Origin: Ricordea florida
Taxonomy: Eukaryota > Cnidaria > Anthozoa > Corallimorpharia > Ricordeidae
Reading direction: 5' to 3'
NCBI GenBank assembly: GCA_949710005.1
Contig: OX453273.1
Location: forward strand, 45,264,781-45,328,780
DNA: 64,000 bases
The first letter of the stretch is position 1, and every line of letters begins with the position of its first letter. This document shows, piece after piece, positions 1-64,000 of this stretch. Under the pieces are notes generated by a model. The model was not told where the DNA came from. It made no database searches and saw only the letters and a program-made list of their open reading frames with translations. Position numbers and translations under genes: made by a program.

Positions 1-1
1 A

Positions 2-685
2 GCCCTGGAGCTGTGGGATTGGTGCCAGGCAAGAGACATCTTTGTGATGGCTTCTCACATCCCAGGAAGAGACAACGTCTCTGCAGACAAGGAGTCGAGA
101 GAATTCAAGGACATGAGCGAGTGGAAGTTAGACCCATCCATCATTCATCCCTTCCTGTCTCATTGTCAGACCGACTTGTTCGCGAGTCGCCTTACAAACC
201 AACTGAAGGATTACATCAGTTGGAGACCCGATCCAGGGGCCATCCACACAGACGCCTTCACGATAACTTGGGCTCCTCTGCAAGGCTATGCCTTCCCCCC
301 ATTCAACTTGATATCCAGGACTCTGGAGAAAGTAATGATAGACCAAACAGAGATAATTCTAGTAGCTCCAATCTGGCAAGCCCAGCCTTGGTGGCCGGTC
401 CTGTTGAGGCTTCTAATATCTCAGCCAGTGTTACTGCCGAACACTCCAACCCTCCTAAAAGACCCGTCCGATCTGAACAGAGTTCACCCAATGTATCCTC
501 GCCTTCACTTAGCCGTGTTTCACATCTCTACCAACGTTTCCAAGCTGAGGGCATTCCGACAAATGTTGCCGACCTACTCATCGCAGCAACTCGTACCTCC
601 ACACACAAGACCTACGAGTCTAGTTGGAACCGTTGGTGCCGCTGGTGTTCTGGACAGCAAATTGATCCTTTTTCGTCATCTATAA
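2..685 (+). CDS. DIRS reverse transcriptase-RNase H, C-terminal fragment
   Basis: The frame is open from the left window edge (base 2) to the stop at 683-685, about 227 codons. It starts inside the RNase H end, with a conserved stretch containing LELWDW followed by SHIPGRDNVSADKESR. It continues into the C-terminal extension typical of DIRS RT proteins, containing LQGYAFPPFNLI and VAPIWQAQPWWPVL. Its role would be copying the element RNA. The upstream catalytic RT domain is outside the window. The last ~600 bases overlap the recombinase frame in another phase, a usual DIRS arrangement. No internal stop is seen in this part. Confidence 0.8.
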   Translation, partial: ALELWDWCQARDIFVMASHIPGRDNVSADKESREFKDMSEWKLDPSIIHPFLSHCQTDLFASRLTNQLKDYISWRPDPGAIHTDAFTITWAPLQGYAFPPFNLISRTLEKVMIDQTEIILVAPIWQAQPWWPVLLRLLISQPVLLPNTPTLLKDPSDLNRVHPMYPRLHLAVFHISTNVSKLRAFRQMLPTYSSQQLVPPHTRPTSLVGTVGAAGVLDSKLILFRHL

Positions 686-1500
686 ATGACATACTGATTT
701 TCCTAACAGAAGTCTTTAATGAAGGCTTAGCATACCGATCGATCAACGTCCTACGATCAGCTATTTCCTCGACCCACCCTAAGATAGATGGCTACTCCAT
801 TGGTCAACACCCTTACGTTACTAGACTCCTCAGAGGTGTTCTTAATAAACGTCCTCCAAAGCCCAGGTACTCACATACCTGGAATGTTGATATTATGGTC
901 AAATACATTATTTCATTAGGGAAAAACAGTTCCCTAACACTTAAGGTTCTGTCAATGAAATTAGTTACCCTGTTTGCTTTAACGTGTCCTGAACGGATTT
1001 CTACTTTGGCAAATTTGGATCTCAGACATTGCAATGTCCATCCAGAAGGGTTGTCCTTCCAACTCACTGTCCCAAGGAAAACTGGCAGTGTGGATAAACC
1101 AACTGAAGCATACTTTGCTCGTTTTAATCAAGACAAGAAACTTTGTCCTGTGGAATGTTTTAGACATTATCTTAAATTGACAAGGAACATTCGACCAGTC
1201 ATCCCCTCTTCTCTCCCTGATAAATTGTTTATTTCATTTAAACGCCCTTTTAAACCGGTCACTACCACTACATTGGGGCGTTGGCTGCGAACCTTTATGA
1301 GTGCAGCAGGAATTGACAGTAAAATTTTCAAGGCTCACTCAGTACGTGGTGCCTCTACTACAGCAGCCGCCAATGCATTTGTTCCACTGTCAACTATCAT
1401 GTCTATGGCTGACTGGTCTTCTTCTTCAACGTTCAGAACTTTTTATTACAAACCCTTGTATAACTCAGACTTTGCTACTGGGGTTTTATCCTCAAAGTAG
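13..1500 (+). CDS. DIRS tyrosine recombinase (integrase)
   Basis: This frame encodes a phage-integrase-type tyrosine recombinase that would insert the circular DIRS cDNA. The core is in the last ~320 residues of the 495-residue frame: the N-terminal SAM-like part lies near residues 170-300, the first catalytic Arg near 328 (ERIS), the H-x-x-R motif at 442-445 (HSVR), a Trp near 468 and the tyrosine at 478/479 (FRTFYYKP). The real start is uncertain. The first ~150 residues lie opposite the conserved RT-RNase H frame and do not look like recombinase, so the protein probably begins further in. No internal stops are present, so this part may be functional. Confidence 0.8.
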   Translation: MGLVPGKRHLCDGFSHPRKRQRLCRQGVERIQGHERVEVRPIHHSSLPVSLSDRLVRESPYKPTEGLHQLETRSRGHPHRRLHDNLGSSARLCLPPIQLDIQDSGESNDRPNRDNSSSSNLASPALVAGPVEASNISASVTAEHSNPPKRPVRSEQSSPNVSSPSLSRVSHLYQRFQAEGIPTNVADLLIAATRTSTHKTYESSWNRWCRWCSGQQIDPFSSSINDILIFLTEVFNEGLAYRSINVLRSAISSTHPKIDGYSIGQHPYVTRLLRGVLNKRPPKPRYSHTWNVDIMVKYIISLGKNSSLTLKVLSMKLVTLFALTCPERISTLANLDLRHCNVHPEGLSFQLTVPRKTGSVDKPTEAYFARFNQDKKLCPVECFRHYLKLTRNIRPVIPSSLPDKLFISFKRPFKPVTTTTLGRWLRTFMSAAGIDSKIFKAHSVRGASTTAAANAFVPLSTIMSMADWSSSSTFRTFYYKPLYNSDFATGVLSSK

Positions 1501-1647
1501 TTGTAACATCACTTACTCTCCAGTTTAACTTTCTGTTCTGAAAATTTTGTTCAATGGAAATGCAGTTGAGTTTTCTATGTCATTAAAGAGATTTTTTGTT
1601 ACATAGAACTTTATATGTTTGGTTGCTCATATAGCAGCGTTAAAAAC

Positions 1648-2076
1648 TACCAATTGTTTTCTCATATATTTCGAACGGAGTCTGTGAAATATAATGAGAA
1701 TTATACTAGGGCCGCGAAGCGGCCTGAAGTAATAATTCGGATTATATAAACAGACGAAGTGAGAAATATATGAGCTTCCCTCCCTTTACCCATCCCTTGT
1801 ATGGGTCTTCTTTTACCTGTTTGTTGCATGGCGTCAAAAAGCCACAGAAGCATGATGGGACCACGAGACCTAGGTTCCAGGGTCCTGTGGGTATACCCAG
1901 GCCCCTACGGTTTGCTTTTATGGGGGTTTAACCCTTCCAATGCGTTAAAAAGTGGTTTGAAGCACTAACTGGGAAATTCCTACCAATTGTTTTCTCATAT
2001 ATTTCTCACTTCGTCTGTTTATATAATCCGAATTATTACTTCAGGCCGCTTCGCGGCCCTAGTATAATTCTCATTA
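1648..2076. repeat. DIRS internal complementary region and right terminal repeat
   Basis: Two 83-bp arms, 1692-1774 and 1994-2076, are perfect inverted copies of each other. A 25-bp stretch starting TACCAATTG at 1648-1672 recurs directly at 1981-2005. This is the internal complementary region plus terminal repeat used by DIRS elements to make circular cDNA. The segment between the arms (about 1775-1990) has no gene. Confidence 0.8.
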
Positions 2077-4682
2077 AACAGTTATCCATTGGTTATGCAA
2101 AGAAAAAACGTAAAAAACTCCATGCCGAACGCGTAAAACTCACGAATAAATTAACTCAATTACGTCTAAATCTAGTTAAGGGTGACACTAATGCCGCCGC
2201 TAAAATTCCTTCAGTAGAAAGCCACTTAAAGGCTGTGTATGTCAATGAACAGGAAGGTATTAAGATCAGAAGCCGTGCTGAATGGCTCGAAAAGGGCGAA
2301 AAACCTACCCGCTTTTTCTTTAAATTGGAACAAGAACGTAGTCGGAAAAACAGAGTTTCTTGTGTTAAAAATGCATCCGACGCCCGTGTTTTTTCCCAAG
2401 AGGAAATTGCACGTGCGCACGTGGAATTTTATTCCAAGCTTTATGCAGAAGAATATGTTGACTTAGAGCGACAGCAAGATCTTCTCGATAACTTAGATAC
2501 TAGGCTTACTGATACTGATAAGAACCTCTGCGAAGGTAAACTTACCTTAAAAGAATTAACAGTGGCCTTAAGTGGAATGAGTTCTCGAAAATCCCCAGGC
2601 CCGGATGGTTTGACAGCCGAATTTTATTCTAAATTTTGGAACTCCCTTGGAGCTCACTTAATGAAAGTTGTGAACTTTTGTTTTGACCGGGCATCACTTT
2701 GCCCGTCAATGCAATGTAGCTTAACTCGACTTCTTCATAAGAAAGGTGATACCGAAGACTTAAAAAATTGGAGACCTATCGCGTTACTAAACGTTGATTA
2801 TAAAATATGTTCTAAAGCCCTATCTCTTAGACTAGCTAGAGTCCTTCACGGTGTGGTCAACCCTGATCAAACCTGTTCCGTGCCAGGTCGCAAGATTTCC
2901 GCTAACGTACATGCTTTACGTGATATTTTGGATTATATAGATCACACGAATGAAACAGCTATTCTAGTCAGCCTCGATCAAGAGAAAGCTTTTGATCGAG
3001 TTAGCAGAACCTTTCTACTTAATTTATTAACGCGTTATGGTTTTGGTCCGGATTTCCGCCGGTGGATTTCCACGCTTTATGCTGGCGCTAACATGCGCAT
3101 CATTGTTAATGGTTGGTTAACGGAATCAATCCCCCTGGCACGGGGCGTTCGACAAGGGGATTCTCTTTCTCCCTTACTTTACGTTTTGTGCGTGGAAGCA
3201 CTTGCCTCTTCAATTCGAAAACACCCCAACATAGAAGGTTTTTTGTTGCCCGGGGCTTCCGGTAAACGCTATAAAGTAGGTCAATATGCCGACGATACAA
3301 CTGCTATAGTTAAATCTTATCAATCTCTCCTCACACTCTTTGATGTTATTAGACTTTATGAGTTAGGTTCTGGTGCTAAGCTTAACATCAGCAAAACGAA
3401 GGCCATGTGGCTGGGGGCTTGGCGACATCGTCAAGATAAGCCACTTGGACTTACATGGGTGACTAAAATGAAAATCTTAGGCGTTGTGTTTGGCCAGGCG
3501 TCTGAATCAGACAATTGGCAGCCTAAAATTGAAAAGTTGGAAAAAAACTTAAATTTATGGAAAACCCGGTCTTTGTCATTAGTGGGCAAAGTTCTTGTAG
3601 TTAATGTGCTTGGTATTAGTAAACTAGTTTACTTAGCTTCTTTCTTATTGATTCCCAAATGGGTTAAGCTGAAAATTGATTCCTTAATCTGGCCATTCAT
3701 TTGGGGATCAAAAATAGAAACAGTTAGCAGAAAGGCTTGTCATTGCCCTGTTCGTTCTGGAGGTCTTAATGTGACCAACCTCTCCGTCAAAGCCCGAGCT
3801 CTTAAAGTATCCTCTATTCTGGGGCTTCTGGATACTGAACACTCTAGTGGTTTTTATATGTTCAAATATTTTCTCGGTTCCCGTGTCCGATCAATGCGAC
3901 CAGAATGGAATTTTTTGTCGGATAACAGAAGTCCTAGCGCCGGTTTTTTAACCCCTTTTTACGATGACGTTTTGAAATCACTAGAAGAGCTCAAATCAAT
4001 CCTTTCTGCTACTGACTGGACACACTTTACTCTTACAGCTAAAAAGTGTTATCAAGTCCTACGTGCTCAAAAGTCTTCTCCACCCACACTTTCTTTTGGC
4101 TGGAGTACACTTTTGCCAAGCAGTTTTATTCTTAATGATCATTGGGCGTTAGTGCGTGACGAGTTCACTGAGAACTACAAGAATGACATCTTATGGTTAA
4201 TCTCTCTCCGGGCAGTCAAAGTAAGAGATTCACTACACTGCTGGGGTTATATTAATAGCGATCGGTGCGCGGTGTGCAACCGGAAAGAAACTATTGATCA
4301 TTGTTTCCTGAACTGCCCTCGTGTTGAAGCAGTCTGGCGGTATTTTAATCCGCTTCTTTCTGACTTACTTGGATGTACTTTCGTGCCTAGCTGCGTCACA
4401 ACCTTTTTTTTCCGTAATGCTTTGTCTTCGGATAGAAACCATAGAATTACTCGTTATTTACTGAAATCAATTCTTTACGCTATATGGACTTTCCGTAACA
4501 AGGCTACTTTTCATAATGGAACTGAAAATTCTACGGCAATTATCTCCTATGCAGTCCGTGATATTCGCACACGAATCCGTCTTGATTTTTTCAGATATGG
4601 AACGCGAACTTTCTGTTCTATTTGGCTAAATCCCAAAATTTGTAAAATTGTCAACAACATTTTGTGCATCACGCTTCGGTAA
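2076..4682 (+). CDS. LINE Z ORF2, reverse transcriptase part (partial)
   Basis: The frame is open from the DIRS edge through a TAA at 4680-4682, 868 residues. It carries a Tx1-type reverse transcriptase: the finger region (ENWRP-like KNWRPIALLN), SLDQEKAFDRV, RGVRQGDSLSPLLYVL and the catalytic YADDT near residue 404. It ends with a CCHC-like cluster (CAVC...H...C) usual in L1/Tx1 ORF2 C-termini. The AP-endonuclease half is missing because the DIRS insertion separates it. There is no methionine before 2235, which fits an interrupted gene and not a true N-terminus. The coding part shown has no stops, so the DIRS insertion may be the only lesion. Confidence 0.85.
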   Translation, partial: KQLSIGYAKKKRKKLHAERVKLTNKLTQLRLNLVKGDTNAAAKIPSVESHLKAVYVNEQEGIKIRSRAEWLEKGEKPTRFFFKLEQERSRKNRVSCVKNASDARVFSQEEIARAHVEFYSKLYAEEYVDLERQQDLLDNLDTRLTDTDKNLCEGKLTLKELTVALSGMSSRKSPGPDGLTAEFYSKFWNSLGAHLMKVVNFCFDRASLCPSMQCSLTRLLHKKGDTEDLKNWRPIALLNVDYKICSKALSLRLARVLHGVVNPDQTCSVPGRKISANVHALRDILDYIDHTNETAILVSLDQEKAFDRVSRTFLLNLLTRYGFGPDFRRWISTLYAGANMRIIVNGWLTESIPLARGVRQGDSLSPLLYVLCVEALASSIRKHPNIEGFLLPGASGKRYKVGQYADDTTAIVKSYQSLLTLFDVIRLYELGSGAKLNISKTKAMWLGAWRHRQDKPLGLTWVTKMKILGVVFGQASESDNWQPKIEKLEKNLNLWKTRSLSLVGKVLVVNVLGISKLVYLASFLLIPKWVKLKIDSLIWPFIWGSKIETVSRKACHCPVRSGGLNVTNLSVKARALKVSSILGLLDTEHSSGFYMFKYFLGSRVRSMRPEWNFLSDNRSPSAGFLTPFYDDVLKSLEELKSILSATDWTHFTLTAKKCYQVLRAQKSSPPTLSFGWSTLLPSSFILNDHWALVRDEFTENYKNDILWLISLRAVKVRDSLHCWGYINSDRCAVCNRKETIDHCFLNCPRVEAVWRYFNPLLSDLLGCTFVPSCVTTFFFRNALSSDRNHRITRYLLKSILYAIWTFRNKATFHNGTENSTAIISYAVRDIRTRIRLDFFRYGTRTFCSIWLNPKICKIVNNILCITLR

Positions 4683-5788
4683 TTTTGCTCTGCTTGCTCA
4701 ATTGACATTCCACAACTCACGTGCACTTTTTGGCTTGTAATCATCAGGATACGACTCATTCCTACTTGTTAAATCACTGGTTCAATTATTCCCTGAACTA
4801 TAGCTTAATGCTTTGTAATTTTTAGTTATCTTTACGGTATTGCAATATTTTACACTTTCATGCTAATTACCCTAATTAAGTAGACCACACATTCTTGTCG
4901 CAAACAACATATTTTACTGTAAACCTCACGGCATTTGTTCTGAGGCTCTATTTCGTGATCTTTTATTGACATTTATAGTTGAAATTATCATCCAGAGGTA
5001 TCTCTCCAATAGAAAATTGTCAACAACATTTTGTGCATCACGCTTCGGTAATTTTGGCACGCTCTGCTTGCTTAATTGACACTCCATAACTCACGTGCAC
5101 TTTTTGGCTCGTATCCATCTGGATACGACTCATTCCAACTTGTTAAATCACTGTTCAATTATTCCCTGAACTTTAGCTTAATGCCTTGTAATTTCTAGTT
5201 ATCATCTACCGTGTATTGCAATATTTACACTTTCACGCTAATTACCCTAATTAAGTCTCCACGTCAGTAGACCACACATTCTTGTCGTAAACCACATATT
5301 TTACTATAAACCTCATGACATTTGTTCTGAGGCTCTATTTCGTGATTTCTATTGACATTTATAGTAATATGTCCAGGATTGTCGCTTATCTAATACTGGT
5401 GGTTTTTCGGACTATTCGTAAACACTTTACCGAATGTACTGCTCACGCTATCTTTTAGCTTATTTGATACGTACATCTTTCCCGGCAATCCGTGTTGAGA
5501 TTATCACCCAGAATGTATCTCTCCAATAGGTAAAGTATCTGTAAATGGCCTCATTTACTTTAACCGTCATATATCCACTGTGTAGAGTGGCAAAGTGTAA
5601 GCAAGTACTCTAGTATATTATGTAAGATCCCATCAAGTGTCCCTTTAGTCTCTGTAACGAAGAACCCGGATGTATTTTTGATAAATGGTTCCCTTGATGA
5701 TAATATAGAAAAACGTGTAACCTCTAAGGCTCAGATTGTAATTAGAGTCAGTTTATTTAATAAACTTTGTCAAAAAAAAAAAAAAAAA
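2077..5788 (+). mobile_element. LINE Z (U2-targeting, Tx1-like), 5' part cut off by DIRS
   Basis: This is a non-LTR retrotransposon made of a partial ORF2, a long 3' UTR with an internal duplication, an AATAAAC stretch and a 17-nt poly(A) (5772-5788). It is followed at once by U2 snRNA sequence starting TCTGTTCTTATC. The upstream portion, including ORF1 and the endonuclease, should lie left of the DIRS element and outside the window. The 3' tail (AATAAACTTTGTC plus A run) and the exact U2 junction match the ORF1-only elements at 13035 and 27119. Confidence 0.8.
4644..5530 (+). repeat. Tandem duplication in LINE Z 3' UTR
   Basis: The segment beginning AAAATTGTCAACAAC at 4644 recurs at 5013, offset 369 bp, and the copies stay alike to about 5372. 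A further piece of the first copy (TTGAAATTATCATCCAGAG) reappears diverged near 5501-5530. The duplication includes the last ~39 bases of ORF2 and its stop. The rest of 4683-5771 is untranslated and holds no gene that I can see. Confidence 0.75.
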
Positions 5789-5937
5789 TCTGTTCTTATC
5801 AGCTTAATATCTGATACGCTGCCCATTGGGTAGCTCATATATTAAACTGATTTTTGGAACTGGGCTGTGGAAAAGAGGCTTGCCTCGTCCCAGCCACGGG
5901 TTGCCTCGGTATTGCACTACCTCCGAGTGCGGCCCAC
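5789..5937 (+). ncRNA. U2 snRNA, 3' portion, unit 1 (split)
   Basis: Sequence from TCTGTTCTTATC through the Sm site GATTTTTGG and stem-loop IV (loop TATTGCACTACC) to about GCGGCCCAC matches U2 snRNA. The 5' ~30-40 nt, including the branch-point-pairing GTAGTA, are missing because a LINE poly(A) abuts. A perfect hairpin, CTTCCC/GGGAAG with loop TCCG (5937-5952), lies directly at the 3' end and may serve 3' processing. The gene is split and should not give U2 by itself. Confidence 0.9.
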
Positions 5938-6031
5938 TTCCCTCCGGGGAAGAAACCTTCTCTCTAATAATTGCAAAGAAAATGTACTCTGTTCTCTACT
6001 AACCGTTTGACTTGTGTTTTCTTATTTTCAG

Positions 6032-6168
6032 ATAACACAGCTTGGTACCGTACACTAGAGTATACGCTGCTGGAACCACGTCATACAGACAGTTGTTTGC
6101 GTGTTTCGTGTGCCGGTGGGTGCTGGGTGGACAGACACGGACAGCCACCACAATGGAGCAGAAGTTCG
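6032..6168 (+). other. Candidate host exon 1 with start codon, unit 1
   Basis: A textbook 3' splice site precedes this segment: branch point CTACTAAC at about 5997, a T-rich tract and TTTTCAG ending at 6031. The segment ends at TTCG|GTGAGT (6168/6169). Inside it, CCACCACAATGG gives a good start context at 6153, encoding MEQKF plus one base. Joined to the segment at 12458, the frame continues. If real, the U1 gene lies in the intron of this small gene. Evidence is sequence signals only; no product is recognised. Confidence 0.35.
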
Positions 6169-6205
6169 GTGAGTTGTTTCGTTATCATCGTTGGTAAAAA
6201 CACTC

Positions 6206-6223
6206 ATACTTACCTGACGCGGG
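6206..6223 (+). ncRNA. U1 snRNA 5' head, unit 1 (split)
   Basis: ATACTTACCTGACGCGGG is the first 18 nt of U1, with the 5'-splice-site-pairing ACTTACCTG. The U1 promoter lies upstream, so transcripts starting here would run into the inserted LINE. Its last 16 nt are duplicated at 12224 on the other side of the LINE. Confidence 0.9.
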
Positions 6224-6306
6224 TTCTTAGGGCGCGTGTGGTAAACGTTCTCACTAGTTTACTCTGGTGTGTGGCTCACTTGTGGGACCTCCTTTTGCTT
6301 AGAAGT

Positions 6307-6315
6307 GGTGAGTAT
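6307..6315 (+). promoter_or_regulatory. 5'-splice-site-like GGTGAGTAT in U1-A 5' UTR
   Basis: The site lies 101 nt from the U1 5' end and is complementary, with one mismatch, to ATACTTACC, the first nine bases of the U1 head that opens the same chimeric transcript. Equivalent sites occur in all four U1 LINE copies. Confidence 0.45.
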
Positions 6316-6331
6316 AATTGCGCCCTGATTT

Positions 6332-6395
6332 ACGGTGACCCTCCTGGGGACTCATGCTTGTAGGCCTTGTTCCTGCATAACCCAGGGTAAGCCGT
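6332..6395 (+). promoter_or_regulatory. Structured 5'-UTR RNA element of U1-A
   Basis: Nested pairings are visible: ACGG (6332) with CCGT (6392), CCTGGG (6343) with CCCAGG (6381), ATGC (6354) with GCAT (6375), and AGG (6362) with CCT (6372). The same fold is kept in U1-B with compensating base changes. Its function is unknown; it could be a translation or RNP-assembly signal. Confidence 0.6.
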
Positions 6396-6649
6396 TTTCC
6401 GTTTGGCCGTCTTGGTCCGGGGGCCTGGTTCCCAGGTCTCTCTCGGCCAACCGGCCAGCGATTGTTGTATACGGCGCGGCGTTTTCGCCGTTTCCTGCCG
6501 TTTTCCCGGCTTTTTGTCCCCTTTGCGATATTCTGCTGTTTTCTTTGCCTCTTTTGTTCCCCTGCTACGTCTGTTTGGACGTAGCAGCGTTTTCTCCATC
6601 GTTTGTACTCCTTATTTTAGCTATATTTTAGCTTTATTTTAGTTTTTAA

Positions 6650-6723
6650 CGGGCTGAGAACCCGATTTATATTTGTAGCGGGCAGAGAACCCGACTTTAT
6701 CTTAGTTACGGGCAAAGAACCCG
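6650..6723 (+). repeat. Three CGGGC-RAGAACCCG hairpin repeats before ORF1
   Basis: Three ~15-nt units (CGGGCTGAGAACCCG, CGGGCAGAGAACCCG, CGGGCAAAGAACCCG) start at 6650, 6679 and 6709, about 30 bp apart. Each can fold as a CGGG/CCCG hairpin. They lie in the last 130 bp before the ORF1 start. Confidence 0.7.
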
Positions 6724-6781
6724 TTTATTTCAAATTGTTGTATTGGAATAGGGAATTTTGGATTTGTGGTTTTTTGGAATC

Positions 6782-8134
6782 ATGTCCCTCCTCTATTCCA
6801 AAACTGTTACCCTCCAAACGAAAGGGAAATTGAGAGGTACCGCTCCGGCGGCAATTGTAGAGTCCGCACTGTCCACTTTTAAGGACTTTGTGGTCAAATC
6901 GGTGCAGTTTTGCCCCAATTCCGAGATTCTCATTACTTTTAATTCCTCCGATCAAAAGCAGGCAGTCCTGCAAAAGGAGGGAGCCCAGTTGTGCGGCCAA
7001 AGCTGCAAAATTGTGGGTGGAAAACCCCCGTCAACGGTTGTGCAGGTGCACCATTATCCGTTTGAGTTCCCGGATGCTCCCATCCGGGAGAAATTGAGTC
7101 AGTTTGGGGAGGTGCTTGGTATCAGGCACCAATCCTTTCCCGGTTTTCCCCAGGTCTCCACTGGATCTCGCCTTGTCCGAATGGTCGTGGACAGGGAGAT
7201 CCCGAAAGATCTCTTTATACAAGGCATCCAAACGACCGTTTGGTACAAGGGCCAGCCCCTAGTTTGCAATATTTGTAACGAACGGGGGCACAAAGCAGCT
7301 GTCTGTCCCTTGCGTGGCAAATGCCGCCGTTGTCGGCAGGCGGGTCATATTGCCCGGTTTTGCCATAATGCCCCGTGGGCTTCTCCTGACTCTGCCCCCC
7401 CTACTGTTGAGGCTACCCCGCCTGTCCAAAACGCTCCCCCGGAAATTGCTGATGACGTCCCTCCTCCCACCGCGGTCCCTGTGGACATTATCGCTTCTCC
7501 CGTGGATCCTGTAGACCCTCCTGCTTTAATGGAGATTTCTGTTGAGGCCCCCCCTGGTCTTTCTTTGTCTGAGACCCCAAGTTGGGGTGACTCTCTCCCT
7601 GCCCTGCCTGATGATGACTCCATGGAACTTTTTTCAGATCCTACCCCCACCGACGATGCTCCTTTTCCCCCGCTTTCTTCCCCTTCTGTAAGTACTGAAG
7701 TAAACAAAGAAGTAAGCAAAGAAAAAAGGACAAAACGTAACAAACGTAAAAGAGATAACAAAAAAGATATTACTGTAGATGCTTCTAAGAAGCAGCACTG
7801 TGATTCCGTTCTGTCTGTCCCTCTAAATTCTTCCCCCTCCCCCGAGTCCCCTATGGATTCCCTGGCTGCCGAGCCAGTTTCAGTGCCAGTGGCGACTGAC
7901 GCTCGCAGCCCCCCCTCTTCCCCCCCCTGTGCGTTTTCTGTCCCGGAGTTACCGCTTTCTCAGGCATCTAGTCGTCAATCTCGGCGACACTACGAACCTT
8001 TTTTGTCGGCCGAACGCTTACGGCGTGCGGCTTCGATTGATCGTCATCAGGCTGGGTCCTTGAAAAATTCTTCTTCTTCTAACCTCAGCCGCTCGCAGTC
8101 CGTTGGGAGTCTTGACTCCGTTTCTTCTATTTGA
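6782..8134 (+). CDS. LINE U1-A copy 1 ORF1, RNA-binding zinc-knuckle protein
   Basis: The predicted protein has 450 residues. I chose the ATG at 6782 (MSLLYSKTV) because copy 2 begins the same way and the upstream in-frame start is only TTG. Residues ~1-155 look like an RRM-type fold of the Tx1/L1 ORF1 family. Two CCHC knuckles follow, C162-C175 and C181-C194. The rest is Pro/Ser-rich, with a basic KRNKRKR patch and a C-terminal Arg/Ser-rich stretch. It should bind and package the element RNA with ORF2. It stops 62 nt before the ORF2 ATG. No disruption is seen. Confidence 0.85.
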   Translation: MSLLYSKTVTLQTKGKLRGTAPAAIVESALSTFKDFVVKSVQFCPNSEILITFNSSDQKQAVLQKEGAQLCGQSCKIVGGKPPSTVVQVHHYPFEFPDAPIREKLSQFGEVLGIRHQSFPGFPQVSTGSRLVRMVVDREIPKDLFIQGIQTTVWYKGQPLVCNICNERGHKAAVCPLRGKCRRCRQAGHIARFCHNAPWASPDSAPPTVEATPPVQNAPPEIADDVPPPTAVPVDIIASPVDPVDPPALMEISVEAPPGLSLSETPSWGDSLPALPDDDSMELFSDPTPTDDAPFPPLSSPSVSTEVNKEVSKEKRTKRNKRKRDNKKDITVDASKKQHCDSVLSVPLNSSPSPESPMDSLAAEPVSVPVATDARSPPSSPPCAFSVPELPLSQASSRQSRRHYEPFLSAERLRRAASIDRHQAGSLKNSSSSNLSRSQSVGSLDSVSSI

Positions 8135-8196
8135 ATTGTTTGTTTTCAATTCTTCCAAATTGTTTGTTGTTCAATTCTCTCTTCCCAAATTCCAAA

Positions 8197-11100
8197 ATGG
8201 CGCTCTCTATTATTACCTTAAATTGTAATGGACTGCGTGATCCAAACAAGCGGATGGGTCTACTCCAGTGGTTGTCTTGCTTAACCCTGGACATCATCTG
8301 TTTACAAGAGACTCACATGGTCTCTGCAAACGAAGCTCTTCCATGGTTTTCTTCCTTTGGGTATCAGGCTGTGGTCTCCTCGGGGACAAACCACTCGTGC
8401 GGAGTTGCTATTCTCTTTCGCAACTCTTTCTCTCTTCAATCTTCATGGGCTGATACAGATGGTCGCTTTGCTTTAGCCGAGCTCAGCACACACGGCAAAC
8501 TTTTTCGGGTTGCCTGTGCTTACGCACCAAACAGGAACCCCGCACGTAACGACTTCATCGAAAGTGTCGCCAACCAAATTGACCCTGCCATACCAACCAT
8601 TCTGCTGGGTGACTTTAACACCGTCCTCGATAGAACACTCGATAGGAGAGGCTCGGACTCCTCGGACACTTCCCGGGAGAGTTCACTTTTCCTTTCGCAG
8701 TGTTTTGATGACTGCTGCGTCATTGACATTTGGAGGGCCCTCCACCCTGCGTCCTCCTCCTTCACATGGTCCAAACCGGACAACTCTATCTCGTCCCGCA
8801 TCGACCTTATCGGTTGCCCTTATGCCTGGGTATCTGACGTGTCCTCTTGCGACATTCTTCCCTGCCCGTTCTCTGATCACTGCGGAGTCAAGCTTGGTTT
8901 CTCTATCCCTGATGCCATTCCCAGGGGGCCGGGCCGATGGAAACTCAACACTTCCATTCTGTCTGATGTGGCCTTTTCTGACGCAGTGTCATCTTTTTGG
9001 GTGGACTGGCGTTCAAAGCAGACCTCTTTCCCTTCCCTCCAGAAATGGTGGGACGCTGGCAAGCGCCACCTAAAGGCTCTTGCCATTCGTTTTTCTTGCT
9101 CTCGTTCCGCTAGCGACCACGCCTCCCGAGACCTGTTGTCTCGGCTGGCGACCCATCTCAAGTCAAAACTCGACCTAGGTTTTTGTTCTTTTACTGATGT
9201 GTACCACTCCGTTCTGGCCAAAATTGCCGACCTAGACCGTTCTGTAGCTGCCGGGGCTAAGACCCGTGCCCGAGTCCGTTGGGCAGAAGAAGGCGAATCA
9301 TCTTCGTCCTATTTTTTCCGTCTGGAGAAGAAACGAGGTACCGAGAACTGGATTTCCGCCATCCAAGCCCCTGATGGAAGCCTATCCTCAACCATCGATG
9401 GTATTTGTGGGTCATGGGCCTCCTTTTTCCGTGATCTTTTTACCGAGTCCCCAACTGACAAATCGTCGCAGGATGTTTTGCTCTCCAACCTGGATTCTCT
9501 GTCCCCAGATGAGTCCCGTTCCTGCGAAGGCGACATTACACCCGCTGAAGCCAAGTCTGCTCTTGAAGGCATGGCCCTGGGTAAAACTCCGGGCTGTGAT
9601 GGTCTACCGGCCGAATTTTACCTCCGCTTTTGGCATCTCCTGGGGGATGATTTAATCTTAGTACTGAATCACTCTCTCCGGGCTGGTACCCTTCCCTTAT
9701 CTCTCCGAACCGGTTTAATTTCCTTGCTGTTCAAAAAAGGCAATCGCCTCGAGCCCAAAAACTGGCGGCCAATAACACTTTTAAACGTGGACTATAAGAT
9801 CCTTTCACGTGTGTTGGCTGGCCGCCTCCTCAAGGTTATTCACAGTGTCGTCCGCCCCGAACAAACGTGCGGAGTTCCTGGACGCTTCATTGGAGAGAAT
9901 GTTGCCTTCCTCCGGGACGTGGTCACGTTCGCCACTGAAACCAACAGCCCTGTTGCTATTCTCTCCCTCGACCAGGAGAAAGCCTTCGACAGAGTTGACT
10001 GGGGGTTTCTTTTTGCCACTCTTACTCGTATGGGTTTTGGGCCTTCGTTTATTTCTTGGGTTAAGCTTTTATACACTAATATCCGCAGTTCTGTTTTAGT
10101 TAATGGTTACTCCTCTGAGTTCTTTTCTCTCTCTCGTGGCGTCAGACAGGGGTGTCCACTCTCCCCTCTCTTGTACGTCCTTCAAATTGAAGTTCTGGCC
10201 AGCGCCTTTCGTTCGTCGCCTGACATTTGCGGCCTCTCCCTGCCAGGCTCTTACTCGCCCCTACCCGTGGTGTCTCTTTACGCTGACGACACTTCAGCAA
10301 TTGTTACCTCTGATTCCTCCATCAAGGCTGTTTTTGACATCTATTCTTTATACGAAAAGGGATCGGGTTCCAAGCTTAACCCGAGTAAATGTGAGGGTCT
10401 ATGGTTGGGTGCCTGGAAAGGCCGCCTAGACTCTCCGGTCGCTATTAAGTGGACGTCTGACAAAATCAAAGTCCTCGGGGTCTTTCTCGGCAACGGGGAT
10501 GTGTCAGAAGCAAACTGGCGTCCCCGGGTCGACTCAGTCACCAAATGTCTGGCCTCATGGCGGTCTCGCCACTTGTCTTACAAGGGTAAAGCCCTTATCC
10601 TTAATGCTCTCGGCCTGTCTAGAGTGTGGTACGTGGCATCCCTTATCCATATGCCTCCCTGGGCCCTCTCCGAACTCAACTGCGTTGTTTTCAATTTCTT
10701 TTGGAGTGGCAAAAAGGATCTCGTAGCTAGGCGTGTTGTTATCCAACCTTGTAGTGCAGGCGGTTTTGGGGTGGCGTCTGTTCACCTGAAAATTTCGGCT
10801 CTCCTTACCCAGTGGGTGAGGAGATTCGCAGTTTCTCCCAACGCGTGGTCCTCTTTGATGAACTTTTGGTTTCTCAAGGCTTTTGGTGAACCAGCTCTCT
10901 CAGTGTTGGCTAACCCCCTCGTCTTTCCCCCAGGGAGATTGCCGCCGTTTTACTCCACCTTGTTAATGGCTTGGCGTTCCCTGGGCGGTGGTTCTTCTGG
11001 CGCCCTTCAACCCCTTGTTTTTGGCTTGGGTTCTGCTGGTGGCCCCAAGCCTGTTTCTTCTCTAACTTGCAAGGCCGCCTACTCCCTCCTGTTGGAGTCC

Positions 11101-11721
11101 AATCGGTCTACACCGCACTGTGTTGCTAAATTCCGTCCTGTCTTCGGCGATCTTTATTGGTCGACTACTTGGAACTCTCTGAGCTGCATGCCTTTGGATC
11201 GTTCCGTTGTGGACCTCTCCTGGCGTGTCGCTCATGGGGTTCTTTACACCGCTGCACGTTTAGCCTCTTTTGGCTACAACCATCCTCTGGCCTGTTACTG
11301 TGGTCATCCTTTGGAGACCACGGAGCACCTTTTTTACTCTTGCCCGTTAGCCCAGAGTGGAATCTCCTGGATCCAGTCCCTTCTTTTCTGTGCGGCTCCT
11401 CTGGCCCCCTCCATCGAGTTGCGCCACTTGCTCTTTGGTTTTTCTGAGGACGAGCTCAGGGTCGTCCCCATAGTTTTCGTTTATTTACTTCATGTTTGCA
11501 AATTCTTTATCTGGAGTCAGAGAAACGACTTTCGTTTCCGCTCTGTTCCTCCTGGTGCGGTTGGTCTCATCGCTGGGATGAAGGCACGCCTTCGGTTCTT
11601 CCTCCCTTTGTTATTCAAACGTTTTTCTTCTAATCGCCGTCGGCGTTGGTTCCACCGCCAGTGGGGAGCCAATGGGATCATAGGTATTGTGGTCGGGGGC
11701 ACCTTTGTCCTCAAAATCTAA
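8197..11721 (+). CDS. LINE U1-A copy 1 ORF2, APE endonuclease-reverse transcriptase
   Basis: The protein has 1174 residues from the ATG at 8197 (MALSIITLN), the start equivalent to that of other families. The N-terminal AP-like endonuclease shows LNCNGLRD, CLQETH (near 35-40), GDFNTVLD and a late SDH motif. The RT domain shows KNWRPITLLN, SLDQEKAFDRV, RGVRQGCPLSPLLYVL and YADDT at about 695-699. A CCHC-like cluster (CYCG...H...C) lies near the C-terminus. The endonuclease would nick the U1 gene and RT would prime on it. The ORF is intact. Its closest relative here is the copy at 31083. Confidence 0.92.
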   Translation: MALSIITLNCNGLRDPNKRMGLLQWLSCLTLDIICLQETHMVSANEALPWFSSFGYQAVVSSGTNHSCGVAILFRNSFSLQSSWADTDGRFALAELSTHGKLFRVACAYAPNRNPARNDFIESVANQIDPAIPTILLGDFNTVLDRTLDRRGSDSSDTSRESSLFLSQCFDDCCVIDIWRALHPASSSFTWSKPDNSISSRIDLIGCPYAWVSDVSSCDILPCPFSDHCGVKLGFSIPDAIPRGPGRWKLNTSILSDVAFSDAVSSFWVDWRSKQTSFPSLQKWWDAGKRHLKALAIRFSCSRSASDHASRDLLSRLATHLKSKLDLGFCSFTDVYHSVLAKIADLDRSVAAGAKTRARVRWAEEGESSSSYFFRLEKKRGTENWISAIQAPDGSLSSTIDGICGSWASFFRDLFTESPTDKSSQDVLLSNLDSLSPDESRSCEGDITPAEAKSALEGMALGKTPGCDGLPAEFYLRFWHLLGDDLILVLNHSLRAGTLPLSLRTGLISLLFKKGNRLEPKNWRPITLLNVDYKILSRVLAGRLLKVIHSVVRPEQTCGVPGRFIGENVAFLRDVVTFATETNSPVAILSLDQEKAFDRVDWGFLFATLTRMGFGPSFISWVKLLYTNIRSSVLVNGYSSEFFSLSRGVRQGCPLSPLLYVLQIEVLASAFRSSPDICGLSLPGSYSPLPVVSLYADDTSAIVTSDSSIKAVFDIYSLYEKGSGSKLNPSKCEGLWLGAWKGRLDSPVAIKWTSDKIKVLGVFLGNGDVSEANWRPRVDSVTKCLASWRSRHLSYKGKALILNALGLSRVWYVASLIHMPPWALSELNCVVFNFFWSGKKDLVARRVVIQPCSAGGFGVASVHLKISALLTQWVRRFAVSPNAWSSLMNFWFLKAFGEPALSVLANPLVFPPGRLPPFYSTLLMAWRSLGGGSSGALQPLVFGLGSAGGPKPVSSLTCKAAYSLLLESNRSTPHCVAKFRPVFGDLYWSTTWNSLSCMPLDRSVVDLSWRVAHGVLYTAARLASFGYNHPLACYCGHPLETTEHLFYSCPLAQSGISWIQSLLFCAAPLAPSIELRHLLFGFSEDELRVVPIVFVYLLHVCKFFIWSQRNDFRFRSVPPGAVGLIAGMKARLRFFLPLLFKRFSSNRRRRWFHRQWGANGIIGIVVGGTFVLKI

Positions 11722-12068
11722 ACGAAAAATGAAAATCAAATACAAAAGTTTATAAACATAAAATGTAGTTCAATTACAAAGTCGTCTTTGTTCGCTGTGT
11801 TAACTGCGCCCTCCTTGGCTAGCCTCCTAGTTCAACCTAGTCTCCCTAGGTGGGGCTGACGCCTTGTGAGGAGCGTAGTTTCTTTGTTTGTTTATTGAGT
11901 TTGTTGTCCCGTCTCATTGTTGTTCAGTTCTTTCCGCCAGAAGTTCTGGGGTCGTCGTATTTAGTATGTCTTGTTAGTTGTTCATTGTTGTACAGTTATT
12001 TCCGCCAGAAGTTCTGGGGTCGTCGTTTATGTCTTGTCCCGTTTTATGTTGTTTTCTTGTGTATGTGT

Positions 12069-12115
12069 GGGCCAGGTTCGATTCCTGGGTGACAGTTGAC
12101 GTGCTGGTGCACCCC
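12069..12115 (+). promoter_or_regulatory. 3'-UTR three-way junction with T-loop-like hairpin, U1-A copy 1
   Basis: GGG/CCC encloses two hairpins. The first is CCAGG-TTCGATT-CCTGG (12072-12088), with the 5-bp stem and 7-nt loop of a tRNA T-arm. The second is GTGC-TGGT-GCAC (12101-12112). U1-B keeps both loop lengths and the TGGT loop with different stem pairs. There are no other tRNA parts, so this is not a tRNA gene. Confidence 0.6.
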
Positions 12116-12165
12116 CGTGTTTGAGTGATGTTGCCCACTGTCATGTGGGTTAACATGAGTCGGTA

Positions 12166-12206
12166 GACCGGCGGGCATTGCACTCCTTAACAGGGCCCGG
12201 CCGATC
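12166..12206 (+). promoter_or_regulatory. Terminal hairpin with U1A-type loop, U1-A copy 1
   Basis: A GC-rich stem (GACCGGCGGGC with GCCCGGCCGATC, one mismatch and one bulge) presents the loop ATTGCACTCC at 12177-12186. It lies just before the A tail. AUUGCACUCC is the U1A-protein-binding loop of U1 stem-loop II. A role in RT recognition, U1A binding or both is inferred. Confidence 0.65.
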
Positions 12207-12217
12207 ACTTAAATACA

Positions 12218-12223
<6 letters not shown>

Positions 12224-12250
<27 letters not shown>

Positions 12251-12299
12251 TCAAGGAGGCAGTCCTCTCAAGGCGAGGCCCTTTCATTGCACTTCGATT

Positions 12300-12342
<43 letters not shown>

Positions 12343-12390
12343 TATAATTTCTGGTAGTGGGGTCCTGCGTTCGCGCTAGACCCCGACTTA
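12224..12390 (+). ncRNA. U1 snRNA, main part, unit 1 (5' dinucleotide displaced)
   Basis: ACTTACCTGACGCGGGAGG onward matches U1: stem-loop II with loop CATTGCACTTC (12285-12295), the ACCCCAAATGTGGG stem-loop III, the Sm-like TAATTTCTGG, and a terminal stem-loop ending near CCCCGAC. It begins directly after the LINE A tail, so the U1 promoter is now 6 kb upstream. Confidence 0.92.
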
Positions 12391-12457
12391 GCTAGTGATT
12401 TCAATTGTCTTATCTTGTTTTATTAACAATGTTTTGTGTTTTGTATTTGCTGTACAG

Positions 12458-12675
12458 TGCCGACGAAGAAGGCGCGTTTCTGCTCCATCTGTCCGTGTGT
12501 CTGTGTGCGCATGACAGGCCTACGGTATTGGCATAAAGGTAGGCAATTTCATGAATCTATTATTCGTCTGCTAGGTCCTCTCTTGCTTGTTTGTGTGTTA
12601 CATTCATTAAAGGAGCGTTGCAAAATTAGTACCGTTTGTCGAGGAACACTTGACGTTTGTTCGTATGCTGTTTGA
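12458..12675 (+). other. Candidate host exon 2, unit 1
   Basis: A 3'-splice-like TATTTGCTGTACAG ends at 12457. Joined to exon 1 (6168), the frame reads MEQKF-VPTKKARFCSIC and onward to a stop at 12673-12675, ~78 residues, Cys-rich at first. A second 5'-splice-like site, AAAG|GTAGGC, lies inside at about 12539. It is nearly identical in all three units. I do not recognise the product. The interval 12391-12744 otherwise holds no gene. Confidence 0.3.
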
Positions 12676-12746
12676 AAATGTTGAAGGGTGGTGAACGGTT
12701 GCGCACGCAGGATTAGTATCGATTGGGCAAAAGGGCTGAAAAGGAA

Positions 12747-12768
12747 GCCTACAACACGGGGTATTCCC

Positions 12769-12801
<33 letters not shown>

Positions 12802-12864
12802 TACAGGGCTTAACTTCGGTGATCGGACGAGAACCGGTGCTTTCCCTGTGGTATGGTCGTAGAC
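12747..12864 (-). rRNA. 5S ribosomal RNA, unit 1
   Basis: On the minus strand, 118 nt from GTCTACGACCATACC to GTGTTGTAGGC have full 5S character, including the internal control region (GTTAAGC, GGGTTAGTACTTGGATGGGTGACCGCCTGGG). A TTTT run 4 nt after the 3' end (AAAA at 12739-12742 on the plus strand) is a Pol III terminator. It is intact, lies between U1 and U2 and runs opposite to them. Confidence 0.95.
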
Positions 12865-13002
12865 GGGAGAGTTGCGCGCAAATTAACGTTGTTATGGGGC
12901 CGTGTTGTTGCAGGGTTGCAGAGAGGGAAGAGGTTGAAGGCTACACCATATGGTTCTGTTGGGAGCTGGGCACGACCCGGGTTGGTTTGGGGCATTTAGG
13001 GC

Positions 13003-13034
13003 ATCGCTTCTCGGCCTTTTGGCTAAGGTCAAAG
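13003..13034 (+). ncRNA. U2 snRNA 5' head, unit 2 (split)
   Basis: ATCGCTTCTCGGCCTTTTGGCTAAG is the U2 5' end. The match fades at GGTCAAAG, where an ORF1-only element begins. The GTAGTA branch-point-pairing sequence is absent. The 138 bp upstream (12865-13002) are repeated before the other U2 heads, show no TATA box and should hold the proximal snRNA promoter element; I cannot define it. Confidence 0.88.
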
Positions 13035-14636
13035 TTATGTCGAATGTTCGAGAGAGTATGGATACTGGTGAAATGGGGCGTCCTGATGCAGGCCGCAGTA
13101 CTGATGGTGATAAAAAGCAAGGAAATGTAGTGGATGGAGTTTATCGTCGGAAAACGCCCGTTAATGCTGATGTTGCTGAACAGGGAAATGTGCAAAATGT
13201 TAATGAAGGACGCCATCGACAGGAGAATTCATTGCCAAGTCGACCACGGACAGCTACTTTCACGCCTTCGCGCGCTACCACTGCTGAAGATGCCTACAAC
13301 GCGTTGATGCATATCGGATTTGACCCTAATGACATTGTTTGTCTTCAGAAATTAATGAATGGGTCCGTGGAAATTACTTTCCAAACTGTTGAACTTCAAC
13401 AACGTTTTCTTCATTTGCATTCGTTTCCTATCGGGAATGAAAATTATGCGATTCAGGACGTTGACAGTTCGGTAGTTTTTTTAACTGTGTATGATGCGCC
13501 GTTCGAACTCAATGATTTCGGTATTATTGCTAGACTTCAGGATTATTGTGAAGTGTTTAGTTATAGAGATGGGCGGTACGGTTTTAATCGGAAAGTTTAT
13601 ACAGGTCGACGGCATTTTCGAGTGCGTATTATTAGACACATCCCGAGTTATATTCGTTTTGGTAGGCGTTTAGTACATTTCCGATACGAGGGACAACCGC
13701 CCACGTGTCGGAGATGTCACAGTACTGATCACTACGCGGAGGGTTGCCGAGTTAAGATTTGTTTCAACTGTTCTGAAGTCGGTCATGAAAGTTCTGCATG
13801 TCCAAGACCGATTTTGTGCTCGATTTGCCGTTCGGATGAGCATTTAGCGAGGGTTTGTACAGGGTGGAGCACGAATACGCCTACTGGAATTCAAGAAAAA
13901 GAAACGGTTCTGTCTCCTGAGGAAGAAAGCCTTTTGGCTGCTAATGATGTGAAGGATTCCCCTAGTATTGTTGAAAATACCTCTACTACTAGTGATGAGG
14001 ACACTTCTGGCTCTGATGATGAGGAGATTATGGAACTTCAAAATGTTACCCCTTTAGCTTCAACGGTTATGCCTAATTCTAGTGTTCAATCTTCTGTAAC
14101 CCCTATTTCTAGTAAGGAACTTCAAAATGTTACCCCTTTAACTTCAACGATTCAATCTTCTGTAACCCCTATTTCTAGTAAGTCGAGTTTAGCTGAATCT
14201 TCTGTAACCCCTGACCTTGACACGGTTTCACACCTGAAAGGTGTTTCCCAAGCAAAAGGTACGATTACGAAATCTAAGCCGGGGCGGCAAGGTGCTAATT
14301 TACAGAAGAGATCACACCTATTGGCTCAGCAAATTTGCAAAGGAATTGGTCAATCTCCTGTGTCTAGTAAGGTTTCGCAACCGAAGGTTTCGCAATCGAA
14401 ACCTGCCGTGAAGTCTAAGACAGTGTCTGGAAAATCTGGTATTTCATTAGGGGAAGCAACTAGGAACTGGCTTTATGGTTGAGACTTTGTTTTAATGTAA
14501 TGACGAAGATTTGTAACGGCTTACTTTGTAATGGTTTGTTTTTAAGGTTTTAGGATTTTTGTAATATAGAGGAGCCTTCGGGCCATTTTATCGTCGGGTT
14601 TTTCAATAAACCTTTTGTCAAAAAAAAAAAAAAAAA
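13035..14636 (+). mobile_element. ORF1-only LINE-like element, copy 1, in U2
   Basis: This 1.6-kb poly(A) element lies between the U2 head and the U2 sequence TCTGTTCTTAT (14637). It contains one zinc-knuckle ORF1, no endonuclease or RT, essentially no 5' UTR and a ~120-bp 3' tail with AATAAACC before 17 A residues. The tail and U2 junction resemble LINE Z. It is probably non-autonomous and moved by a U2-targeting LINE, or a fixed insertion spread by unit duplication. Confidence 0.75.
13037..14482 (+). CDS. ORF1-only element copy 1, triple zinc-knuckle RNA-binding protein
   Basis: The protein has 481 residues from the ATG at 13037 (MSNVRESMD), only three bases past recognisable U2 sequence. 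The frame is also open upstream through U2 into its promoter, but that part is not protein-like. Residues ~75-215 form a predicted RRM-like ORF1 core. Three CCHC knuckles follow, at C224-C237, C242-C255 and C261-C274. An acidic Ser/Thr tail contains the repeated phrase ELQNVTPL...SSVTPISS. It should bind RNA and chaperone nucleic acid. An intact ORF in both copies suggests selection or recent spread. No partner ORF2 lies in the element. Confidence 0.8.
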   Translation: MSNVRESMDTGEMGRPDAGRSTDGDKKQGNVVDGVYRRKTPVNADVAEQGNVQNVNEGRHRQENSLPSRPRTATFTPSRATTAEDAYNALMHIGFDPNDIVCLQKLMNGSVEITFQTVELQQRFLHLHSFPIGNENYAIQDVDSSVVFLTVYDAPFELNDFGIIARLQDYCEVFSYRDGRYGFNRKVYTGRRHFRVRIIRHIPSYIRFGRRLVHFRYEGQPPTCRRCHSTDHYAEGCRVKICFNCSEVGHESSACPRPILCSICRSDEHLARVCTGWSTNTPTGIQEKETVLSPEEESLLAANDVKDSPSIVENTSTTSDEDTSGSDDEEIMELQNVTPLASTVMPNSSVQSSVTPISSKELQNVTPLTSTIQSSVTPISSKSSLAESSVTPDLDTVSHLKGVSQAKGTITKSKPGRQGANLQKRSHLLAQQICKGIGQSPVSSKVSQPKVSQSKPAVKSKTVSGKSGISLGEATRNWLYG

Positions 14637-14734
14637 TCTGTTCTTATATCTTGTTCTACGAGTGCTGGTACCATTTTGTCTCCGAGAGGGCCGCGTAAGT
14701 ATATTTTCTTGCGAATTATTTACGTGACCCCACG

Positions 14735-15904
14735 ATGGCGGCCAAACAACAGGCCTTACATTTTCAACACCGCCGTACGGTACGGCTCCTAGTGGATGAT
14801 TCCATGAATTTAGACGTGAAAACTATTACTGAATCCTTACCAGACTTTAAGGACGAACTACAAGGCATTGTGCCTCTTTATGGAGGCAAATGTTACGATA
14901 TCACAGTAAAGTCGCCGGAAGCGGCTCTCCGACTAGTAGAGTCAGGTTTTGACTACCTGAACAGTGTTAAACCACTTCAACTTCTCGGCCGAAAAGCCGT
15001 TCATATCTCAGTATTTGTATCGGTGGAATTCCCCGATGAAATTTTATTGGATCTTTTGGAATCTTATGGGACCCTGAAATCCCGTAACGTTAGACGACTT
15101 CACTTCAAAGATGACGGTTTTCAGCATTTAGAAAACGGGACCCGGGTGGTGGAATTCACCCAAATTACCAGAGATATCCCGAGACGAATCATTATTCAAG
15201 GAATTCCTATCGGTTTTAAGTATACTGGCCAACCGGTCGTATGCTTTAAATGCGGCTCAGCGGATCATCTGGTTCGTGCCTGCCCAAAACGGCGACCCGC
15301 CAACAGCACCGACAAACAAGAACCCACACCCACAACTACAGAAACTTCTCAACACGCAGCTCGACCTACGACAACCGAGGAAAGTTCTGCTATGGACGTT
15401 ACACCGACCTCCACCGCTTCACAGCCAGCTAACACAGACGACCCTACACCAAAACAGACACCGGAACTTTACAGCAACCCGCCTGAGGAACCGAAAACGA
15501 CCAAGCGCAAAGTAGAGGAAACTGACATCAGCGACGACCTAGAAGGCAAACGGGCAAAAGACCCCGGTTCCTCGGACGACGACGAACTCTCTGGCACTTC
15601 TATCGACAGGGCAGAGGGCCTCAAACTATTCCTAGATGCACTCAAAAACGGACACAGCGCTATGCGCTCCGTCCTTATGAAATCCCTTCCAGGCCCGCAA
15701 TATTACAAAGCGCGCGGACTTTGGCTCCACTACACTCATGGAAATTTCAGTGAACACAAAGCCCGCTCCCACAAAGTCAACTCCCCCAAGGAAAAGGTGG
15801 CGTGGGAGAAAGCTTCGGGCAAACCTACCCAAGACTCGTTAGCAGCGCTCATTGACCAATGTAACACTCTACGTAAAGACAAAAACGCTTTTTTTAGTTT
15901 CTAA
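14735..15904 (+). CDS. LINE X ORF1, zinc-knuckle RNA-binding protein
   Basis: The protein has 389 residues from the ATG at 14735. Residues ~12-160 are a basic RRM-like ORF1 core (RRTVRLLVDDSM...). One CCHC knuckle lies at C170-C183 (CFKCGSADHLVRAC). The middle is Thr/Pro-rich, and the C-terminal ~100 residues form a helical charged domain shared with LINE Y ORF1. Its predicted role is binding element RNA. Its TAA (15902-15904) overlaps the ORF2 ATG as TAATG, which suggests termination-reinitiation coupling as shown for the LINE SART1. Confidence 0.85.
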   Translation: MAAKQQALHFQHRRTVRLLVDDSMNLDVKTITESLPDFKDELQGIVPLYGGKCYDITVKSPEAALRLVESGFDYLNSVKPLQLLGRKAVHISVFVSVEFPDEILLDLLESYGTLKSRNVRRLHFKDDGFQHLENGTRVVEFTQITRDIPRRIIIQGIPIGFKYTGQPVVCFKCGSADHLVRACPKRRPANSTDKQEPTPTTTETSQHAARPTTTEESSAMDVTPTSTASQPANTDDPTPKQTPELYSNPPEEPKTTKRKVEETDISDDLEGKRAKDPGSSDDDELSGTSIDRAEGLKLFLDALKNGHSAMRSVLMKSLPGPQYYKARGLWLHYTHGNFSEHKARSHKVNSPKEKVAWEKASGKPTQDSLAALIDQCNTLRKDKNAFFSF

Positions 15905-18900
15905 TGGCTGATATTACCCGTATTTCCTTAGTTTTGTTCATGGGCGCTCTGTCTGTTTGTTCCATTAACGTCAACGGAATAGCAGAGCGCTCGAAACGGA
16001 AAAAAATTTTCCATTATCTCCATACCCTTCCTAACGATTTATTTTTTCTCCAAGAGACACATTTGTCATCCGTAACGCAAGGTAAGCTTTGGGAAAAAGA
16101 GTGGGGGGGCCACGCCGTGTGGTCTCCAGGCTCGAACCGCTCATGCGGTGTTGGCATTTTGGTTAACCCTCGGAGCTCTATTAATTTTCTAAATCACAAA
16201 ACGGATACTAGCGGTCGTTTAGCATCTGTGTTAGTAAAACTCAACGAAGTCACTCTACAACTAATAAATGTTTATGCTCCGAACGCTCATTCGGAACGTG
16301 AAAACTTTTTTAATTCACTGTGGCGTCAGTGTTTCCGAAATGTCAACACCGTGCTAGCAGGGGATTTTAATTGTGTACACAACATCTCTCTCGATAAGTG
16401 GGGAGGTGATAATACGTTCGGGGACAGAGGTTCCACTCAACTTCAAACCTTTCTAACTTCCATCCAGTGTGAAGATATTTTTCGGATCAAAAACCCTTCG
16501 GCCAAGGCGTATACGTGGTTTAACGGCCCACATACCGTCGGTTGTCGTCTAGACCGTGTGTACACTCCCCGAGCCTGGAGAAACCACGTGCGTGACATCT
16601 GTCACTCACCGTTTCCGTACTCTGATCACCATATGGTTATCTGTAAATTTACTGTCGGACCTTCAAACCCCCGCGGTCGGGGTGTTTGGAAGTTCAACAC
16701 GCAATTGTTAAACTCCGACGATTTTTGTTCGGATGTTAGCGAGTTTTGGGAAACATGGCAAACCCGAACTACAGCATTCCCCGACCCTCGGGTTTGGTGG
16801 GATGCAGGTAAATTTCAGTTAAAAGAGCTTGCAATCTCCCACAGCGTTCGGCGTGTAACCGAGCGCCAACGGGAGAAAACAGCTCTTGAGACAGAATTTC
16901 GAGATCTACTGTCAAGCGGTAATCCGAATACCGCTTTGTCTGCACGTTTGCTTGAACTTCAACAGCAAATAAAAGCAATCGAAGACGAACAAGTTGCGGG
17001 TTCTTTAATTCGCAGCAAAGAACAGTGGACTGAGTTGGGCGAAAAACCCACTCATTATTTCTATTCACTCGAAAATAAACGACAATCACGCAATGCCATC
17101 CATGCGTTAAATGTCAACAATGTCACTGTCTCTTCAACTGACGGTATTTTGGCGGCGTGTCGCGATTTCTACAGAGACTTATACACTGTGGAACCCGTAG
17201 ACTACGCTTGTCAGGACCAGTTACTAGCGGGTTTGACTCAATCACTAACGGAGGACGACCGTAATATTTGCGAAGGTGAATTGACGCTCAACGAGTGTCA
17301 TGAAGCTCTGAAGCAAATGCAAACAGGTAAATCCCCGGGGAGCGATGGCTTGCCGGCGGAATTTTATTTACGTTTTTGGAGCTTACTGGGACGTGACCTA
17401 GTTAACACCTTAAACTTCAGTTTTCGAGCGGGTTTTCTCTCACACTCACAGAGAACCGGCTTACTTCGGCTGTTATTTAAAAAGGACGATCCAATGGACC
17501 TTAAGAATTGGCGACCAATTTCGTTGCTAAATACAGATTACAAAATTGCAACGAAAGTGTTAGCCACACGGCTACGCAAAGTATTACCGCAAATACTCCA
17601 CGGGGACCAAACATGTGGCGTTCCCGACAGGAGTATTTTTGAGAATTTGTTCCTGACCAGAGACGTTATCAATTATATTGGTCGAAAAGGTCTTTCGGCC
17701 GCTGTGATTACTCTGGATCAGGAAAAAGCTTTCGACCGCGTTAACCACGCTTTTTTACAACGTGTACTCGAAAAGTTTAATTTTGGACCCAATTTCCGCC
17801 GTTGGATATCTGTTATTTATACAGACATCACTTCGGCGGTTATCAACAATGGCTGGCTTTCCCAGTCATTTCCGATCCACCGCGGAGTACGGCAAGGCTG
17901 CCCGCTTTCCCCTCTGCTGTATTGCTTGGTCGTCGAAACGCTCGGCCAGATAATCCGAAACGACTCCAGCATTGAGGGAATTCAAATCCCCGGTTCACCA
18001 AACAATAACAGTAAAGTTTCACAATATGCTGACGATACTACACTAATTTTAGCTAATGATTATTCCATAACACGTGCCTTTAACCTAATTAACACTTATG
18101 AACGCGGCTCTGGTTCCCGTCTAAACACGAAGAAAACCGAAGGTTTATGGCTGGGATCTCAGGCCGGCCGAAACTCAGGCCCGGTAAACATTACTTGGGT
18201 CACGGATAAAATTAAATCGCTTGGCATTTATTTTGGTAACGCTAACGTTGAAACCGCTAATTGGACTAATCGAGTTGAAAAGCTCGAAAAGCGGCTTAAT
18301 TTATGGAAACAGCGACAGCTGTCACTTAAAGGCAAAGCAATGATTATTAACACGCTTGGAGCATCTGGTTTATGGTATACGGCGACAGTTTTACCCATGC
18401 CTGACTGGGTTTCCACACGAATTGAACATGCAATATGGGAATTCATCTGGAACAGCAAAACAGAATTGGTCAAGCGGGAAACTTGCCGAAAACCGATTTC
18501 TTTCGGGGGGCTTTCGGTAGTGAACGCGCTACTGAAATCCCAAGCGCTAAAACTTCGCTGGATTCCTTGTATTGGCGACTGCGAATACAAAGCTAAATGG
18601 GTCTACTTTGCGCGTTATTGGATCGGCTTTCCTTTAAGCCGACGTATGAAAAACTGGACTTTCTTACGGTCGAACTCTTTCCCAAAACACATGGGAGATT
18701 CTAAACCCCTGGTCTATAAACAGATCCTAACTGTAGTGGATAGAATCGGACAGGATTTCGATCAACTATCGAACCACCGGGTTAAAACGTTTTACCGGAT
18801 GCTTTTAAACCCGCAAGGGACTCTCCCATGTATTAGCGTGTGGGAGAGAGAATTTTCTATCTCTCTCCGCTACCCCGACTTCTGGGATAATGTGTATGGT

Positions 18901-19434
18901 GGTCTGAGTACTAACTGGGAAAGCGACATTGCGTGGAAGATCGCTCACCGAGTCGTGAAAACCCGTGTTTATTTACACGGGTGGAAACGCCTCAACGTGG
19001 GCGAATCTTGCGCGTTGTGTCGCTCACCGGAAACCATCTCTCACGCTTTCTTTGCGTGTACAAATGTGTCTCCTGTGTGGAGCTGGCTTTCACACTATAT
19101 AAACACTATTTATAACCGTACCATTCTACTTTCCCCGTCCATGGTTCTCTTAGGCCATGGACTCCCACATTCTACAACCGACAAGCCGGCCTTTCGCCTG
19201 TGCTTGTGTCTTATTAAAATAACCCTAAATTATCTCTGGGCCGCTCGGAACATTGCGACCTTTGACGGAAAAATCCGAGCATCCGACGTCACCGTTCGGG
19301 TTATCAAACAGGCTATCAGGCACAGGCTTAGGGCCGCCTTTCACCTTAACCCTAAACACGAATTCAAGAAAACATGGGCTATTAACAACGCCCTATGCCA
19401 AATCACCGGGGACTCCCTAGTCCTCACAGTATAA
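15904..19434 (+). CDS. LINE X ORF2, APE endonuclease-reverse transcriptase
   Basis: The protein has 1176 residues and begins inside the ORF1 stop codon (TAATG). The endonuclease shows CSINVNGIAER, FLQETH, AGDFNCV and YSDHH. The RT shows KNWRPISLLN, TLDQEKAFDRV, RGVRQGCPLSPLLYCL and YADDT near residue 708. The C-terminal cluster is CALC...H...C. It would cut U2 within the conserved TATCTGTTCTTATC block and copy the element there. The ORF is intact. LINE Y ORF2 is its closest relative in the window. Confidence 0.92.
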   Translation: MADITRISLVLFMGALSVCSINVNGIAERSKRKKIFHYLHTLPNDLFFLQETHLSSVTQGKLWEKEWGGHAVWSPGSNRSCGVGILVNPRSSINFLNHKTDTSGRLASVLVKLNEVTLQLINVYAPNAHSERENFFNSLWRQCFRNVNTVLAGDFNCVHNISLDKWGGDNTFGDRGSTQLQTFLTSIQCEDIFRIKNPSAKAYTWFNGPHTVGCRLDRVYTPRAWRNHVRDICHSPFPYSDHHMVICKFTVGPSNPRGRGVWKFNTQLLNSDDFCSDVSEFWETWQTRTTAFPDPRVWWDAGKFQLKELAISHSVRRVTERQREKTALETEFRDLLSSGNPNTALSARLLELQQQIKAIEDEQVAGSLIRSKEQWTELGEKPTHYFYSLENKRQSRNAIHALNVNNVTVSSTDGILAACRDFYRDLYTVEPVDYACQDQLLAGLTQSLTEDDRNICEGELTLNECHEALKQMQTGKSPGSDGLPAEFYLRFWSLLGRDLVNTLNFSFRAGFLSHSQRTGLLRLLFKKDDPMDLKNWRPISLLNTDYKIATKVLATRLRKVLPQILHGDQTCGVPDRSIFENLFLTRDVINYIGRKGLSAAVITLDQEKAFDRVNHAFLQRVLEKFNFGPNFRRWISVIYTDITSAVINNGWLSQSFPIHRGVRQGCPLSPLLYCLVVETLGQIIRNDSSIEGIQIPGSPNNNSKVSQYADDTTLILANDYSITRAFNLINTYERGSGSRLNTKKTEGLWLGSQAGRNSGPVNITWVTDKIKSLGIYFGNANVETANWTNRVEKLEKRLNLWKQRQLSLKGKAMIINTLGASGLWYTATVLPMPDWVSTRIEHAIWEFIWNSKTELVKRETCRKPISFGGLSVVNALLKSQALKLRWIPCIGDCEYKAKWVYFARYWIGFPLSRRMKNWTFLRSNSFPKHMGDSKPLVYKQILTVVDRIGQDFDQLSNHRVKTFYRMLLNPQGTLPCISVWEREFSISLRYPDFWDNVYGGLSTNWESDIAWKIAHRVVKTRVYLHGWKRLNVGESCALCRSPETISHAFFACTNVSPVWSWLSHYINTIYNRTILLSPSMVLLGHGLPHSTTDKPAFRLCLCLIKITLNYLWAARNIATFDGKIRASDVTVRVIKQAIRHRLRAAFHLNPKHEFKKTWAINNALCQITGDSLVLTV

Positions 19435-19863
19435 AATAAGTGCAGTGCACTCTAATTAATACGCCCTGAGCATTTTTGCTCAGGACCGTAAAGCCGGATT
19501 TCTTTTCCTTATAATTTGTTTTTCTTTTCCAGTGCAGTGCACTATAATTCGTTGGTCCATAGCTTCGGCCCGGCCCCGTAAAGACACCATTAGCTTTTCC
19601 GTTTAAAGGTTTACAACAAACCTTTCGATAAACACTCGGCCCCAGGGCCGTTAGAGCGGGTTTTTCCCGCCATGCTACTATATAGTAGCCATGAATTATC
19701 CCTTAATCGGTTAGACTTTTTCTTATTACATTTTACAACTCAATCCTTTTAAAATTGTACCTAGTTTCTGATTTTCCTGATTCGTAATCATTGTAGCTCT
19801 ACTCTAATCACCCTCTCAATTGTAAACAGCTGATTTTGTATATAAATAAACCATGAAGTTTAC
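19435..19863 (+). other. LINE X 3' UTR with several perfect hairpins
   Basis: No gene is present. Visible inverted repeats include CCTGAGC/GCTCAGG (~19467-19486), AAAGGTTT/AAACCTTT (~19605-19627), GCGGG/CCCGC (~19656-19671) and GCTACTA/TAGTAGC (~19674-19690). The palindromic word GTGCAGTGCACT occurs twice (~19441 and ~19533). AATAAA lies ~15 bp before the A tail. Confidence 0.6.
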
Positions 19864-19874
19864 AAAAAAAAAAA

Positions 19875-20026
19875 GTATCTGTTCTTATCAGCTTAATATC
19901 TGATACGCTGCCCATTGGGTAGCTCATATATTAAACTGATTTTTGGAACTGGGCTGTGGAAAAGAGGCTTCCCTCGTCCTAGCCACGGGTTGCCTCGGTA
20001 TTGCACTACCTCCGAGTGCGGCCCAC
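19875..20026 (+). ncRNA. U2 snRNA, 3' portion, unit 2 (split)
   Basis: The sequence from GTATCTGTTCTTATC through the Sm site to GCGGCCCAC matches the copy at 5789. It keeps GTA before TCTG, unlike copies behind Z and the ORF1-only elements, so the LINE X junction lies 3 nt further 5'. Downstream comes the same 3' hairpin. Confidence 0.9.
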
Positions 20027-20120
20027 TTCCCTCCGGGGAAGAAACCTTCTCTCTAATAATTGCAAAGAAAATGTTCTCTGTTCTCTACTAACCGTTTGAC
20101 TTGTGTTTTCTTATTTTCAG

Positions 20121-20257
20121 ATAACACAGCTTGGTACCGTACACTAGACTATACGCTGCTGGAACCACGTCATACAGACAGTTGTTTGTGTGTTTCGTGT
20201 GCCGGTGGGTGGTGGGTGGACAGACACGGACAGCCACCACAATGGAGCAGAAGTTCG
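20121..20257 (+). other. Candidate host exon 1, unit 2
   Basis: This is the same segment as at 6032, with the branch point CTACTAAC, CAG before 20121, ATG at 20242 (MEQKF) and TTCG|GTGAGT at 20257/20258. It differs from unit 1 by a few bases. Confidence 0.35.
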
Positions 20258-20294
20258 GTGAGTTGTTTCGTTATCATCGTTGGTAAAAACACTC

Positions 20295-20312
20295 ATACTT
20301 ACCTGACGCGGG
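20295..20312 (+). ncRNA. U1 snRNA 5' head, unit 2 (split)
   Basis: This is the identical 18-nt U1 start, cut at the same base as in units 1 and 3 and followed by LINE U1-B. The last 16 nt recur at 26307. Confidence 0.9.
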
Positions 20313-20410
20313 ACTACGTCTGCGCATCAGGTTTGTTCCACGGACTTTGGTCTGGTCTTGTGTGGGAACCTTGTGGTGCCTTCAATTTCTAAAGATCAAC
20401 GCATAGAGGT

Positions 20411-20419
20411 GGTGAGTAT
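20411..20419 (+). promoter_or_regulatory. 5'-splice-site-like GGTGAGTAT in U1-B copy 1
   Basis: The site lies 116 nt from the U1 5' end. It is the counterpart of the site at 6307, although the surrounding 5' UTR sequence differs. Confidence 0.4.
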
Positions 20420-20459
20420 TGTGTATATTAATTTTTGTATATATTTGCTTAAATTAAGT

Positions 20460-20523
20460 GCGGTGACCCTCCGGGGGAGGAATGCTTGTTGGGCTTTGCC
20501 CAGCATAACTCCGGGTAAGCCGC
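20460..20523 (+). promoter_or_regulatory. Structured 5'-UTR RNA element of U1-B copy 1
   Basis: The fold is the same as at 6332: GCGG/CCGC, CCGGGG/CTCCGG, ATGC/GCAT and GGGC/GCCC. Three helices differ from U1-A in both partners, keeping pairing. The GGTAAG word beside the outer helix is unchanged. Confidence 0.6.
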
Positions 20524-20712
20524 TTGTTCCGCTGACCGTTTGGTCCGTGGCCTGGTTCCAGGTTGCGGCCGGGCGGTCTGCGGGGCGTTTTTTCCCGGCC
20601 GGGGTTTTTTTTCGCCGGCTCCTTGTACATATTCATATTAGCTAGTTTCGTAGTTTTTTCCTTTTTCTAGTTTAAGTTTAACTTTAGTGTGTTTCCATTG
20701 GATTCTCCTGCC

Positions 20713-22296
20713 ATGGTTTGGGAGAATTCTTATGGTCGCACAATTATCCTGCGCTGCGGCGCAAAATTAAAAGATAAGGGGCGGGAAGAAATTATTCCCG
20801 CCGTATATGAATTGTTTAAGGCTTTCCTTGTGGAGTCTATACAATTGTTACCCCTCGGGGATATCGGTGTCACCTTTACCCATGTTGATGAGAAGAAGAC
20901 CGCTGAGCGTGACACCGGGGCCCACCTCCTTGGTATGTGGGGCCCTATTGTGGGGGCGGGACCTCGTCCTACTTTGGTCCAGGTCCATTATTACCCCTAT
21001 GAGGCCTCCAATGATATTCTTGAGGGGGCTCTCTCTGCTTTTGGCTTCGTGATGTCTGTGTCCCATCAGCATTACGTAGCCTATCCCGACATCTGTACTG
21101 GGTCTCGGGTTGTAAAAATGGTCCTCGACAAGGAAATCGGCCGGGACCTTATTGTGCATGGCCACCAGGTTAAGATCTGGTACAGGGGTCAGCCTCTTCA
21201 GTGCGGCATTTGCCGTGAGAAGGGGCATAAGGGCTCCTCGTGCCCCTTAAAGGGTTTATGTCTTAGGTGTCATAATCCGGGGCACACAGCGAAATCATGC
21301 AAAAACGCTTGGGGAACGGTTGTTGCCCCTCTTCAGGAGGAGGTTGCTCCTCTTCCGGAGGAGATTGCTCCTCCACCAGTGGAGGTGGGGTCTCCCGTTT
21401 CCCCGAACATGCCGGCCCTGGCCAATTCTGAGGACCTACCCGAAGTTGAGATGGAGGAAGAGGTTGGTCCTTTGCCGGAGCCTGAGTCACCGGCTCCTAC
21501 TGTCTTTCCGGAGGTCTCCGTCGGCTACTCTCCGGAGTTCTATACCCCCGAGTTGTTTGAGGTCGTTCCAGACGTCTCCCCACCTGTTCCTTTTGACACC
21601 GGTGCCGCGTCTGGTCCTTCTCCTGCTACCGCCCCATCTGTGACGGACGCTTCTATTGCTGCCTCCGCTTCCGTGGCTGCTTCGGCCCAACATTTTTTGT
21701 CCATCGACGATCCGCCTCCGGAGGCTGCGCGTACGCGTAAAGCTAATAGTGCCCCTTCCAATGAAGGGGCTAGTATTCCCCCCAAAACAAATGGGGCTAA
21801 TAGCAATAAGAGTGGTTCCAGAAAGAAGGGGCCTAAAGTTAGTTCTGCCCCAGAGAAGGCAACTAACGCAAGTAGTAAAGTTGTTCAAAGTAATGTTGAT
21901 AAAAGTATAGTAGATAAAAGTAAGTCTTCCCCCGAAAAAGAGGGGGCTAAAAGTTTAGACCAAGAGAAAGGGGGGCAAGCGCCCAAACCCAGCAAGTCTC
22001 TTGATTCAAGTGGGAGTTCTCCGGCAGTTGCCGAGACTCCAGTCTCCCAAAATTCTAGCCAGAGTCAGAGTGTCCTTCCAAAAACCTCTTCTTTTGTAGC
22101 TGCGCCTCGCAGGTCGAGGCAGCTTGAACGGACCACCTCTGGGAGGAGGCTACGGGTTAGCCCCTCCATTGCTTCGCTTCGAGGCCGGTCCCGCGAGCGT
22201 TCTCGCTCACACTCGGATACCCCTCGGGATCTTTGTATGTCGTCGGACTCTCGTTCCCCTAGTTCTGGGGGCGGTAGTCCTTCTAGGGCACACTAA
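20713..22296 (+). CDS. LINE U1-B copy 1 ORF1, zinc-knuckle protein with RS-like tail
   Basis: The protein has 527 residues from the ATG at 20713 (MVWENSYGRT), matching copy 2. An RRM-like core occupies ~1-160. Two CCHC knuckles lie at C164-C177 and C183-C196. A long acidic Pro-rich and then Ser/Lys-rich region ends in an Arg-Ser cluster containing RGRSRERSRSHS. RS tails are typical of splicing factors and may direct the protein to nuclear RNA sites; this is inference. It ends 14 nt before ORF2. No lesion is seen. Confidence 0.85.
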   Translation: MVWENSYGRTIILRCGAKLKDKGREEIIPAVYELFKAFLVESIQLLPLGDIGVTFTHVDEKKTAERDTGAHLLGMWGPIVGAGPRPTLVQVHYYPYEASNDILEGALSAFGFVMSVSHQHYVAYPDICTGSRVVKMVLDKEIGRDLIVHGHQVKIWYRGQPLQCGICREKGHKGSSCPLKGLCLRCHNPGHTAKSCKNAWGTVVAPLQEEVAPLPEEIAPPPVEVGSPVSPNMPALANSEDLPEVEMEEEVGPLPEPESPAPTVFPEVSVGYSPEFYTPELFEVVPDVSPPVPFDTGAASGPSPATAPSVTDASIAASASVAASAQHFLSIDDPPPEAARTRKANSAPSNEGASIPPKTNGANSNKSGSRKKGPKVSSAPEKATNASSKVVQSNVDKSIVDKSKSSPEKEGAKSLDQEKGGQAPKPSKSLDSSGSSPAVAETPVSQNSSQSQSVLPKTSSFVAAPRRSRQLERTTSGRRLRVSPSIASLRGRSRERSRSHSDTPRDLCMSSDSRSPSSGGGSPSRAH

Positions 22297-22310
22297 GTTC
22301 GTCATTTGAG

Positions 22311-25300
22311 ATGGCTGGAATTCACCATCTTTTCCTCATGGCCATCTCTATCGCCACGCTCAATGTAAACGGGCTGAGGGACCCGAACAAACGTTTGGGT
22401 ACCCTCCAGTGGCTGAGCAATCTGAATGCTCAAATTGTTTGCTTGCAGGAGGTGCACATTGTCCTCCTGCATGAGTGTCGGGCTTGGTTTGCCCCCTTTG
22501 GTTTCGAGGCGGTTGCTTCCTTTGGGACCCAAAAAGCAAGAGGTGTCGTTGTTTTGTACCGCTCTTCTGTCTCTCTCGTCCATCACTGGGTTGACGAGGA
22601 TGGTCGCCTCGCCTTGTGTGAGTTTAAAGCGGCCAATCAAACTTTTCGTGTGGCGTCAGTGTACGCCCCGAATCGTAACCCAGAGAGAGACAGTTTTCTG
22701 CACTCTGTCTCCGACTCGATTGACCCCAGTGTTCCAACGTTCCTCTGTGGAGATTTTAATACAGTCTTTGACCGTTCCTCAGACAGGCGTGGTTCGTCCC
22801 CTGTCGAGTCCCACAGAGAGAGCTCAGCCACGCTTCAGGGTCTGTTTCAGTCCTGTTGTGTGGTTGATATTTGGAGGTCTTTGCATCCGCGAGACAGAGC
22901 CTTTACTTGGACCAAGTCAGATGGGTTGAGGGCTTCCCGTATTGACATCATTGGGTGCCCCTACTCCTGGCTTGGTTCCGTTCAGTCTTGTACCATAGCC
23001 CCTTGTCCTTTTTCGGACCACGATGCCGTTGTTTTTTCGGGAAATATTCCGGAGGCACCGGCTCGTGGCCCTGGGCGTTGGAAACTCAATTCTAGTATTT
23101 TATCTGACTCTGGCTTTATTACTGATTTGCATAGTTTCTGGCATACCTGGCGTCTAAAACAAAATTCTTTTAGTTCCATCCAAAAATGGTGGGACGTTGG
23201 TAAGAGGGAAATCAAAAAGTTGGCCATACATCACTGTCAACTCAGGGCGTCTCTTCGCAGGGCCAATCGTGACCTGCTAGAGCGCCTTGCCGTCCACTTG
23301 AAATCGCAGGTCGATGCGGGGCGGACTTCTTGTCTTGAGCCCTATCACAACGTCTTGGCGTCTCTTGGTCATTTTGATCTTGAGGTTGCCAAAGGGGCTC
23401 AGGTCCGCTCCCGTATTCAGTGGACGGAAGAAGGCGAATCCTCCTCTGCTTTTTTCTTTCGGTTGGAGAAGCGTCGGGCCATTGACAACACCATTGTCGC
23501 TGTAACATCCCGGGACGACGTTCTCCTTACCGACCCTCTTGCCATCCGTCAAGAGTGGGCTTCCTTTTTCAACGAGCTTTTTACTGCTGAGGTGCTGGAT
23601 ATGCCCACTCAAGACTCTTTACTGGATGGACTTGGCGCCAGGCTGCCAGCTGATGCCTCTCTTTCCTGTGAGGGCCCCATTACCCTCCAGGAATGCTATC
23701 TGGCTCTGCAGGGTACGGCTAGGAACAAGGCTCCGGGCCTTGATGGCCTCCCTGCAGAGTTCTATCTTACTTTTTGGGACTTGCTGGGTCCGGATTTAGT
23801 CCGTGTTTTAAATTGTTCGTTTGTTCAGGGCAGGTTACCCCTCTCCATGCGGAGTGGGGTTATTTCTTTGCTGTTCAAAAAGGGTGACAGGCTGGACTGT
23901 CGGAATTGGAGGCCGATAACTTTGTTAAATTCTGATTATAAGCTATGTTCTCGGGTCTTGGCCGGCCGCCTACTGAAGGTCCTGCATCACGTCATCGGCA
24001 GGGACCAGACGTGTGGCGTGCCGGGTCGTTATATTGGTGAGAATGTAGCTTTGCTACGTGACGCCGTTGCGTTTGCCGGCGAACGCAATATACCAATGGC
24101 CATCTTATCGCTGGATCAAGAAAAGGCCTTTGACCGCATAAGTTGGTCTTTCCTGCAGAGGACCCTTGATCGTATGGGTTTCGGGCCTTCGTTCGCCCAT
24201 TGGGTTTCTCTGCTGTATTCTGGTGTCCGTAGCACGGTCTCCATTAATGGGTTCCTGTCCCCTTTTTTCTGTCCTTCTCGGGGAGTGAGGCAGGGCTGTC
24301 CCTTGTCTCCTCTCCTCTATGTTCTTTCTATTGAGGTTTTGGCCGCGAACCTCCGAGCTCATCCTGATCTTGGGGGCCTGTCGTTGCCGGGCATTGCCCG
24401 TCCGTTGTCGTGTCTTTCGCTGTACGCGGATGACACTTCCACCATCGTGACTTCGGACAGGGCTATCCTGGCCACCTTTGATGTCTATCACCGTTTTGAG
24501 GTTGGTTCAGGTTCCAAGCTAAACCTCGGGAAGTGCGAGGGCCTCTGGCTTGGCGCCTGGCACGACAGGTCGGACGAACCTGTCCCCATCAATTGGACAA
24601 ATACCAAGATTAAAGCTCTGGGCGTGTTCCTTGGGGCTGGGGATTTAGAACAGGCCAATTGGTCGCCCCGCCTTGAGGCCGCCCAAAAATGTCTATCTGC
24701 TTGGAAAGGCAGAGCTCTGACCTACGGGGGCAGAGCCCTTGTGGCGAACGCCCTTGCCACCTCCCGGCTTTGGTACATGGCTTCGGTCATCCCAATGCCA
24801 GCGTGGGTTATCTCTGCCATAAATTCTCTTGTTTTCAATTTCTTTTGGAAGGGGAAAAAGGACCTGGTAGCTAGAAGAGTCGTCGTCCAGCCCTGCAATC
24901 GCGGTGGTTTTGGACTCGTCTGCGTCTCTTCGAAACTCCAGGCCCTTCACGTTCAGTGGGTAAAACGCTTTGTGTCTTCCCCCAATGCTTGGGCTTCTTT
25001 CCTGTCATATTGGTGTTCTTTTCGTTTCGGGGCTTCTCCCCTGGCTGTTTTGCGTGACCCTGGTGCCTTTACTTTGTCGCTTCTTCCGCCTTTTTACCGG
25101 TCTGTTCTTGAGGCTTGGAGGGAGTTAGGGGGTCACTTTTCCCCCTCTTTGGATTGTCTCGCCGTTGGCCCTCTTGCTGACGGTTCTGAGACTTCCGTTG
25201 ACTCCCTCTCATGCAAAGCTGCATACAATTGGTTGCTAGACGCTCGTGCGGGTTCCCCGCATTGTGTCTCCAAGTTTAGGCCTATCTATGGCCCCCTGTA

Positions 25301-25865
25301 CTGGGAATCCACCTGGGCGGAGTTGTTTTACTTCCCGCTGGATCGCCCGGCCATCGACCTTGCTTGGAAGATCGCTCACGGTGTCTTGTACACTGCTGAG
25401 CGTCTGCAATCTTTTGGTTACGACTTTTCAACAACGTGCTTTTGTGGCTTTCACATGGAGTCTCTTGAACACCTTTTCTTTCAGTGCCCACTGGCTCAGA
25501 GCGGCTGGGGCTGGCTCCAGTCGCTTCTGATAACGGCTTCTCCGTTGGCCCCTTCCTTGGAACCTAGGCACGTTCTCTTTGGGTTCTCCAAGGACGAACT
25601 TGCGGCCGTGCCTAGGGTTTTTGTTTATCTCGTCAATCTGGTCAAATACTTCATTTGGGCTCAGAGAAACGATTATCGCTTCCGTGCTGTCCCCCCTGGT
25701 GCGGTTGGCCTTATTGCTGCTGTTAAGGCCAGAGCGGCTTTCCATCTTCCGCTCTTCTTTCGCCGTTTCCGGTCCCCACGTCGCCAACTCTATTTTGTGC
25801 GGCAGTGGGGTGCCCGTGGTACCATTGGAACTATCCAAAACGGTGTTTTTGTGGTGTCTCTCTGA
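22311..25865 (+). CDS. LINE U1-B copy 1 ORF2, APE endonuclease-reverse transcriptase
   Basis: The protein has 1184 residues from the ATG at 22311; an in-frame ATG at 22338 (MAISIATLN) is equivalent to the U1-A start and may be used instead. The endonuclease shows LNVNGLRD, CLQEVH, CGDFNTVFD and FSDHDAVV. The RT shows RNWRPITLLN, SLDQEKAFDR, RGVRQGCPLSPLLYVL and YADDT near residue 705. The C-terminal cluster is CFCG...H...C. It is an intact enzyme for target-primed insertion into U1. It differs widely from U1-A ORF2 at the DNA level yet shares its target. Confidence 0.92.
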   Translation: MAGIHHLFLMAISIATLNVNGLRDPNKRLGTLQWLSNLNAQIVCLQEVHIVLLHECRAWFAPFGFEAVASFGTQKARGVVVLYRSSVSLVHHWVDEDGRLALCEFKAANQTFRVASVYAPNRNPERDSFLHSVSDSIDPSVPTFLCGDFNTVFDRSSDRRGSSPVESHRESSATLQGLFQSCCVVDIWRSLHPRDRAFTWTKSDGLRASRIDIIGCPYSWLGSVQSCTIAPCPFSDHDAVVFSGNIPEAPARGPGRWKLNSSILSDSGFITDLHSFWHTWRLKQNSFSSIQKWWDVGKREIKKLAIHHCQLRASLRRANRDLLERLAVHLKSQVDAGRTSCLEPYHNVLASLGHFDLEVAKGAQVRSRIQWTEEGESSSAFFFRLEKRRAIDNTIVAVTSRDDVLLTDPLAIRQEWASFFNELFTAEVLDMPTQDSLLDGLGARLPADASLSCEGPITLQECYLALQGTARNKAPGLDGLPAEFYLTFWDLLGPDLVRVLNCSFVQGRLPLSMRSGVISLLFKKGDRLDCRNWRPITLLNSDYKLCSRVLAGRLLKVLHHVIGRDQTCGVPGRYIGENVALLRDAVAFAGERNIPMAILSLDQEKAFDRISWSFLQRTLDRMGFGPSFAHWVSLLYSGVRSTVSINGFLSPFFCPSRGVRQGCPLSPLLYVLSIEVLAANLRAHPDLGGLSLPGIARPLSCLSLYADDTSTIVTSDRAILATFDVYHRFEVGSGSKLNLGKCEGLWLGAWHDRSDEPVPINWTNTKIKALGVFLGAGDLEQANWSPRLEAAQKCLSAWKGRALTYGGRALVANALATSRLWYMASVIPMPAWVISAINSLVFNFFWKGKKDLVARRVVVQPCNRGGFGLVCVSSKLQALHVQWVKRFVSSPNAWASFLSYWCSFRFGASPLAVLRDPGAFTLSLLPPFYRSVLEAWRELGGHFSPSLDCLAVGPLADGSETSVDSLSCKAAYNWLLDARAGSPHCVSKFRPIYGPLYWESTWAELFYFPLDRPAIDLAWKIAHGVLYTAERLQSFGYDFSTTCFCGFHMESLEHLFFQCPLAQSGWGWLQSLLITASPLAPSLEPRHVLFGFSKDELAAVPRVFVYLVNLVKYFIWAQRNDYRFRAVPPGAVGLIAAVKARAAFHLPLFFRRFRSPRRQLYFVRQWGARGTIGTIQNGVFVVSL

Positions 25866-26144
25866 GCCCATTTGTTTTTCTCTTTAATCTCCCTGATATG
25901 TTTCTACATTTTCTTGTTTTTGTCTGTTTGACGTGGCGTTTTGGTGCTCCTGGTCTCCTTTATTGGTTGTACTGGGGTTCCTTTGCCGGTTTCGTTGTTT
26001 CCGTTTTTTGGTGTTTTGTCGGATCTTCTGGTCTCCTTGACTGGTTGTACTGGAGTTCCCTTTTGGTTTGTGTTTATGTCTGTGTTTGTCCACCGTTACA
26101 TTGTAGCGGTTTGTACTTTGCCATTGCATTCGGCATTGTACTAT

Positions 26145-26198
26145 GTGGAGGTGGGGTTCAATTCCCCATCGAGTTTGGAGCAGTGGTCTGCCCTCCAC
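26145..26198 (+). promoter_or_regulatory. 3'-UTR three-way junction, U1-B copy 1
   Basis: GTGGAGG/CCTCCAC (7 bp) closes two hairpins: TGGGG-TTCAATT-CCCCA (26152-26168) and GCAG-TGGT-CTGC (26180-26191). The design is that of U1-A at 12069, with changed stem pairs and the same TGGT loop. Confidence 0.62.
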
Positions 26199-26246
26199 GG
26201 CAACGTCTTTGGGCTTGCACTCCCCGCCCTTAGATGGTTTTAATGT

Positions 26247-26284
26247 CCGGCAAGCATTGCACTTCCCTCTGGGAGCTTGTCCGG
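26247..26284 (+). promoter_or_regulatory. Terminal hairpin with U1A-type loop, U1-B copy 1
   Basis: CCGG/CCGG and AAGC/GCTT pair around ATTGCACTTCCC. The 11-mer CATTGCACTTC (26255-26265) is identical to stem-loop II of the U1 genes in this array (12285-12295). It lies ~6 bp before the A tail. Confidence 0.65.
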
Positions 26285-26300
26285 CGCCGCAAAAAAAAAA

Positions 26301-26306
<6 letters not shown>

Positions 26307-26333
<27 letters not shown>

Positions 26334-26382
26334 TCAAGGAGGCAGTCCTCTCAAGGCGAGGCCCTTTCATTGCACTTCGATT

Positions 26383-26425
<43 letters not shown>

Positions 26426-26473
26426 TATAATTTCTGGTAGTGGGGTCCTGCGTTCGCGCTAGACCCCGACTTA
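26307..26473 (+). ncRNA. U1 snRNA, main part, unit 2
   Basis: The sequence is nearly identical to 12224-12390, with stem-loops II and III, the Sm-like TAATTTCTGG and the 3' stem-loop present. It follows the U1-B poly(A) directly and is cut from its promoter. Confidence 0.92.
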
Positions 26474-26540
26474 GCTAGTGATTTCAATTGTCTTATGTTG
26501 TTTTACTAACAATGTTTTGTGTTTTGTATTTGCTGTACAG

Positions 26541-26758
26541 TGCCGACGAAGAAGGCGCGTTTCTGCTCCATCTGTCCGTGTGTCCGTGTGCGCATGACAG
26601 GCCTACGGTATTGGCATAAAGGTAGGCAATTTCATGAATCTATTATTCGTCTGCTAGGTCCTCTCTTGCTTGTTTGTGTGTTACATTCATTAAAGGAGCG
26701 TTGCAAAATTAGTACCGTTTGTCGAGGAACACTTGACGTTTGTTCGTATGCTGTTTGA
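26541..26758 (+). other. Candidate host exon 2, unit 2
   Basis: This is the same segment as at 12458; one Cys codon is changed to Arg (CVRVRM for CVCVRM). It follows CTGTACAG and stays open to 26758. Confidence 0.3.
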
Positions 26759-26830
26759 AAATGTTGAAGGGTGGTGAACGGTTGCGCACGCAGGATTAGT
26801 ATCGATTGGGCAAAAGGGCTGAAAAAGGAA

Positions 26831-26852
26831 GCCTACAACACGGGGTATTCCC

Positions 26853-26885
<33 letters not shown>

Positions 26886-26948
26886 TACAGGGCTTAACTT
26901 CGGTGATCGGACGAGAACCGGTGCTTTCCCTGTGGTATGGTCGTAGAC
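26831..26948 (-). rRNA. 5S ribosomal RNA, unit 2
   Basis: The 118-nt sequence appears identical to the unit 1 copy, with a TTTTT terminator on the minus strand (AAAAA at 26822-26826). It is intact and opposite in direction to U1 and U2. Confidence 0.95.
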
Positions 26949-27086
26949 GGGAGACTTGCGCGCAAATTAACGTTGTTATGGGGCCGTCTTGTTGCAGGGT
27001 TGCAGAGAGGGAAGAGGTTGAAGGCTACACCATATGGTTCTGTTGGGAGCTGGGCACGACCCGGGTTGGTTTGGGGCATTTAGGGC

Positions 27087-27118
27087 ATCGCTTCTCGGCC
27101 TTTTGGCTAAGGTCAAAG
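27087..27118 (+). ncRNA. U2 snRNA 5' head, unit 3 (split)
   Basis: The sequence and the breakpoint after GGTCAAAG are the same as at 13003. Sharing an imprecise junction suggests that the insertion was copied along with the array unit. Confidence 0.88.
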
Positions 27119-28685
27119 TTATGTCGAATGTTCGAGAGAGTATGGATACTGGTGAAATGGGGCGTCCTGATGCAGGCCGCAGTACTGTTGGTGATAAAAA
27201 GCAAGGAAATGTAGTGGATGGAGTTTATCGACGGAAAACGCCCGTTAATGCTGATGTTGCTGAACAGGGAAATGTGCAAAATGTTAATGAAGGACGCCAT
27301 CGACAGGAGAATTCATTGCCAAGTCGACCACGGACAGCTACTTTCACGCCTTCGCGCGCTACTACTGCTGAAGATGCCTACAACGCGTTGATGCATATCG
27401 GATTTGACCCTAATGACATTGTTTGTCTTCAGAAATTAATGAATGGGTCCGTGGAAATTACTTTCCAAACTGTTGAACTTCAACAACGTTTTCTTCATTT
27501 GCATTCATTTCCTATCGGGAATGAAAATTATGCGATTCAGGACGTTGACAGTTCTGTAGTTTTTTTAACTGTGTATGATGCGCCGTTCGAACTCAATGAT
27601 TTCGGTATTATTGCTAGACTTCAGGATTATTGTGAAGTGTTTAGTTATAGAGATGGGCGGTACGGTTTTAATCGGAAAGTTTATACAGGTCGACGGCATT
27701 TTCGAGTGCGTATTATTAGACACATCCCGAGTTATATTCGTTTTGGTAGGCGTTTAGTACATTTCCGATACGAAGGACAACCGCCCACGTGTCGGAGATG
27801 TCACAGTACTGATCACTACGCGGAGGGTTGCCGAGTTAAGATTTGTTTTAACTGTTCTGAAGTCGGTCATGAAAGTTCTGCATGTCCAAGACCGATTTTG
27901 TGCTCGATTTGCCGCTCGGATGAGCATGTAGCGAGGGTTTGTACAGGGTGGAGCACGAATACGCCTACTGGAATTCAGGAAAAAGAAACGGTTTTGTCTC
28001 CTGAGGAAGAAAGCCTTTTGGCGGCTAATGATGCGAAGGATTCCCCTAGTAATGTTGAAGATACCTCTAGTGCTAGTGATGAGGACACTTCTGGCTCTGA
28101 TGATGAGGAGATTATGGAACTTCAAAATGTTACCCCTTTAGCTTCAACGATTCAATCTTCTGTAACCCCTATTTCTAGCAAGGAACTTCAAAATGTTACC
28201 CCTTTAGCTTCAACGATTCAATCTTCTGTAACCCCTATTTCTAGTAAGTCGAGTTTAGCTGAATCTTCTGTAACCCCTGACCTTGACACGGTGTCACACC
28301 TGAAAGGTGTTTCTCAAGCAAAAGGTACGATTACGAAATCTAAGCCGGGGCGGCAAGGTGTTAATTTAAAGAAGAGATCACACCTATTGGCTCAACAAAT
28401 TTGTAAAGGAATTGTTTCGCAGCCGAAGTCTGTTTCGCAATCAAAACCTGCCGTGCAGGTTAAGAAAGGAGAATCTGATATTTCAAGTAGGGAGGCAAAT
28501 AGGATATGGTTTGGCTAGCGAGATAGTTTACGTTTTTAAAAGTTCAATGACTGAGATATTGTAACGGCTTATTTTGTAATGGTTTGTTTTTTAAGTTTTT
28601 AGGAGTTTTGTAATATAGACGAGCCTTCGGGCCATTTCATTGTCGGGTTTTTCAATAAACCTTTTGTTAAAAAAAAAAAAAAAAA
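27119..28685 (+). mobile_element. ORF1-only LINE-like element, copy 2, in U2
   Basis: This is a near-identical second copy of 13035-14636, slightly shorter in the ORF tail. The poly(A) is followed by TCTGTTCTTATC and the U2 remainder at 28686. No second LINE is stacked behind it here. Confidence 0.75.
27121..28518 (+). CDS. ORF1-only element copy 2, triple zinc-knuckle protein
   Basis: The protein has 465 residues from the ATG at 27121. It is almost identical to the 13037 protein through the RRM-like core and the three CCHC knuckles (CRRC, CFNC, CSIC clusters). The tail differs: the phrase ELQNVTPLASTIQSSVTPISS is present as two full units and the C-terminus is reworked. The frame is kept despite indels in the repeat region, which argues that the protein is or was recently translated. 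Confidence 0.8.
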   Translation: MSNVRESMDTGEMGRPDAGRSTVGDKKQGNVVDGVYRRKTPVNADVAEQGNVQNVNEGRHRQENSLPSRPRTATFTPSRATTAEDAYNALMHIGFDPNDIVCLQKLMNGSVEITFQTVELQQRFLHLHSFPIGNENYAIQDVDSSVVFLTVYDAPFELNDFGIIARLQDYCEVFSYRDGRYGFNRKVYTGRRHFRVRIIRHIPSYIRFGRRLVHFRYEGQPPTCRRCHSTDHYAEGCRVKICFNCSEVGHESSACPRPILCSICRSDEHVARVCTGWSTNTPTGIQEKETVLSPEEESLLAANDAKDSPSNVEDTSSASDEDTSGSDDEEIMELQNVTPLASTIQSSVTPISSKELQNVTPLASTIQSSVTPISSKSSLAESSVTPDLDTVSHLKGVSQAKGTITKSKPGRQGVNLKKRSHLLAQQICKGIVSQPKSVSQSKPAVQVKKGESDISSREANRIWFG

Positions 28686-28834
28686 TCTGTTCTTATCAGC
28701 TTAATATCTGATACGCTGCCCATTGGGTAGCTCATATATTAAACTGATTTTTGGAACTGGGCTGTGGAAAAGAGGCTTGCCTCGTCCCAGCCACGGGTTG
28801 CCTCGGTATTGCACTACCTCCGAGTGCGGCCCAC
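28686..28834 (+). ncRNA. U2 snRNA, 3' portion, unit 3 (split)
   Basis: This matches the copy at 5789, including the Sm site, stem-loop IV and the 3' hairpin. The 5' end of the gene is at 27087, 1.57 kb away behind the ORF1-only element. Confidence 0.9.
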
Positions 28835-28928
28835 TTCCCTCCGGGGAAGAAACCTTCTCTCTAATAATTGCAAAGAAAATGTACTCTGTTCTCTACTCAC
28901 CGTTTGACTTGTGTTTTCTTATTTTCAG

Positions 28929-29065
28929 ATAACACAGCTTGGTACCGTACACTAGACTATACGCTGCTGGAACCACGTCATACAGACAGTTGTTTGCGTG
29001 TTTCGTGTGCCGGTGGGTGGTGGGTGGACAGACACGGACAGCCACCACAATGGAGCAGAAGTTCG
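28929..29065 (+). other. Candidate host exon 1, unit 3
   Basis: This is the same exon-like segment as at 6032. Here the branch-point word is CTACTCAC instead of CTACTAAC, which would weaken it. ATG lies at 29050 and the donor at 29065/29066. Confidence 0.3.
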
Positions 29066-29102
29066 GTGAGTTGTTTCGTTATCATCGTTGGTAAAAACAC
29101 TC

Positions 29103-29120
29103 ATACTTACCTGACGCGGG
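29103..29120 (+). ncRNA. U1 snRNA 5' head, unit 3 (split)
   Basis: This is the same 18-nt head, followed by U1-A copy 2. The 16-nt duplication recurs at 35117 and again at 41194 because two LINEs are stacked. Confidence 0.9.
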
Positions 29121-29203
29121 TTCTTAGGGCGCGTGTGGTAAACGTTCTCACTAGTTTACTCTGGTGTGTGGCTCACTTGTGGGACCTCCTTTTGCTTAGA
29201 AGT

Positions 29204-29292
29204 GGTGAGTATAATTGCGCCCTGATTTACGGTGACCCTCCTGGGGACTCATGCTTGTAGGCCTTGTTCCTGCATAACCCAGGGTAAGCCGT
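29204..29292 (+). promoter_or_regulatory. 5'-splice-like site and structured element, U1-A copy 2
   Basis: GGTGAGTAT lies at 29204-29212, 101 nt from the U1 start. The nested fold ACGG/CCGT with CCTGGG/CCCAGG spans 29229-29292. Both match 6307 and 6332. Confidence 0.55.
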
Positions 29293-29544
29293 TTTCCGTT
29301 TGGCCGTCTTGGTCCGTGGGCCTGGTTCCCAGGTCTCTCTCGGCCAACCGGCCAGCGATTGTTGTTTACGGCGCGGCGTTTTCGCCGTTTCCTGCCGTTT
29401 TCCCGGCTTTTTGTCCCCTTTGGGATATTCTGCTTGTTGCTTTACTCTTTTGTTCCCCTGTTACGTCTGTTTGGGCGTATCAGCGTTATTACACTATTTG
29501 TAATTATTATAATTTAGCGGTTTGAAAACCCCTTTTATTGTTAG

Positions 29545-29614
29545 CGGGCAAGAACCCGAGTTATTTTTAGCGGGCAAAGAACCCGATTACTATTAGTAAC
29601 GGGCAAAGAACCCG
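29545..29614 (+). repeat. CGGGC-AAGAACCCG repeats, U1-A copy 2
   Basis: Three units start at 29545, 29571 and 29600. The hairpin arms CGGG/CCCG are kept while the spacers between units differ from copy 1. Confidence 0.65.
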
Positions 29615-29679
29615 ATAGCTTAATAGTTTAATATTGTAGTATTGGAATTGGGACTTCTGGATTCGTGGTTTTCGGAATC

Positions 29680-31017
29680 ATGTCCCTTCTCTTTACCAAA
29701 ACTGTCACCCTTCAAACGAAGGGACAACTAAAAGGTACTGCCCCGGCAGCAATTGTTGAGTCGGCCTTGTCGTCGTTTAAGGATTTTTCTATTAAGTCCG
29801 TCCAGTTTAGGCCTAATTCAGAGATTATGGTCACCTTTGCGTCTTCTGAGCAGAAGCAGGCCGTCTTGCAAAAAGAGGGGGCCCAGCTCTGCGGCCACAG
29901 TTGCAAGATCGTTGGTGGAAAACCCCCTTCCACAGTGGTTCAGGTTCACCACTACCCCTTCGAATTCCCTGATGCCCCCATCAGGGACAAGTTAAGTCAA
30001 TATGGGGAGGTTATAAACATCCGCCATCAAGTCTACCCAGGTTTCCCTGAGGTTCACACCGGGTCTCGTCTTGTCAGAATGGTTGTCAAGAAGGAGATCC
30101 CCAAAGAAGTCATGATCTCGGGCTCCATTGTTTCGGTATGGTACAAGGGGCAACCTTTAGTGTGTAACATTTGTAATGTTAAAGGCCACAAGGCAGCTGT
30201 TTGCCCCCTGCGTGGCAAATGCCGAAGATGTCATCAACCTGGCCATATTGCCCGTTTTTGTGTTAACGCCCCGTGGGCCTCCGTCACTGAGAACTCCACC
30301 CCCGTTGAGTCTGCCGGTGACGCCAGCAGCGGTGACGCTCCTCCACCCTCTGCAGATGTTGAAGTCCCTCCCCCCTCGTCTGATGTTCTTAACGAGGAGC
30401 CCCCTCCTCTGATGGAAGTTTCTGTTGACCCCCCCCCTGGTCTCTCCACTGCTGCATCATCAGCTTGGGCTGACTCCCTCCCCCCTCTCCCTCCGGAGAA
30501 CTCTATGGATCTGTTTTCAGATCCCAGCCCACCTGAGGACCCCTCCTTCCCCCCTCTCCCTTCCCAGTCGGTGGACTCTAATAGTCTTGAAGTTGAAAAC
30601 ATTAAAGACCAACGCAAAAAACGTAATAAAAGAAAGAGAGACCACAAAAAAGAAATTGTTGTAGATGCTTCTAAGAAGCCACATTGTGATTCTGGTCAAT
30701 CAGAACCTTCTTGCTCGTTTCCCTCCCCCGAGTCCCCTATGGATTCCCAGGCTGTCGAGCCAGCTTCAGTGCCAGTGGCGACTGACGCTCGCAGCCCCCC
30801 CTCTTCTTCCCCTTCTGAGGTTTCTGTTCATACGATGTCTCCTCCTCAGGCATCTAGTCACCAATCTAGGCGACAATACGAACCGTTTCTGTCGGCCGAG
30901 CGCTTACGACGTGCGGCCTCGTCTGATCGCAGTCCGGCTGGGTCCTCGCGGAACTCTTCCTCTAACCTAAGCCGTTCCCAGTCCGTTGGGAGTCTTGACT
31001 CCGTCTCTTCCAATTGA
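29680..31017 (+). CDS. LINE U1-A copy 2 ORF1, zinc-knuckle protein
   Basis: The protein has 445 residues from the ATG at 29680 (MSLLFTKTV). It has the same order as the 6782 protein: RRM-like core, two CCHC knuckles (CNIC...C and CRRC...C), Pro/Ser-rich region, basic KRNKRKR patch and a Ser-rich end. Many differences from copy 1 in the linker are indels in multiples of three, so the frame is conserved. It ends 65 nt before ORF2. It should supply RNA binding even though its own ORF2 is broken. Confidence 0.85.
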   Translation: MSLLFTKTVTLQTKGQLKGTAPAAIVESALSSFKDFSIKSVQFRPNSEIMVTFASSEQKQAVLQKEGAQLCGHSCKIVGGKPPSTVVQVHHYPFEFPDAPIRDKLSQYGEVINIRHQVYPGFPEVHTGSRLVRMVVKKEIPKEVMISGSIVSVWYKGQPLVCNICNVKGHKAAVCPLRGKCRRCHQPGHIARFCVNAPWASVTENSTPVESAGDASSGDAPPPSADVEVPPPSSDVLNEEPPPLMEVSVDPPPGLSTAASSAWADSLPPLPPENSMDLFSDPSPPEDPSFPPLPSQSVDSNSLEVENIKDQRKKRNKRKRDHKKEIVVDASKKPHCDSGQSEPSCSFPSPESPMDSQAVEPASVPVATDARSPPSSSPSEVSVHTMSPPQASSHQSRRQYEPFLSAERLRRAASSDRSPAGSSRNSSSNLSRSQSVGSLDSVSSN

Positions 31018-31082
31018 ATTGTTTCTGTTGATTACTCCAAATTGTTATTTTGTTGTTGTTTTACATCCTTCCAAATTTCAAA

Positions 31083-34000
31083 ATGGCCCTCTCTATTCTT
31101 ACCTTAAACTGCAACGGACTACGTGATGTCAACAAGAGGCTGGGTTTACTCCAGTGGTTGTCTTGTTTGACCCTGGACATTATTTGTTTGCAAGAGACTC
31201 ACATGGTCTCCGCAAATGAAGCCCTCCCTTGGTTTTCCTCCTTTGGCTTCCAAGCTGTGGTCTCTCCTGGGACCAATCACTCTTGCGGGGTTGCTATTCT
31301 TTTTCGGAACTCTTTTTCTCTCCACAATTCGTGGGCCGACCCAGACGGCCGATTCGCTCTGGTTGAGCTCAACTCGGATGGTAAGACCTTTCGGGTCGCA
31401 TGTGCTTATGCCCCTAACAGGAATCCCGCGCGGAATCAATTTATTGAGTACGTCGCTAGCCAAATTGACCCGGCCATTCCCACCATTTTGCTCGGTGATT
31501 TCAACACCGTCCTTAACCGAACGCTCGACAGGAGAGGCTCGGACTCTTCGGATACTTCCCGCGAGAGTTCTCTCTTCCTGTCGCAGTGTTTCGACGATTG
31601 TTGTGTCGTGGACATTTGGAGGGCTCTCCATCCTTCGTCCTCCTCTTTTACGTGGTCTAAACCTGACAATTCTCTGTCATCCCGCATCGACCTCATTGGC
31701 TGTCCTTATGCCTGGGTATCCGGTGTTTCCGCCTGTGATATCCTTCCTTGCCCGTTCTCTGACCACTGCGGGGTCGTGCTTTCTTTTTCGATTCCTGAGG
31801 CCATTCCGAGGGGTCCAGGCCGTTGGAAACTAAACACTTCCATTCTCACCGATGACGCCTTTGCTGAGGCCGTGTCCTCCTTCTGGTTGGATTGGCGTGC
31901 CCGACAGACTTCCTTTCCTTCACTTCAGAAATGGTGGGATGCGGGTAAGCGCCATTTAAAGGAACTAGCCATCCGTTTCTCATGCTCCCGTTCGGCCAAT
32001 CAGAATGCTTCCCGAGACCTTTTATCTCGTTTGGCGTCCCATCTGAAGGCGAAATTGGACCAAGGTTTTTGCTCCTTTACAGATGTCTATCAGTCCGTAC
32101 TGGCCAAACTTGCTGATTTTGATCGATCTGAGGCTATTGGTGCCAAAACCCGTGCCCGTGTCCGGTGGACAGAAGAGGGCGAATCTTCCACAGCTTATTT
32201 TTTTCGTCTTGAGAAGAAGCGTGGAGTGGACAGCTGGATCTCTGCCATCCAGGCCCCCGATGGGAGCGTCTCTTCCACCATTGATGGTATTTGCGACTCT
32301 TGGGTCTCCTTTTTTCGTGATCTTTTTACGGAGACCCAAACAGACAAGCCGTCTCAGGAAGCCTTGTTATCCAATTTGGATACTCTGACCCCTGACGAAG
32401 CCCGTTCTTGTGAAGGTGACATCACCCCTGCAGAAGCCAAGTTGGCTCTTCAAGGCATGGCTCTGGGGAAAGCCCCGGGTTGTGATGGCCTACCCGCCGA
32501 ATTTTATCTTCGTTTCTGGCACCTCCTGGGGGAGGATTTGGTCTCAGTTTTAAATCACTCCCTCCGGGCTGGGCGTCTTCCTCTGTCCCTTCGTACAGGT
32601 GTTATTTCTTTGTTGTTCAAAAAGGGTAACCGCCTTCAACCAAAAAACTGGCGGCCAATCACCCTTCTCAATGCCGATTATAAGATTCTTTCACGTGTAT
32701 TGGCTGGTCGCCTCCTCAGGGTGATCCACAGTGTGGTTCGCCCTGAACAGACATGTGGGGTGCCTGGAAGGTTCATTGGGGAGAATGTTGCTCTCCTCAG
32801 GGATGTTGCCGCTTACGCTAATGAGACCAACAGCTCGGTCGCGATTCTTTCGCTTGACCAGGAGAAGGCATTTGACAGAGTTGATTGGGGGTTTCTTTTT
32901 GCAACTCTTACTCGTATGGGTTTCGGGCCTTCTTTTATTTCTTGGGTTAAACTCTTGTATTCCGATATTCGTAGTTCTGTTGCTGTCAATGGCTACACTT
33001 CCGACTTCTTTTCTCTTTCTCGTGGTGTCCGACAGGGGTGCCCTCTCTCCCCTCTTTTATATGTCCTCCAAATTGAAGTACTTGCCTGTGCCATTCGTGC
33101 ATCCCCTGACATTTGCGGTTTGACTCTGCCAGGAGCTCAGTCTCCCTTACCCTCTGTGTCTCTTTACGCAGATGACACGTCGGCCATTGTCACGTCGGAC
33201 AATTCTATCAAGGCCGTCTTTGATGTTTACAAATTGTTTGAGAAGGGCTCTGGCTCCAAATTGAACCTAGCTAAGTGTGAAGGGCTATGGTTGGGTTCCT
33301 GGAAAGGACGTCTGGATTCTCCAGTCGCCATCCAGTGGACTTCGGATAAAATCAAAGTCCTGGGAGCGTTTGTGGGTAACGGGGATGTGTCCGAAGCAAA
33401 CTGGCGCCCCCGTATTGACTCAGTTACGAAATGCCTAGCCGCCTGGCGCTCCCGCCATTTATCTTATAAGGGTAAGGCCCTTATTCTTAATGCTTTGGGC
33501 CTGTCTAGGGTGTGGTATGTCGCTTCGCTTGTCCACATGCCGCCCTGGGTTCTCTCCGAACTCAATAGCCAAATTTTTAATTTCTTTTGGAGCGGCAAGA
33601 AGGATCTGGTCGCTCGGCGAGTTCTCATCCAGCCTTGCAGTGCAGGCGGTTTTGGGGTGGCGTCTGTCCATCTGAAGCTCTCGGCCCTCCTTACCCAGTG
33701 GGTAAGGAGATTCGCCGTTTCTCCAAATGCGTGGTCTTCCTTGATGGACTATTGGTTTGTCAAGGCTTTTGGTGAACCAGCTCTCTCAGTGTTGGCTAAT
33801 CCCCTCGTCTTTCCCCCAGGGAGATTGCCGCCGTTTTACTCCACCTTGTTAATGGCTTGGCGTTCCCTGGGCGGTGGTTCTTCTGGCGCCCTTCAACCCC
33901 TTGTTTTTGGCTTGGGTTCTGCTGGCGGCCCCAAGCCTGTTTCTTCTCTAACTTGCAAGACCGCCTACTCCCTCCTGTTGGAGTCCAATCGGTCTACACC

Positions 34001-34607
34001 GCACTGTGTCGCTAAATTCCGTCCTGTCTTCGGCGATCTTTATTGGTCGACTACTTGGAACTCCCTGAGCTGCATGCCTTTGGATCGTTCCGTTGTGGAC
34101 CTCTCCTGGCGTGTCGCTCACGGGGTTCTTTATACCGCTGCCCGTTTAGCCTCCTTTGGCTACAACCATCCTCTGGCCTGCTACTGTGGTCATCCTTTGG
34201 AGACCACGGAGCACCTTTTTTACTCTTGCCCGTTAGCTTAGAGTGGCATCTCCTGGATCCAGTCCCTTCTTTTCTGTGCGGCTCCTCTGGCCCCCTCTAT
34301 TGAGCTACGCCATTTGCTGTTTGGTTTTTCTGAGGACGATCTTAGGGTGGTCCCCATTGTTTTTGTTTATTTGCTTAACGTTTGCAAACTCCTTATTTGG
34401 AGTCAGAGGAACGATTTTCGTTTCCGTTCTGTCCCTCCTGGTGCGGTTGGACTCATTGCTGGGATGAAGGCACGTCTTCGGTTCTTCCTCCCCCTGTTCT
34501 TCAAACGCTTTTCTTCAAACCGCCGTCGACGTTGGTTCCACCGTCAGTGGGGAGCCAACGGGATCATTGGTATTGTTGTCGGAGGCACTTTTGTCCTCAA
34601 AATTTAA
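31083..34607 (+). pseudogene. LINE U1-A copy 2 ORF2 with in-frame TAG
   Basis: The frame starts at the ATG at 31083 (MALSILTLN) and carries the endonuclease (CLQETH, GDFNTVLN, FSDHCGV), RT (SLDQEKAFDRV, RGVRQGCPLSPLLYVL, YADDT near residue 695) and CCHC-like cluster. At 34239-34241 a TAG replaces the CAG of copy 1, removing the last ~122 residues; the same frame then stays open to the TAA at 34605-34607. The cut falls after both catalytic domains, so partial activity is conceivable. The loss of the conserved C-terminus makes an inactive copy more likely. Confidence 0.88.
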
Positions 34608-34962
34608 ACAAAAAATGAAAATGAAAATCAAATACAAAAGTTTATAAACATAAAATGTAGTTATATTCCAAAGTTGTCTTTGTTTGCTGTGTTAACTGCG
34701 CCCTCCTTGGCTAGCCTCCTAGTTCAACCTAGTCTCCCTAGGTGGGGCTAACGCCTTGTGAGGAGCGTAGTTTCTTTTGTTTGTTTCTTGTGATTGTTGT
34801 CCCGTCTCATTGTTGTTCAGTTCTTTCCGCCAGAAGTTCTGGGGTCGTCGTATTTAGTACGTCTTTGTTAGTTGTTCTTTGTCGTACCGTTATCTCCGCC
34901 AGAAGTTCTGGGGTCGTCGTTCATGTCTTGTCCCGTTTTATGTTGTTTTCTTGTGTATGTGT

Positions 34963-35009
34963 GGGCCAGGTTCGATTCCTGGGTGACAGTTGACGTGCTG
35001 GTGCACCCC
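34963..35009 (+). promoter_or_regulatory. 3'-UTR three-way junction, U1-A copy 2
   Basis: CCAGG-TTCGATT-CCTGG (34966-34982) and GTGC-TGGT-GCAC (34995-35006) are closed by GGG/CCC. It is identical in design to 12069-12115. Confidence 0.6.
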
Positions 35010-35059
35010 CGTGTTTGAGTGATGTTGCCCACTGTCATGTGGGTTAACATGAGTCGGTA

Positions 35060-35100
35060 GACCGGCGGGCATTGCACTCCTTAACAGGGCCCGGCCGATC
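35060..35100 (+). promoter_or_regulatory. Terminal hairpin with U1A-type loop, U1-A copy 2
   Basis: The loop ATTGCACTCC lies at 35071-35080 on the same GC stem as at 12166. It is followed by a short A tail and the U1 duplication. Confidence 0.65.
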
Positions 35101-35116
35101 ACTTAAATATAAAAAA

Positions 35117-35132
35117 ACTTACCTGACGCGGG
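35117..35132 (+). ncRNA. U1 target duplication between two stacked LINEs
   Basis: ACTTACCTGACGCGGG is the only sequence between U1-A copy 2 and U1-B copy 2. It is 16 nt of U1 serving as right duplication of one element and left duplication of the other. Confidence 0.9.
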
Positions 35133-35229
35133 TATCTAGGGCGCGTTCAGGTTGTACCGCGGTCCTTGTTACTCATTAGGAGCGTTTCCTTGTGGTGTGC
35201 AATTTCTGGTCGATTCTGCGCAAAGAAGG

Positions 35230-35247
35230 GGTAAGTATAATTTCTGG
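35230..35247 (+). promoter_or_regulatory. Perfect U1 5'-end complement next to Sm-like site
   Basis: GGTAAGTAT (35230-35238) is the exact complement of the U1 5' end ATACTTACC. It runs into TAATTTCTGG. The 13-mer GTATAATTTCTGG (35235-35247) equals the Sm-site region of this array's U1. Another AATTTCTGG lies at 35201. Confidence 0.45.
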
Positions 35248-35295
35248 CTTCCCCACACTGGTGGAGACTTTTTGCATATAGTTGTTTCAATTTCT

Positions 35296-35359
35296 GCGGT
35301 GACCCTCCGGGGGAGGAATGCTTGTTGGGTTCTGCCCAGCATAACTCCGGGTAAGCCGC
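35296..35359 (+). promoter_or_regulatory. Structured 5'-UTR RNA element of U1-B copy 2
   Basis: GCGG/CCGC, CCGGGG/CTCCGG and ATGC/GCAT pair as in copy 1. The tip helix is GGGT/GCCC, with one G-T wobble replacing a G-C pair. Confidence 0.6.
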
Positions 35360-35556
35360 TTGTTCCGCTGACCGTTTTGGTCCGTGGCCTGGTTCCAGGT
35401 CGCGGCCGGGCGGTCTGCGGGGCGTTTTTTCCCGGCCGGGGTATTTTTTGCCGGCTTTTTGTATATATATTAAATTAATTACTTAAGTAGTTTTTTCCCT
35501 TTTTTCTATTTTTTTCTAATTTAGTAGTAGAGTGCTGCCATTTTTGTTCTCTCATC

Positions 35557-37161
35557 ATGGTTGGGGAGAGCACTTATGGACGCACTATTGTCTTGCGCTG
35601 CGGCGCCAAGCTTAAAGATAAGGGGCGGGAAGAAATCATTCCCGCCGTATATGAACTGTTCAAGGCTTTTGTCATAGTCTCGATTCAGTTACTCCCCCTC
35701 GGGGACATTGGTGTCACTTTCTCTGCTCCAGACGAGAAGAAGACCGCTGAGTCTGACACCGGGGCCTATCTCTTTGGGATGTGGTGCCCAATAGTGGGAG
35801 GAGGACCTCGCCCAGTAAACGTGCAGGTTCACTACTTCCCGTATGAGGCCTCCAACGACTTACTCCGGGGGGCCCTTTCAGCTTTTGGTACCGTAATGTC
35901 TGTTAACCATCAACATTACGTTGCCTACCCTGAAATTTGCACGGGTTCTAGGGTAGTTAAAATGGTCCTGGATAAAGAGATCGGCCGGGACCTTGTCATT
36001 CATGGGCACCAGGTTAAGGTCTGGTATAGGGGTCAGCCCCTTCAGTGCGGCATTTGCCGTGAGAAGGGGCATAAAGGCTCCTCGTGTCCCCTAAAGGGCT
36101 TGTGTCTGCGTTGCCACAAGCCGGGGCACACAGCTAAAAATTGCAAGAATGCGTGGGGTACGGTTGTGGCCCCTCTCCAGGAGGATGTTGCTCCTCCCCC
36201 GGAGGAGACGGCTCCTCCACCAGTAGAGGCGGGGTCTGCCGATTCCCCGACAATGCCCGCCCTGGCCGATCCAGCCGACCTCCCTGTCACCGACATGGAG
36301 GAAGAGATGATGGCAGAAACAGATGCCCCATCGCCGTTCACCTTCCCGGAGATCTCGGTGGGGTACTCGCCGGAGTTTTTCACTCCGTACCTGTTCGGCT
36401 CACCAGACGCCTCTTCACCTGCTGCCCCTGGCACCGGTGCCTCGTCTGGTCTGTCCGCTGAACCTGAGCCTGCTGTGGTGGTGAAGCCCACCGAAGACCC
36501 CAATTTTTTGGCCGGAGCAGCTCATTTCAATTTTTCGGTGGACGAACCTCCACCTTTAGTTATTTGTAAGGATACCCCTTCCAAAGAAGGGGCTAGTGGC
36601 TCCTCCAAAAGTAAGGGGGAGTCTAAAAGTAATTCTAAGAATAGTAAAAGTAAGGAAGCCTCTCGAAAGAAAGAGGCAAGGGTCAGTTCTGCCCCAAGGA
36701 AGGCAACTGACCCAAAAGTAACTTTAAATGTCCCTTCTGAGAAGGGACCTAATGTTATTGCTAAGTCGACCCCAAAAGAAAAGGGGCCACAAATTGTGGA
36801 TATTCCAAAACCTGCGGAAATTCCAAAATCTGCTGAAATTCAAACAGGGGGGACCGCACCAAAAACCAGCGAGTCCACAAAAATTAGTGGGGATTCTCAG
36901 GCAATTGCCGAGACCCCTTTATCTTCTTCAGAAATTAAAAGCCAGAGTCAGAGTCTCCTCAATACTCTAACTGCTGCGGCGTCTCGCAGGTCGAGACCGC
37001 CAGAACGGTCCACCTCGGGGCGAAAGGCACATGTCAGCCCCAACCTTACTGCTGCCCGTGAGCGTTCTCGCTCACGTTCAGGCCCTCCTCGGGACCACTC
37101 TGCTTCGTCGGACTCCTGTTCCCCTGGTCCTAGGGGCGGGGGTCCTGCTAGGGCAAACTAA
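35557..37161 (+). CDS. LINE U1-B copy 2 ORF1, zinc-knuckle protein with RS-like tail
   Basis: The protein has 534 residues from the ATG at 35557 (MVGESTYGRT). It has an RRM-like core, two CCHC knuckles (CGIC...C, CLRC...C), an acidic Pro-rich linker, a Lys/Ser region and an Arg-Ser end containing ARERSRSRSGPP. The linker is much changed from copy 1, but the N-terminal core and the RS tail are kept, so the RS tail is probably functional. The ORF2 ATG follows 14 nt after the stop. Confidence 0.85.
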   Translation: MVGESTYGRTIVLRCGAKLKDKGREEIIPAVYELFKAFVIVSIQLLPLGDIGVTFSAPDEKKTAESDTGAYLFGMWCPIVGGGPRPVNVQVHYFPYEASNDLLRGALSAFGTVMSVNHQHYVAYPEICTGSRVVKMVLDKEIGRDLVIHGHQVKVWYRGQPLQCGICREKGHKGSSCPLKGLCLRCHKPGHTAKNCKNAWGTVVAPLQEDVAPPPEETAPPPVEAGSADSPTMPALADPADLPVTDMEEEMMAETDAPSPFTFPEISVGYSPEFFTPYLFGSPDASSPAAPGTGASSGLSAEPEPAVVVKPTEDPNFLAGAAHFNFSVDEPPPLVICKDTPSKEGASGSSKSKGESKSNSKNSKSKEASRKKEARVSSAPRKATDPKVTLNVPSEKGPNVIAKSTPKEKGPQIVDIPKPAEIPKSAEIQTGGTAPKTSESTKISGDSQAIAETPLSSSEIKSQSQSLLNTLTAAASRRSRPPERSTSGRKAHVSPNLTAARERSRSRSGPPRDHSASSDSCSPGPRGGGPARAN

Positions 37162-37175
37162 GCCCGTCACTTGAG

Positions 37176-40100
37176 ATGGCAGGATTTCTCCATCTTTTCC
37201 TAATGGCCATCTCTATAGCCACGCTCAATGTCAACGGGCTGAGGGACCCGAACAAACGCTTGGGTACCCTCCAGTGGCTGAACACCCTTGGTGTTCAAAT
37301 TGTTTGCTTGCAGGAGGTGCACATTGTCCTCCTGCATGAGTGTCGGGCTTGGTTTGCCCCTTTTGGTTTCGAGGCGGTTGCTTCCTTCGGGTCGCAAAAA
37401 GCCAGAGGTGTTGCCGTTCTGTACCGTTCTTCTGTCTCTCTCGTCCACCACTGGGTTGACGAAGATGGTCGCCTCGCCTTAGGCGAGTTTAAAGCGGCCA
37501 ACCAAACTTTTCGTGTGGCGTCAGCGTACGCCCCGAATCGCAACCCTGAGAGAGACAGTTTTCTGCACTCAATTTCTGATTCTGTAGACCCCAGTGTCCC
37601 CACGTTCCTCTGTGGAGATTTCAACACGGTCTTTGACCGTAGCTCGGACAGGCGCGGATCTTCCCCTGACGAGTCCCACAGAGAGAGCTCAGCCACGCTT
37701 CAGGGTCTGTTTCAGTCCTGTTGCGTGGTGGACATCTGGCGGTCTTTGCATCCTCGGGACAGAGCCTTTACTTGGACTAAATCGGACGGGTTGCGGGCTT
37801 CCCGTATCGACATCATCGGGTGCCCCTACTCTTGGCTTGGCTCTGTCCGTTCTTGCTCCATCGCCCCTTGTCCATTTTCGGACCACGATGCTGTTGTTTT
37901 TTCGGGAGATATCCCGGAGGCACCGGCTCGTGGCCCTGGGCGGTGGAAGCTAAATACTGCTGTTCTCTCTGACTCTGGTTTTGCAATTGATTTAACCAAT
38001 TTTTGGCACGCTTGGCGTTTAAAGATCAATTCATTTAGTTCCATCCAGAAATGGTGGGACATTGGCAAGAGGGAAATCAAAAAGTTAGCCATTCAACACT
38101 GTCATCTCAAGGCGTCTCTTCGCAGGTCCCATCGTGACCTGCTGGAACGCCTTGCCGTCCATCTGAAATCGCAGGTCGATGCGGGGCGGACTTCCTGTCT
38201 TGAGCCCTATCACAACGTCTTGGCATCTCTTGGTCGTTTCGATCTTGAGGTTGCCAAAGGGGCTCAGGTCCGCTCCCGCATTCAGTGGACGGAGGAAGGA
38301 GAATCTTCTTCTGCTTTCTTTCTTCGGTTGGAGAAGCGTCGGGCGACTGACAACACCATAGTCGCCGTCACGTCTCGTGACGACGCTCTCCTCACCGATC
38401 CTCTTGCCATCCGTCAAGAGTGGGCTTCGTTTTTCCAGGACCTGTTCACAGCTGAGGTTCTGGACATGCCCACTCAAGATTCCCTACTGGATGGGCTTAG
38501 CGCCAAGCTGCCTGCTGACGCCTCTCTTTCCTGTGAGGGCCCCATTACCCTCCAGGAATGTCATTCTGCTCTGCAGGGCATGGCTAGGAATAAGGCCCCC
38601 GGCCTTGATGGCCTCCCTGCAGAGTTCTATCTGGCTTTTTGGGACTTGCTGGGTCCGGATTTGGTGCGGGTTCTAAACACCTCATACTCGCAGGGCTGTC
38701 TACCCCTCTCCATGCGGAGTGGGGTAATTTCGTTGCTGTTCAAAAAGGGTGACAGGCTGGACTGTCGTAATTGGAGGCCGATAACATTACTAAATTCAGA
38801 TTATAAGCTATGTTCTCGTGTCCTGGCCGGCCGCCTACTGAAGGTCCTGCACCACGTCATCGGCAGGGACCAGACGTGTGGCGTGCCGGGTCGCTACATT
38901 GGGGAGAATGTAGCTTTGCTACGTGACGCCGTGGCGTTTGCCGGCGAACGCAATGTACCTATGGCCATCTTATCGCTAGATCAAGAAAAGGCCTTTGACC
39001 GCGTAAGTTGGTCATTCCTGCAGAGGACCCTTGAACGCATGGGCTTCGGCCCATCGTTCGCCCACTGGGTTTCTCTGCTGTACTCCGGTGTCCGTAGCAC
39101 GGTCTCTATCAACGGCTTCCTGTCCCCTTTTTTCTGCCCTTCTCGGGGAGTGAGGCAGGGCTGCCCCTTGTCTCCTCTCCTCTATGTTATTTCCATCGAG
39201 GTTTTGGCCGCGAACCTCCGAGCTCATCCTGATCTTGGAGGCCTGTCGTTGCCGGGCATTGCCCGTCCGTTGTCGTGTCTTTCGCTCTACGCGGATGACA
39301 CCTCCACCATCGTGACTTCGGACAGGGCCATCCTGGCCACCTTTGATGTCTACCATCGGTTCGAGGTAGGTTCAGGTTCCAAGCTAAACCTCGCAAAGTG
39401 CGAGGGTCTCTGGCTTGGCGCCTGGCACGACAGGTCAGACGAACCTGTCCCTATCAATTGGACAAATACCAAGATCAAAGCTCTGGGCGTGTTCCTTGGG
39501 GCCGGGGATTTAGAACAGGCCAATTGGTCGCCCCGCCTCGAGGCCGCCCAAAAATGTCTTGCTGCGTGGAAAGGCAGAGCTCTGACCTACGGGGGCAGAG
39601 CCCTTGTGGCGAATGCCCTAGCCACCTCCCGGCTGTGGTACATGGCTTCGGTCATCCCTATGCCGGTGTGGGTCATCTCTGCGATCAATTCTTTGGTGTT
39701 TAATTTCTTTTTGAAGGGGAAAAAGGACCTGGTAGCTAGGAGAGTCGTAGTCCAGCCCCGCAATCGCGGCGGTTTTGGACTCGTCTGCGTCTCTTCGAAA
39801 CTCCAGGCCCTTCACGTTCAGTGGGTAAAACGCTTTGTCACTTCACCCAACGCTTGGGCTTCTTTTCTGTCGTATTGGTGTTCTTTTCGTTTCGGGGCTT
39901 CGCCCCTGGCTGTTTTGCGTGACCCTGGTGCCTTTACTCTGTCGTTGCTTCCGCCTTTTTACCGTTCTGTGTTTGAGGCTTGGAGGGAGTTAGGGGGTCA
40001 TCTGTCCCCCTCTTTGGACTGTCTCGCCGTTGGTCCTCGTTCTGACGGTTCTGAGGCATCCGTTGACTCCCTCTCGTGCAAAGCTGCTTACGATTGGTTG

Positions 40101-40730
40101 CTAGACGCTCGTGCGGGTCCCCCGCATTGCGTCTCCAAGTTTAGGCCTGTCTATGGTCGTCTGTACTGGGAATCCACCTGGGCGGAGTTATTTTACTTCC
40201 CGTTGGATCGCCCGGCCATTGACCTTGCTTGGAAGATCGCTCACGGTGTCTTGTACACTGCTGAGCGTCTGCAATCTTTTGGTTACGCCATTCCTACGGC
40301 GTGCTTTTGTGGCTTTCACATGGAGTCTCTGGAGCATCTTTTCTTCCGGTGCCCACTGGCTCAGAGCGGCTGGGGCTGGCTCCAGTCGCTTCTGATTACG
40401 GCCTCGCCGTTGGCCCCTTCCTTGGAACCTAGGCACGTTCTCTTTGGATTTTCCAGGGACGAACTTGCGGCCGTGCCTAGGGTTTTTGTTTATTTGGTAA
40501 ATTTGGTTAAATACTTCATTTGGGCTCAGAGAAATGACTATCGTTTCCGTGCTGTCCCCCCTGGTGCGGTTGGCCTTATCGCTGCTGTTAAGGCCAGAGC
40601 GGCATTCCATCTTCCGCTCTTCTTTCGCCGTTTCCGGTCCCCTCGTCGCCAACTCTATTTCGTGCGGCAGTGGGGCGCCCGGGGTACCATTGGTACCATC
40701 AAAAACGGCATTTTCGTGGTGTCTCTCTGA
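37176..40730 (+). CDS. LINE U1-B copy 2 ORF2, APE endonuclease-reverse transcriptase
   Basis: The protein has 1184 residues, the same length as copy 1, and starts at the ATG at 37176 (MAGFLHLF; alternative MAISIATLN at 37203). It has endonuclease motifs (CLQEVH, CGDFNTVFD, FSDHDAVV), RT motifs (SLDQEKAFDRV, RGVRQGCPLSPLLYV, YADDT near 705) and a CFCG...H...C cluster. Two substitutions stand out against copy 1: FFWKGKK to FFLKGKK and QPCNRGG to QPRNRGG in the region after RT, both at positions conserved in U1-A, so a reduced function is possible. Confidence 0.92.
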   Translation: MAGFLHLFLMAISIATLNVNGLRDPNKRLGTLQWLNTLGVQIVCLQEVHIVLLHECRAWFAPFGFEAVASFGSQKARGVAVLYRSSVSLVHHWVDEDGRLALGEFKAANQTFRVASAYAPNRNPERDSFLHSISDSVDPSVPTFLCGDFNTVFDRSSDRRGSSPDESHRESSATLQGLFQSCCVVDIWRSLHPRDRAFTWTKSDGLRASRIDIIGCPYSWLGSVRSCSIAPCPFSDHDAVVFSGDIPEAPARGPGRWKLNTAVLSDSGFAIDLTNFWHAWRLKINSFSSIQKWWDIGKREIKKLAIQHCHLKASLRRSHRDLLERLAVHLKSQVDAGRTSCLEPYHNVLASLGRFDLEVAKGAQVRSRIQWTEEGESSSAFFLRLEKRRATDNTIVAVTSRDDALLTDPLAIRQEWASFFQDLFTAEVLDMPTQDSLLDGLSAKLPADASLSCEGPITLQECHSALQGMARNKAPGLDGLPAEFYLAFWDLLGPDLVRVLNTSYSQGCLPLSMRSGVISLLFKKGDRLDCRNWRPITLLNSDYKLCSRVLAGRLLKVLHHVIGRDQTCGVPGRYIGENVALLRDAVAFAGERNVPMAILSLDQEKAFDRVSWSFLQRTLERMGFGPSFAHWVSLLYSGVRSTVSINGFLSPFFCPSRGVRQGCPLSPLLYVISIEVLAANLRAHPDLGGLSLPGIARPLSCLSLYADDTSTIVTSDRAILATFDVYHRFEVGSGSKLNLAKCEGLWLGAWHDRSDEPVPINWTNTKIKALGVFLGAGDLEQANWSPRLEAAQKCLAAWKGRALTYGGRALVANALATSRLWYMASVIPMPVWVISAINSLVFNFFLKGKKDLVARRVVVQPRNRGGFGLVCVSSKLQALHVQWVKRFVTSPNAWASFLSYWCSFRFGASPLAVLRDPGAFTLSLLPPFYRSVFEAWRELGGHLSPSLDCLAVGPRSDGSEASVDSLSCKAAYDWLLDARAGPPHCVSKFRPVYGRLYWESTWAELFYFPLDRPAIDLAWKIAHGVLYTAERLQSFGYAIPTACFCGFHMESLEHLFFRCPLAQSGWGWLQSLLITASPLAPSLEPRHVLFGFSRDELAAVPRVFVYLVNLVKYFIWAQRNDYRFRAVPPGAVGLIAAVKARAAFHLPLFFRRFRSPRRQLYFVRQWGARGTIGTIKNGIFVVSL

Positions 40731-41031
40731 GCCCATCCTGGCCCCTTTTCTCTTGTAAATTGTTTTTAATATGTCGTATCATTATAAGTTTTTACATTTG
40801 CTTGTTTGTGTCTGTTTCATGTGGCGTTTTGGTGCTCTAGGTCTCCTTTATTGGTTGTACTGGGGTTCCTTTGCCGTTTTTGTCGTTTCCGTTTTTCGGT
40901 GTTTTGTTGGTTCTTCTGGTCTCCTTGACTGGTTGTACTGGAGTTCCCTTTGGTTTGTGTTTATGTCTGTGTTTGTCCACCGTTACATCGTAGCGGTTTG
41001 TACTTTGCCATTGCATTCGGCACTGTACTAG

Positions 41032-41085
41032 GTGGAGGTGGGGTTCAATTCCCCATCGAGTTTGGAGCAGTGGTCTGCCCTCCAC
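41032..41085 (+). promoter_or_regulatory. 3'-UTR three-way junction, U1-B copy 2
   Basis: GTGGAGG/CCTCCAC encloses TGGGG-TTCAATT-CCCCA (41039-41055) and GCAG-TGGT-CTGC. It is the same as at 26145. Confidence 0.62.
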
Positions 41086-41133
41086 GGCAACGTCTTTGAG
41101 CTTGCACTCCCCGCCCTTAGATGGTTTTAAAGT

Positions 41134-41171
41134 CCGGCAAGCATTGCACTTCCCTCTGGGAGCTTGTCCGG
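41134..41171 (+). promoter_or_regulatory. Terminal hairpin with U1A-type loop, U1-B copy 2
   Basis: The hairpin is identical to 26247-26284, with the loop ATTGCACTT at 41143-41151. Confidence 0.65.
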
Positions 41172-41187
41172 CGCCGCAAAAAAAAAA

Positions 41188-41193
<6 letters not shown>

Positions 41194-41220
<27 letters not shown>

Positions 41221-41269
41221 TCAAGGAGGCAGTCCTCTCAAGGCGAGGCCCTTTCATTGCACTTCGATT

Positions 41270-41312
<43 letters not shown>

Positions 41313-41360
41313 TATAATTTCTGGTAGTGGGGTCCTGCGTTCGCGCTAGACCCCGACTTA
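41194..41360 (+). ncRNA. U1 snRNA, main part, unit 3
   Basis: This matches 12224-12390 and is separated from its head (29103) by two LINEs, 12.1 kb in all. Confidence 0.92.
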
Positions 41361-41427
41361 GGTAGTGATTTCAATTGTCTTATCTTGTTTTATTAACAAT
41401 GTTTTGTGTTTTGTATTTGCTGTACAG

Positions 41428-41645
41428 TGCCGACGAAGAAGGCGCGTTTCTGCTCCATCTGTCCGTGTGTCCGTGTGCGCATGACAGGCCTACGGTATTG
41501 GCATAAGGGTAGGCAATTTCATGAATCTATTATTCGTCTGCTAGGTCCTCTCTTGCTTGTTTGTGTGTTACATTCATTAAAGGAGCGTTGCAAAATTAGT
41601 ACCGTTTGTCGAGGAACACTTGACGTTTGTTCGTATGCTGTTTGA
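41428..41645 (+). other. Candidate host exon 2, unit 3
   Basis: This is the same segment as at 12458 and 26541, open to 41645. Near-identity among units reflects recent duplication and does not by itself show coding function. Confidence 0.3.
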
Positions 41646-41717
41646 AAATGTTGAAGGGTGGTGAACGGTTGCGCACGCAGGATTAGTATCGATTGGGCAA
41701 AAGGGCTGAAAAAGGAA

Positions 41718-41739
41718 GCCTACAACACGGGGTATTCCC

Positions 41740-41772
<33 letters not shown>

Positions 41773-41835
41773 TACAGGGCTTAACTTCGGTGATCGGACG
41801 AGAACCGGTGCTTTCCCTGTGGTATGGTCGTAGAC
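41718..41835 (-). rRNA. 5S ribosomal RNA, unit 3
   Basis: This is an intact 118-nt minus-strand copy like the other two, with an AAAAA run (41709-41713) giving the minus-strand terminator. The Polinton begins 64 bp away on its 5' side. Confidence 0.95.
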
Positions 41836-41893
41836 GGGAGAGTTGCGCGCAAATTAACGTTGTTATGGGGCCGTCTTGTTGCAGGGTTGCAGA

Positions 41894-41898
41894 GAGGG
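41894..41898 (+). repeat. Polinton target-site duplication, left
   Basis: GAGGG is repeated at 58106-58110. It is 6 bp (AGAGGG, 41893-41898 and 58105-58110) if the last A belongs to the duplication. The uninterrupted site is seen at ~12922 as GCAGAGAGGGAAGAGG. Confidence 0.85.
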
Positions 41899-42438
41899 TG
41901 ATGATATAAAAGGGGGGTGCTGGCACATTTTTCATTATGATTTAATTACGATTTAATTACGATTTTGGTGCTGGCACATTTTACATTATGATTTCATTAC
42001 GATTGAAATACGTGCGCGGGGCTGGCACATTTTTCATTAAGATTTAATTACGATTGAAATACGTGCGCGGGGCTGGCACATTTTTCATTATGATTGGGGT
42101 GCAAAGCCGATGCAAATCCGGTGCAAATCCAAATCCGGTGCAAAGCCGATGCAAAGACGATGCAAATCCGGTGCAAAGCCGATGCAAAGCCGATGCAAAT
42201 CCGATGCAAATCCGATGCAAATCCGGTGCAAAGCCGATGCAAATCCGGTGCCAAGCCTATGTTAAATTGGCGCGGAGCTGAAACATTTTAATTAACTAGG
42301 TATAAAATTTGATGACGAGGATCTGGCACATTTTTAAAAAATGATTTTCAAAAGAAATAAAATACCTATTTAAAAAGAAGAATCAATATACAAAAATGGA
42401 ACAAGAATTACGAAGATTAAATGTACCGCAACTAAAAT
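41899..42438 (+). repeat. Polinton left terminal inverted repeat
   Basis: The 540 bp match 57566-58105 in reverse. The repeat starts TGATGATATAAAAGGGGGG. It contains tandem ~55-bp units with CTGGCACATTTTTCATTA (41916-42097), an 11-bp array of G(A/G)TGCAAA(G/T)CC (42098-42260), then a promoter-like TATTTAAAAAG and the first 14 codons of the adjacent gene. Other than that gene start it encodes nothing. Confidence 0.92.
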
Positions 42439-42830
42439 TTATTGCAAAAGAGTTGAAAATTAAAGGAAGGTCTAGAATGTTTAAATATAATTTAGTTAAT
42501 GAGTTGGAAAAATTTACAGATGTGGATATTGATAAGTTAATTACAAAAGCTATTGTAATGTATAATTATCCTTGTGTACATGGAATTAAAAAATATTTTT
42601 GTAAAGAATGTGAGGGATCACAAATATGCATTCATGAAAAAATAAAGTATCAATGTAAAGAATGCGGTGGATCACAAATATGCGATCATAGGAAAAGAAA
42701 GTCTTACTGCGTATTATGTGATGGATCACAAATATGTTTTCACAACAAACAAAAAAGTTTTTGTAAAGAATGCGGTGGATCACAAATATGTATTCATAAT
42801 AAACAAAAGTATCATTGTAAAGAATGTTGA
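42396..42830 (+). CDS. SAP-domain protein with Cys/His repeats
   Basis: The protein has 144 residues. Residues ~1-40 form a SAP-like DNA-binding helix pair (LRRLNVPQLK...GRSRM), and the first 14 residues equal those of PolB at the other end because both lie in the inverted repeat. Residues ~55-144 hold about four repeats of C-x-H-x(3)-K-x(2)-C-x(2)-C with the phrase GGSQIC, a metal-binding pattern I recall from giant-virus proteins. A DNA-binding or regulatory role is likely but unproven. A hairpin (42838-42867) follows the stop. Confidence 0.75.
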   Translation: MEQELRRLNVPQLKFIAKELKIKGRSRMFKYNLVNELEKFTDVDIDKLITKAIVMYNYPCVHGIKKYFCKECEGSQICIHEKIKYQCKECGGSQICDHRKRKSYCVLCDGSQICFHNKQKSFCKECGGSQICIHNKQKYHCKEC

Positions 42831-42837
42831 AAATTAT

Positions 42838-42867
42838 GTTATGTAACCCCTATTTTGGTTTCATAAC
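42838..42867 (+). terminator. Hairpin after the SAP/Cys-His gene
   Basis: GTTATGTAACC pairs with GGTTTCATAAC (one mismatch). It is the first of three like hairpins behind plus-strand Polinton genes. Confidence 0.55.
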
Positions 42868-42874
42868 AAAAATT

Positions 42875-42892
42875 GATATTTAAAAGATAAAA
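42875..42892 (+). promoter_or_regulatory. Early-type promoter motif GATATTTAAAAGATAAAA
   Basis: It lies 20-37 bp before the ATG at 42912. GATTTAAAAGATAAAAGG (47719-47736) is found at the same distance before the gene at 47757, and TATTTAAAAAG before both end genes. Confidence 0.5.
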
Positions 42893-42911
42893 TATAAAAT
42901 AAAAATAAAAG

Positions 42912-43532
42912 ATGGAAGACATTGATATTAAGTATTTTAATGAAAAAGAACTGAGTTTTTGCGATTTTATAGAGGAAATAAAAGAAGATTTGTTAAAAAA
43001 TATATCAAAAAATCGCGCTATTATTGATGAGGAAAAATGTTGTATTTATTTTGAAATTGATTATGATAATTATGATTATTATTTTGGTTATTTCGAAGAT
43101 ATAGATTTTGGTTTGGATGGTATATATGTTAATAATCTTGTAAAAAATTTATTAAATTGTGGTAATAAACAGTATGAAGAATGGTTAAAAGAGTATGTTG
43201 AAGAAAATTTTGGGGGTATTTATCATTATGTTAATGAGGATTATGTTCGTTTGGGAGGTTATGATGATTATTATGGTAGAGATGGAATATATAAAGGTTA
43301 TTATGATAAAGAATGTAATATTGATAAGTTTGATAATAATTTTATTGTTGATGTATTGTCTGTTAATATATATGTAAATGCTGATAAGCTATCTCATAAA
43401 CATAAATTTTATAAAAAATTATATGATGAATTAATGGTTGTAACATGGCATCCATATAGATATTTAGATTGGTGTATTGATTTTGAAGAGTTAAGGTTTT
43501 TGGAAGAAGAGGTATTTGGTGAAGAAGATTGA
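42912..43532 (+). CDS. Acidic protein with giant-virus-like WHPYR...DWC motif
   Basis: The protein has 206 residues and is rich in Asp, Glu, Tyr and Asn. The C-terminal part, containing VVTWHPYRYLDWCID followed by an acidic end, resembles a short motif (WHP-x-R-x(3)-W-C) that I recall from hypothetical proteins of mimiviruses and phycodnaviruses. No enzymatic motif is seen and its function is unknown. It is read rightward with the preceding gene and ends at a hairpin facing the converging capsid-type genes. It is not part of the usual core Polinton set. Confidence 0.65.
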   Translation: MEDIDIKYFNEKELSFCDFIEEIKEDLLKNISKNRAIIDEEKCCIYFEIDYDNYDYYFGYFEDIDFGLDGIYVNNLVKNLLNCGNKQYEEWLKEYVEENFGGIYHYVNEDYVRLGGYDDYYGRDGIYKGYYDKECNIDKFDNNFIVDVLSVNIYVNADKLSHKHKFYKKLYDELMVVTWHPYRYLDWCIDFEELRFLEEEVFGEED

Positions 43533-43533
43533 T

Positions 43534-43563
43534 GTTATATAACCCAATAAATGGTTACATAAC
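43534..43563. terminator. Hairpin between converging Polinton genes
   Basis: GTTATATAACC pairs with GGTTACATAAC (one mismatch) in the 36-bp gap between the genes ending at 43532 and 43569. Confidence 0.55.
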
Positions 43564-43568
43564 AAAAT

Positions 43569-44204
43569 TTATCTAAATCTTAAACTAAAAGTTATGGGAG
43601 AACCCTTAAGATCAAGTTTTTTCCATTCATTGTCTAAGATAGTTAAATCAAAATGGTTAATCAAGTTATCATATTTTCTAACTGGAATTGTCGGATAATC
43701 TTGTGAAGGAATGTTTGCAAGTAGGTTTGATGGCGTGAGTTTCACAAGTTCTCCATATTTGGTGATATTCATATATGACGACTTATTATCCACTATACTA
43801 CACATAAGTCTCAGCGGTTCCCTAACCCGCATATTTATGGGGTATAATTTACCAGGATTTATAACTTCAGGAACACCTAAACCAAACGCCAACCCTCTCG
43901 TAAGTTTAACTTTGGTATTCTTATTTGAATAAAGATAGTCAACAGTATCAGTCTCAATTATTGTTATTTTTTCCACTTCAGGATCATTAAGAAAGACTGA
44001 TTGAATATTACGCAGCGAATATGTACCGGGCTGAATTATTATGAGAGGTTGATTCTTATCATTGAATAATATCTGTTGATCCTTGAAATTAATCAATCTT
44101 TTGGTTTGTATATTACAATCCAGGAGCTGTATCTCACGAAGATTTTTCAGCGGTGGATCTAAATAAATTCTAGTTTCTGAATGGCACATTGTAATACTGA
44201 ACAT
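43569..44204 (-). CDS. Probable minor capsid (penton-like) protein
   Basis: The protein has 211 residues. The C-terminal strand pattern (HFDLTILDNEWKKLDLKG...ITFSLRF) is what I associate with the single-jelly-roll minor capsid (penton) proteins of Polintons and related viruses. It lies first in the left cluster of minus-strand virion genes. An ATCTTTAAAT motif (44229-44238, ATTTAAAGAT on its own strand) stands 25-34 bp before its ATG. A structure prediction would decide; another structural role is possible. Confidence 0.55.
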   Translation of the reverse strand: MFSITMCHSETRIYLDPPLKNLREIQLLDCNIQTKRLINFKDQQILFNDKNQPLIIIQPGTYSLRNIQSVFLNDPEVEKITIIETDTVDYLYSNKNTKVKLTRGLAFGLGVPEVINPGKLYPINMRVREPLRLMCSIVDNKSSYMNITKYGELVKLTPSNLLANIPSQDYPTIPVRKYDNLINHFDLTILDNEWKKLDLKGSPITFSLRFR

Positions 44205-44264
44205 TTTTGTTTTGATTACATTAAACTCATCTTTAAATTGATCATGGCTTGAATAATCAAAACA

Positions 44265-45875
44265 TTAACGAAATAAAAACCAAGATAATAATCCCCCGGT
44301 AAATATTAAAACAATAAGATTATTTTGATGAGAAGATGTTTCTATATTACTAACTTCATCTGTTTTGTTTTGTTCTTCGTCATTGTTTAATTTAGGGTTC
44401 TTTGGTTGAGTATTGGTATTTAATAAAACTTTTGATGTTCCTAAACTGCGAGGTATTCCAACAGTTTTTGTCTCAACATTTATTGAATTATTTACTCCAA
44501 AGGTCATATCTTCTGTTACCTTTTTCAAATCATTATTGTACCCAATAATGCTTTCTGTATTTATTATTAAATTGCTTGGCATTAACCAAACACCAGGAGC
44601 TATAGCCAAATCAAGACGGGATTTTGATTCTTGAACCGCGGTTTGGTATCTTTGAATTGATTTGGATATGTCATTTTCAATCACAGAACTTTCAAATAAA
44701 GATATAAAGTTTTCTTGGGTTTCAAAACCACCACCCCCTTTACTAACAATTGAAGTTCTTGTATTAACTTGGGAGCCTAAAACACAATAAACAAAAGCTT
44801 CAATCGATCTATTTATTCTTCCCAATCCCGCCTTTGTTAATCCATAACCAGATTCTGGTATAAACCATGAATATTGAAAATCAACGAAATGATCATTTCG
44901 TAGCATGGATATTAAATTTCCATCAATTTTCTTTCCCCCATCATCAGAAAATCTATTTGCTCTGCTTGGCCAAATATTAGCATCAGGATCGTAATTTCTT
45001 ATAATCCTAACATTTTGGTTTTTACCGCCTTTCGCTTGCGCATCAAAGCTGCCAGGAATGCTTTCGCGGTCTACGTATCCTTTTCCATAATCAATAAATA
45101 CATCTCCGACACCATGATTTGCACCCCCTTTCCATCTAAAATCAGCTAAAGGTTTATTCAATCCCTTGTAATCTTGATTATTACTTAAACCAAATTCACC
45201 GCATAAACGATTATAAGCATTTTTGTTGTATGGGTTATTTTTTGAAGAAAAAGTTTTTTCGTCGGGTAATGGTACGTGTAATTCATATAATATTCTTCTG
45301 ATGGTAAAGTATACGTGAAATACAAAAAAACTTTTAATAACTTTTGGGTAACTAAAACTATCACTTAAACTTACACCGCATCCAGATGTGGCGCACCAAA
45401 CCGCCATGTTTAATTGTTGTGGCCAGTGATTAATATTTGGTTTACTCAACCAAGCTCTAGCTTCTTTTCCACTGGTAAGCCCCACAGTTTGATTTTTAAA
45501 AACATTTTTCATTGGTGCAGCGAAACTATCTTTTTCTGAAACATATATATCTAAAAGTATTAACATTTTTGTTACATCGTTTGCAAATTCATCGAATCTA
45601 ACCCCGGGTATTGGATATGTTTTGTTTGTAAATGATAAACTTTTTGGAAATGAACTAAGCTTAACTTTATTTTCTAACCCCAAATCTTCCCATAATAACT
45701 TTTTCAAATTATTAGAAAGATTTGCAGTCCAAGTTTCCCCAGAAGGATCATCATCGGACATAATTGTTGTTCCATTAACTTTCCATTTAATATATCCACC
45801 AAATGGGTCATTCACAAATGTAAATTTATTGAGATTCGCGTTTGGATATCGAGTTCTGAAATCATCAAATAACAT
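44265..45875 (-). CDS. Conserved Polinton protein with C-terminal membrane anchor
   Basis: The protein has 536 residues. The segment near 165-205 (WCATSGCGVSLSD...FHVYFTIRRILYEL) is one that I recall as conserved across animal Polintons. A Ser/Asn-rich stretch precedes a hydrophobic C-terminal helix at ~518-535 (NLIVLIFTGGLLSWFLF), suggesting a tail-anchored virion or membrane protein. No catalytic signature is visible. A promoter-like CTCTTTAAAT lies at 45904-45913. The function is not known to me. Confidence 0.6.
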   Translation of the reverse strand: MLFDDFRTRYPNANLNKFTFVNDPFGGYIKWKVNGTTIMSDDDPSGETWTANLSNNLKKLLWEDLGLENKVKLSSFPKSLSFTNKTYPIPGVRFDEFANDVTKMLILLDIYVSEKDSFAAPMKNVFKNQTVGLTSGKEARAWLSKPNINHWPQQLNMAVWCATSGCGVSLSDSFSYPKVIKSFFVFHVYFTIRRILYELHVPLPDEKTFSSKNNPYNKNAYNRLCGEFGLSNNQDYKGLNKPLADFRWKGGANHGVGDVFIDYGKGYVDRESIPGSFDAQAKGGKNQNVRIIRNYDPDANIWPSRANRFSDDGGKKIDGNLISMLRNDHFVDFQYSWFIPESGYGLTKAGLGRINRSIEAFVYCVLGSQVNTRTSIVSKGGGGFETQENFISLFESSVIENDISKSIQRYQTAVQESKSRLDLAIAPGVWLMPSNLIINTESIIGYNNDLKKVTEDMTFGVNNSINVETKTVGIPRSLGTSKVLLNTNTQPKNPKLNNDEEQNKTDEVSNIETSSHQNNLIVLIFTGGLLSWFLFR

Positions 45876-46026
45876 CTTAATTCTTTTTGTATCAAATAAC
45901 GAGCTCTTTAAATTTGTAAGAATTAAGATGTAAATTCTCTTCTAATACCAGCAAAACAATTACAACCGACATCAGTTTTTTCAAATGAAATCTTTAATGT
46001 ATTGTATCGGGAGGATACCTCCCCGG

Positions 46027-46647
46027 CTATGTCGGACCGGTTAATTCTTTTAATAGATCTTCTCGAACTTTTTTCCTGATTATGGACATATCGAAGTTTT
46101 TTTGATTTTCTTTTCTGAATTTTTGCCTAACTTCTTGTTTTAGTTTTTCAAACTTTTCAGATTCTGATAAAATTATGGAAAATTCTTCATCTGATATTTT
46201 CCCATCTTTAAAAGCTTTGGAAACCAAATCATTGATTGTGCTTAGTTTTGATTTTGCAATTGATGATGTTTTTTCGTGTTTACTTACTTTTTTTGAAAGA
46301 CTTTTTGAACCATAACCAAAACAAACAGATATTCCTCCAAAAATACCACCTACTACACCTAAAGGCACACCAACAACAGCGCCAAAACCAGTAAGAGATG
46401 TACTAAGCCCGCTTGCTGATAAGATAACTGATAATAAACCTCCACAAATACTTATTTTTGTAAAAACAAGTCTGGCTCTATTATATTTTTTTCTTACTTC
46501 TTCGTAATGTTTGATTTCTTTCTCAAGATTTTGTAATACTTCGCCGCATTTTTGTAACCTGAAATTATTAGGATCTGTATTTTGTAAAACAGGATAAAGT
46601 CCGTTATTATTAGTATGTGAATAAGTATTTCCGTTGTAATCTGCCAT
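46027..46647 (-). CDS. Polinton membrane protein with coiled coil
   Basis: The protein has 206 residues. A charged helical part (~35-60) precedes a long Gly-rich hydrophobic region at ~65-112, enough for two membrane spans, then Lys/Glu-rich helices with NDLVSKAFKDGKISDEEF. I recall similar proteins in cnidarian Polintons. It is probably a virion membrane or internal scaffold protein; this is inference. The motif ATCTTTAGAT lies at 46672-46681, 25-34 bp before its ATG and just after the stop of the next gene. Confidence 0.6.
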   Translation of the reverse strand: MADYNGNTYSHTNNNGLYPVLQNTDPNNFRLQKCGEVLQNLEKEIKHYEEVRKKYNRARLVFTKISICGGLLSVILSASGLSTSLTGFGAVVGVPLGVVGGIFGGISVCFGYGSKSLSKKVSKHEKTSSIAKSKLSTINDLVSKAFKDGKISDEEFSIILSESEKFEKLKQEVRQKFRKENQKNFDMSIIRKKVREDLLKELTGPT

Positions 46648-46682
46648 ATACTTTTTACTGGAAAATGTGTTATCTTTAGATC

Positions 46683-47660
46683 TTAGTTACGCTTTTTCTT
46701 TATATTTTCCACAAAATATAGAACAACAGCCATTATCAAAAGCCAAGCATTCTTTCCTAAAAATCCAATAACCTCGCCCGCTGTTTTGAAAAGAAAGCTA
46801 ACTATTGCTCCAACCATTCCTGGTAATATTTCACCTAGTTTTTTACCAATAGTTTTTAATCCATTACCCAAACCTTTACCTAATGTTGTTAGACCTTTAG
46901 AAAGATTAGAAATTATAACTCCAATTACTAAACCAGCTGCGCTTAAAATCGCAAATACTGTAAATCCATACTTTTTGAATATATCTCTAATTCGCTCTCT
47001 CAAAGACATTGTTTCTTGGATTCTTTCTCTTTCAGCAACATCGTTTGCTATATCTTCATCGTTTTCTATAACTTCTGCATTTAAATTTTCAATCTCCACC
47101 TCTTCTTCTGTTGTTTTATTGGGTTTATTATCAAGGATTTTTTTTCTTTCTAGCCTCTCATTTTGTTTTTCTTTTTTATTCGCAATTTCTAAATTGATTC
47201 GCTCAACTATTTCTCCTCTAGTTGGACCCAAGGCATCTTTTAATTTTCCGGGTTTTAGTTTTTCCATTAATTTTCCCGTTTTTTTATCATATCTTCTAAA
47301 ATCATCTTCATTAGACTTATAAACATATGTTGCGCCAGATGGACCTTTAACTGCTGGCAATTTTATACCATCACCAATACGCTGGAAAAATGAAACAAAT
47401 TGTTTTACTTTTGATTCTGGTCGTACTATTTTTATTTCATATTCTGCTCCTTCGAATTCTTTTTGTTTATTTCCTAATAAGGAGGTTTTTTCATTGGGTG
47501 AATTTTCTTGCTCTTCATCTTCATCATCATAAGCGGGATTTGTAAAATAACTAGTAGATGTGGATGCTTTTGGGTTTTTATAATCATCTTCAACCCAATC
47601 ATCTTCATCGTCATCATCATTTTCTTTTGGTAAATCTTTCATTGGTATATATTCTTCCAT
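46683..47660 (-). CDS. Polinton multi-span membrane protein with acidic N-terminus
   Basis: The protein has 325 residues. The first ~60 residues are very acidic (DDDDEDDWVEDD). A charged coiled-coil stretch occupies ~145-225. Hydrophobic segments lie at ~231-252, ~279-291 and ~304-318, with a short basic tail. The Gly-rich stretch between (GKGLGNGLKTIGKKLGEILPGMVG) is familiar from cnidarian Polintons. It probably acts in the virion membrane or entry apparatus; the role is unproven. A promoter-like ATCTTTAGAT lies at 47684-47693. Confidence 0.6.
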   Translation of the reverse strand: MEEYIPMKDLPKENDDDDEDDWVEDDYKNPKASTSTSYFTNPAYDDEDEEQENSPNEKTSLLGNKQKEFEGAEYEIKIVRPESKVKQFVSFFQRIGDGIKLPAVKGPSGATYVYKSNEDDFRRYDKKTGKLMEKLKPGKLKDALGPTRGEIVERINLEIANKKEKQNERLERKKILDNKPNKTTEEEVEIENLNAEVIENDEDIANDVAERERIQETMSLRERIRDIFKKYGFTVFAILSAAGLVIGVIISNLSKGLTTLGKGLGNGLKTIGKKLGEILPGMVGAIVSFLFKTAGEVIGFLGKNAWLLIMAVVLYFVENIKKKRN

Positions 47661-47756
47661 GATTTTTTACTCAACAGTAGGAAATCTTTAGATACCTTGG
47701 GGTTAAAAAGTAAAAATTGATTTAAAAGATAAAAGGAATATATAAAAAGAAATAAA

Positions 47757-48539
47757 ATGATGAACGAAACTACGCAATTAATAGATATTAATACTTATAA
47801 ACCTAAAGAAAGCATGATCTTTTCTAAACCAATTGTTGGTGAAATTCCTAAAAGTAAACCAAAGGTTGAATTTAAGAGAATTAAAATTTTTACAAAAAAT
47901 GATGATGGAACAGAAGGAGAACTTGTTATTCCAACCGGTAATTTATATTCTTTTGGTGTTTCCACAAATACAAGCCAAGAAACAGGTGCAATTACAGGAT
48001 ATGTATTTCCATTATGTTTATGGAGTGGAAGCGGACCAACACCAGAAGAAGAAAAATGGATTGATTTATTCAATGACATAGTTGACAATTGCATTGATCA
48101 TTTGCTTATTAATAGACACAAAATTGGTAAATTTGAGTTGGAAAGAAATGAGCTTGAAAAACAAAAAGGAGGTTTAAATCCTCTATATTGGAAGATGGAA
48201 AAATCTTCAATGAATATAGTTCCAGATAGAGGTCCCACCTTGTATGCAAAATTAATTTGGGATAAAAAACAAGACCAAATTTTAACCAAGTTTTATAACT
48301 CTAAAAATGATAAGTTAATTGATCCATTAAAATTATTAAATAAGGGTTGTCGAGTTGAAGAAGGCGTAATAAAAATTGAATCAATATTTATTGGTTCTTG
48401 TATTGCCCTTCAAGTAAAACTTTATGAGGCAGTTATAGAACCAAACAGAGAAATGAAAAGATTAACTAAATTTAGATGCTCAGATAGTAAATCCGCGGCT
48501 GAAGAAATGGAAGATTCTGATGATGGGAGTCTCATGTAA
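47757..48539 (+). CDS. Virus-type ssDNA-binding-like protein
   Basis: The protein has 260 residues. The core GPTLYAKLIWD...DPLKLL...GCRVEEGVIKIESIFIG...LQVKLYEA matches the pattern I recall for a protein family of large DNA viruses (DUF2738/DUF5871-like) thought to bind single-stranded DNA. A replication role beside protein-primed PolB would fit. It runs opposite to the virion genes and has an early-type promoter motif (47719-47736). The acidic C-terminus is common in ssDNA-binding proteins. Confidence 0.55.
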   Translation: MMNETTQLIDINTYKPKESMIFSKPIVGEIPKSKPKVEFKRIKIFTKNDDGTEGELVIPTGNLYSFGVSTNTSQETGAITGYVFPLCLWSGSGPTPEEEKWIDLFNDIVDNCIDHLLINRHKIGKFELERNELEKQKGGLNPLYWKMEKSSMNIVPDRGPTLYAKLIWDKKQDQILTKFYNSKNDKLIDPLKLLNKGCRVEEGVIKIESIFIGSCIALQVKLYEAVIEPNREMKRLTKFRCSDSKSAAEEMEDSDDGSLM

Positions 48540-48562
48540 ACCAAAATAATAAATATACTTTT

Positions 48563-48592
48563 GTTATATAACCAAATTACTGGTTACATAAC
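48563..48592. terminator. Hairpin between converging Polinton genes
   Basis: GTTATATAACC pairs with GGTTACATAAC between the genes ending at 48539 and 48604. It is the third member of this hairpin family. Confidence 0.55.
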
Positions 48593-48603
48593 AACATAAT
48601 AAT

Positions 48604-49002
48604 TTATAATAATTTTGATGCCGCATAACCTAAACCTAACATTCCAGCACCAACATATACCATTTCTCCTGTTTTTTGATCATCGCTTGGTTTGTAATAA
48701 TCAGAGAATTTTGGTTCATTCATTTGAGCATACAATTCAAAAGCTTGGTTTGTAGCTGAAATATTTTTTGCTGCTTGATATTTTTCATCTTTTTTCTTAT
48801 TTTCCCAATCAATCCTTTTTAGTCTTTTTTCCTGATATTCAGCGTAATCTCTTTGGTATTTTTCCATTGCTTTATCATGCCTTATTTTTTCTGTATCAAC
48901 ATTTCGCCCAGTTAAATATTTTGCAAGAATATTTCCTCCAGTAAATGCCGTTGCATTCAATATTGCCCCCAAACCCATCATTCCTAATGTTGCTAATGCC
49001 AT
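48604..49002 (-). CDS. Small Polinton membrane protein with coiled coil
   Basis: The protein has 132 residues. A hydrophobic N-terminus (ALATLGMMGLGAILNATAF) and a C-terminal hydrophobic patch (YVGAGMLGLGYAASKLL) flank a charged helix with KAMEKYQRDYAEYQEKR. A similar small protein is usual in cnidarian Polintons as I recall them. It is probably a virion or membrane component. Its ATG lies 6 bp after the stop of the 49009 gene, so the two are likely transcribed together. Confidence 0.55.
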   Translation of the reverse strand: MALATLGMMGLGAILNATAFTGGNILAKYLTGRNVDTEKIRHDKAMEKYQRDYAEYQEKRLKRIDWENKKKDEKYQAAKNISATNQAFELYAQMNEPKFSDYYKPSDDQKTGEMVYVGAGMLGLGYAASKLL

Positions 49003-49008
49003 GTTTGA

Positions 49009-49227
49009 TTATTTTGGTAAAATCTTTTGATCCTCTAAATATGTTTTAAGATACATACTCCCGGATAATACAGCCACCCATTTTGCATAATTTGTAATAC
49101 TTGAGGATGGGTCATTCAAAAATGATTCTTTCATCATCTTTTTAGCTACATACCCAACTCCAGCCCCTAATCCGATTAGTACTGCTGAATCAGTTACAGT
49201 TTTCACAAGTTTGTTTTCGGTTGACAT
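49009..49227 (-). CDS. Small two-span membrane protein of Polinton
   Basis: The protein has 72 residues. Two hydrophobic segments (SAVLIGLGAGVGYVAKK and YAKWVAVLSGSMYLKTYL) suggest a small membrane or virion-associated protein. It is spaced tightly in the minus-strand virion gene cluster, with a CTTTTAAAT motif at 49251-49259, 24-32 bp before its ATG. No named family. Confidence 0.5.
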   Translation of the reverse strand: MSTENKLVKTVTDSAVLIGLGAGVGYVAKKMMKESFLNDPSSSITNYAKWVAVLSGSMYLKTYLEDQKILPK

Positions 49228-49280
49228 TTTTTTACTACATCATTAAGAAACTTTTAAATAACTTTATGTAGTAAAAATAA

Positions 49281-49682
49281 TTACATCATTCCAATTTTTG
49301 GCCTATCCGCGGGTTGCGGTAATTGTGGAACTTGTGATAAGTCAGGAATCCTATTAGAATATTCACACCTGGCTTTTTCCTTATATCTCATAAAAAGATC
49401 AAATGCTGTAAACCCCAATCCAACAACAGATAAAACAGTAGTAAAAGATAACTCTGGAAGCCATGATTTATATTCATTATTTGTCTTTTCTTGATTATAC
49501 TCTATTTCTGTATTTTCATTTCGTTTCATTTCCCTAGCTAATGCTTCTTTAGCTTTTTTATTATATTCAGCTAATTTCTTACCAGCTGCGACTTTTTTAG
49601 GATCTTTCTCTTTCTTTTTAGTATCTTTATTTTCAGGTGCAGGATCGGCTGTAATTTGTTCTACTTCAGATTGTTCAGACAT
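49281..49682 (-). CDS. Lys-rich Polinton protein with one membrane span
   Basis: The protein has 133 residues. The basic N-terminal half contains KKVAAGKKLAEYNKKAKEAL, a pattern I recall from other animal Polintons. A single hydrophobic helix (FTTVLSVVGLGFTAFDLFM) lies near 79-97. The end is Pro-rich. It could be a DNA-contacting virion protein anchored in a membrane; the function is unknown. Promoter-like TTTTTAGAT at 49707-49715. Confidence 0.55.
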   Translation of the reverse strand: MSEQSEVEQITADPAPENKDTKKKEKDPKKVAAGKKLAEYNKKAKEALAREMKRNENTEIEYNQEKTNNEYKSWLPELSFTTVLSVVGLGFTAFDLFMRYKEKARCEYSNRIPDLSQVPQLPQPADRPKIGMM

Positions 49683-49719
49683 TGTTATTTAGATGCTACA
49701 AATAAGTTTTTAGATCTGT

Positions 49720-50289
49720 TTAATATACTGTATCAACACCTTCAGTAGATTGCTTAGTTTCCTGATCAGTTGTGTTAGAATTTGCTGGTTCTTCTCTTGA
49801 AAATTGTTGATTTTTGTTGAATTTGATGTGTTTAGCAACCTGGAATAGGCCGCTAGCAAGTGCTGCCAACCTTCCTGCTTTCAATGCTAATAGACCTACA
49901 ATGTTTGTTAATTCACGATTTACCAAATCATCATTCTTCAGATCATTGCAAAGAGATTCTATATCATCAACCGGAACTAAATATGAAATAAGTTTGGAAA
50001 CTAATTGAAGGGATGAATCTACTAATCCTCCATTAATTTTCTTACCCATTACTGCTTGGTAACGATTAAAATATTTTTCTACATCTTTTTCCGATAATTT
50101 TTTTATATCACCCAAACTCATATCAACTCCCAAATATTCCTTTGTTGTTCCAAGAGCTGCGAGAATGGCTAGTGATTCTTGTTTGATTTCAAGATCCTCA
50201 CTTTGATCGGTATCATTTTTTCCCTGAAGTCGGTCAGTTTTTTCTGTTCCTCCCTGTGGTTGGTCAATGTAATCTTCAATATTAGCCAT
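49720..50289 (-). CDS. Polinton protein of unknown function next to ATPase
   Basis: The protein has 189 residues from the ATG at 50289 (MANIEDYIDQ). I prefer this start to an upstream in-frame one because it removes the overlap with the ATPase gene. The N-terminal third is acidic and Gln-rich. The middle is helical, with a mildly hydrophobic stretch (IVGLLALKAGRLAALASGLFQVAKHI). Nothing catalytic is visible. It starts 5 bp after the ATPase stop and is likely a virion component. ATCTCTAAAT at 50311-50320 is a near-match to the promoter motif. Confidence 0.5.
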   Translation of the reverse strand: MANIEDYIDQPQGGTEKTDRLQGKNDTDQSEDLEIKQESLAILAALGTTKEYLGVDMSLGDIKKLSEKDVEKYFNRYQAVMGKKINGGLVDSSLQLVSKLISYLVPVDDIESLCNDLKNDDLVNRELTNIVGLLALKAGRLAALASGLFQVAKHIKFNKNQQFSREEPANSNTTDQETKQSTEGVDTVY

Positions 50290-50294
50290 CTTTT

Positions 50295-50921
50295 TTAAAT
50301 CACCTCGGGAATCTCTAAATAGCAATTAAATGGGTGGCGCAAAGATAAACATAGCCTAGAATATTTTTCAGTTTTCAGGAGTTGTACAAACTTTTTACTA
50401 GTTTCAATGTCTAAATCACCACCATAATCTTCGAAGAGCATCTTCATTCCTTTTTGCGACGGATTATGGAAAGTAACAACGCATGCTACATTTTCCCTGA
50501 ATGGTTTTGCTATCGATGTTAATTGCTGGGTTAGAACCCACATTGATAATCCATGGTGCCTTCCGGAGAATGCTAAATCTATAAACTTGTTTGATCGTTT
50601 TTTCAGATCATTCGAAACAGCACAATCATCTAAAATTATTAGTGTATTTGTTCCAGAGAATAAAGTTTGACAATCAGTTAATAACTCATTAATCTCATCA
50701 ACGTTACTGGCATCAGGTGACAATACATAGAAATGTTCATCTTTATTAGCAAAATTATGATAAGTTTTATTCTTAGAATAAGTTGGGCAAATTAAAACAA
50801 TATATTCAAAAACTTTTCGGAATGGCCCGCGGAGCTGTTCAATTAGGTACTTTGTTTTTCCGCAATTTGTTGGTCCTGTTATAATACAATGGAATGGTAT
50901 TTTATCTCGTAAATCTTCCAT
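50295..50921 (-). CDS. Genome-packaging ATPase (A32-like, FtsK-HerA)
   Basis: The protein has 208 residues. Walker A is GPTNCGKT at ~16-23 and Walker B is TLIILDDC near 92-99. A downstream sensor-like region contains SGRHHGLSMWVLTQQ. This is the packaging ATPase shared by Polintons, virophages, adenovirus-like and large DNA viruses, and it would pump DNA into capsids. It lies between the major capsid gene and other virion genes. Promoter-like GTTTTTAGAT at 50945-50954. The length is normal and the motifs are complete. Confidence 0.88.
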   Translation of the reverse strand: MEDLRDKIPFHCIITGPTNCGKTKYLIEQLRGPFRKVFEYIVLICPTYSKNKTYHNFANKDEHFYVLSPDASNVDEINELLTDCQTLFSGTNTLIILDDCAVSNDLKKRSNKFIDLAFSGRHHGLSMWVLTQQLTSIAKPFRENVACVVTFHNPSQKGMKMLFEDYGGDLDIETSKKFVQLLKTEKYSRLCLSLRHPFNCYLEIPEVI

Positions 50922-50956
50922 GATTTTTTGTATTATAACATTATGTTTTTAGATTC

Positions 50957-52201
50957 TCAGTACTTAATTGATCTCAAACTTGAATTCATAATCTCCATCA
51001 TTGCATCTGCTACAACAAACATATGACAAGTTATTGTTCCTGAACCGCTTTGTTTCCTTTTAATTTCTATTTTTACGCCATCATGCGTATTATTTAGAGC
51101 AAGTCCACCACCATGAATACCATTATCTGGATGAGATCTAGTATCAACCCAAAGAGCAAACTTATCCGCGTAAAATTCTTTTTCTTTCAATGAAATTTGT
51201 AAACCATCATCCCTATGATATCTTTTTTTCACGGATTCCCAAAGATCAGATGGAATCATTCCCCTAGAGTATATTCTATTTGGTACGCCATCAACATCAA
51301 TTTCAACGGAAGATATACCAGGATTATAAAAATTTTCTGAATCCCTTGATCCTGCAGCTTGAGGCAATAAAAACAAAAACAATATTCCTGTCATTGATCT
51401 TCTCGGTAAATTAATATGCTGATTAATAACACCATCACCACCAATTGAAAATGTAAAAGTTTTGTGTAAGGTAATATTTTCATAAAAGAATCCTTTACCA
51501 ACTTGATAAGCTGCTTGAGCCTCACGGGCTAAGTATTCGCTTGAAATTGAAGAATATTCTAACTCTAAGTTTTTGATTGAATATGACGGCGCTTTAGTTG
51601 TATCAGAATAAATAATAATATTATTGATTGGTGCAAGAGTAAGCTCAAATATTAAATGGTTTTCCAACGCTTTCGGATAAAAAACACCATGATCGTTTAA
51701 AATAGGGTGATTTATTGGTATTCTATACTTTGAACCATGAACTTTAGCTAGGGCAATTTCTTTTACATCTATTCCAGTTTTTGCATCTCCAGATTTTGTT
51801 CTATGTCTTCTAATATCTATAGAAGAAATGCCTTGTTTTAATCTATCTTCTCGTTCTTCTTTGGTTAAAAATAAATCGGAATATGTTTGAACTAAATCAT
51901 ATCTTTGAGTATCTTGCAATGTTTCTCCTCCAAAAAGAACTTTTAGTCTGGTTACAAGATTACGACCCACATTATTCACAAGTGTATTATTAGCATGCCC
52001 CTCAACATCTAAATCAAATAGAAGAGATACACTTCCAGGAACAATCACTAAATTCTCGGCGAGTTTTGGAATATTTATGTATAATGTTTCTCCTGGGCTT
52101 GCTGTGGATGGATTTAGCGTAATTCGATTCAATGTTGATTCTGCTTTCAAACCAAAGGGTTCTTTTGGAATTCTGTTTGGATTAATTTTTTCAGACGTCA
52201 T
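50957..52201 (-). CDS. Major capsid protein (double jelly-roll)
   Basis: The protein has 414 residues. Its N-terminus (NRITLNPSTASPGETLYINIPKL), the region with FGGETLQDTQRYDLVQTYSDLF, and the C-terminal GSGTITCHMFVVADAMMEI match my memory of Polinton major capsid (PY) proteins, which form double-jelly-roll trimers. It is followed on the same strand by the packaging ATPase. CCTTTAAAC at 52228-52236 lies 27-35 bp before the ATG. It looks complete, implying that virions could be made. Confidence 0.8.
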   Translation of the reverse strand: MTSEKINPNRIPKEPFGLKAESTLNRITLNPSTASPGETLYINIPKLAENLVIVPGSVSLLFDLDVEGHANNTLVNNVGRNLVTRLKVLFGGETLQDTQRYDLVQTYSDLFLTKEEREDRLKQGISSIDIRRHRTKSGDAKTGIDVKEIALAKVHGSKYRIPINHPILNDHGVFYPKALENHLIFELTLAPINNIIIYSDTTKAPSYSIKNLELEYSSISSEYLAREAQAAYQVGKGFFYENITLHKTFTFSIGGDGVINQHINLPRRSMTGILFLFLLPQAAGSRDSENFYNPGISSVEIDVDGVPNRIYSRGMIPSDLWESVKKRYHRDDGLQISLKEKEFYADKFALWVDTRSHPDNGIHGGGLALNNTHDGVKIEIKRKQSGSGTITCHMFVVADAMMEIMNSSLRSIKY

Positions 52202-52230
52202 TGTAATTTATAAGATACTTTGACTAACCT

Positions 52231-52422
52231 TTAAACCTGTGTTGTTCTATTTTCTAACTTGCCAATATGTTTTAATAAACCTTCTCTCGCCTCGGGAATT
52301 AAAATCATAATATTAAAAATTTTATCGCCATCTTCCATATATAGAATTTTTTTCCTAATAATTTTTTTCATAAGATTAATTTGATATTCGCTAAATTTTA
52401 TTTTTTCTTCCTCAGCTACCAT
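52231..52422 (-). CDS. Small charged Polinton protein
   Basis: The protein has 63 residues and no recognised family: a charged helix (EEEKIKFSEYQINLMKKIIRKKI) and a second short helix. It lies between the capsid gene and the integrase, sharing a 33-bp divergent start region with the integrase. The words AAAGTATCTTATAAATT occur just before both its ATG and the capsid ATG. It could be a regulatory or virion protein. Confidence 0.45.
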   Translation of the reverse strand: MVAEEEKIKFSEYQINLMKKIIRKKILYMEDGDKIFNIMILIPEAREGLLKHIGKLENRTTQV

Positions 52423-52455
52423 TTTAATTTATAAGATACTTTTGTTAATCTTAAA

Positions 52456-53442
52456 ATGAGTTCTACTTTGTCAAAAATATATTATTCAACCGAGGGATAT
52501 TGGAAAGGATATACCTCGATTCCTAAATTAGCTGAGAAGGCTAAAGTAAGTGAAAATGAGGCAAAACAATGGTTACAGAAACAGGCAATATGGCAAATCT
52601 ATCTACCCCCGCCTAAATATATACCTAGACCGCACTGGACTGTAGATAAACCCAATCAGATTCACCAAGCGGATTTATTATTTTTACCGCATGATAGATT
52701 TGGAAGAAAAACATATAAATATGCGTTAGTTGTGGTTGATATCGCCTCGAGATATAAAGATGCTGAGCCATTAACCTCAAAAGAAAGTCGAGAGATATCA
52801 GAAGCTTTTACAAAAATATATTCTAGAAGATTGAAATATCCCAAAACATTAATGGTTGATCCTGGGAAAGAATTTATGGGAGAAGTTAGTAAACTCATGA
52901 ATTACCATAATGTGAGGGTACAAAGAAGTGAAGCTGGTAATCATAGAGCTCAAGCATTTGTAGAAAACGCAAACAGAATATTAGGAGAAAGATTATTTAG
53001 CCATCAATATGCGCAAGAAATGGTTAGTCATGATCGATCAAGAGTATGGGTGAAAAGATTACCAGCTATTCTAAAAACTTTGAATAATACAAAAACGAGA
53101 ATAACCGGTAAAGAGCCTGATGAGGCTATAAAAATGAAAGAGGTTGATATTGAACCTAAAAATTATCACCGAGTTGTTGGTCTTGATGAGGTTAGATTAT
53201 CTCCTTATGTTAAAGTTAGATATTTATTATTTCCCGGTGAACTTGAAGGAGGAGAACGAAGAAGGGCCACAGATCCTATTTGGAGTCTCAAAGTTTATGA
53301 TATTTCTAAAAGTATGATTACACCTAATCAGCCTGTTTTATATTATTTAACTGATGGGCCTAGACGTGGATTTGTTAGAGAAGAATTACAAGTTATTCCT
53401 TATGATACACAATTACCACCCGATTCTGTTTTGGTAAGATAA
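52456..53442 (+). CDS. Retroviral-type integrase (RVE, DDE)
   Basis: The protein has 328 residues. A helix-turn-helix-like N-terminus (SIPKLAEKAKVSENEAKQWL) comes first. The catalytic core has D73 (HQADLLF), D135 (LMVDPGKEF) and E170 (AQAFVENAN), a DD-35-E spacing. The C-terminal SH3/chromo-like part contains DPIWSLKVYDIS and GFVREELQVIP. It would join Polinton ends to host DNA, making the 5-6-bp duplication. Its last 43 bases overlap the 3' end of PolB on the other strand. It is complete. Confidence 0.92.
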   Translation: MSSTLSKIYYSTEGYWKGYTSIPKLAEKAKVSENEAKQWLQKQAIWQIYLPPPKYIPRPHWTVDKPNQIHQADLLFLPHDRFGRKTYKYALVVVDIASRYKDAEPLTSKESREISEAFTKIYSRRLKYPKTLMVDPGKEFMGEVSKLMNYHNVRVQRSEAGNHRAQAFVENANRILGERLFSHQYAQEMVSHDRSRVWVKRLPAILKTLNNTKTRITGKEPDEAIKMKEVDIEPKNYHRVVGLDEVRLSPYVKVRYLLFPGELEGGERRRATDPIWSLKVYDISKSMITPNQPVLYYLTDGPRRGFVREELQVIPYDTQLPPDSVLVR

Positions 53443-56400
53443 TGACCATATGGGAGAGTATGTTTTCCATCTTTACAAATTATTCTCTTATCATCATCAG
53501 CTGATAGTGCAACTTTATTAACAGTTTCAGTATAAACAAAATGTTTATAACTTCTTATTACTTGCATCTCCCTCATTTGTTTTACTTTATTTTCTAAACA
53601 TTCCTTGTAATCATTAAATCTTATACTTTTTTCTACAACTGATTTTTTAATTCCTTTATCCTTTTTTATCTCTTCATCACCATCCATCTTGAAAGAGTAT
53701 AGCTTGGCTCGTAAACCAACAAATTCAGTTATTATTTTACCACCGACTTCATCTTTAAACTTACCAATTGCTTTTTTGTTTGTGTCATCCCATATCTTAG
53801 AAGAATGATCTTTAGGATAATTACTAAAGTCAAACCTTTCCTTCACATCGGGTTTTATATCCTTATAGAAATCCTCAGTTTCTATATCATATACAAGACT
53901 ATCAGTATCTGTCATAAGCAATTTAGCTTTTTCACCATATTTTGGTTTAATATAATTATAATGAAAGTCATACATCATTGACTTGCTTATATCCAAAATA
54001 CACATTCCTAAGTAAATGGGTTTATTGTATTTTATATTCGTTTTATTCATATGTACGGCCATAAGATTTTCAGAAAAAATAGTACGACGATTATAGTTAG
54101 CTTTTGATATTAATTTTCTTGCTTCTTTCTCATTAGTAACCAATCTTATATCAACCCTTTTTCTAAGATTTTCCATTGTTTTACCAAATACAGAGTTGTT
54201 CATGAGTTTGAAGAAATCTTTTTCAAAATCATTCTTTGCTTCGGCCCTGTGTTTGGTATTCAAATCTATGTAAGATTTTAACCATTTTGACTCTTCAAAT
54301 TTAATTCCTCTATGAATCTTTGTTACTTCCAATCCAAGACTTTCATATTTTTTTAGTGTTTCATGATGAACTACATAATTTTTCTTATTGTTTAGATTTG
54401 GTATTAATTTCTCAACCCTATTAACCTTAATTCTTTCGGGGGCAAGCGGGTAGTCACTATGTAAATCATGAAGTTGTTTTGGGTATTTTAAATCAACCTC
54501 TAATATACATGGTATATTTCTCCAATTTGTTTTCTCATTTTCACTCATCCATTTTAAACCATGAGTGGGGAGTGGTTCACTCATTGCACCACCATATAAG
54601 TTGTTTGCATCGAGATATTGTATATAATTTGCTACCATTTTAGGATCATATTCTTTCATGTATTTGTTGTTGGCTTTAGCATATCTGTTTGATATCTGAG
54701 ATATACCCCCTCTTACACCTTTCTCAATCATAATTAACATGTCAACGTCATTTATCATCTCCAATTGAACCTTAGTTTTTTTTAACATTGCGTCCCAAGA
54801 CAGGCCTGGTGCTGTATAATACCAAGCAGGATCTAATTTATAGGTATTTTGACAAACATCTCTAAAGTTTTCAAAAACATCAGCCAATAATAACACATCA
54901 GACTTGAGATATAGATTAAGGTAATCTCGCATTGTTTTCATATTAAAGGTTTTCCATACATTTTTAGCATGTTCATAATCTTCATCTGAAATATCTTTAC
55001 CGTTAAGTTTTGAGTAAAACGCTTCCTTTGGTGGAAGTTTGGTTTCATTTAGTTTATCAAAATCATCAAGATAATCATACGGGAATACTCCCTTTCTCAA
55101 TAATAACTTTAATTCTTTACCTTTAAAATACTTTGTAATTTCATGTAGGTTTTTATCTGTTGGATTAAGACACCTCCCTTTTATTTTGCCTTTACAAACA
55201 TCACACTTCCCACATTTAGTAAGATTACTAGACAAACTATCAAGACTGGAAGGCATAAATTTTAATGAATCTATGAACCTTATATCTCTGATAACATCTT
55301 TCATCTCACCACTTTTTTTATCTTTGAAGGTATCAACCACAATCTCTTTTGAGAAAGAAATATACTTTTCCTCATTATTAGGTATAATTTTTATTTTTCC
55401 TTCTGTTTTTGCAAGATTATTAATAAATAAATGAGAATCATACCCCGAAAGATTGTGAATTATAACAGGAAAAAATTTTGGAATCTTATAATTTAAATTA
55501 CATTCCTTATGAGCCGCACCTCTATACTTTCCTGTAAGATGGCAATGATCTATTACCTTATCTTCGCCCAATTCTTTCTCACAGATATGGCAGTTAGTAG
55601 CATTTTCATAATTTATTTTGTCATCTTCCGTCATCATTTTGTTATTAAATTTTTTGAATCTTTTTTTATTATAACTTATGCAATCCTTATAAATTTTCTT
55701 AAATTCTTCTTCTATATATTCCACAAATTTCTGCGCCACATCATCTTCTGGCGATTCAGCAGTATATCTATAAAATCTAGATTTACATATTTTTTCATTA
55801 AAACTCTTAATATAACATCCGAATGAAACTGGTTTGTGAAACTGATATTTATTAGTGTAACTTTTATTTTTATCTAGCTTGCCTGTTTGTTTTATTTTAT
55901 TCAAAATACACTCAAAGTCGGCGTATGCTACAAAAGGTATTCTCATTTTTTTCACAAAATTTTTAAAAGAAATAAAACATGGACTTCCATCTTTATTTTT
56001 TAGCATATCAATCCTTACTTCATTGTACAAATAACAATAAAATTCATGCTTTTCTAATGATCTTTTTAAGTGAAAATGATGAAAACAATTATCACAAAAG
56101 TACAACTTACATTTACGTTTAGTAACTTGCCTGCATATAAGTGCGCTAACATTCTTTATTAAAACGAAGTGTTTTTTTGGTTCTTCATCTTCAGTTTCTT
56201 CTGTTAATAAAAGTAATCTAATCAATTTAAATCCTCGTTTACTACTTCTTTTTATAGGATATACCCCTATTTTCTCATCATATCCATATATAGCAATATC
56301 ATAATCATTTTGGTTTTCAAAATTAACAATATCTTGAATTGTACTTGGGAAATTAATTCCATTCCAATTAAAATTCTTTGATTGTTCTATCAATTCTTTA

Positions 56401-57608
56401 GTTATTCTTTGTGGATTTTTATCGGTTGGATAAACTGCTCGTGATACACACCACTTGAAACATTCTTCATCATAATTCTTAAGGTTAATAATAGCATTCC
56501 TGTTTAACAATTCTTTTGGTAGCGGAATATAAGATCCACCTAAAAGTGGAACAAAACGATCTATAAAAATGTCAAAGAATAGTACACTTTCTAATTTCCA
56601 ACCAGATCCATTATTTATAAAATTTTCAAATAATATAAGTTGTTGATTTGTTAATCTATCAAATAATTCTGATAAATCTGTTTCCTCAAGAACAATTTCT
56701 GATTTTTCAGAAGGAAAGTTTGCTCTACAGTATGCAAATTTAGAAAAAAAACCCCCATTTTCAGGATCATATTTTTTGAACTCGCATGAAAATATAAATT
56801 TAGTCTTTAATGATTTTGTTAATTCAACTCTCTTTCTAATTAAATCCATAACTTTTTGTTTTATTTTATGTAAGAATGTCTTTTCATCAATCTTTTCATT
56901 TCCTTCAATCCTATAGCTTATATAATTACCATTAATAGCTGATTCATATTCTCTTGGTGTAAAATTTTCCACATTCTCATTTCTTTTTGTTTTTGGTCTT
57001 GCACCTTCCTTCTCATAATCTCTTTTAGGTGGTTTTATTTCTTTGGGCTTATTTACTTTTTTATATCTTTCTATAAATTTTTTAGCTAATTCTTCTGTTT
57101 TATTTTTTGCCTTTTTTGGAATATATGGTTTTACAAAATTCCAAAACTTTTTTAGTACATTTCCTAAAAAAGGAGTTTGTTTTTTTGGTTTAGGTGGTGA
57201 AGGTCTTTTTGATTTAGATTTATTAATATTTATTCTAGGTTGGTTTGGTGGGGGCGGGCCTGGAGGAGTTCCCGGTCTAATTATATCTGGTGAGCCAGGT
57301 GGGGTCCCTGGCATTGGTTGGGGAATATTTAAAGGTGGTAAATTTGGCCTTATTGGCGGTGGTGCAATATTCGGAATTGGGAGAGGTAAATTTGGTTGAT
57401 TTCTTGGTCTCATTGGCATATTACGCAGCTCATTAACAATCCCCACAATATTATTAATTATTTGTTGAATATTATTAGTTATTTCGGGTATATTAACCAG
57501 TGCATTAATAAGTTCTGGTTTATTAAACGCAGATCGCCCTTGAATATTATACCATCTAACCAAAGATTTTAGTTGCGGTACATTTAATCTTCGTAATTCT
57601 TGTTCCAT
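53400..57608 (-). CDS. polB: Protein-primed family B DNA polymerase (Polinton PolB)
   Basis: The protein has 1402 residues. A SAP-like N-terminus (1-40) is followed by a Pro-rich linker (~65-140). A conserved Polinton region has ECFKWCV (~382-388) and HFVLIKN (~480). A C2HC finger (CDNC...H...C) lies near 505-525, exonuclease motif I YADFE near 563, an endonuclease-VII-like zinc cluster C-x(2)-C...DHCHLTGKYRG...C at ~673-703, motif II NLSGYDSHL near 719, motif III near 903, polymerase A LDANNLYG near 999, B NNSVFGKTMEN near 1138 and C TDTDSLVYD near 1233. It replicates the linear element with protein priming. It starts within the right inverted repeat. Confidence 0.93.
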   Translation of the reverse strand: MEQELRRLNVPQLKSLVRWYNIQGRSAFNKPELINALVNIPEITNNIQQIINNIVGIVNELRNMPMRPRNQPNLPLPIPNIAPPPIRPNLPPLNIPQPMPGTPPGSPDIIRPGTPPGPPPPNQPRININKSKSKRPSPPKPKKQTPFLGNVLKKFWNFVKPYIPKKAKNKTEELAKKFIERYKKVNKPKEIKPPKRDYEKEGARPKTKRNENVENFTPREYESAINGNYISYRIEGNEKIDEKTFLHKIKQKVMDLIRKRVELTKSLKTKFIFSCEFKKYDPENGGFFSKFAYCRANFPSEKSEIVLEETDLSELFDRLTNQQLILFENFINNGSGWKLESVLFFDIFIDRFVPLLGGSYIPLPKELLNRNAIINLKNYDEECFKWCVSRAVYPTDKNPQRITKELIEQSKNFNWNGINFPSTIQDIVNFENQNDYDIAIYGYDEKIGVYPIKRSSKRGFKLIRLLLLTEETEDEEPKKHFVLIKNVSALICRQVTKRKCKLYFCDNCFHHFHLKRSLEKHEFYCYLYNEVRIDMLKNKDGSPCFISFKNFVKKMRIPFVAYADFECILNKIKQTGKLDKNKSYTNKYQFHKPVSFGCYIKSFNEKICKSRFYRYTAESPEDDVAQKFVEYIEEEFKKIYKDCISYNKKRFKKFNNKMMTEDDKINYENATNCHICEKELGEDKVIDHCHLTGKYRGAAHKECNLNYKIPKFFPVIIHNLSGYDSHLFINNLAKTEGKIKIIPNNEEKYISFSKEIVVDTFKDKKSGEMKDVIRDIRFIDSLKFMPSSLDSLSSNLTKCGKCDVCKGKIKGRCLNPTDKNLHEITKYFKGKELKLLLRKGVFPYDYLDDFDKLNETKLPPKEAFYSKLNGKDISDEDYEHAKNVWKTFNMKTMRDYLNLYLKSDVLLLADVFENFRDVCQNTYKLDPAWYYTAPGLSWDAMLKKTKVQLEMINDVDMLIMIEKGVRGGISQISNRYAKANNKYMKEYDPKMVANYIQYLDANNLYGGAMSEPLPTHGLKWMSENEKTNWRNIPCILEVDLKYPKQLHDLHSDYPLAPERIKVNRVEKLIPNLNNKKNYVVHHETLKKYESLGLEVTKIHRGIKFEESKWLKSYIDLNTKHRAEAKNDFEKDFFKLMNNSVFGKTMENLRKRVDIRLVTNEKEARKLISKANYNRRTIFSENLMAVHMNKTNIKYNKPIYLGMCILDISKSMMYDFHYNYIKPKYGEKAKLLMTDTDSLVYDIETEDFYKDIKPDVKERFDFSNYPKDHSSKIWDDTNKKAIGKFKDEVGGKIITEFVGLRAKLYSFKMDGDEEIKKDKGIKKSVVEKSIRFNDYKECLENKVKQMREMQVIRSYKHFVYTETVNKVALSADDDKRIICKDGKHTLPYGHYLTKTESGGNCVS

Positions 57609-58105
57609 TTTTGTATATTGATTCTTCTTTTTAAATAGGTATTTTATTTCTTTTGAAAATCATTTTTTAAAAATGTGCCAGATCCTCGTCATCAAATTTT
57701 ATACCTAGTTAATTAAAATGTTTCAGCTCCGCGCCAATTTAACATAGGCTTGGCACCGGATTTGCATCGGCTTTGCACCGGATTTGCATCGGATTTGCAT
57801 CGGATTTGCATCGGCTTTGCATCGGCTTTGCACCGGATTTGCATCGTCTTTGCATCGGCTTTGCACCGGATTTGGATTTGCACCGGATTTGCATCGGCTT
57901 TGCACCCCAATCATAATGAAAAATGTGCCAGCCCCGCGCACGTATTTCAATCGTAATTAAATCTTAATGAAAAATGTGCCAGCCCCGCGCACGTATTTCA
58001 ATCGTAATGAAATCATAATGTAAAATGTGCCAGCACCAAAATCGTAATTAAATCGTAATTAAATCATAATGAAAAATGTGCCAGCACCCCCCTTTTATAT
58101 CATCA
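57566..58105 (-). repeat. Polinton right terminal inverted repeat
   Basis: These 540 bp mirror 41899-42438. They contain the start and promoter-like TATTTAAAAAG (57628-57638, reverse) of PolB, the 11-bp array (57744-57906) and the ~55-bp tandem units. The length is equal to the left copy, with the ATG 497 bp from the tip in both. Confidence 0.92.
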
Positions 58106-58110
58106 GAGGG
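58106..58110 (+). repeat. Polinton target-site duplication, right
   Basis: GAGGG matches 41894-41898. The array resumes here with AAGAGGTTGAAGGC, as in the uninterrupted copies at ~12930 and ~27012. Confidence 0.85.
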
Positions 58111-58185
58111 AAGAGGTTGAAGGCTACACCATATGGTTCTGTTGGGAGCTGGGCACGACCCGGGTTGGTTTGGGGCATTTAGGGC

Positions 58186-58217
58186 ATCGCTTCTCGGCCT
58201 TTTGGCTAAGATCAAGT
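58186..58217 (+). ncRNA. U2 snRNA 5' head, unit 4 (split)
   Basis: The head continues further into canonical U2 (AAGATCAAGT) than the heads at 13003 and 27087, then stops at an ORF-less insertion. It lies 80 bp from the Polinton edge, so upstream promoter parts are displaced by 16 kb. Confidence 0.88.
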
Positions 58218-59128
58218 AGTGATGTTATGGCCCCTTCTGTCCTCTGGATGTCGGGGTCACGGGAAGTGTTTCCTAGGCCTTTTTTTTATGTTCTAAATTT
58301 TCTTTGGGTCTAGTTTTTTCCTTGTTCGTTGGGGTTGGCTGGGGCGGCGGGTTTCCTGTGCGTCTTTTGATCGATTTCCCTTCGATAGTCCCTTCTCTCA
58401 AGTAAATCTTTATTGAGAAAACGTAAAAATTTTAAAAAGCCAAGAAAAAATCAAAAAATACAAAATTTTTATTTACAAATCAAGTGTGAAACTCCAATGT
58501 AAAAGAACGTTTTAGCTACGTACCACTTATATGGAAAATCGGAAACTTGGACTGTACTTTTGGAATATCTGGATCTCTGGAATCTCTATACTCTGTGAAA
58601 CTTACCTATGTGAAATGTCTGCAAACTTTGGATACCTGGAATGGAAATCTTGGAATATGGATTTGGAAACCTTGGAATATGAACTTTGGAATACTTCTAC
58701 ACTTTATATATCAACATGAAACCATCAAAGATATACTCGGAATGGAAACCCTGCAATAGGAACTTTGGAATACGATGAAAACTTTGCACTTCGGTGCTTG
58801 AAAACTTTGGCTTATGCCTTTTAACTCGACCTTTTTGGCGAAAACCGCACTGTTGTGCTTAAGACTTTGGCTTATGCCGTTAATTTCGACCATTTTGGCG
58901 AAAACTGCACTTTGTGCTTGAAACTTTATAACCTCAGCTGGATCATGATGGATTTTGAACGGAACACTAATGGACAAGATTATGAACACCCTTGCGAAAC
59001 GGATGTGACCTTGTAAACTTTTACCGGAATTTTGACTTAGAAAAACATGTAAACCCTTTGAAGAACTTGTATATACCCTTCAATTGTGGATATAGAAAAA
59101 TAAATAAAACTGCAGCAAGTGCAGTTAG

Positions 59129-59156
<28 letters not shown>
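58218..59156 (+). mobile_element. ORF-less poly(A) retroelement in U2
   Basis: These 0.94 kb between the U2 head and the U2 piece GTATCTGTTCTTAT end in AATAAAA...GTTAG plus ~28 A residues. No coding frame fits a transposon protein. It holds short GGAA-rich repeats (58531-58710) and a 60-bp tandem repeat (ACTTTGGCTTATGCC..., starting 58804 and 58864, with a partial earlier copy). It is probably a 3' fragment of a U2-targeting LINE or a non-autonomous follower; its source is not in the window. Confidence 0.6.
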
Positions 59157-59159
<3 letters not shown>

Positions 59160-59170
59160 TCTGTTCTTAT
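59157..59170 (+). ncRNA. U2 target piece between two stacked elements
   Basis: GTATCTGTTCTTAT is U2 sequence caught between the ORF-less element and LINE Y. The remaining U2 should lie beyond LINE Y, outside the window. Confidence 0.85.
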
Positions 59171-59360
59171 CGGTCACGTTTTTGGTTCTCCGCCGAAAAC
59201 GTGAATAGTCCCTTTCGCTTTTAGCTCTAGCTCGTCTTCGTTCCGGGAACAACTCCAGGAAGTCGTCTTTGTTCGTTTTGGATACAACATTTTGGATTTC
59301 TCACCCGTATTTGTAAGTTTTGCGTCGTTTTTGTTTCCACGAGTACACGTGCGGTTCGCG

Positions 59361-60611
59361 ATGGCCACGAGGCCTCGCGCCCGCTTTGCTCATAAGCAAA
59401 CTGTTCGCCTTATGGTGGACGATGACATGCTAGTAGATGCCTTGAGTGTCGTTAAATCTTTGCCTGATTTCCAAGACGAAATTGCTGGTATTATGCCCCT
59501 GTTTGGGGGAAAATGTTTCGACATAACTCTCCGCTCCGCTGAAGCCGCGTCGCGCTTAGCCGTCGCCGGTTTCGACTATGAAAACCAAACCAAACCTCTG
59601 CGTCTGCTAGGCGCTAAAACCCTCCACGTGTCTATTTTTGTCTCGGTGGAATTTCCTAACTCCGAACTGATTAACATTTTGAAACAATATGGACAACTGA
59701 AAGCTGAGAAACTTCGACGCCTTTGTTTCCAGGAAGAAGGCTTTACACACATTGAACGGGGAATTCGCGTAGCCGAATTTCTCTCTTTAGACCGCGACTT
59801 ACCCAGGAAACTTGTCACCCAAGGCTTGGAAATATTTTTTAAATACACTGGCCAGCCTATTACATGCTATAGGTGCGGCTCCACCGACCACATGGTACGT
59901 GACTGCCCGAAAAAAAGAATACCGACTGCCTACACTGAACCCGACGAACCGGAAAATGATGCAGAAGCCGACGACGAAGAAGAACAATCCGACTCAGACA
60001 TTTCCGACATGGAATTCTCTGCTACTCCTACACCTGATACCGTTTCCCAACCTACAACCAGTCCAGCTACTGAAGCAACTCCTGCTCTACCCGACAAACC
60101 TGCTACTCCAACATCCGCTCAACCCGCGTCCCAAACGTCTAGTCAAACCTCTTCTCAGTCAAGCTACGCTGCCGCTGTTTCGCGCGAACTGTTCACCGAA
60201 CCAGATGACCCACCCACTAAGCCAGCTACACGCAAACGTCCACCTCCTTCACCGCCTCGACAAACCAAATCTGCTTCTAAGAAGAAAGTCACTCCCTCCG
60301 ACACTTTCCTCCGTACATTTATCATTGCGATTAAAAACAAGGGACCGGAACGGGACATTCTGCGCCCACATCTTACAGACACGGAATTCACTGAAATGCG
60401 CGCTCTGTTTTTCCACCAACAATTTGGTCATTATGACGACCTTACACCACCTCAGAAAGCGGACAAAGAAAAGAAACTGTCTAAGCCCATAATTGCGGCT
60501 TGGACTGCTCTGAAAAATCAACCTCGACAAGACTCGTATAAATCTTTAGTGGACATGGCACGAGATTTACAACACCAGACACCGAAGTTATTTGACTCAA
60601 TTGCCCAGTAA
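59361..60611 (+). CDS. LINE Y ORF1, zinc-knuckle RNA-binding protein
   Basis: The protein has 416 residues from the ATG at 59361 (MATRPRARFAHKQ), chosen because it aligns with the LINE X start and the upstream in-frame start is TTG. It has an RRM-like core (QTVRLMVDDDM...), one CCHC knuckle C169-C182 (CYRCGSTDHMVRDC), an acidic then Thr/Pro-rich linker, a basic patch (RKRPPPSPPRQTK) and a helical C-terminal domain like that of LINE X. It should bind the element RNA. No defect is seen. Confidence 0.85.
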   Translation: MATRPRARFAHKQTVRLMVDDDMLVDALSVVKSLPDFQDEIAGIMPLFGGKCFDITLRSAEAASRLAVAGFDYENQTKPLRLLGAKTLHVSIFVSVEFPNSELINILKQYGQLKAEKLRRLCFQEEGFTHIERGIRVAEFLSLDRDLPRKLVTQGLEIFFKYTGQPITCYRCGSTDHMVRDCPKKRIPTAYTEPDEPENDAEADDEEEQSDSDISDMEFSATPTPDTVSQPTTSPATEATPALPDKPATPTSAQPASQTSSQTSSQSSYAAAVSRELFTEPDDPPTKPATRKRPPPSPPRQTKSASKKKVTPSDTFLRTFIIAIKNKGPERDILRPHLTDTEFTEMRALFFHQQFGHYDDLTPPQKADKEKKLSKPIIAAWTALKNQPRQDSYKSLVDMARDLQHQTPKLFDSIAQ

Positions 60612-60678
60612 CTGGTATTTCTTTGTTTTTTCATGTACATTCAGGTCTTTATTTGCTCTGTTTTTCTTTTTCATTATT

Positions 60679-63600
60679 ATGGCTTTAACCATAGCCTCTC
60701 TTAATGTTAACGGTCTTGCGGAACGCCATAAGCGTACCCAAGTTTTTGAATCTCTTAAATCTTTTTACTTTGACATACTTTTTCTACAAGAAACGCACCT
60801 TGCAAATGACACGCAAGGTAAGGCGTGGGAAAATGACTGGGGGGGTCAGTGTGTATGGTCCCCCGGGACAAATAGATCTTCCGGTGTAGCAGCTCTTGTT
60901 CACCCCAAAAGCTCTGTTAAAATTATTCATTTTCACGCAGATTTAGCGGGCAGAGTTCTTTCAGTTAAGGTGGAACATGAACAACATTATTTTCAGGTTA
61001 TTAACATTTATGCCCCAAATAATCCGGGCGAACGGGAACTATTTTTCGACGATTTATGGCGTTTTAAATTTCCTAATTTAGACACTATCCTTGTCGGAGA
61101 TTTTAACTGCATTCCGGACGTTATTTTAGACAAATGGGGAGGTGATGACGGCTCGGGAAACCGAGCTATCTCCCAGCTCCATGCTTTCACGGATTCTCTT
61201 TCCCTGGAAGATTACTATCGTGTTAGCAACCCTAACGGAAAAATTTTTACCTGGTTCAATGCTTCACATTCAATTGGCAGCCGTTTAGATCGTTTTTATA
61301 CACCTAAAACCTGGAGGTCACGCGTGATCAATCACGCGTTAACACCTTTCACTTATTCCGATCATTCCTTAATTACTTTAAAATTTTCCCATGGCCCTCG
61401 TAAATCCCGGGGGAGGGGTGTATGGAAACTCAACACACAGCTGTTAAAATCGGAATCTTTCTGCTCAGCTGTTGAGTCTTTCTGGACTGAATGGCAAGAA
61501 CATAAACCTGTTTTTAGCGATCCCCGCGTCTGGTGGGACGCGGGAAAGCTGCAAATCAAGGAAATGGCCATCGTTCACAGCGTTACTCGCGCTCGTGAGC
61601 ATAAACAGACAAGACGACGCCTAGAACAGGAATTTCGTCTTATTATGGCACGTGGTGATGCAAACACCGCCACTGATCATACCCGCTTAACGGAGATTAA
61701 ATCCCTCCTAAAAGCGCTGGACGATCAAGTTATCCAAGGGTCTATAGTCCGTAGCCGTGAGCAGTGGATTGAACACGGCGAACAGCCCACTAAATATTTT
61801 TATCAACTTGAACAGTCACGTCAGACACGCAATGCGATCACAGCTTTGCGTGAGGGCGCTGAAACTGTTACTTCAGATAAAAATATATTGCGTGTTTGTC
61901 GCGAATTTTATTCTAATCTATATACAGCGGAACCGGTTGATTTAGAATGCCAAGACTGGCTTTTAAATCAACTTGACAAGTCTCTGACATCCGAAGATCA
62001 GGCCAAATGTGAGGGCACTCTCACGCTCTCTGAGTGTTTAGAGGCTCTCAACCAAATGTCCACCAACAAGGCACCTGGAGCGGACGGTCTTCCGACCGAA
62101 TTCTATCAACGTTTCTGGGGTTTGCTAGGAGAAGATCTCGTAGCTACCCTTAATTATTCCTTCGTACACGGTATGTTATCAGACTCCCAAAGACAGGGTA
62201 TCATCCGACTTTTATTCAAGAAAGATGATCCCCTGCTACTTAAAAATTGGCGACCTATCTCGTTACTCAACACGGACTATAAGATCTGTACCAAAGTTCT
62301 TGCCAACAGACTCCGTAAAGTTCTCTCTGTAATTCTCCACGAAGACCAGACCTGTGGCGTACCTGGCCGGAGTATTTTTGAGAATCTCTTTCTTCTCAGA
62401 GATACTTTGGATTACGTCAATCACAAAGAGCTTTCTGCTGTCATTATTAGTTTAGACCAGGAGAAAGCCTTTGACCGAGTTAACCACGCTTTTCTCCAAC
62501 GCATCCTAGAACGCTTTAATTTTGGTCCCAATTTTCGGCAGTGGGTCCAAACTGTTTACACGGACATTTCATCTAGTGTCCTTAACAATGGCTGGTTGTC
62601 GTCTAAATTTTCGTTGACGCGCGGGGTTCGACAGGGTTGTCCTCTATCGCCCTTATTGTACTGTCTGGTTTCCGAAACCTTGGGTCAAGCTTTACGGCGT
62701 GACCCTCATATTGAGGGAATTCCAATCCCCGGCTCATCAGGCAAGGAAAGTAAAGTGTCCCAGTATGCGGACGATACCACTTTAATTTTAGCTAATGATT
62801 TTTCTATCACGCGAAGCTTTAACATCATTAACATTTTCGAGAAAGGCTCTGGCTCACGACTTAACACGCAAAAGACTGAAGGCTTGTGGATTGGCTCTTC
62901 TGCTGGCCGGACTTCAGGCCCAGTTAACATAACATGGACTACTGACAAGCTAAAAATTCTAGGCGTTTACTTTGGTAATACTAATGTAGATCACGCTAAC
63001 TGGGATAACCGCATAATTAAATTAGAAAAACGTCTTAATCGTTGGAAACAACGCACCTTATCGCTTAAAGGAAAAGCTTTAATCATTAACTCCATAGGGG
63101 CCTCTGGGCTTTGGTATACCGCTACTGTTTTACCCTTGCCTGAATGGGCTTCTACTCGTATTACCAAAGCCATTTACAAATTCTTGTGGCATGACCAGAC
63201 CGAACTTGTTAAAAGGACTACTTGCCAACTTCCTTTGTCCTGCGGGGGTTTAGCCGTGGTTAACCCCGGTGACAAATCCAAAGCGCTAAAATTGCGCTGG
63301 ATACCGTATGTCGGCGATCCGACATATGGATCCAAATGGGTTTTCTTTGCCAGATACTGGATAGGTCTGGCTTTAAGTCGGCACGTAAAAAGCTGGGACT
63401 TTTTACGCTCCAACTCACATCCTAAATACATTGGCGCTGACCCGCCAATGCATTTTCAACATATTTTGACGGCACTCAACCGTTTAAATGTGGAATTAAC
63501 AACTTTACCGAATTACAGAGTTAAAACTTTTTACAAACGGCTTAATTCTCCAGCTCCCCAATACCTGCCTTGCACAGGTACTTGGGAGAGACATCTCCAT

Positions 63601-64000
63601 ATATCTCTACCCTGGACCACTATCTGGTCTAGTATTTACGGTGGGTTAAGCACCAATTGGGAAGCCGACATTGTGTGGCGTCTTGCGCACGGGGTTTTAA
63701 AAACTAGAGCGTACCTCAAACACTGGCGCCGTCTGGCCGTGTCCGATAGCTGTGCACGCTGTGGCTCTGTTGAATCATTTTCCCACGCCTTATGTAAGTG
63801 TACTGTCGTTCCTCGCGTTTGGAACTGGGTTTTTTCTTTTCTTAGCAAATTATATTCTACACCGGTAACTTTATCGGATGCTTTAATTTTATTCAAACAA
63901 GGTCTTCCGGGCACTGACACTAAATCACACGAACTTTCTTATACCTTTATTAACATTTCCTTAAACGAAATTTGGGCGGCTAGGAACCTAGCCACTTTCG
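60679..64000 (+). CDS. LINE Y ORF2, APE endonuclease-reverse transcriptase (partial)
   Basis: From the ATG at 60679 (MALTIASLNVNGLAER) the frame is open for 1107 codons to the window end, found by direct translation. The endonuclease shows FLQETH, VGDFNCI and YSDHS. The RT shows KNWRPISLLN, SLDQEKAFDRV, RGVRQGCPLSPLLYCL and YADDT near residue 696. A CARC...H...C cluster is near the edge. By comparison with LINE X only ~60-70 residues are missing. No stop or frameshift is seen, so this copy may be active. Confidence 0.9.
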   Translation, partial: MALTIASLNVNGLAERHKRTQVFESLKSFYFDILFLQETHLANDTQGKAWENDWGGQCVWSPGTNRSSGVAALVHPKSSVKIIHFHADLAGRVLSVKVEHEQHYFQVINIYAPNNPGERELFFDDLWRFKFPNLDTILVGDFNCIPDVILDKWGGDDGSGNRAISQLHAFTDSLSLEDYYRVSNPNGKIFTWFNASHSIGSRLDRFYTPKTWRSRVINHALTPFTYSDHSLITLKFSHGPRKSRGRGVWKLNTQLLKSESFCSAVESFWTEWQEHKPVFSDPRVWWDAGKLQIKEMAIVHSVTRAREHKQTRRRLEQEFRLIMARGDANTATDHTRLTEIKSLLKALDDQVIQGSIVRSREQWIEHGEQPTKYFYQLEQSRQTRNAITALREGAETVTSDKNILRVCREFYSNLYTAEPVDLECQDWLLNQLDKSLTSEDQAKCEGTLTLSECLEALNQMSTNKAPGADGLPTEFYQRFWGLLGEDLVATLNYSFVHGMLSDSQRQGIIRLLFKKDDPLLLKNWRPISLLNTDYKICTKVLANRLRKVLSVILHEDQTCGVPGRSIFENLFLLRDTLDYVNHKELSAVIISLDQEKAFDRVNHAFLQRILERFNFGPNFRQWVQTVYTDISSSVLNNGWLSSKFSLTRGVRQGCPLSPLLYCLVSETLGQALRRDPHIEGIPIPGSSGKESKVSQYADDTTLILANDFSITRSFNIINIFEKGSGSRLNTQKTEGLWIGSSAGRTSGPVNITWTTDKLKILGVYFGNTNVDHANWDNRIIKLEKRLNRWKQRTLSLKGKALIINSIGASGLWYTATVLPLPEWASTRITKAIYKFLWHDQTELVKRTTCQLPLSCGGLAVVNPGDKSKALKLRWIPYVGDPTYGSKWVFFARYWIGLALSRHVKSWDFLRSNSHPKYIGADPPMHFQHILTALNRLNVELTTLPNYRVKTFYKRLNSPAPQYLPCTGTWERHLHISLPWTTIWSSIYGGLSTNWEADIVWRLAHGVLKTRAYLKHWRRLAVSDSCARCGSVESFSHALCKCTVVPRVWNWVFSFLSKLYSTPVTLSDALILFKQGLPGTDTKSHELSYTFINISLNEIWAARNLATF

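Follow-up and report, generated by a model that had tools for sequence, protein, structure and literature searches.

Why should LINEs that interrupt U1 snRNA genes end in a hairpin carrying the loop by which U1 itself is recognised by the U1A protein? The question was raised by a sequence-only reading of the window, by which we mean the whole 64-kb stretch of DNA analysed here. It is an open question how LINE reverse transcriptases (RTs) choose their own RNA, as is the route by which site-specific LINEs reach their target genes, and the candidate signal at this locus is the recognition loop of a host protein, a very well-measured RNA-protein contact that is hence readily testable. U1A recognises the AUUGCAC loop with high specificity, and its reading extends from the loop to one or two of the base pairs that close it (PMC13187837).

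The window is a stretch of a U1/U2/5S gene array and holds three U1, three U2 and three reversed 5S genes (Rfam). Four LINEs encoding an AP-type endonuclease, an RT and a zf-RVT domain lie inside its U1 genes, two of family A and two of family B (Table 1). At the 5' junctions of A1, B1 and A2 the first 18 nt of U1 are followed by the element, and B2 starts at the 3' target copy of A2. At the 3' junction the A tail is followed by CTTACCTGACGCGGG and the remaining U1, or by the next LINE. Our genome-wide searches covered the window's own 538-Mb genome, and all element evidence comes from one genome. A search for the junction AAAAACTTACCTGACGCGGG, with the hairpin forming no part of the query, returned 23 sites, and the reversed control returned none on either strand. 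These sites comprised two tails of a short element (SINE) described below and 21 LINE tails (9 A, 10 B and 2 from a third U1 LINE family, C, which was found outside the window). With 21 LINE tails on the same U1 site, a single insertion position in a multicopy gene, and with an RT and endonuclease ORF, the elements are site-specific non-LTR retrotransposons. We considered the 21 U1 5' ends in the array (C2:45194466-45660089) that have no preceding A tail, three in the window and 18 fetched; a LINE interrupts 14 of them, and the other seven continue as U1 over the 75 nt read. The U1 genes of the array thus bear a heavy LINE load. Numerous further LINE copies sit at unrelated genomic sites, so targeting is not absolute. 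The LINE protein has two named relatives, one each from Stylophora pistillata and Paramuricea clavata, which makes an anthozoan host probable; one relative bears the name 'Transposon TX1 uncharacterized 149 kDa protein'.

Table 1. Positions in the window of the U1 LINEs, their junctions and terminal hairpins, the neighbouring U1 genes and the U2 LINEs
Feature	Position	Strand	Remarks
U1 LINE A1, body and A tail, in U1 gene	6224..12224	+	ORF1 ~6782-8134 with zinc knuckle; ORF2 8131-11721 with endonuclease, RT, zf-RVT
U1 LINE B1	20313..26307	+	ORF1 20689-22296; ORF2 22311-25865
U1 LINE A2	29121..35117	+	ORF1 29665-31017; ORF2 31050-34241
U1 LINE B2, immediately 3' of A2 on the same target copy	35133..41194	+	ORF1 35557-37161; ORF2 37176-40730
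A1 5' junction, U1 first 18 nt ATACTTACCTGACGCGGG	6206..6223	+	last 15 nt repeated past the A tail at 12225-12239
B1 5' junction, U1 5' end	20295..20312	+	15-nt repeat 26308-26322
A2 5' junction, U1 5' end	29103..29120	+	15-nt repeat 35118-35132 (also the B2 5' junction); again 41195-41209
5'-splice-site-like GGTGAGTAT	A1 5' UTR 6307-6315; A2 29204-29212; B1 20411-20419; B2 35230-35238 as GGTAAGTAT	+	
A1 3'-terminal hairpin CCGGCGGGC[AUUGCACUCCUUAACAGG]GCCCGGCCG	12168..12203	+	loop motif 12177; sequence and fold
A2 3'-terminal hairpin, same as A1	35062..35097	+	loop motif 35071
B1 3'-terminal hairpin CCGGCAAGC[AUUGCACU]UCCC-UCU-GGGA-GCUUG-U-CCGG	26247..26284	+	loop motif 26256; sequence and fold
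B2 3'-terminal hairpin, same as B1	41134..41171	+	loop motif 41143
U1 snRNA gene, 3' of A1	12222..12385	+	Rfam; loop ATTGCACTTC at 12286
U1 snRNA gene, 3' of B1	26305..26468	+	Rfam; loop at 26369
U1 snRNA gene, 3' of B2	41192..41355	+	Rfam; loop at 41256
X, Z elements	14735-19880; 2235-5789; about 28400-28685		

The array also carries U2 LINEs, X and Z, which end in its U2 genes with the A tail joined to (GT)ATCTGTTCTTATC; over the aligned part their ORF2 is 35-39% identical to that of A. Their tails had been said to lack the loop, and the 3' UTRs of both indeed do not share it. Elsewhere in the window, 41899-58105 is bounded by a pair of 575-nt inverted arms that are 97% complementary and separated by 15 kb, between which the ORFs include an endonuclease VII domain and a weak, below-cut-off match to a major capsid protein N-terminus; this is perhaps a large virus-like DNA element. 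At 13-1500 there is a 495-aa ORF with a weak tyrosine-recombinase match below the Pfam cut-off.

How exceptional is the loop within the window? ATTGCACT occurs 10 times, always on the + strand, against an expectation of 1.88, and none of 100 shuffles reached 10 (largest, 6). Three sites fall in the three U1 genes and three in the three U2 genes (5911, 20000 and 28808), at what we take to be stem-loop II and stem-loop IV, respectively. The other four are the LINE 3' hairpins, all just 5' of the A tail, with the motif followed by CC in A1 and A2 and by T in B1 and B2. The sequence-only reading had placed such a hairpin just before the A tail of all four U1 LINEs, and we recovered it in each; the span given for the first, 12166-12206, encloses the hairpin as we place it. 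The 11-mer identity claimed between family B and U1 stem-loop II was likewise confirmed, CATTGCACTTC being found at 26255 and 12285.

Folds were predicted for one copy per family, and in both a C:G pair stands directly under AUUGCAC (A, -17.7 kcal/mol; B, -16.6 kcal/mol). In the B1 fold AUUGCACU is unpaired and bulges out, with the lower stem on one side and a small UCCC/GGGA helix on the other. In the A fold the UUG of the motif is weakly paired with CAG inside the loop, and in the B copies L047 and L119 the upper predicted helix takes in the final C of AUUGCAC. The predictions thus leave AUUGCAC unpaired in B1, C, a second C hairpin and SINE hairpins 2-4, and pair part of it in A and two B copies. 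A CCU/AGG mini-helix drawn by eye in the A loop was dropped, as it differs from the predicted minimum-energy fold.

We then looked at the loop across the genome. Within 75 nt of the junction CATTGCAC was exact in 19 of the 21 LINE tails and had one mismatch in L043 and L051; in the LINE tails it starts 39-50 nt upstream of the junction AAAAACTTACC. It was exact in one of the two SINE tails at the junction and had one mismatch in the other. Among aligned tails it was intact in 25/30 A rows (30 of 33 matches), 15/19 B rows and 14/18 C rows, a 19th C row being gapped there; the B and C alignments each hold 19 of 21 matches, the two omitted in each matching only the part before the hairpin. In a three-way alignment the A, B and C tails are identical at 67/142, 74/131 and 74/121 positions (47-61%), and their longest unbroken invariant run is CATTGCACT. 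Every 8-mer that recurs in the 3' UTRs of A, B and C alike derives from GCATTGCACT; there are three, against a mean of 0.2 and a maximum of 3 in 500 shuffles. Within A, the loop columns are 0.979 conserved against 0.919 for all columns, among copies too young to separate the loop from its surroundings.

The stems tell the families apart. Beneath the C and AUUGCAC they read GGGC/GCCC in A, AAGC/GCUU in B, AGGC/GCCU in the B copies L119-L121 and GGUC/GGCC in C. The full C stem is ACGGGGGUC/GGCCCUCGU, with a predicted 11-nt loop, AUUGCACUUCA. A further hairpin, AAAAGC[AUUGCACUAUC]GCUUUU, is predicted in the C copy L041; this second C hairpin has an unfolded centroid, and its motif is intact in 8 of the 13 rows with letters there, 6 of 19 rows being fully or partly gapped. 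The terminal loop is 11 nt in both C hairpins and 10 nt in SINE hairpin 2, those of A and B lying outside 10-11 nt, and loop positions 8-10 are variable (UCC, UUC, UAU). The claim that the stems differ while the loop is kept extends to family C, to the B subfamily with its compensated stem and to the SINE. A lost loop on a kept stem, the outcome named beforehand as speaking against it, was not seen as the state of any family, and loop mutations were confined to single copies.

Counted as contiguous pairs including the closing C:G, the stem reaches 5 pairs in A, 7 in B, 9 in C, 7 in the second C hairpin and 10 in SINE hairpin 2, so that a C:G closing pair on a stem of 5-10 pairs is common to these five; the count is 3, 3 and 4 for the other three SINE motifs and 3 for U1 itself. 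Among 25 other genomic CATTGCACTNC sites that served as a control, two reached 5 contiguous pairs under C:G and none reached 7. These were drawn from 30 listed of 1425 genomic matches, some of them copies of one repeat, after five had been set aside (C copies L018 and L020 and SINE copy L025 by position, SINE copies L021 and L024 by likeness). The stems of L021 and L024 had only 1 and 4 pairs in this test, and with both kept 2/27 sites reached 5 pairs. Possible counter-examples were counted neither way: an A-type element at C2:45198983 (L148) ends in an assembly gap, another at C2:45647171 (L149) loses its A likeness before the 3' end, and L145 has an A-like tail with TTTGCAC. The U1 LINE families are related (ORF2 55-60% identical), and we therefore read retention of the loop as conservation rather than repeated invention. 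Matches to the pattern CATTGCAC-N(20-50)-AAAAAACTTACC numbered 1 in viral_contigs and 24 in genome_contigs, the only eukaryote genome covered by our comparisons being that of the window; none of the 25 was seen to continue as a U1 gene, and we take them as chance matches.

The LINEs carry further short elements at both ends. Those A, B and C heads that could be read far enough have GGTRAGTA ~100-117 nt past the U1 start (TTGTGAGTAT in L040, L050 and L171; GACGTAAGTAT in L190), and in the window GGTGAGTAT is complementary, with one G-U, to the U1 5' end ATACTTACC that heads the same element. This element resembles a 5' splice site, and its role may be to recruit U1 snRNP or to close a 5' domain. 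In their 3' UTRs all three families contain hairpins that resemble a tRNA T-arm and have a B-box-like sequence (window 12072-12088 and 26152-26168; about 1365-1385 of L041). They read CCAGG-TTCGATT-CCTGG, TGGGG-TTCAATT-CCCCA and, as the C consensus, CGGGG-TTCGATT-CCCCG, with the stem changed and the loop kept as in the end hairpin. AATTTCTGG, which occupies the place of the Sm site in the local U1 genes, occurs five times in the window, at three sites within U1 genes and two within the 5' UTR of B2 (35201, 35239), and twice more in the 3' UTR of L041. It was absent from the A UTRs, the B1 and B2 3' UTRs, the B1 5' UTR and the C copy L049 that were scanned, and an Sm-like site as a feature of all U1 LINEs was dropped on that account.

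Many copies of ACTTACCTGACGCGG outside the array lead to a short dispersed SINE headed by the U1 5' end. Our search gave 509 first-look candidates; the 40 that were scored gave 42 matches, 34 of which were aligned together with L031. The 35 copies form a short dispersed, putatively non-coding element with an snRNA-derived head. Copies at unrelated places start with the U1 5' end, some missing a few bases. The U1 5' end likewise heads a B element at C12:14959483 (L189, to which we assign the tail L117, 5 kb on), though neither flank read is a U1 gene. Such heads on copies at unrelated places fit a template RNA that would start at the U1 transcription start.

The SINE has four CATTGCAC motifs, intact in 28/35, 30/34, 21/27 and 18/35 rows with letters, the third being shortened by deletion in 8/35 copies. 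Hairpin 2 is predicted to form 10 pairs around a 10-nt loop, GGUAGGGUCC[AUUGCACUCC]GGGCUCUACU. Its closing pair is C:G in 28/34 rows, and one stem pair shows a compensatory change, A-U in 25/34 and U-A in 2/34 (L031, L191), with the intermediates A-A in 5 and U-U in 2; the 34 rows come from a pattern requiring part of the stem, and these pair counts therefore lean to pairing. In the predicted folds motif 1 is partly paired, while motifs 3 and 4, which belong to a nested stem immediately 5' of the tail, are both unpaired. By eye, the SINE end GGUCAUUGCACU...GACCC...CGCCUCAAACACAAA resembles the LINE C end GGUCAUUGCACUUCAGGCCC...CCGCCUCAAAAACAAA. LINE tails are also found in SINE heads, at A/CTTACC, A/CTTGCC or A/CATACC (A in L055, L067 and L077; B in L119-L121; C in L126), and SINE tails occur likewise in SINE heads at the U1-like site (L031, L053, L191). 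LINE and SINE share a target, and the simplest reading is that they share one machinery.

A search of the genome with human U1A RRM1 gave only two matches, on contig 12 at 28067972-28068166 and 28068697-28068876, which we read as two exons of one putative SNF-type gene. The two pieces joined match both U1A and Drosophila SNF over 79 residues. The gene has IYINNLNE, RGQAFVVF and VALKTLKMRG as in Drosophila SNF, and since it does not have the VSRSLKMRG of U1A, a single dual-purpose SNF is likely. Changing the closing U:G of Drosophila U2 stem-loop IV to C:G makes SNF bind threefold tighter (PMC5992148). The element loops retain AUUGCAC and the closing C:G, and vary at loop positions 8-10 and in their stems.

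Taking these observations together, the three U1 LINE families and the target-sharing SINE probably borrow the host U1A/SNF protein for copying themselves. In the reading we prefer, to which we give a probability of about 0.52, the hairpin is a conserved 3'-terminal SNF-binding element, shared by LINE and SINE, that selects RNA for reverse transcription. Binding of the hairpin by SNF seems to us quite likely, and we see an even chance that the selected function is to mark the 3' end as a template signal for the RT; confidence in both was slightly lowered because the folding predictions pair part of AUUGCAC in A and in two copies of B. A LINE at U1 position 18 would be transcribed from the U1 promoter, giving an RNA that begins with the first 18 nt of U1. 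Its A tail is encoded in the DNA in A, B and C, and AATAAA was absent from the 3' UTRs scanned in these families (two each). Host SNF on the hairpin would keep this U1-type transcript from ordinary polyadenylation and form a U1-like RNP, whose SNF-marked 3' end the LINE RT complex would accept as a template; target-primed reverse transcription would follow at A/CTTACC. Acceptance of SNF-marked ends by the LINE complex would also explain why the SINE kept the same loop. That the loop is common to LINE and SINE argues, without proving it, for a role in copying over one in LINE expression alone, and that it matches the site of a host protein argues in the same way for SNF over the RT alone.

The latter choice separates our reading from one in which the LINE's own RT or ORF1p reads the AUUGCAC hairpin directly, SNF being uninvolved and the likeness to U1 stem-loop II incidental or historical. 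RTs of other LINEs recognise 3' stem-loops, and ORF1p here is of an RNA-binding type with zinc knuckles. Moreover, a partner LINE is the usual source of the 3' parts of SINEs (PMC7245038). Direct reading nevertheless leaves unexplained why the loop should be the host U1A site down to its C:G closing pair, why the SINE has extra motifs away from its 3' end and why loop positions 8-10 vary, and a sequence-level search found no U1A-like RRM in ORF1; we regard it as rather unlikely. Less probable still is that SNF binds and the benefit is confined to the fate of the RNA, with poly(A) polymerase blocked, as it is by the autoregulatory polyadenylation inhibition element (PIE) of U1A, and the transcript processed and transported like U1, the RT making no use of the protein. 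Such a role would suit the missing AATAAA, a signal which X and the Z copy at 2235-5789 do have (36 and 32 nt from where the scanned stretch ends), and it would suit the B fold, where AUUGCACU forms a bulge between two helices much as in the PIE. PIE-bound U1A inhibits polyadenylation, but two U1A molecules are bound there (PMC9977717), against one terminal site in A and B, and the loop is also kept in a SINE living at scattered sites.

Two further explanations do without the RNA-protein contact, and we hold both to be very improbable. ATTGCAC might act as DNA, serving as a site for a nuclease or transposition complex of the element. An independent U1-targeting transposon, zebrafish Dada-U1, offers a parallel, since its sub-terminal repeats GTGCAAT/ATTGCAC carry the same heptamer and match U1 at the same distance (PMC3706591). 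In the elements, however, the motif, which was sought on the 3' side, starts 44-55 nt upstream of CTTACC, and in U1 60 nt downstream (12225, 12285); it also lies inside RNA hairpins with compensatory stem changes, and on these two grounds we give DNA-level mimicry little weight, noteworthy as the coincidence is. Alternatively, the loop could be without function, either a fragment of U1 acquired through template switching or a chance likeness. Both B and C have CATTGCACTTC in common with the local U1, yet inspection by eye showed no U1 likeness past the loop, A reads ...TCC against ...TTC in the local U1, and the loop persists in families that around it are now only about half identical, and several times over in the SINE.

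Beyond the preferred SNF-binding element, we put forward only tentatively, and with some doubt, that LINE and SINE RNAs pass as U1 snRNPs, host SNF acting as a co-receptor that would choose the RNA for the RT and bring it to the U1 gene array. The features that suggest it are the U1 5' start, the 5'-splice-site-like element of the LINEs that is able to pair with the U1 5' end, the Sm-like sites of some B and C copies and the end hairpin. If SNF does mark the 3' end, a LINE would rely on a core spliceosomal protein for recognition of its own 3' end; a retrotransposon would have taken over that protein, and its SINE partner would have built a small U1-like RNA round the same contact. LINEs targeting U2, Dada and SINEs with snRNA heads are already in the literature. 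In the open-access papers searched, which leave out most subscription titles, we found no report of a U1-gene-specific LINE, of the U1A loop in a LINE or SINE, or of AUUGCAC in connection with a retrotransposon.

Compared with U1 stem-loop II, the elements share the C:G closing pair followed by AUUGCAC, and SINE hairpin 2 sets the 10-nt loop AUUGCACUCC on a 10-pair stem. They differ in that the hairpins belong to LINE and SINE RNAs with stems unlike that of U1, that the A loop is larger and that the B motif is a bulge below a small helix. The PIE likewise places AUUGCAC in a 3' UTR, and in B the site similarly lies between two helices. It differs in binding two U1A molecules (PMC9977717), whereas the terminal hairpins of A, B and C have one site each. 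Like the U1 LINEs, Keno and Utopia insert site-specifically into a multicopy snRNA gene, in their case that of U2. Keno belongs to the Tx1 clade. An AP-type endonuclease, as in the U1 LINEs, characterises that clade (PMC4640811). What sets the U1 LINEs apart from Keno and Utopia is the U1 gene as target, position 18 within it and the 3' hairpin with the U1A loop; the endonuclease of Utopia, moreover, is restriction-like. SINEs with snRNA-derived heads were reportedly described by Kojima in 2015. Our SINE shares with them the snRNA start, but takes only the first ~18 nt of U1 and adds four CATTGCAC motifs and a tail that by eye is like that of LINE C. Finally, Dada-U1 has in common with these elements the U1-gene target and ATTGCAC near the ends, but Dada-U1 elements are DNA transposons, in which the motif stands as a sub-terminal inverted repeat.
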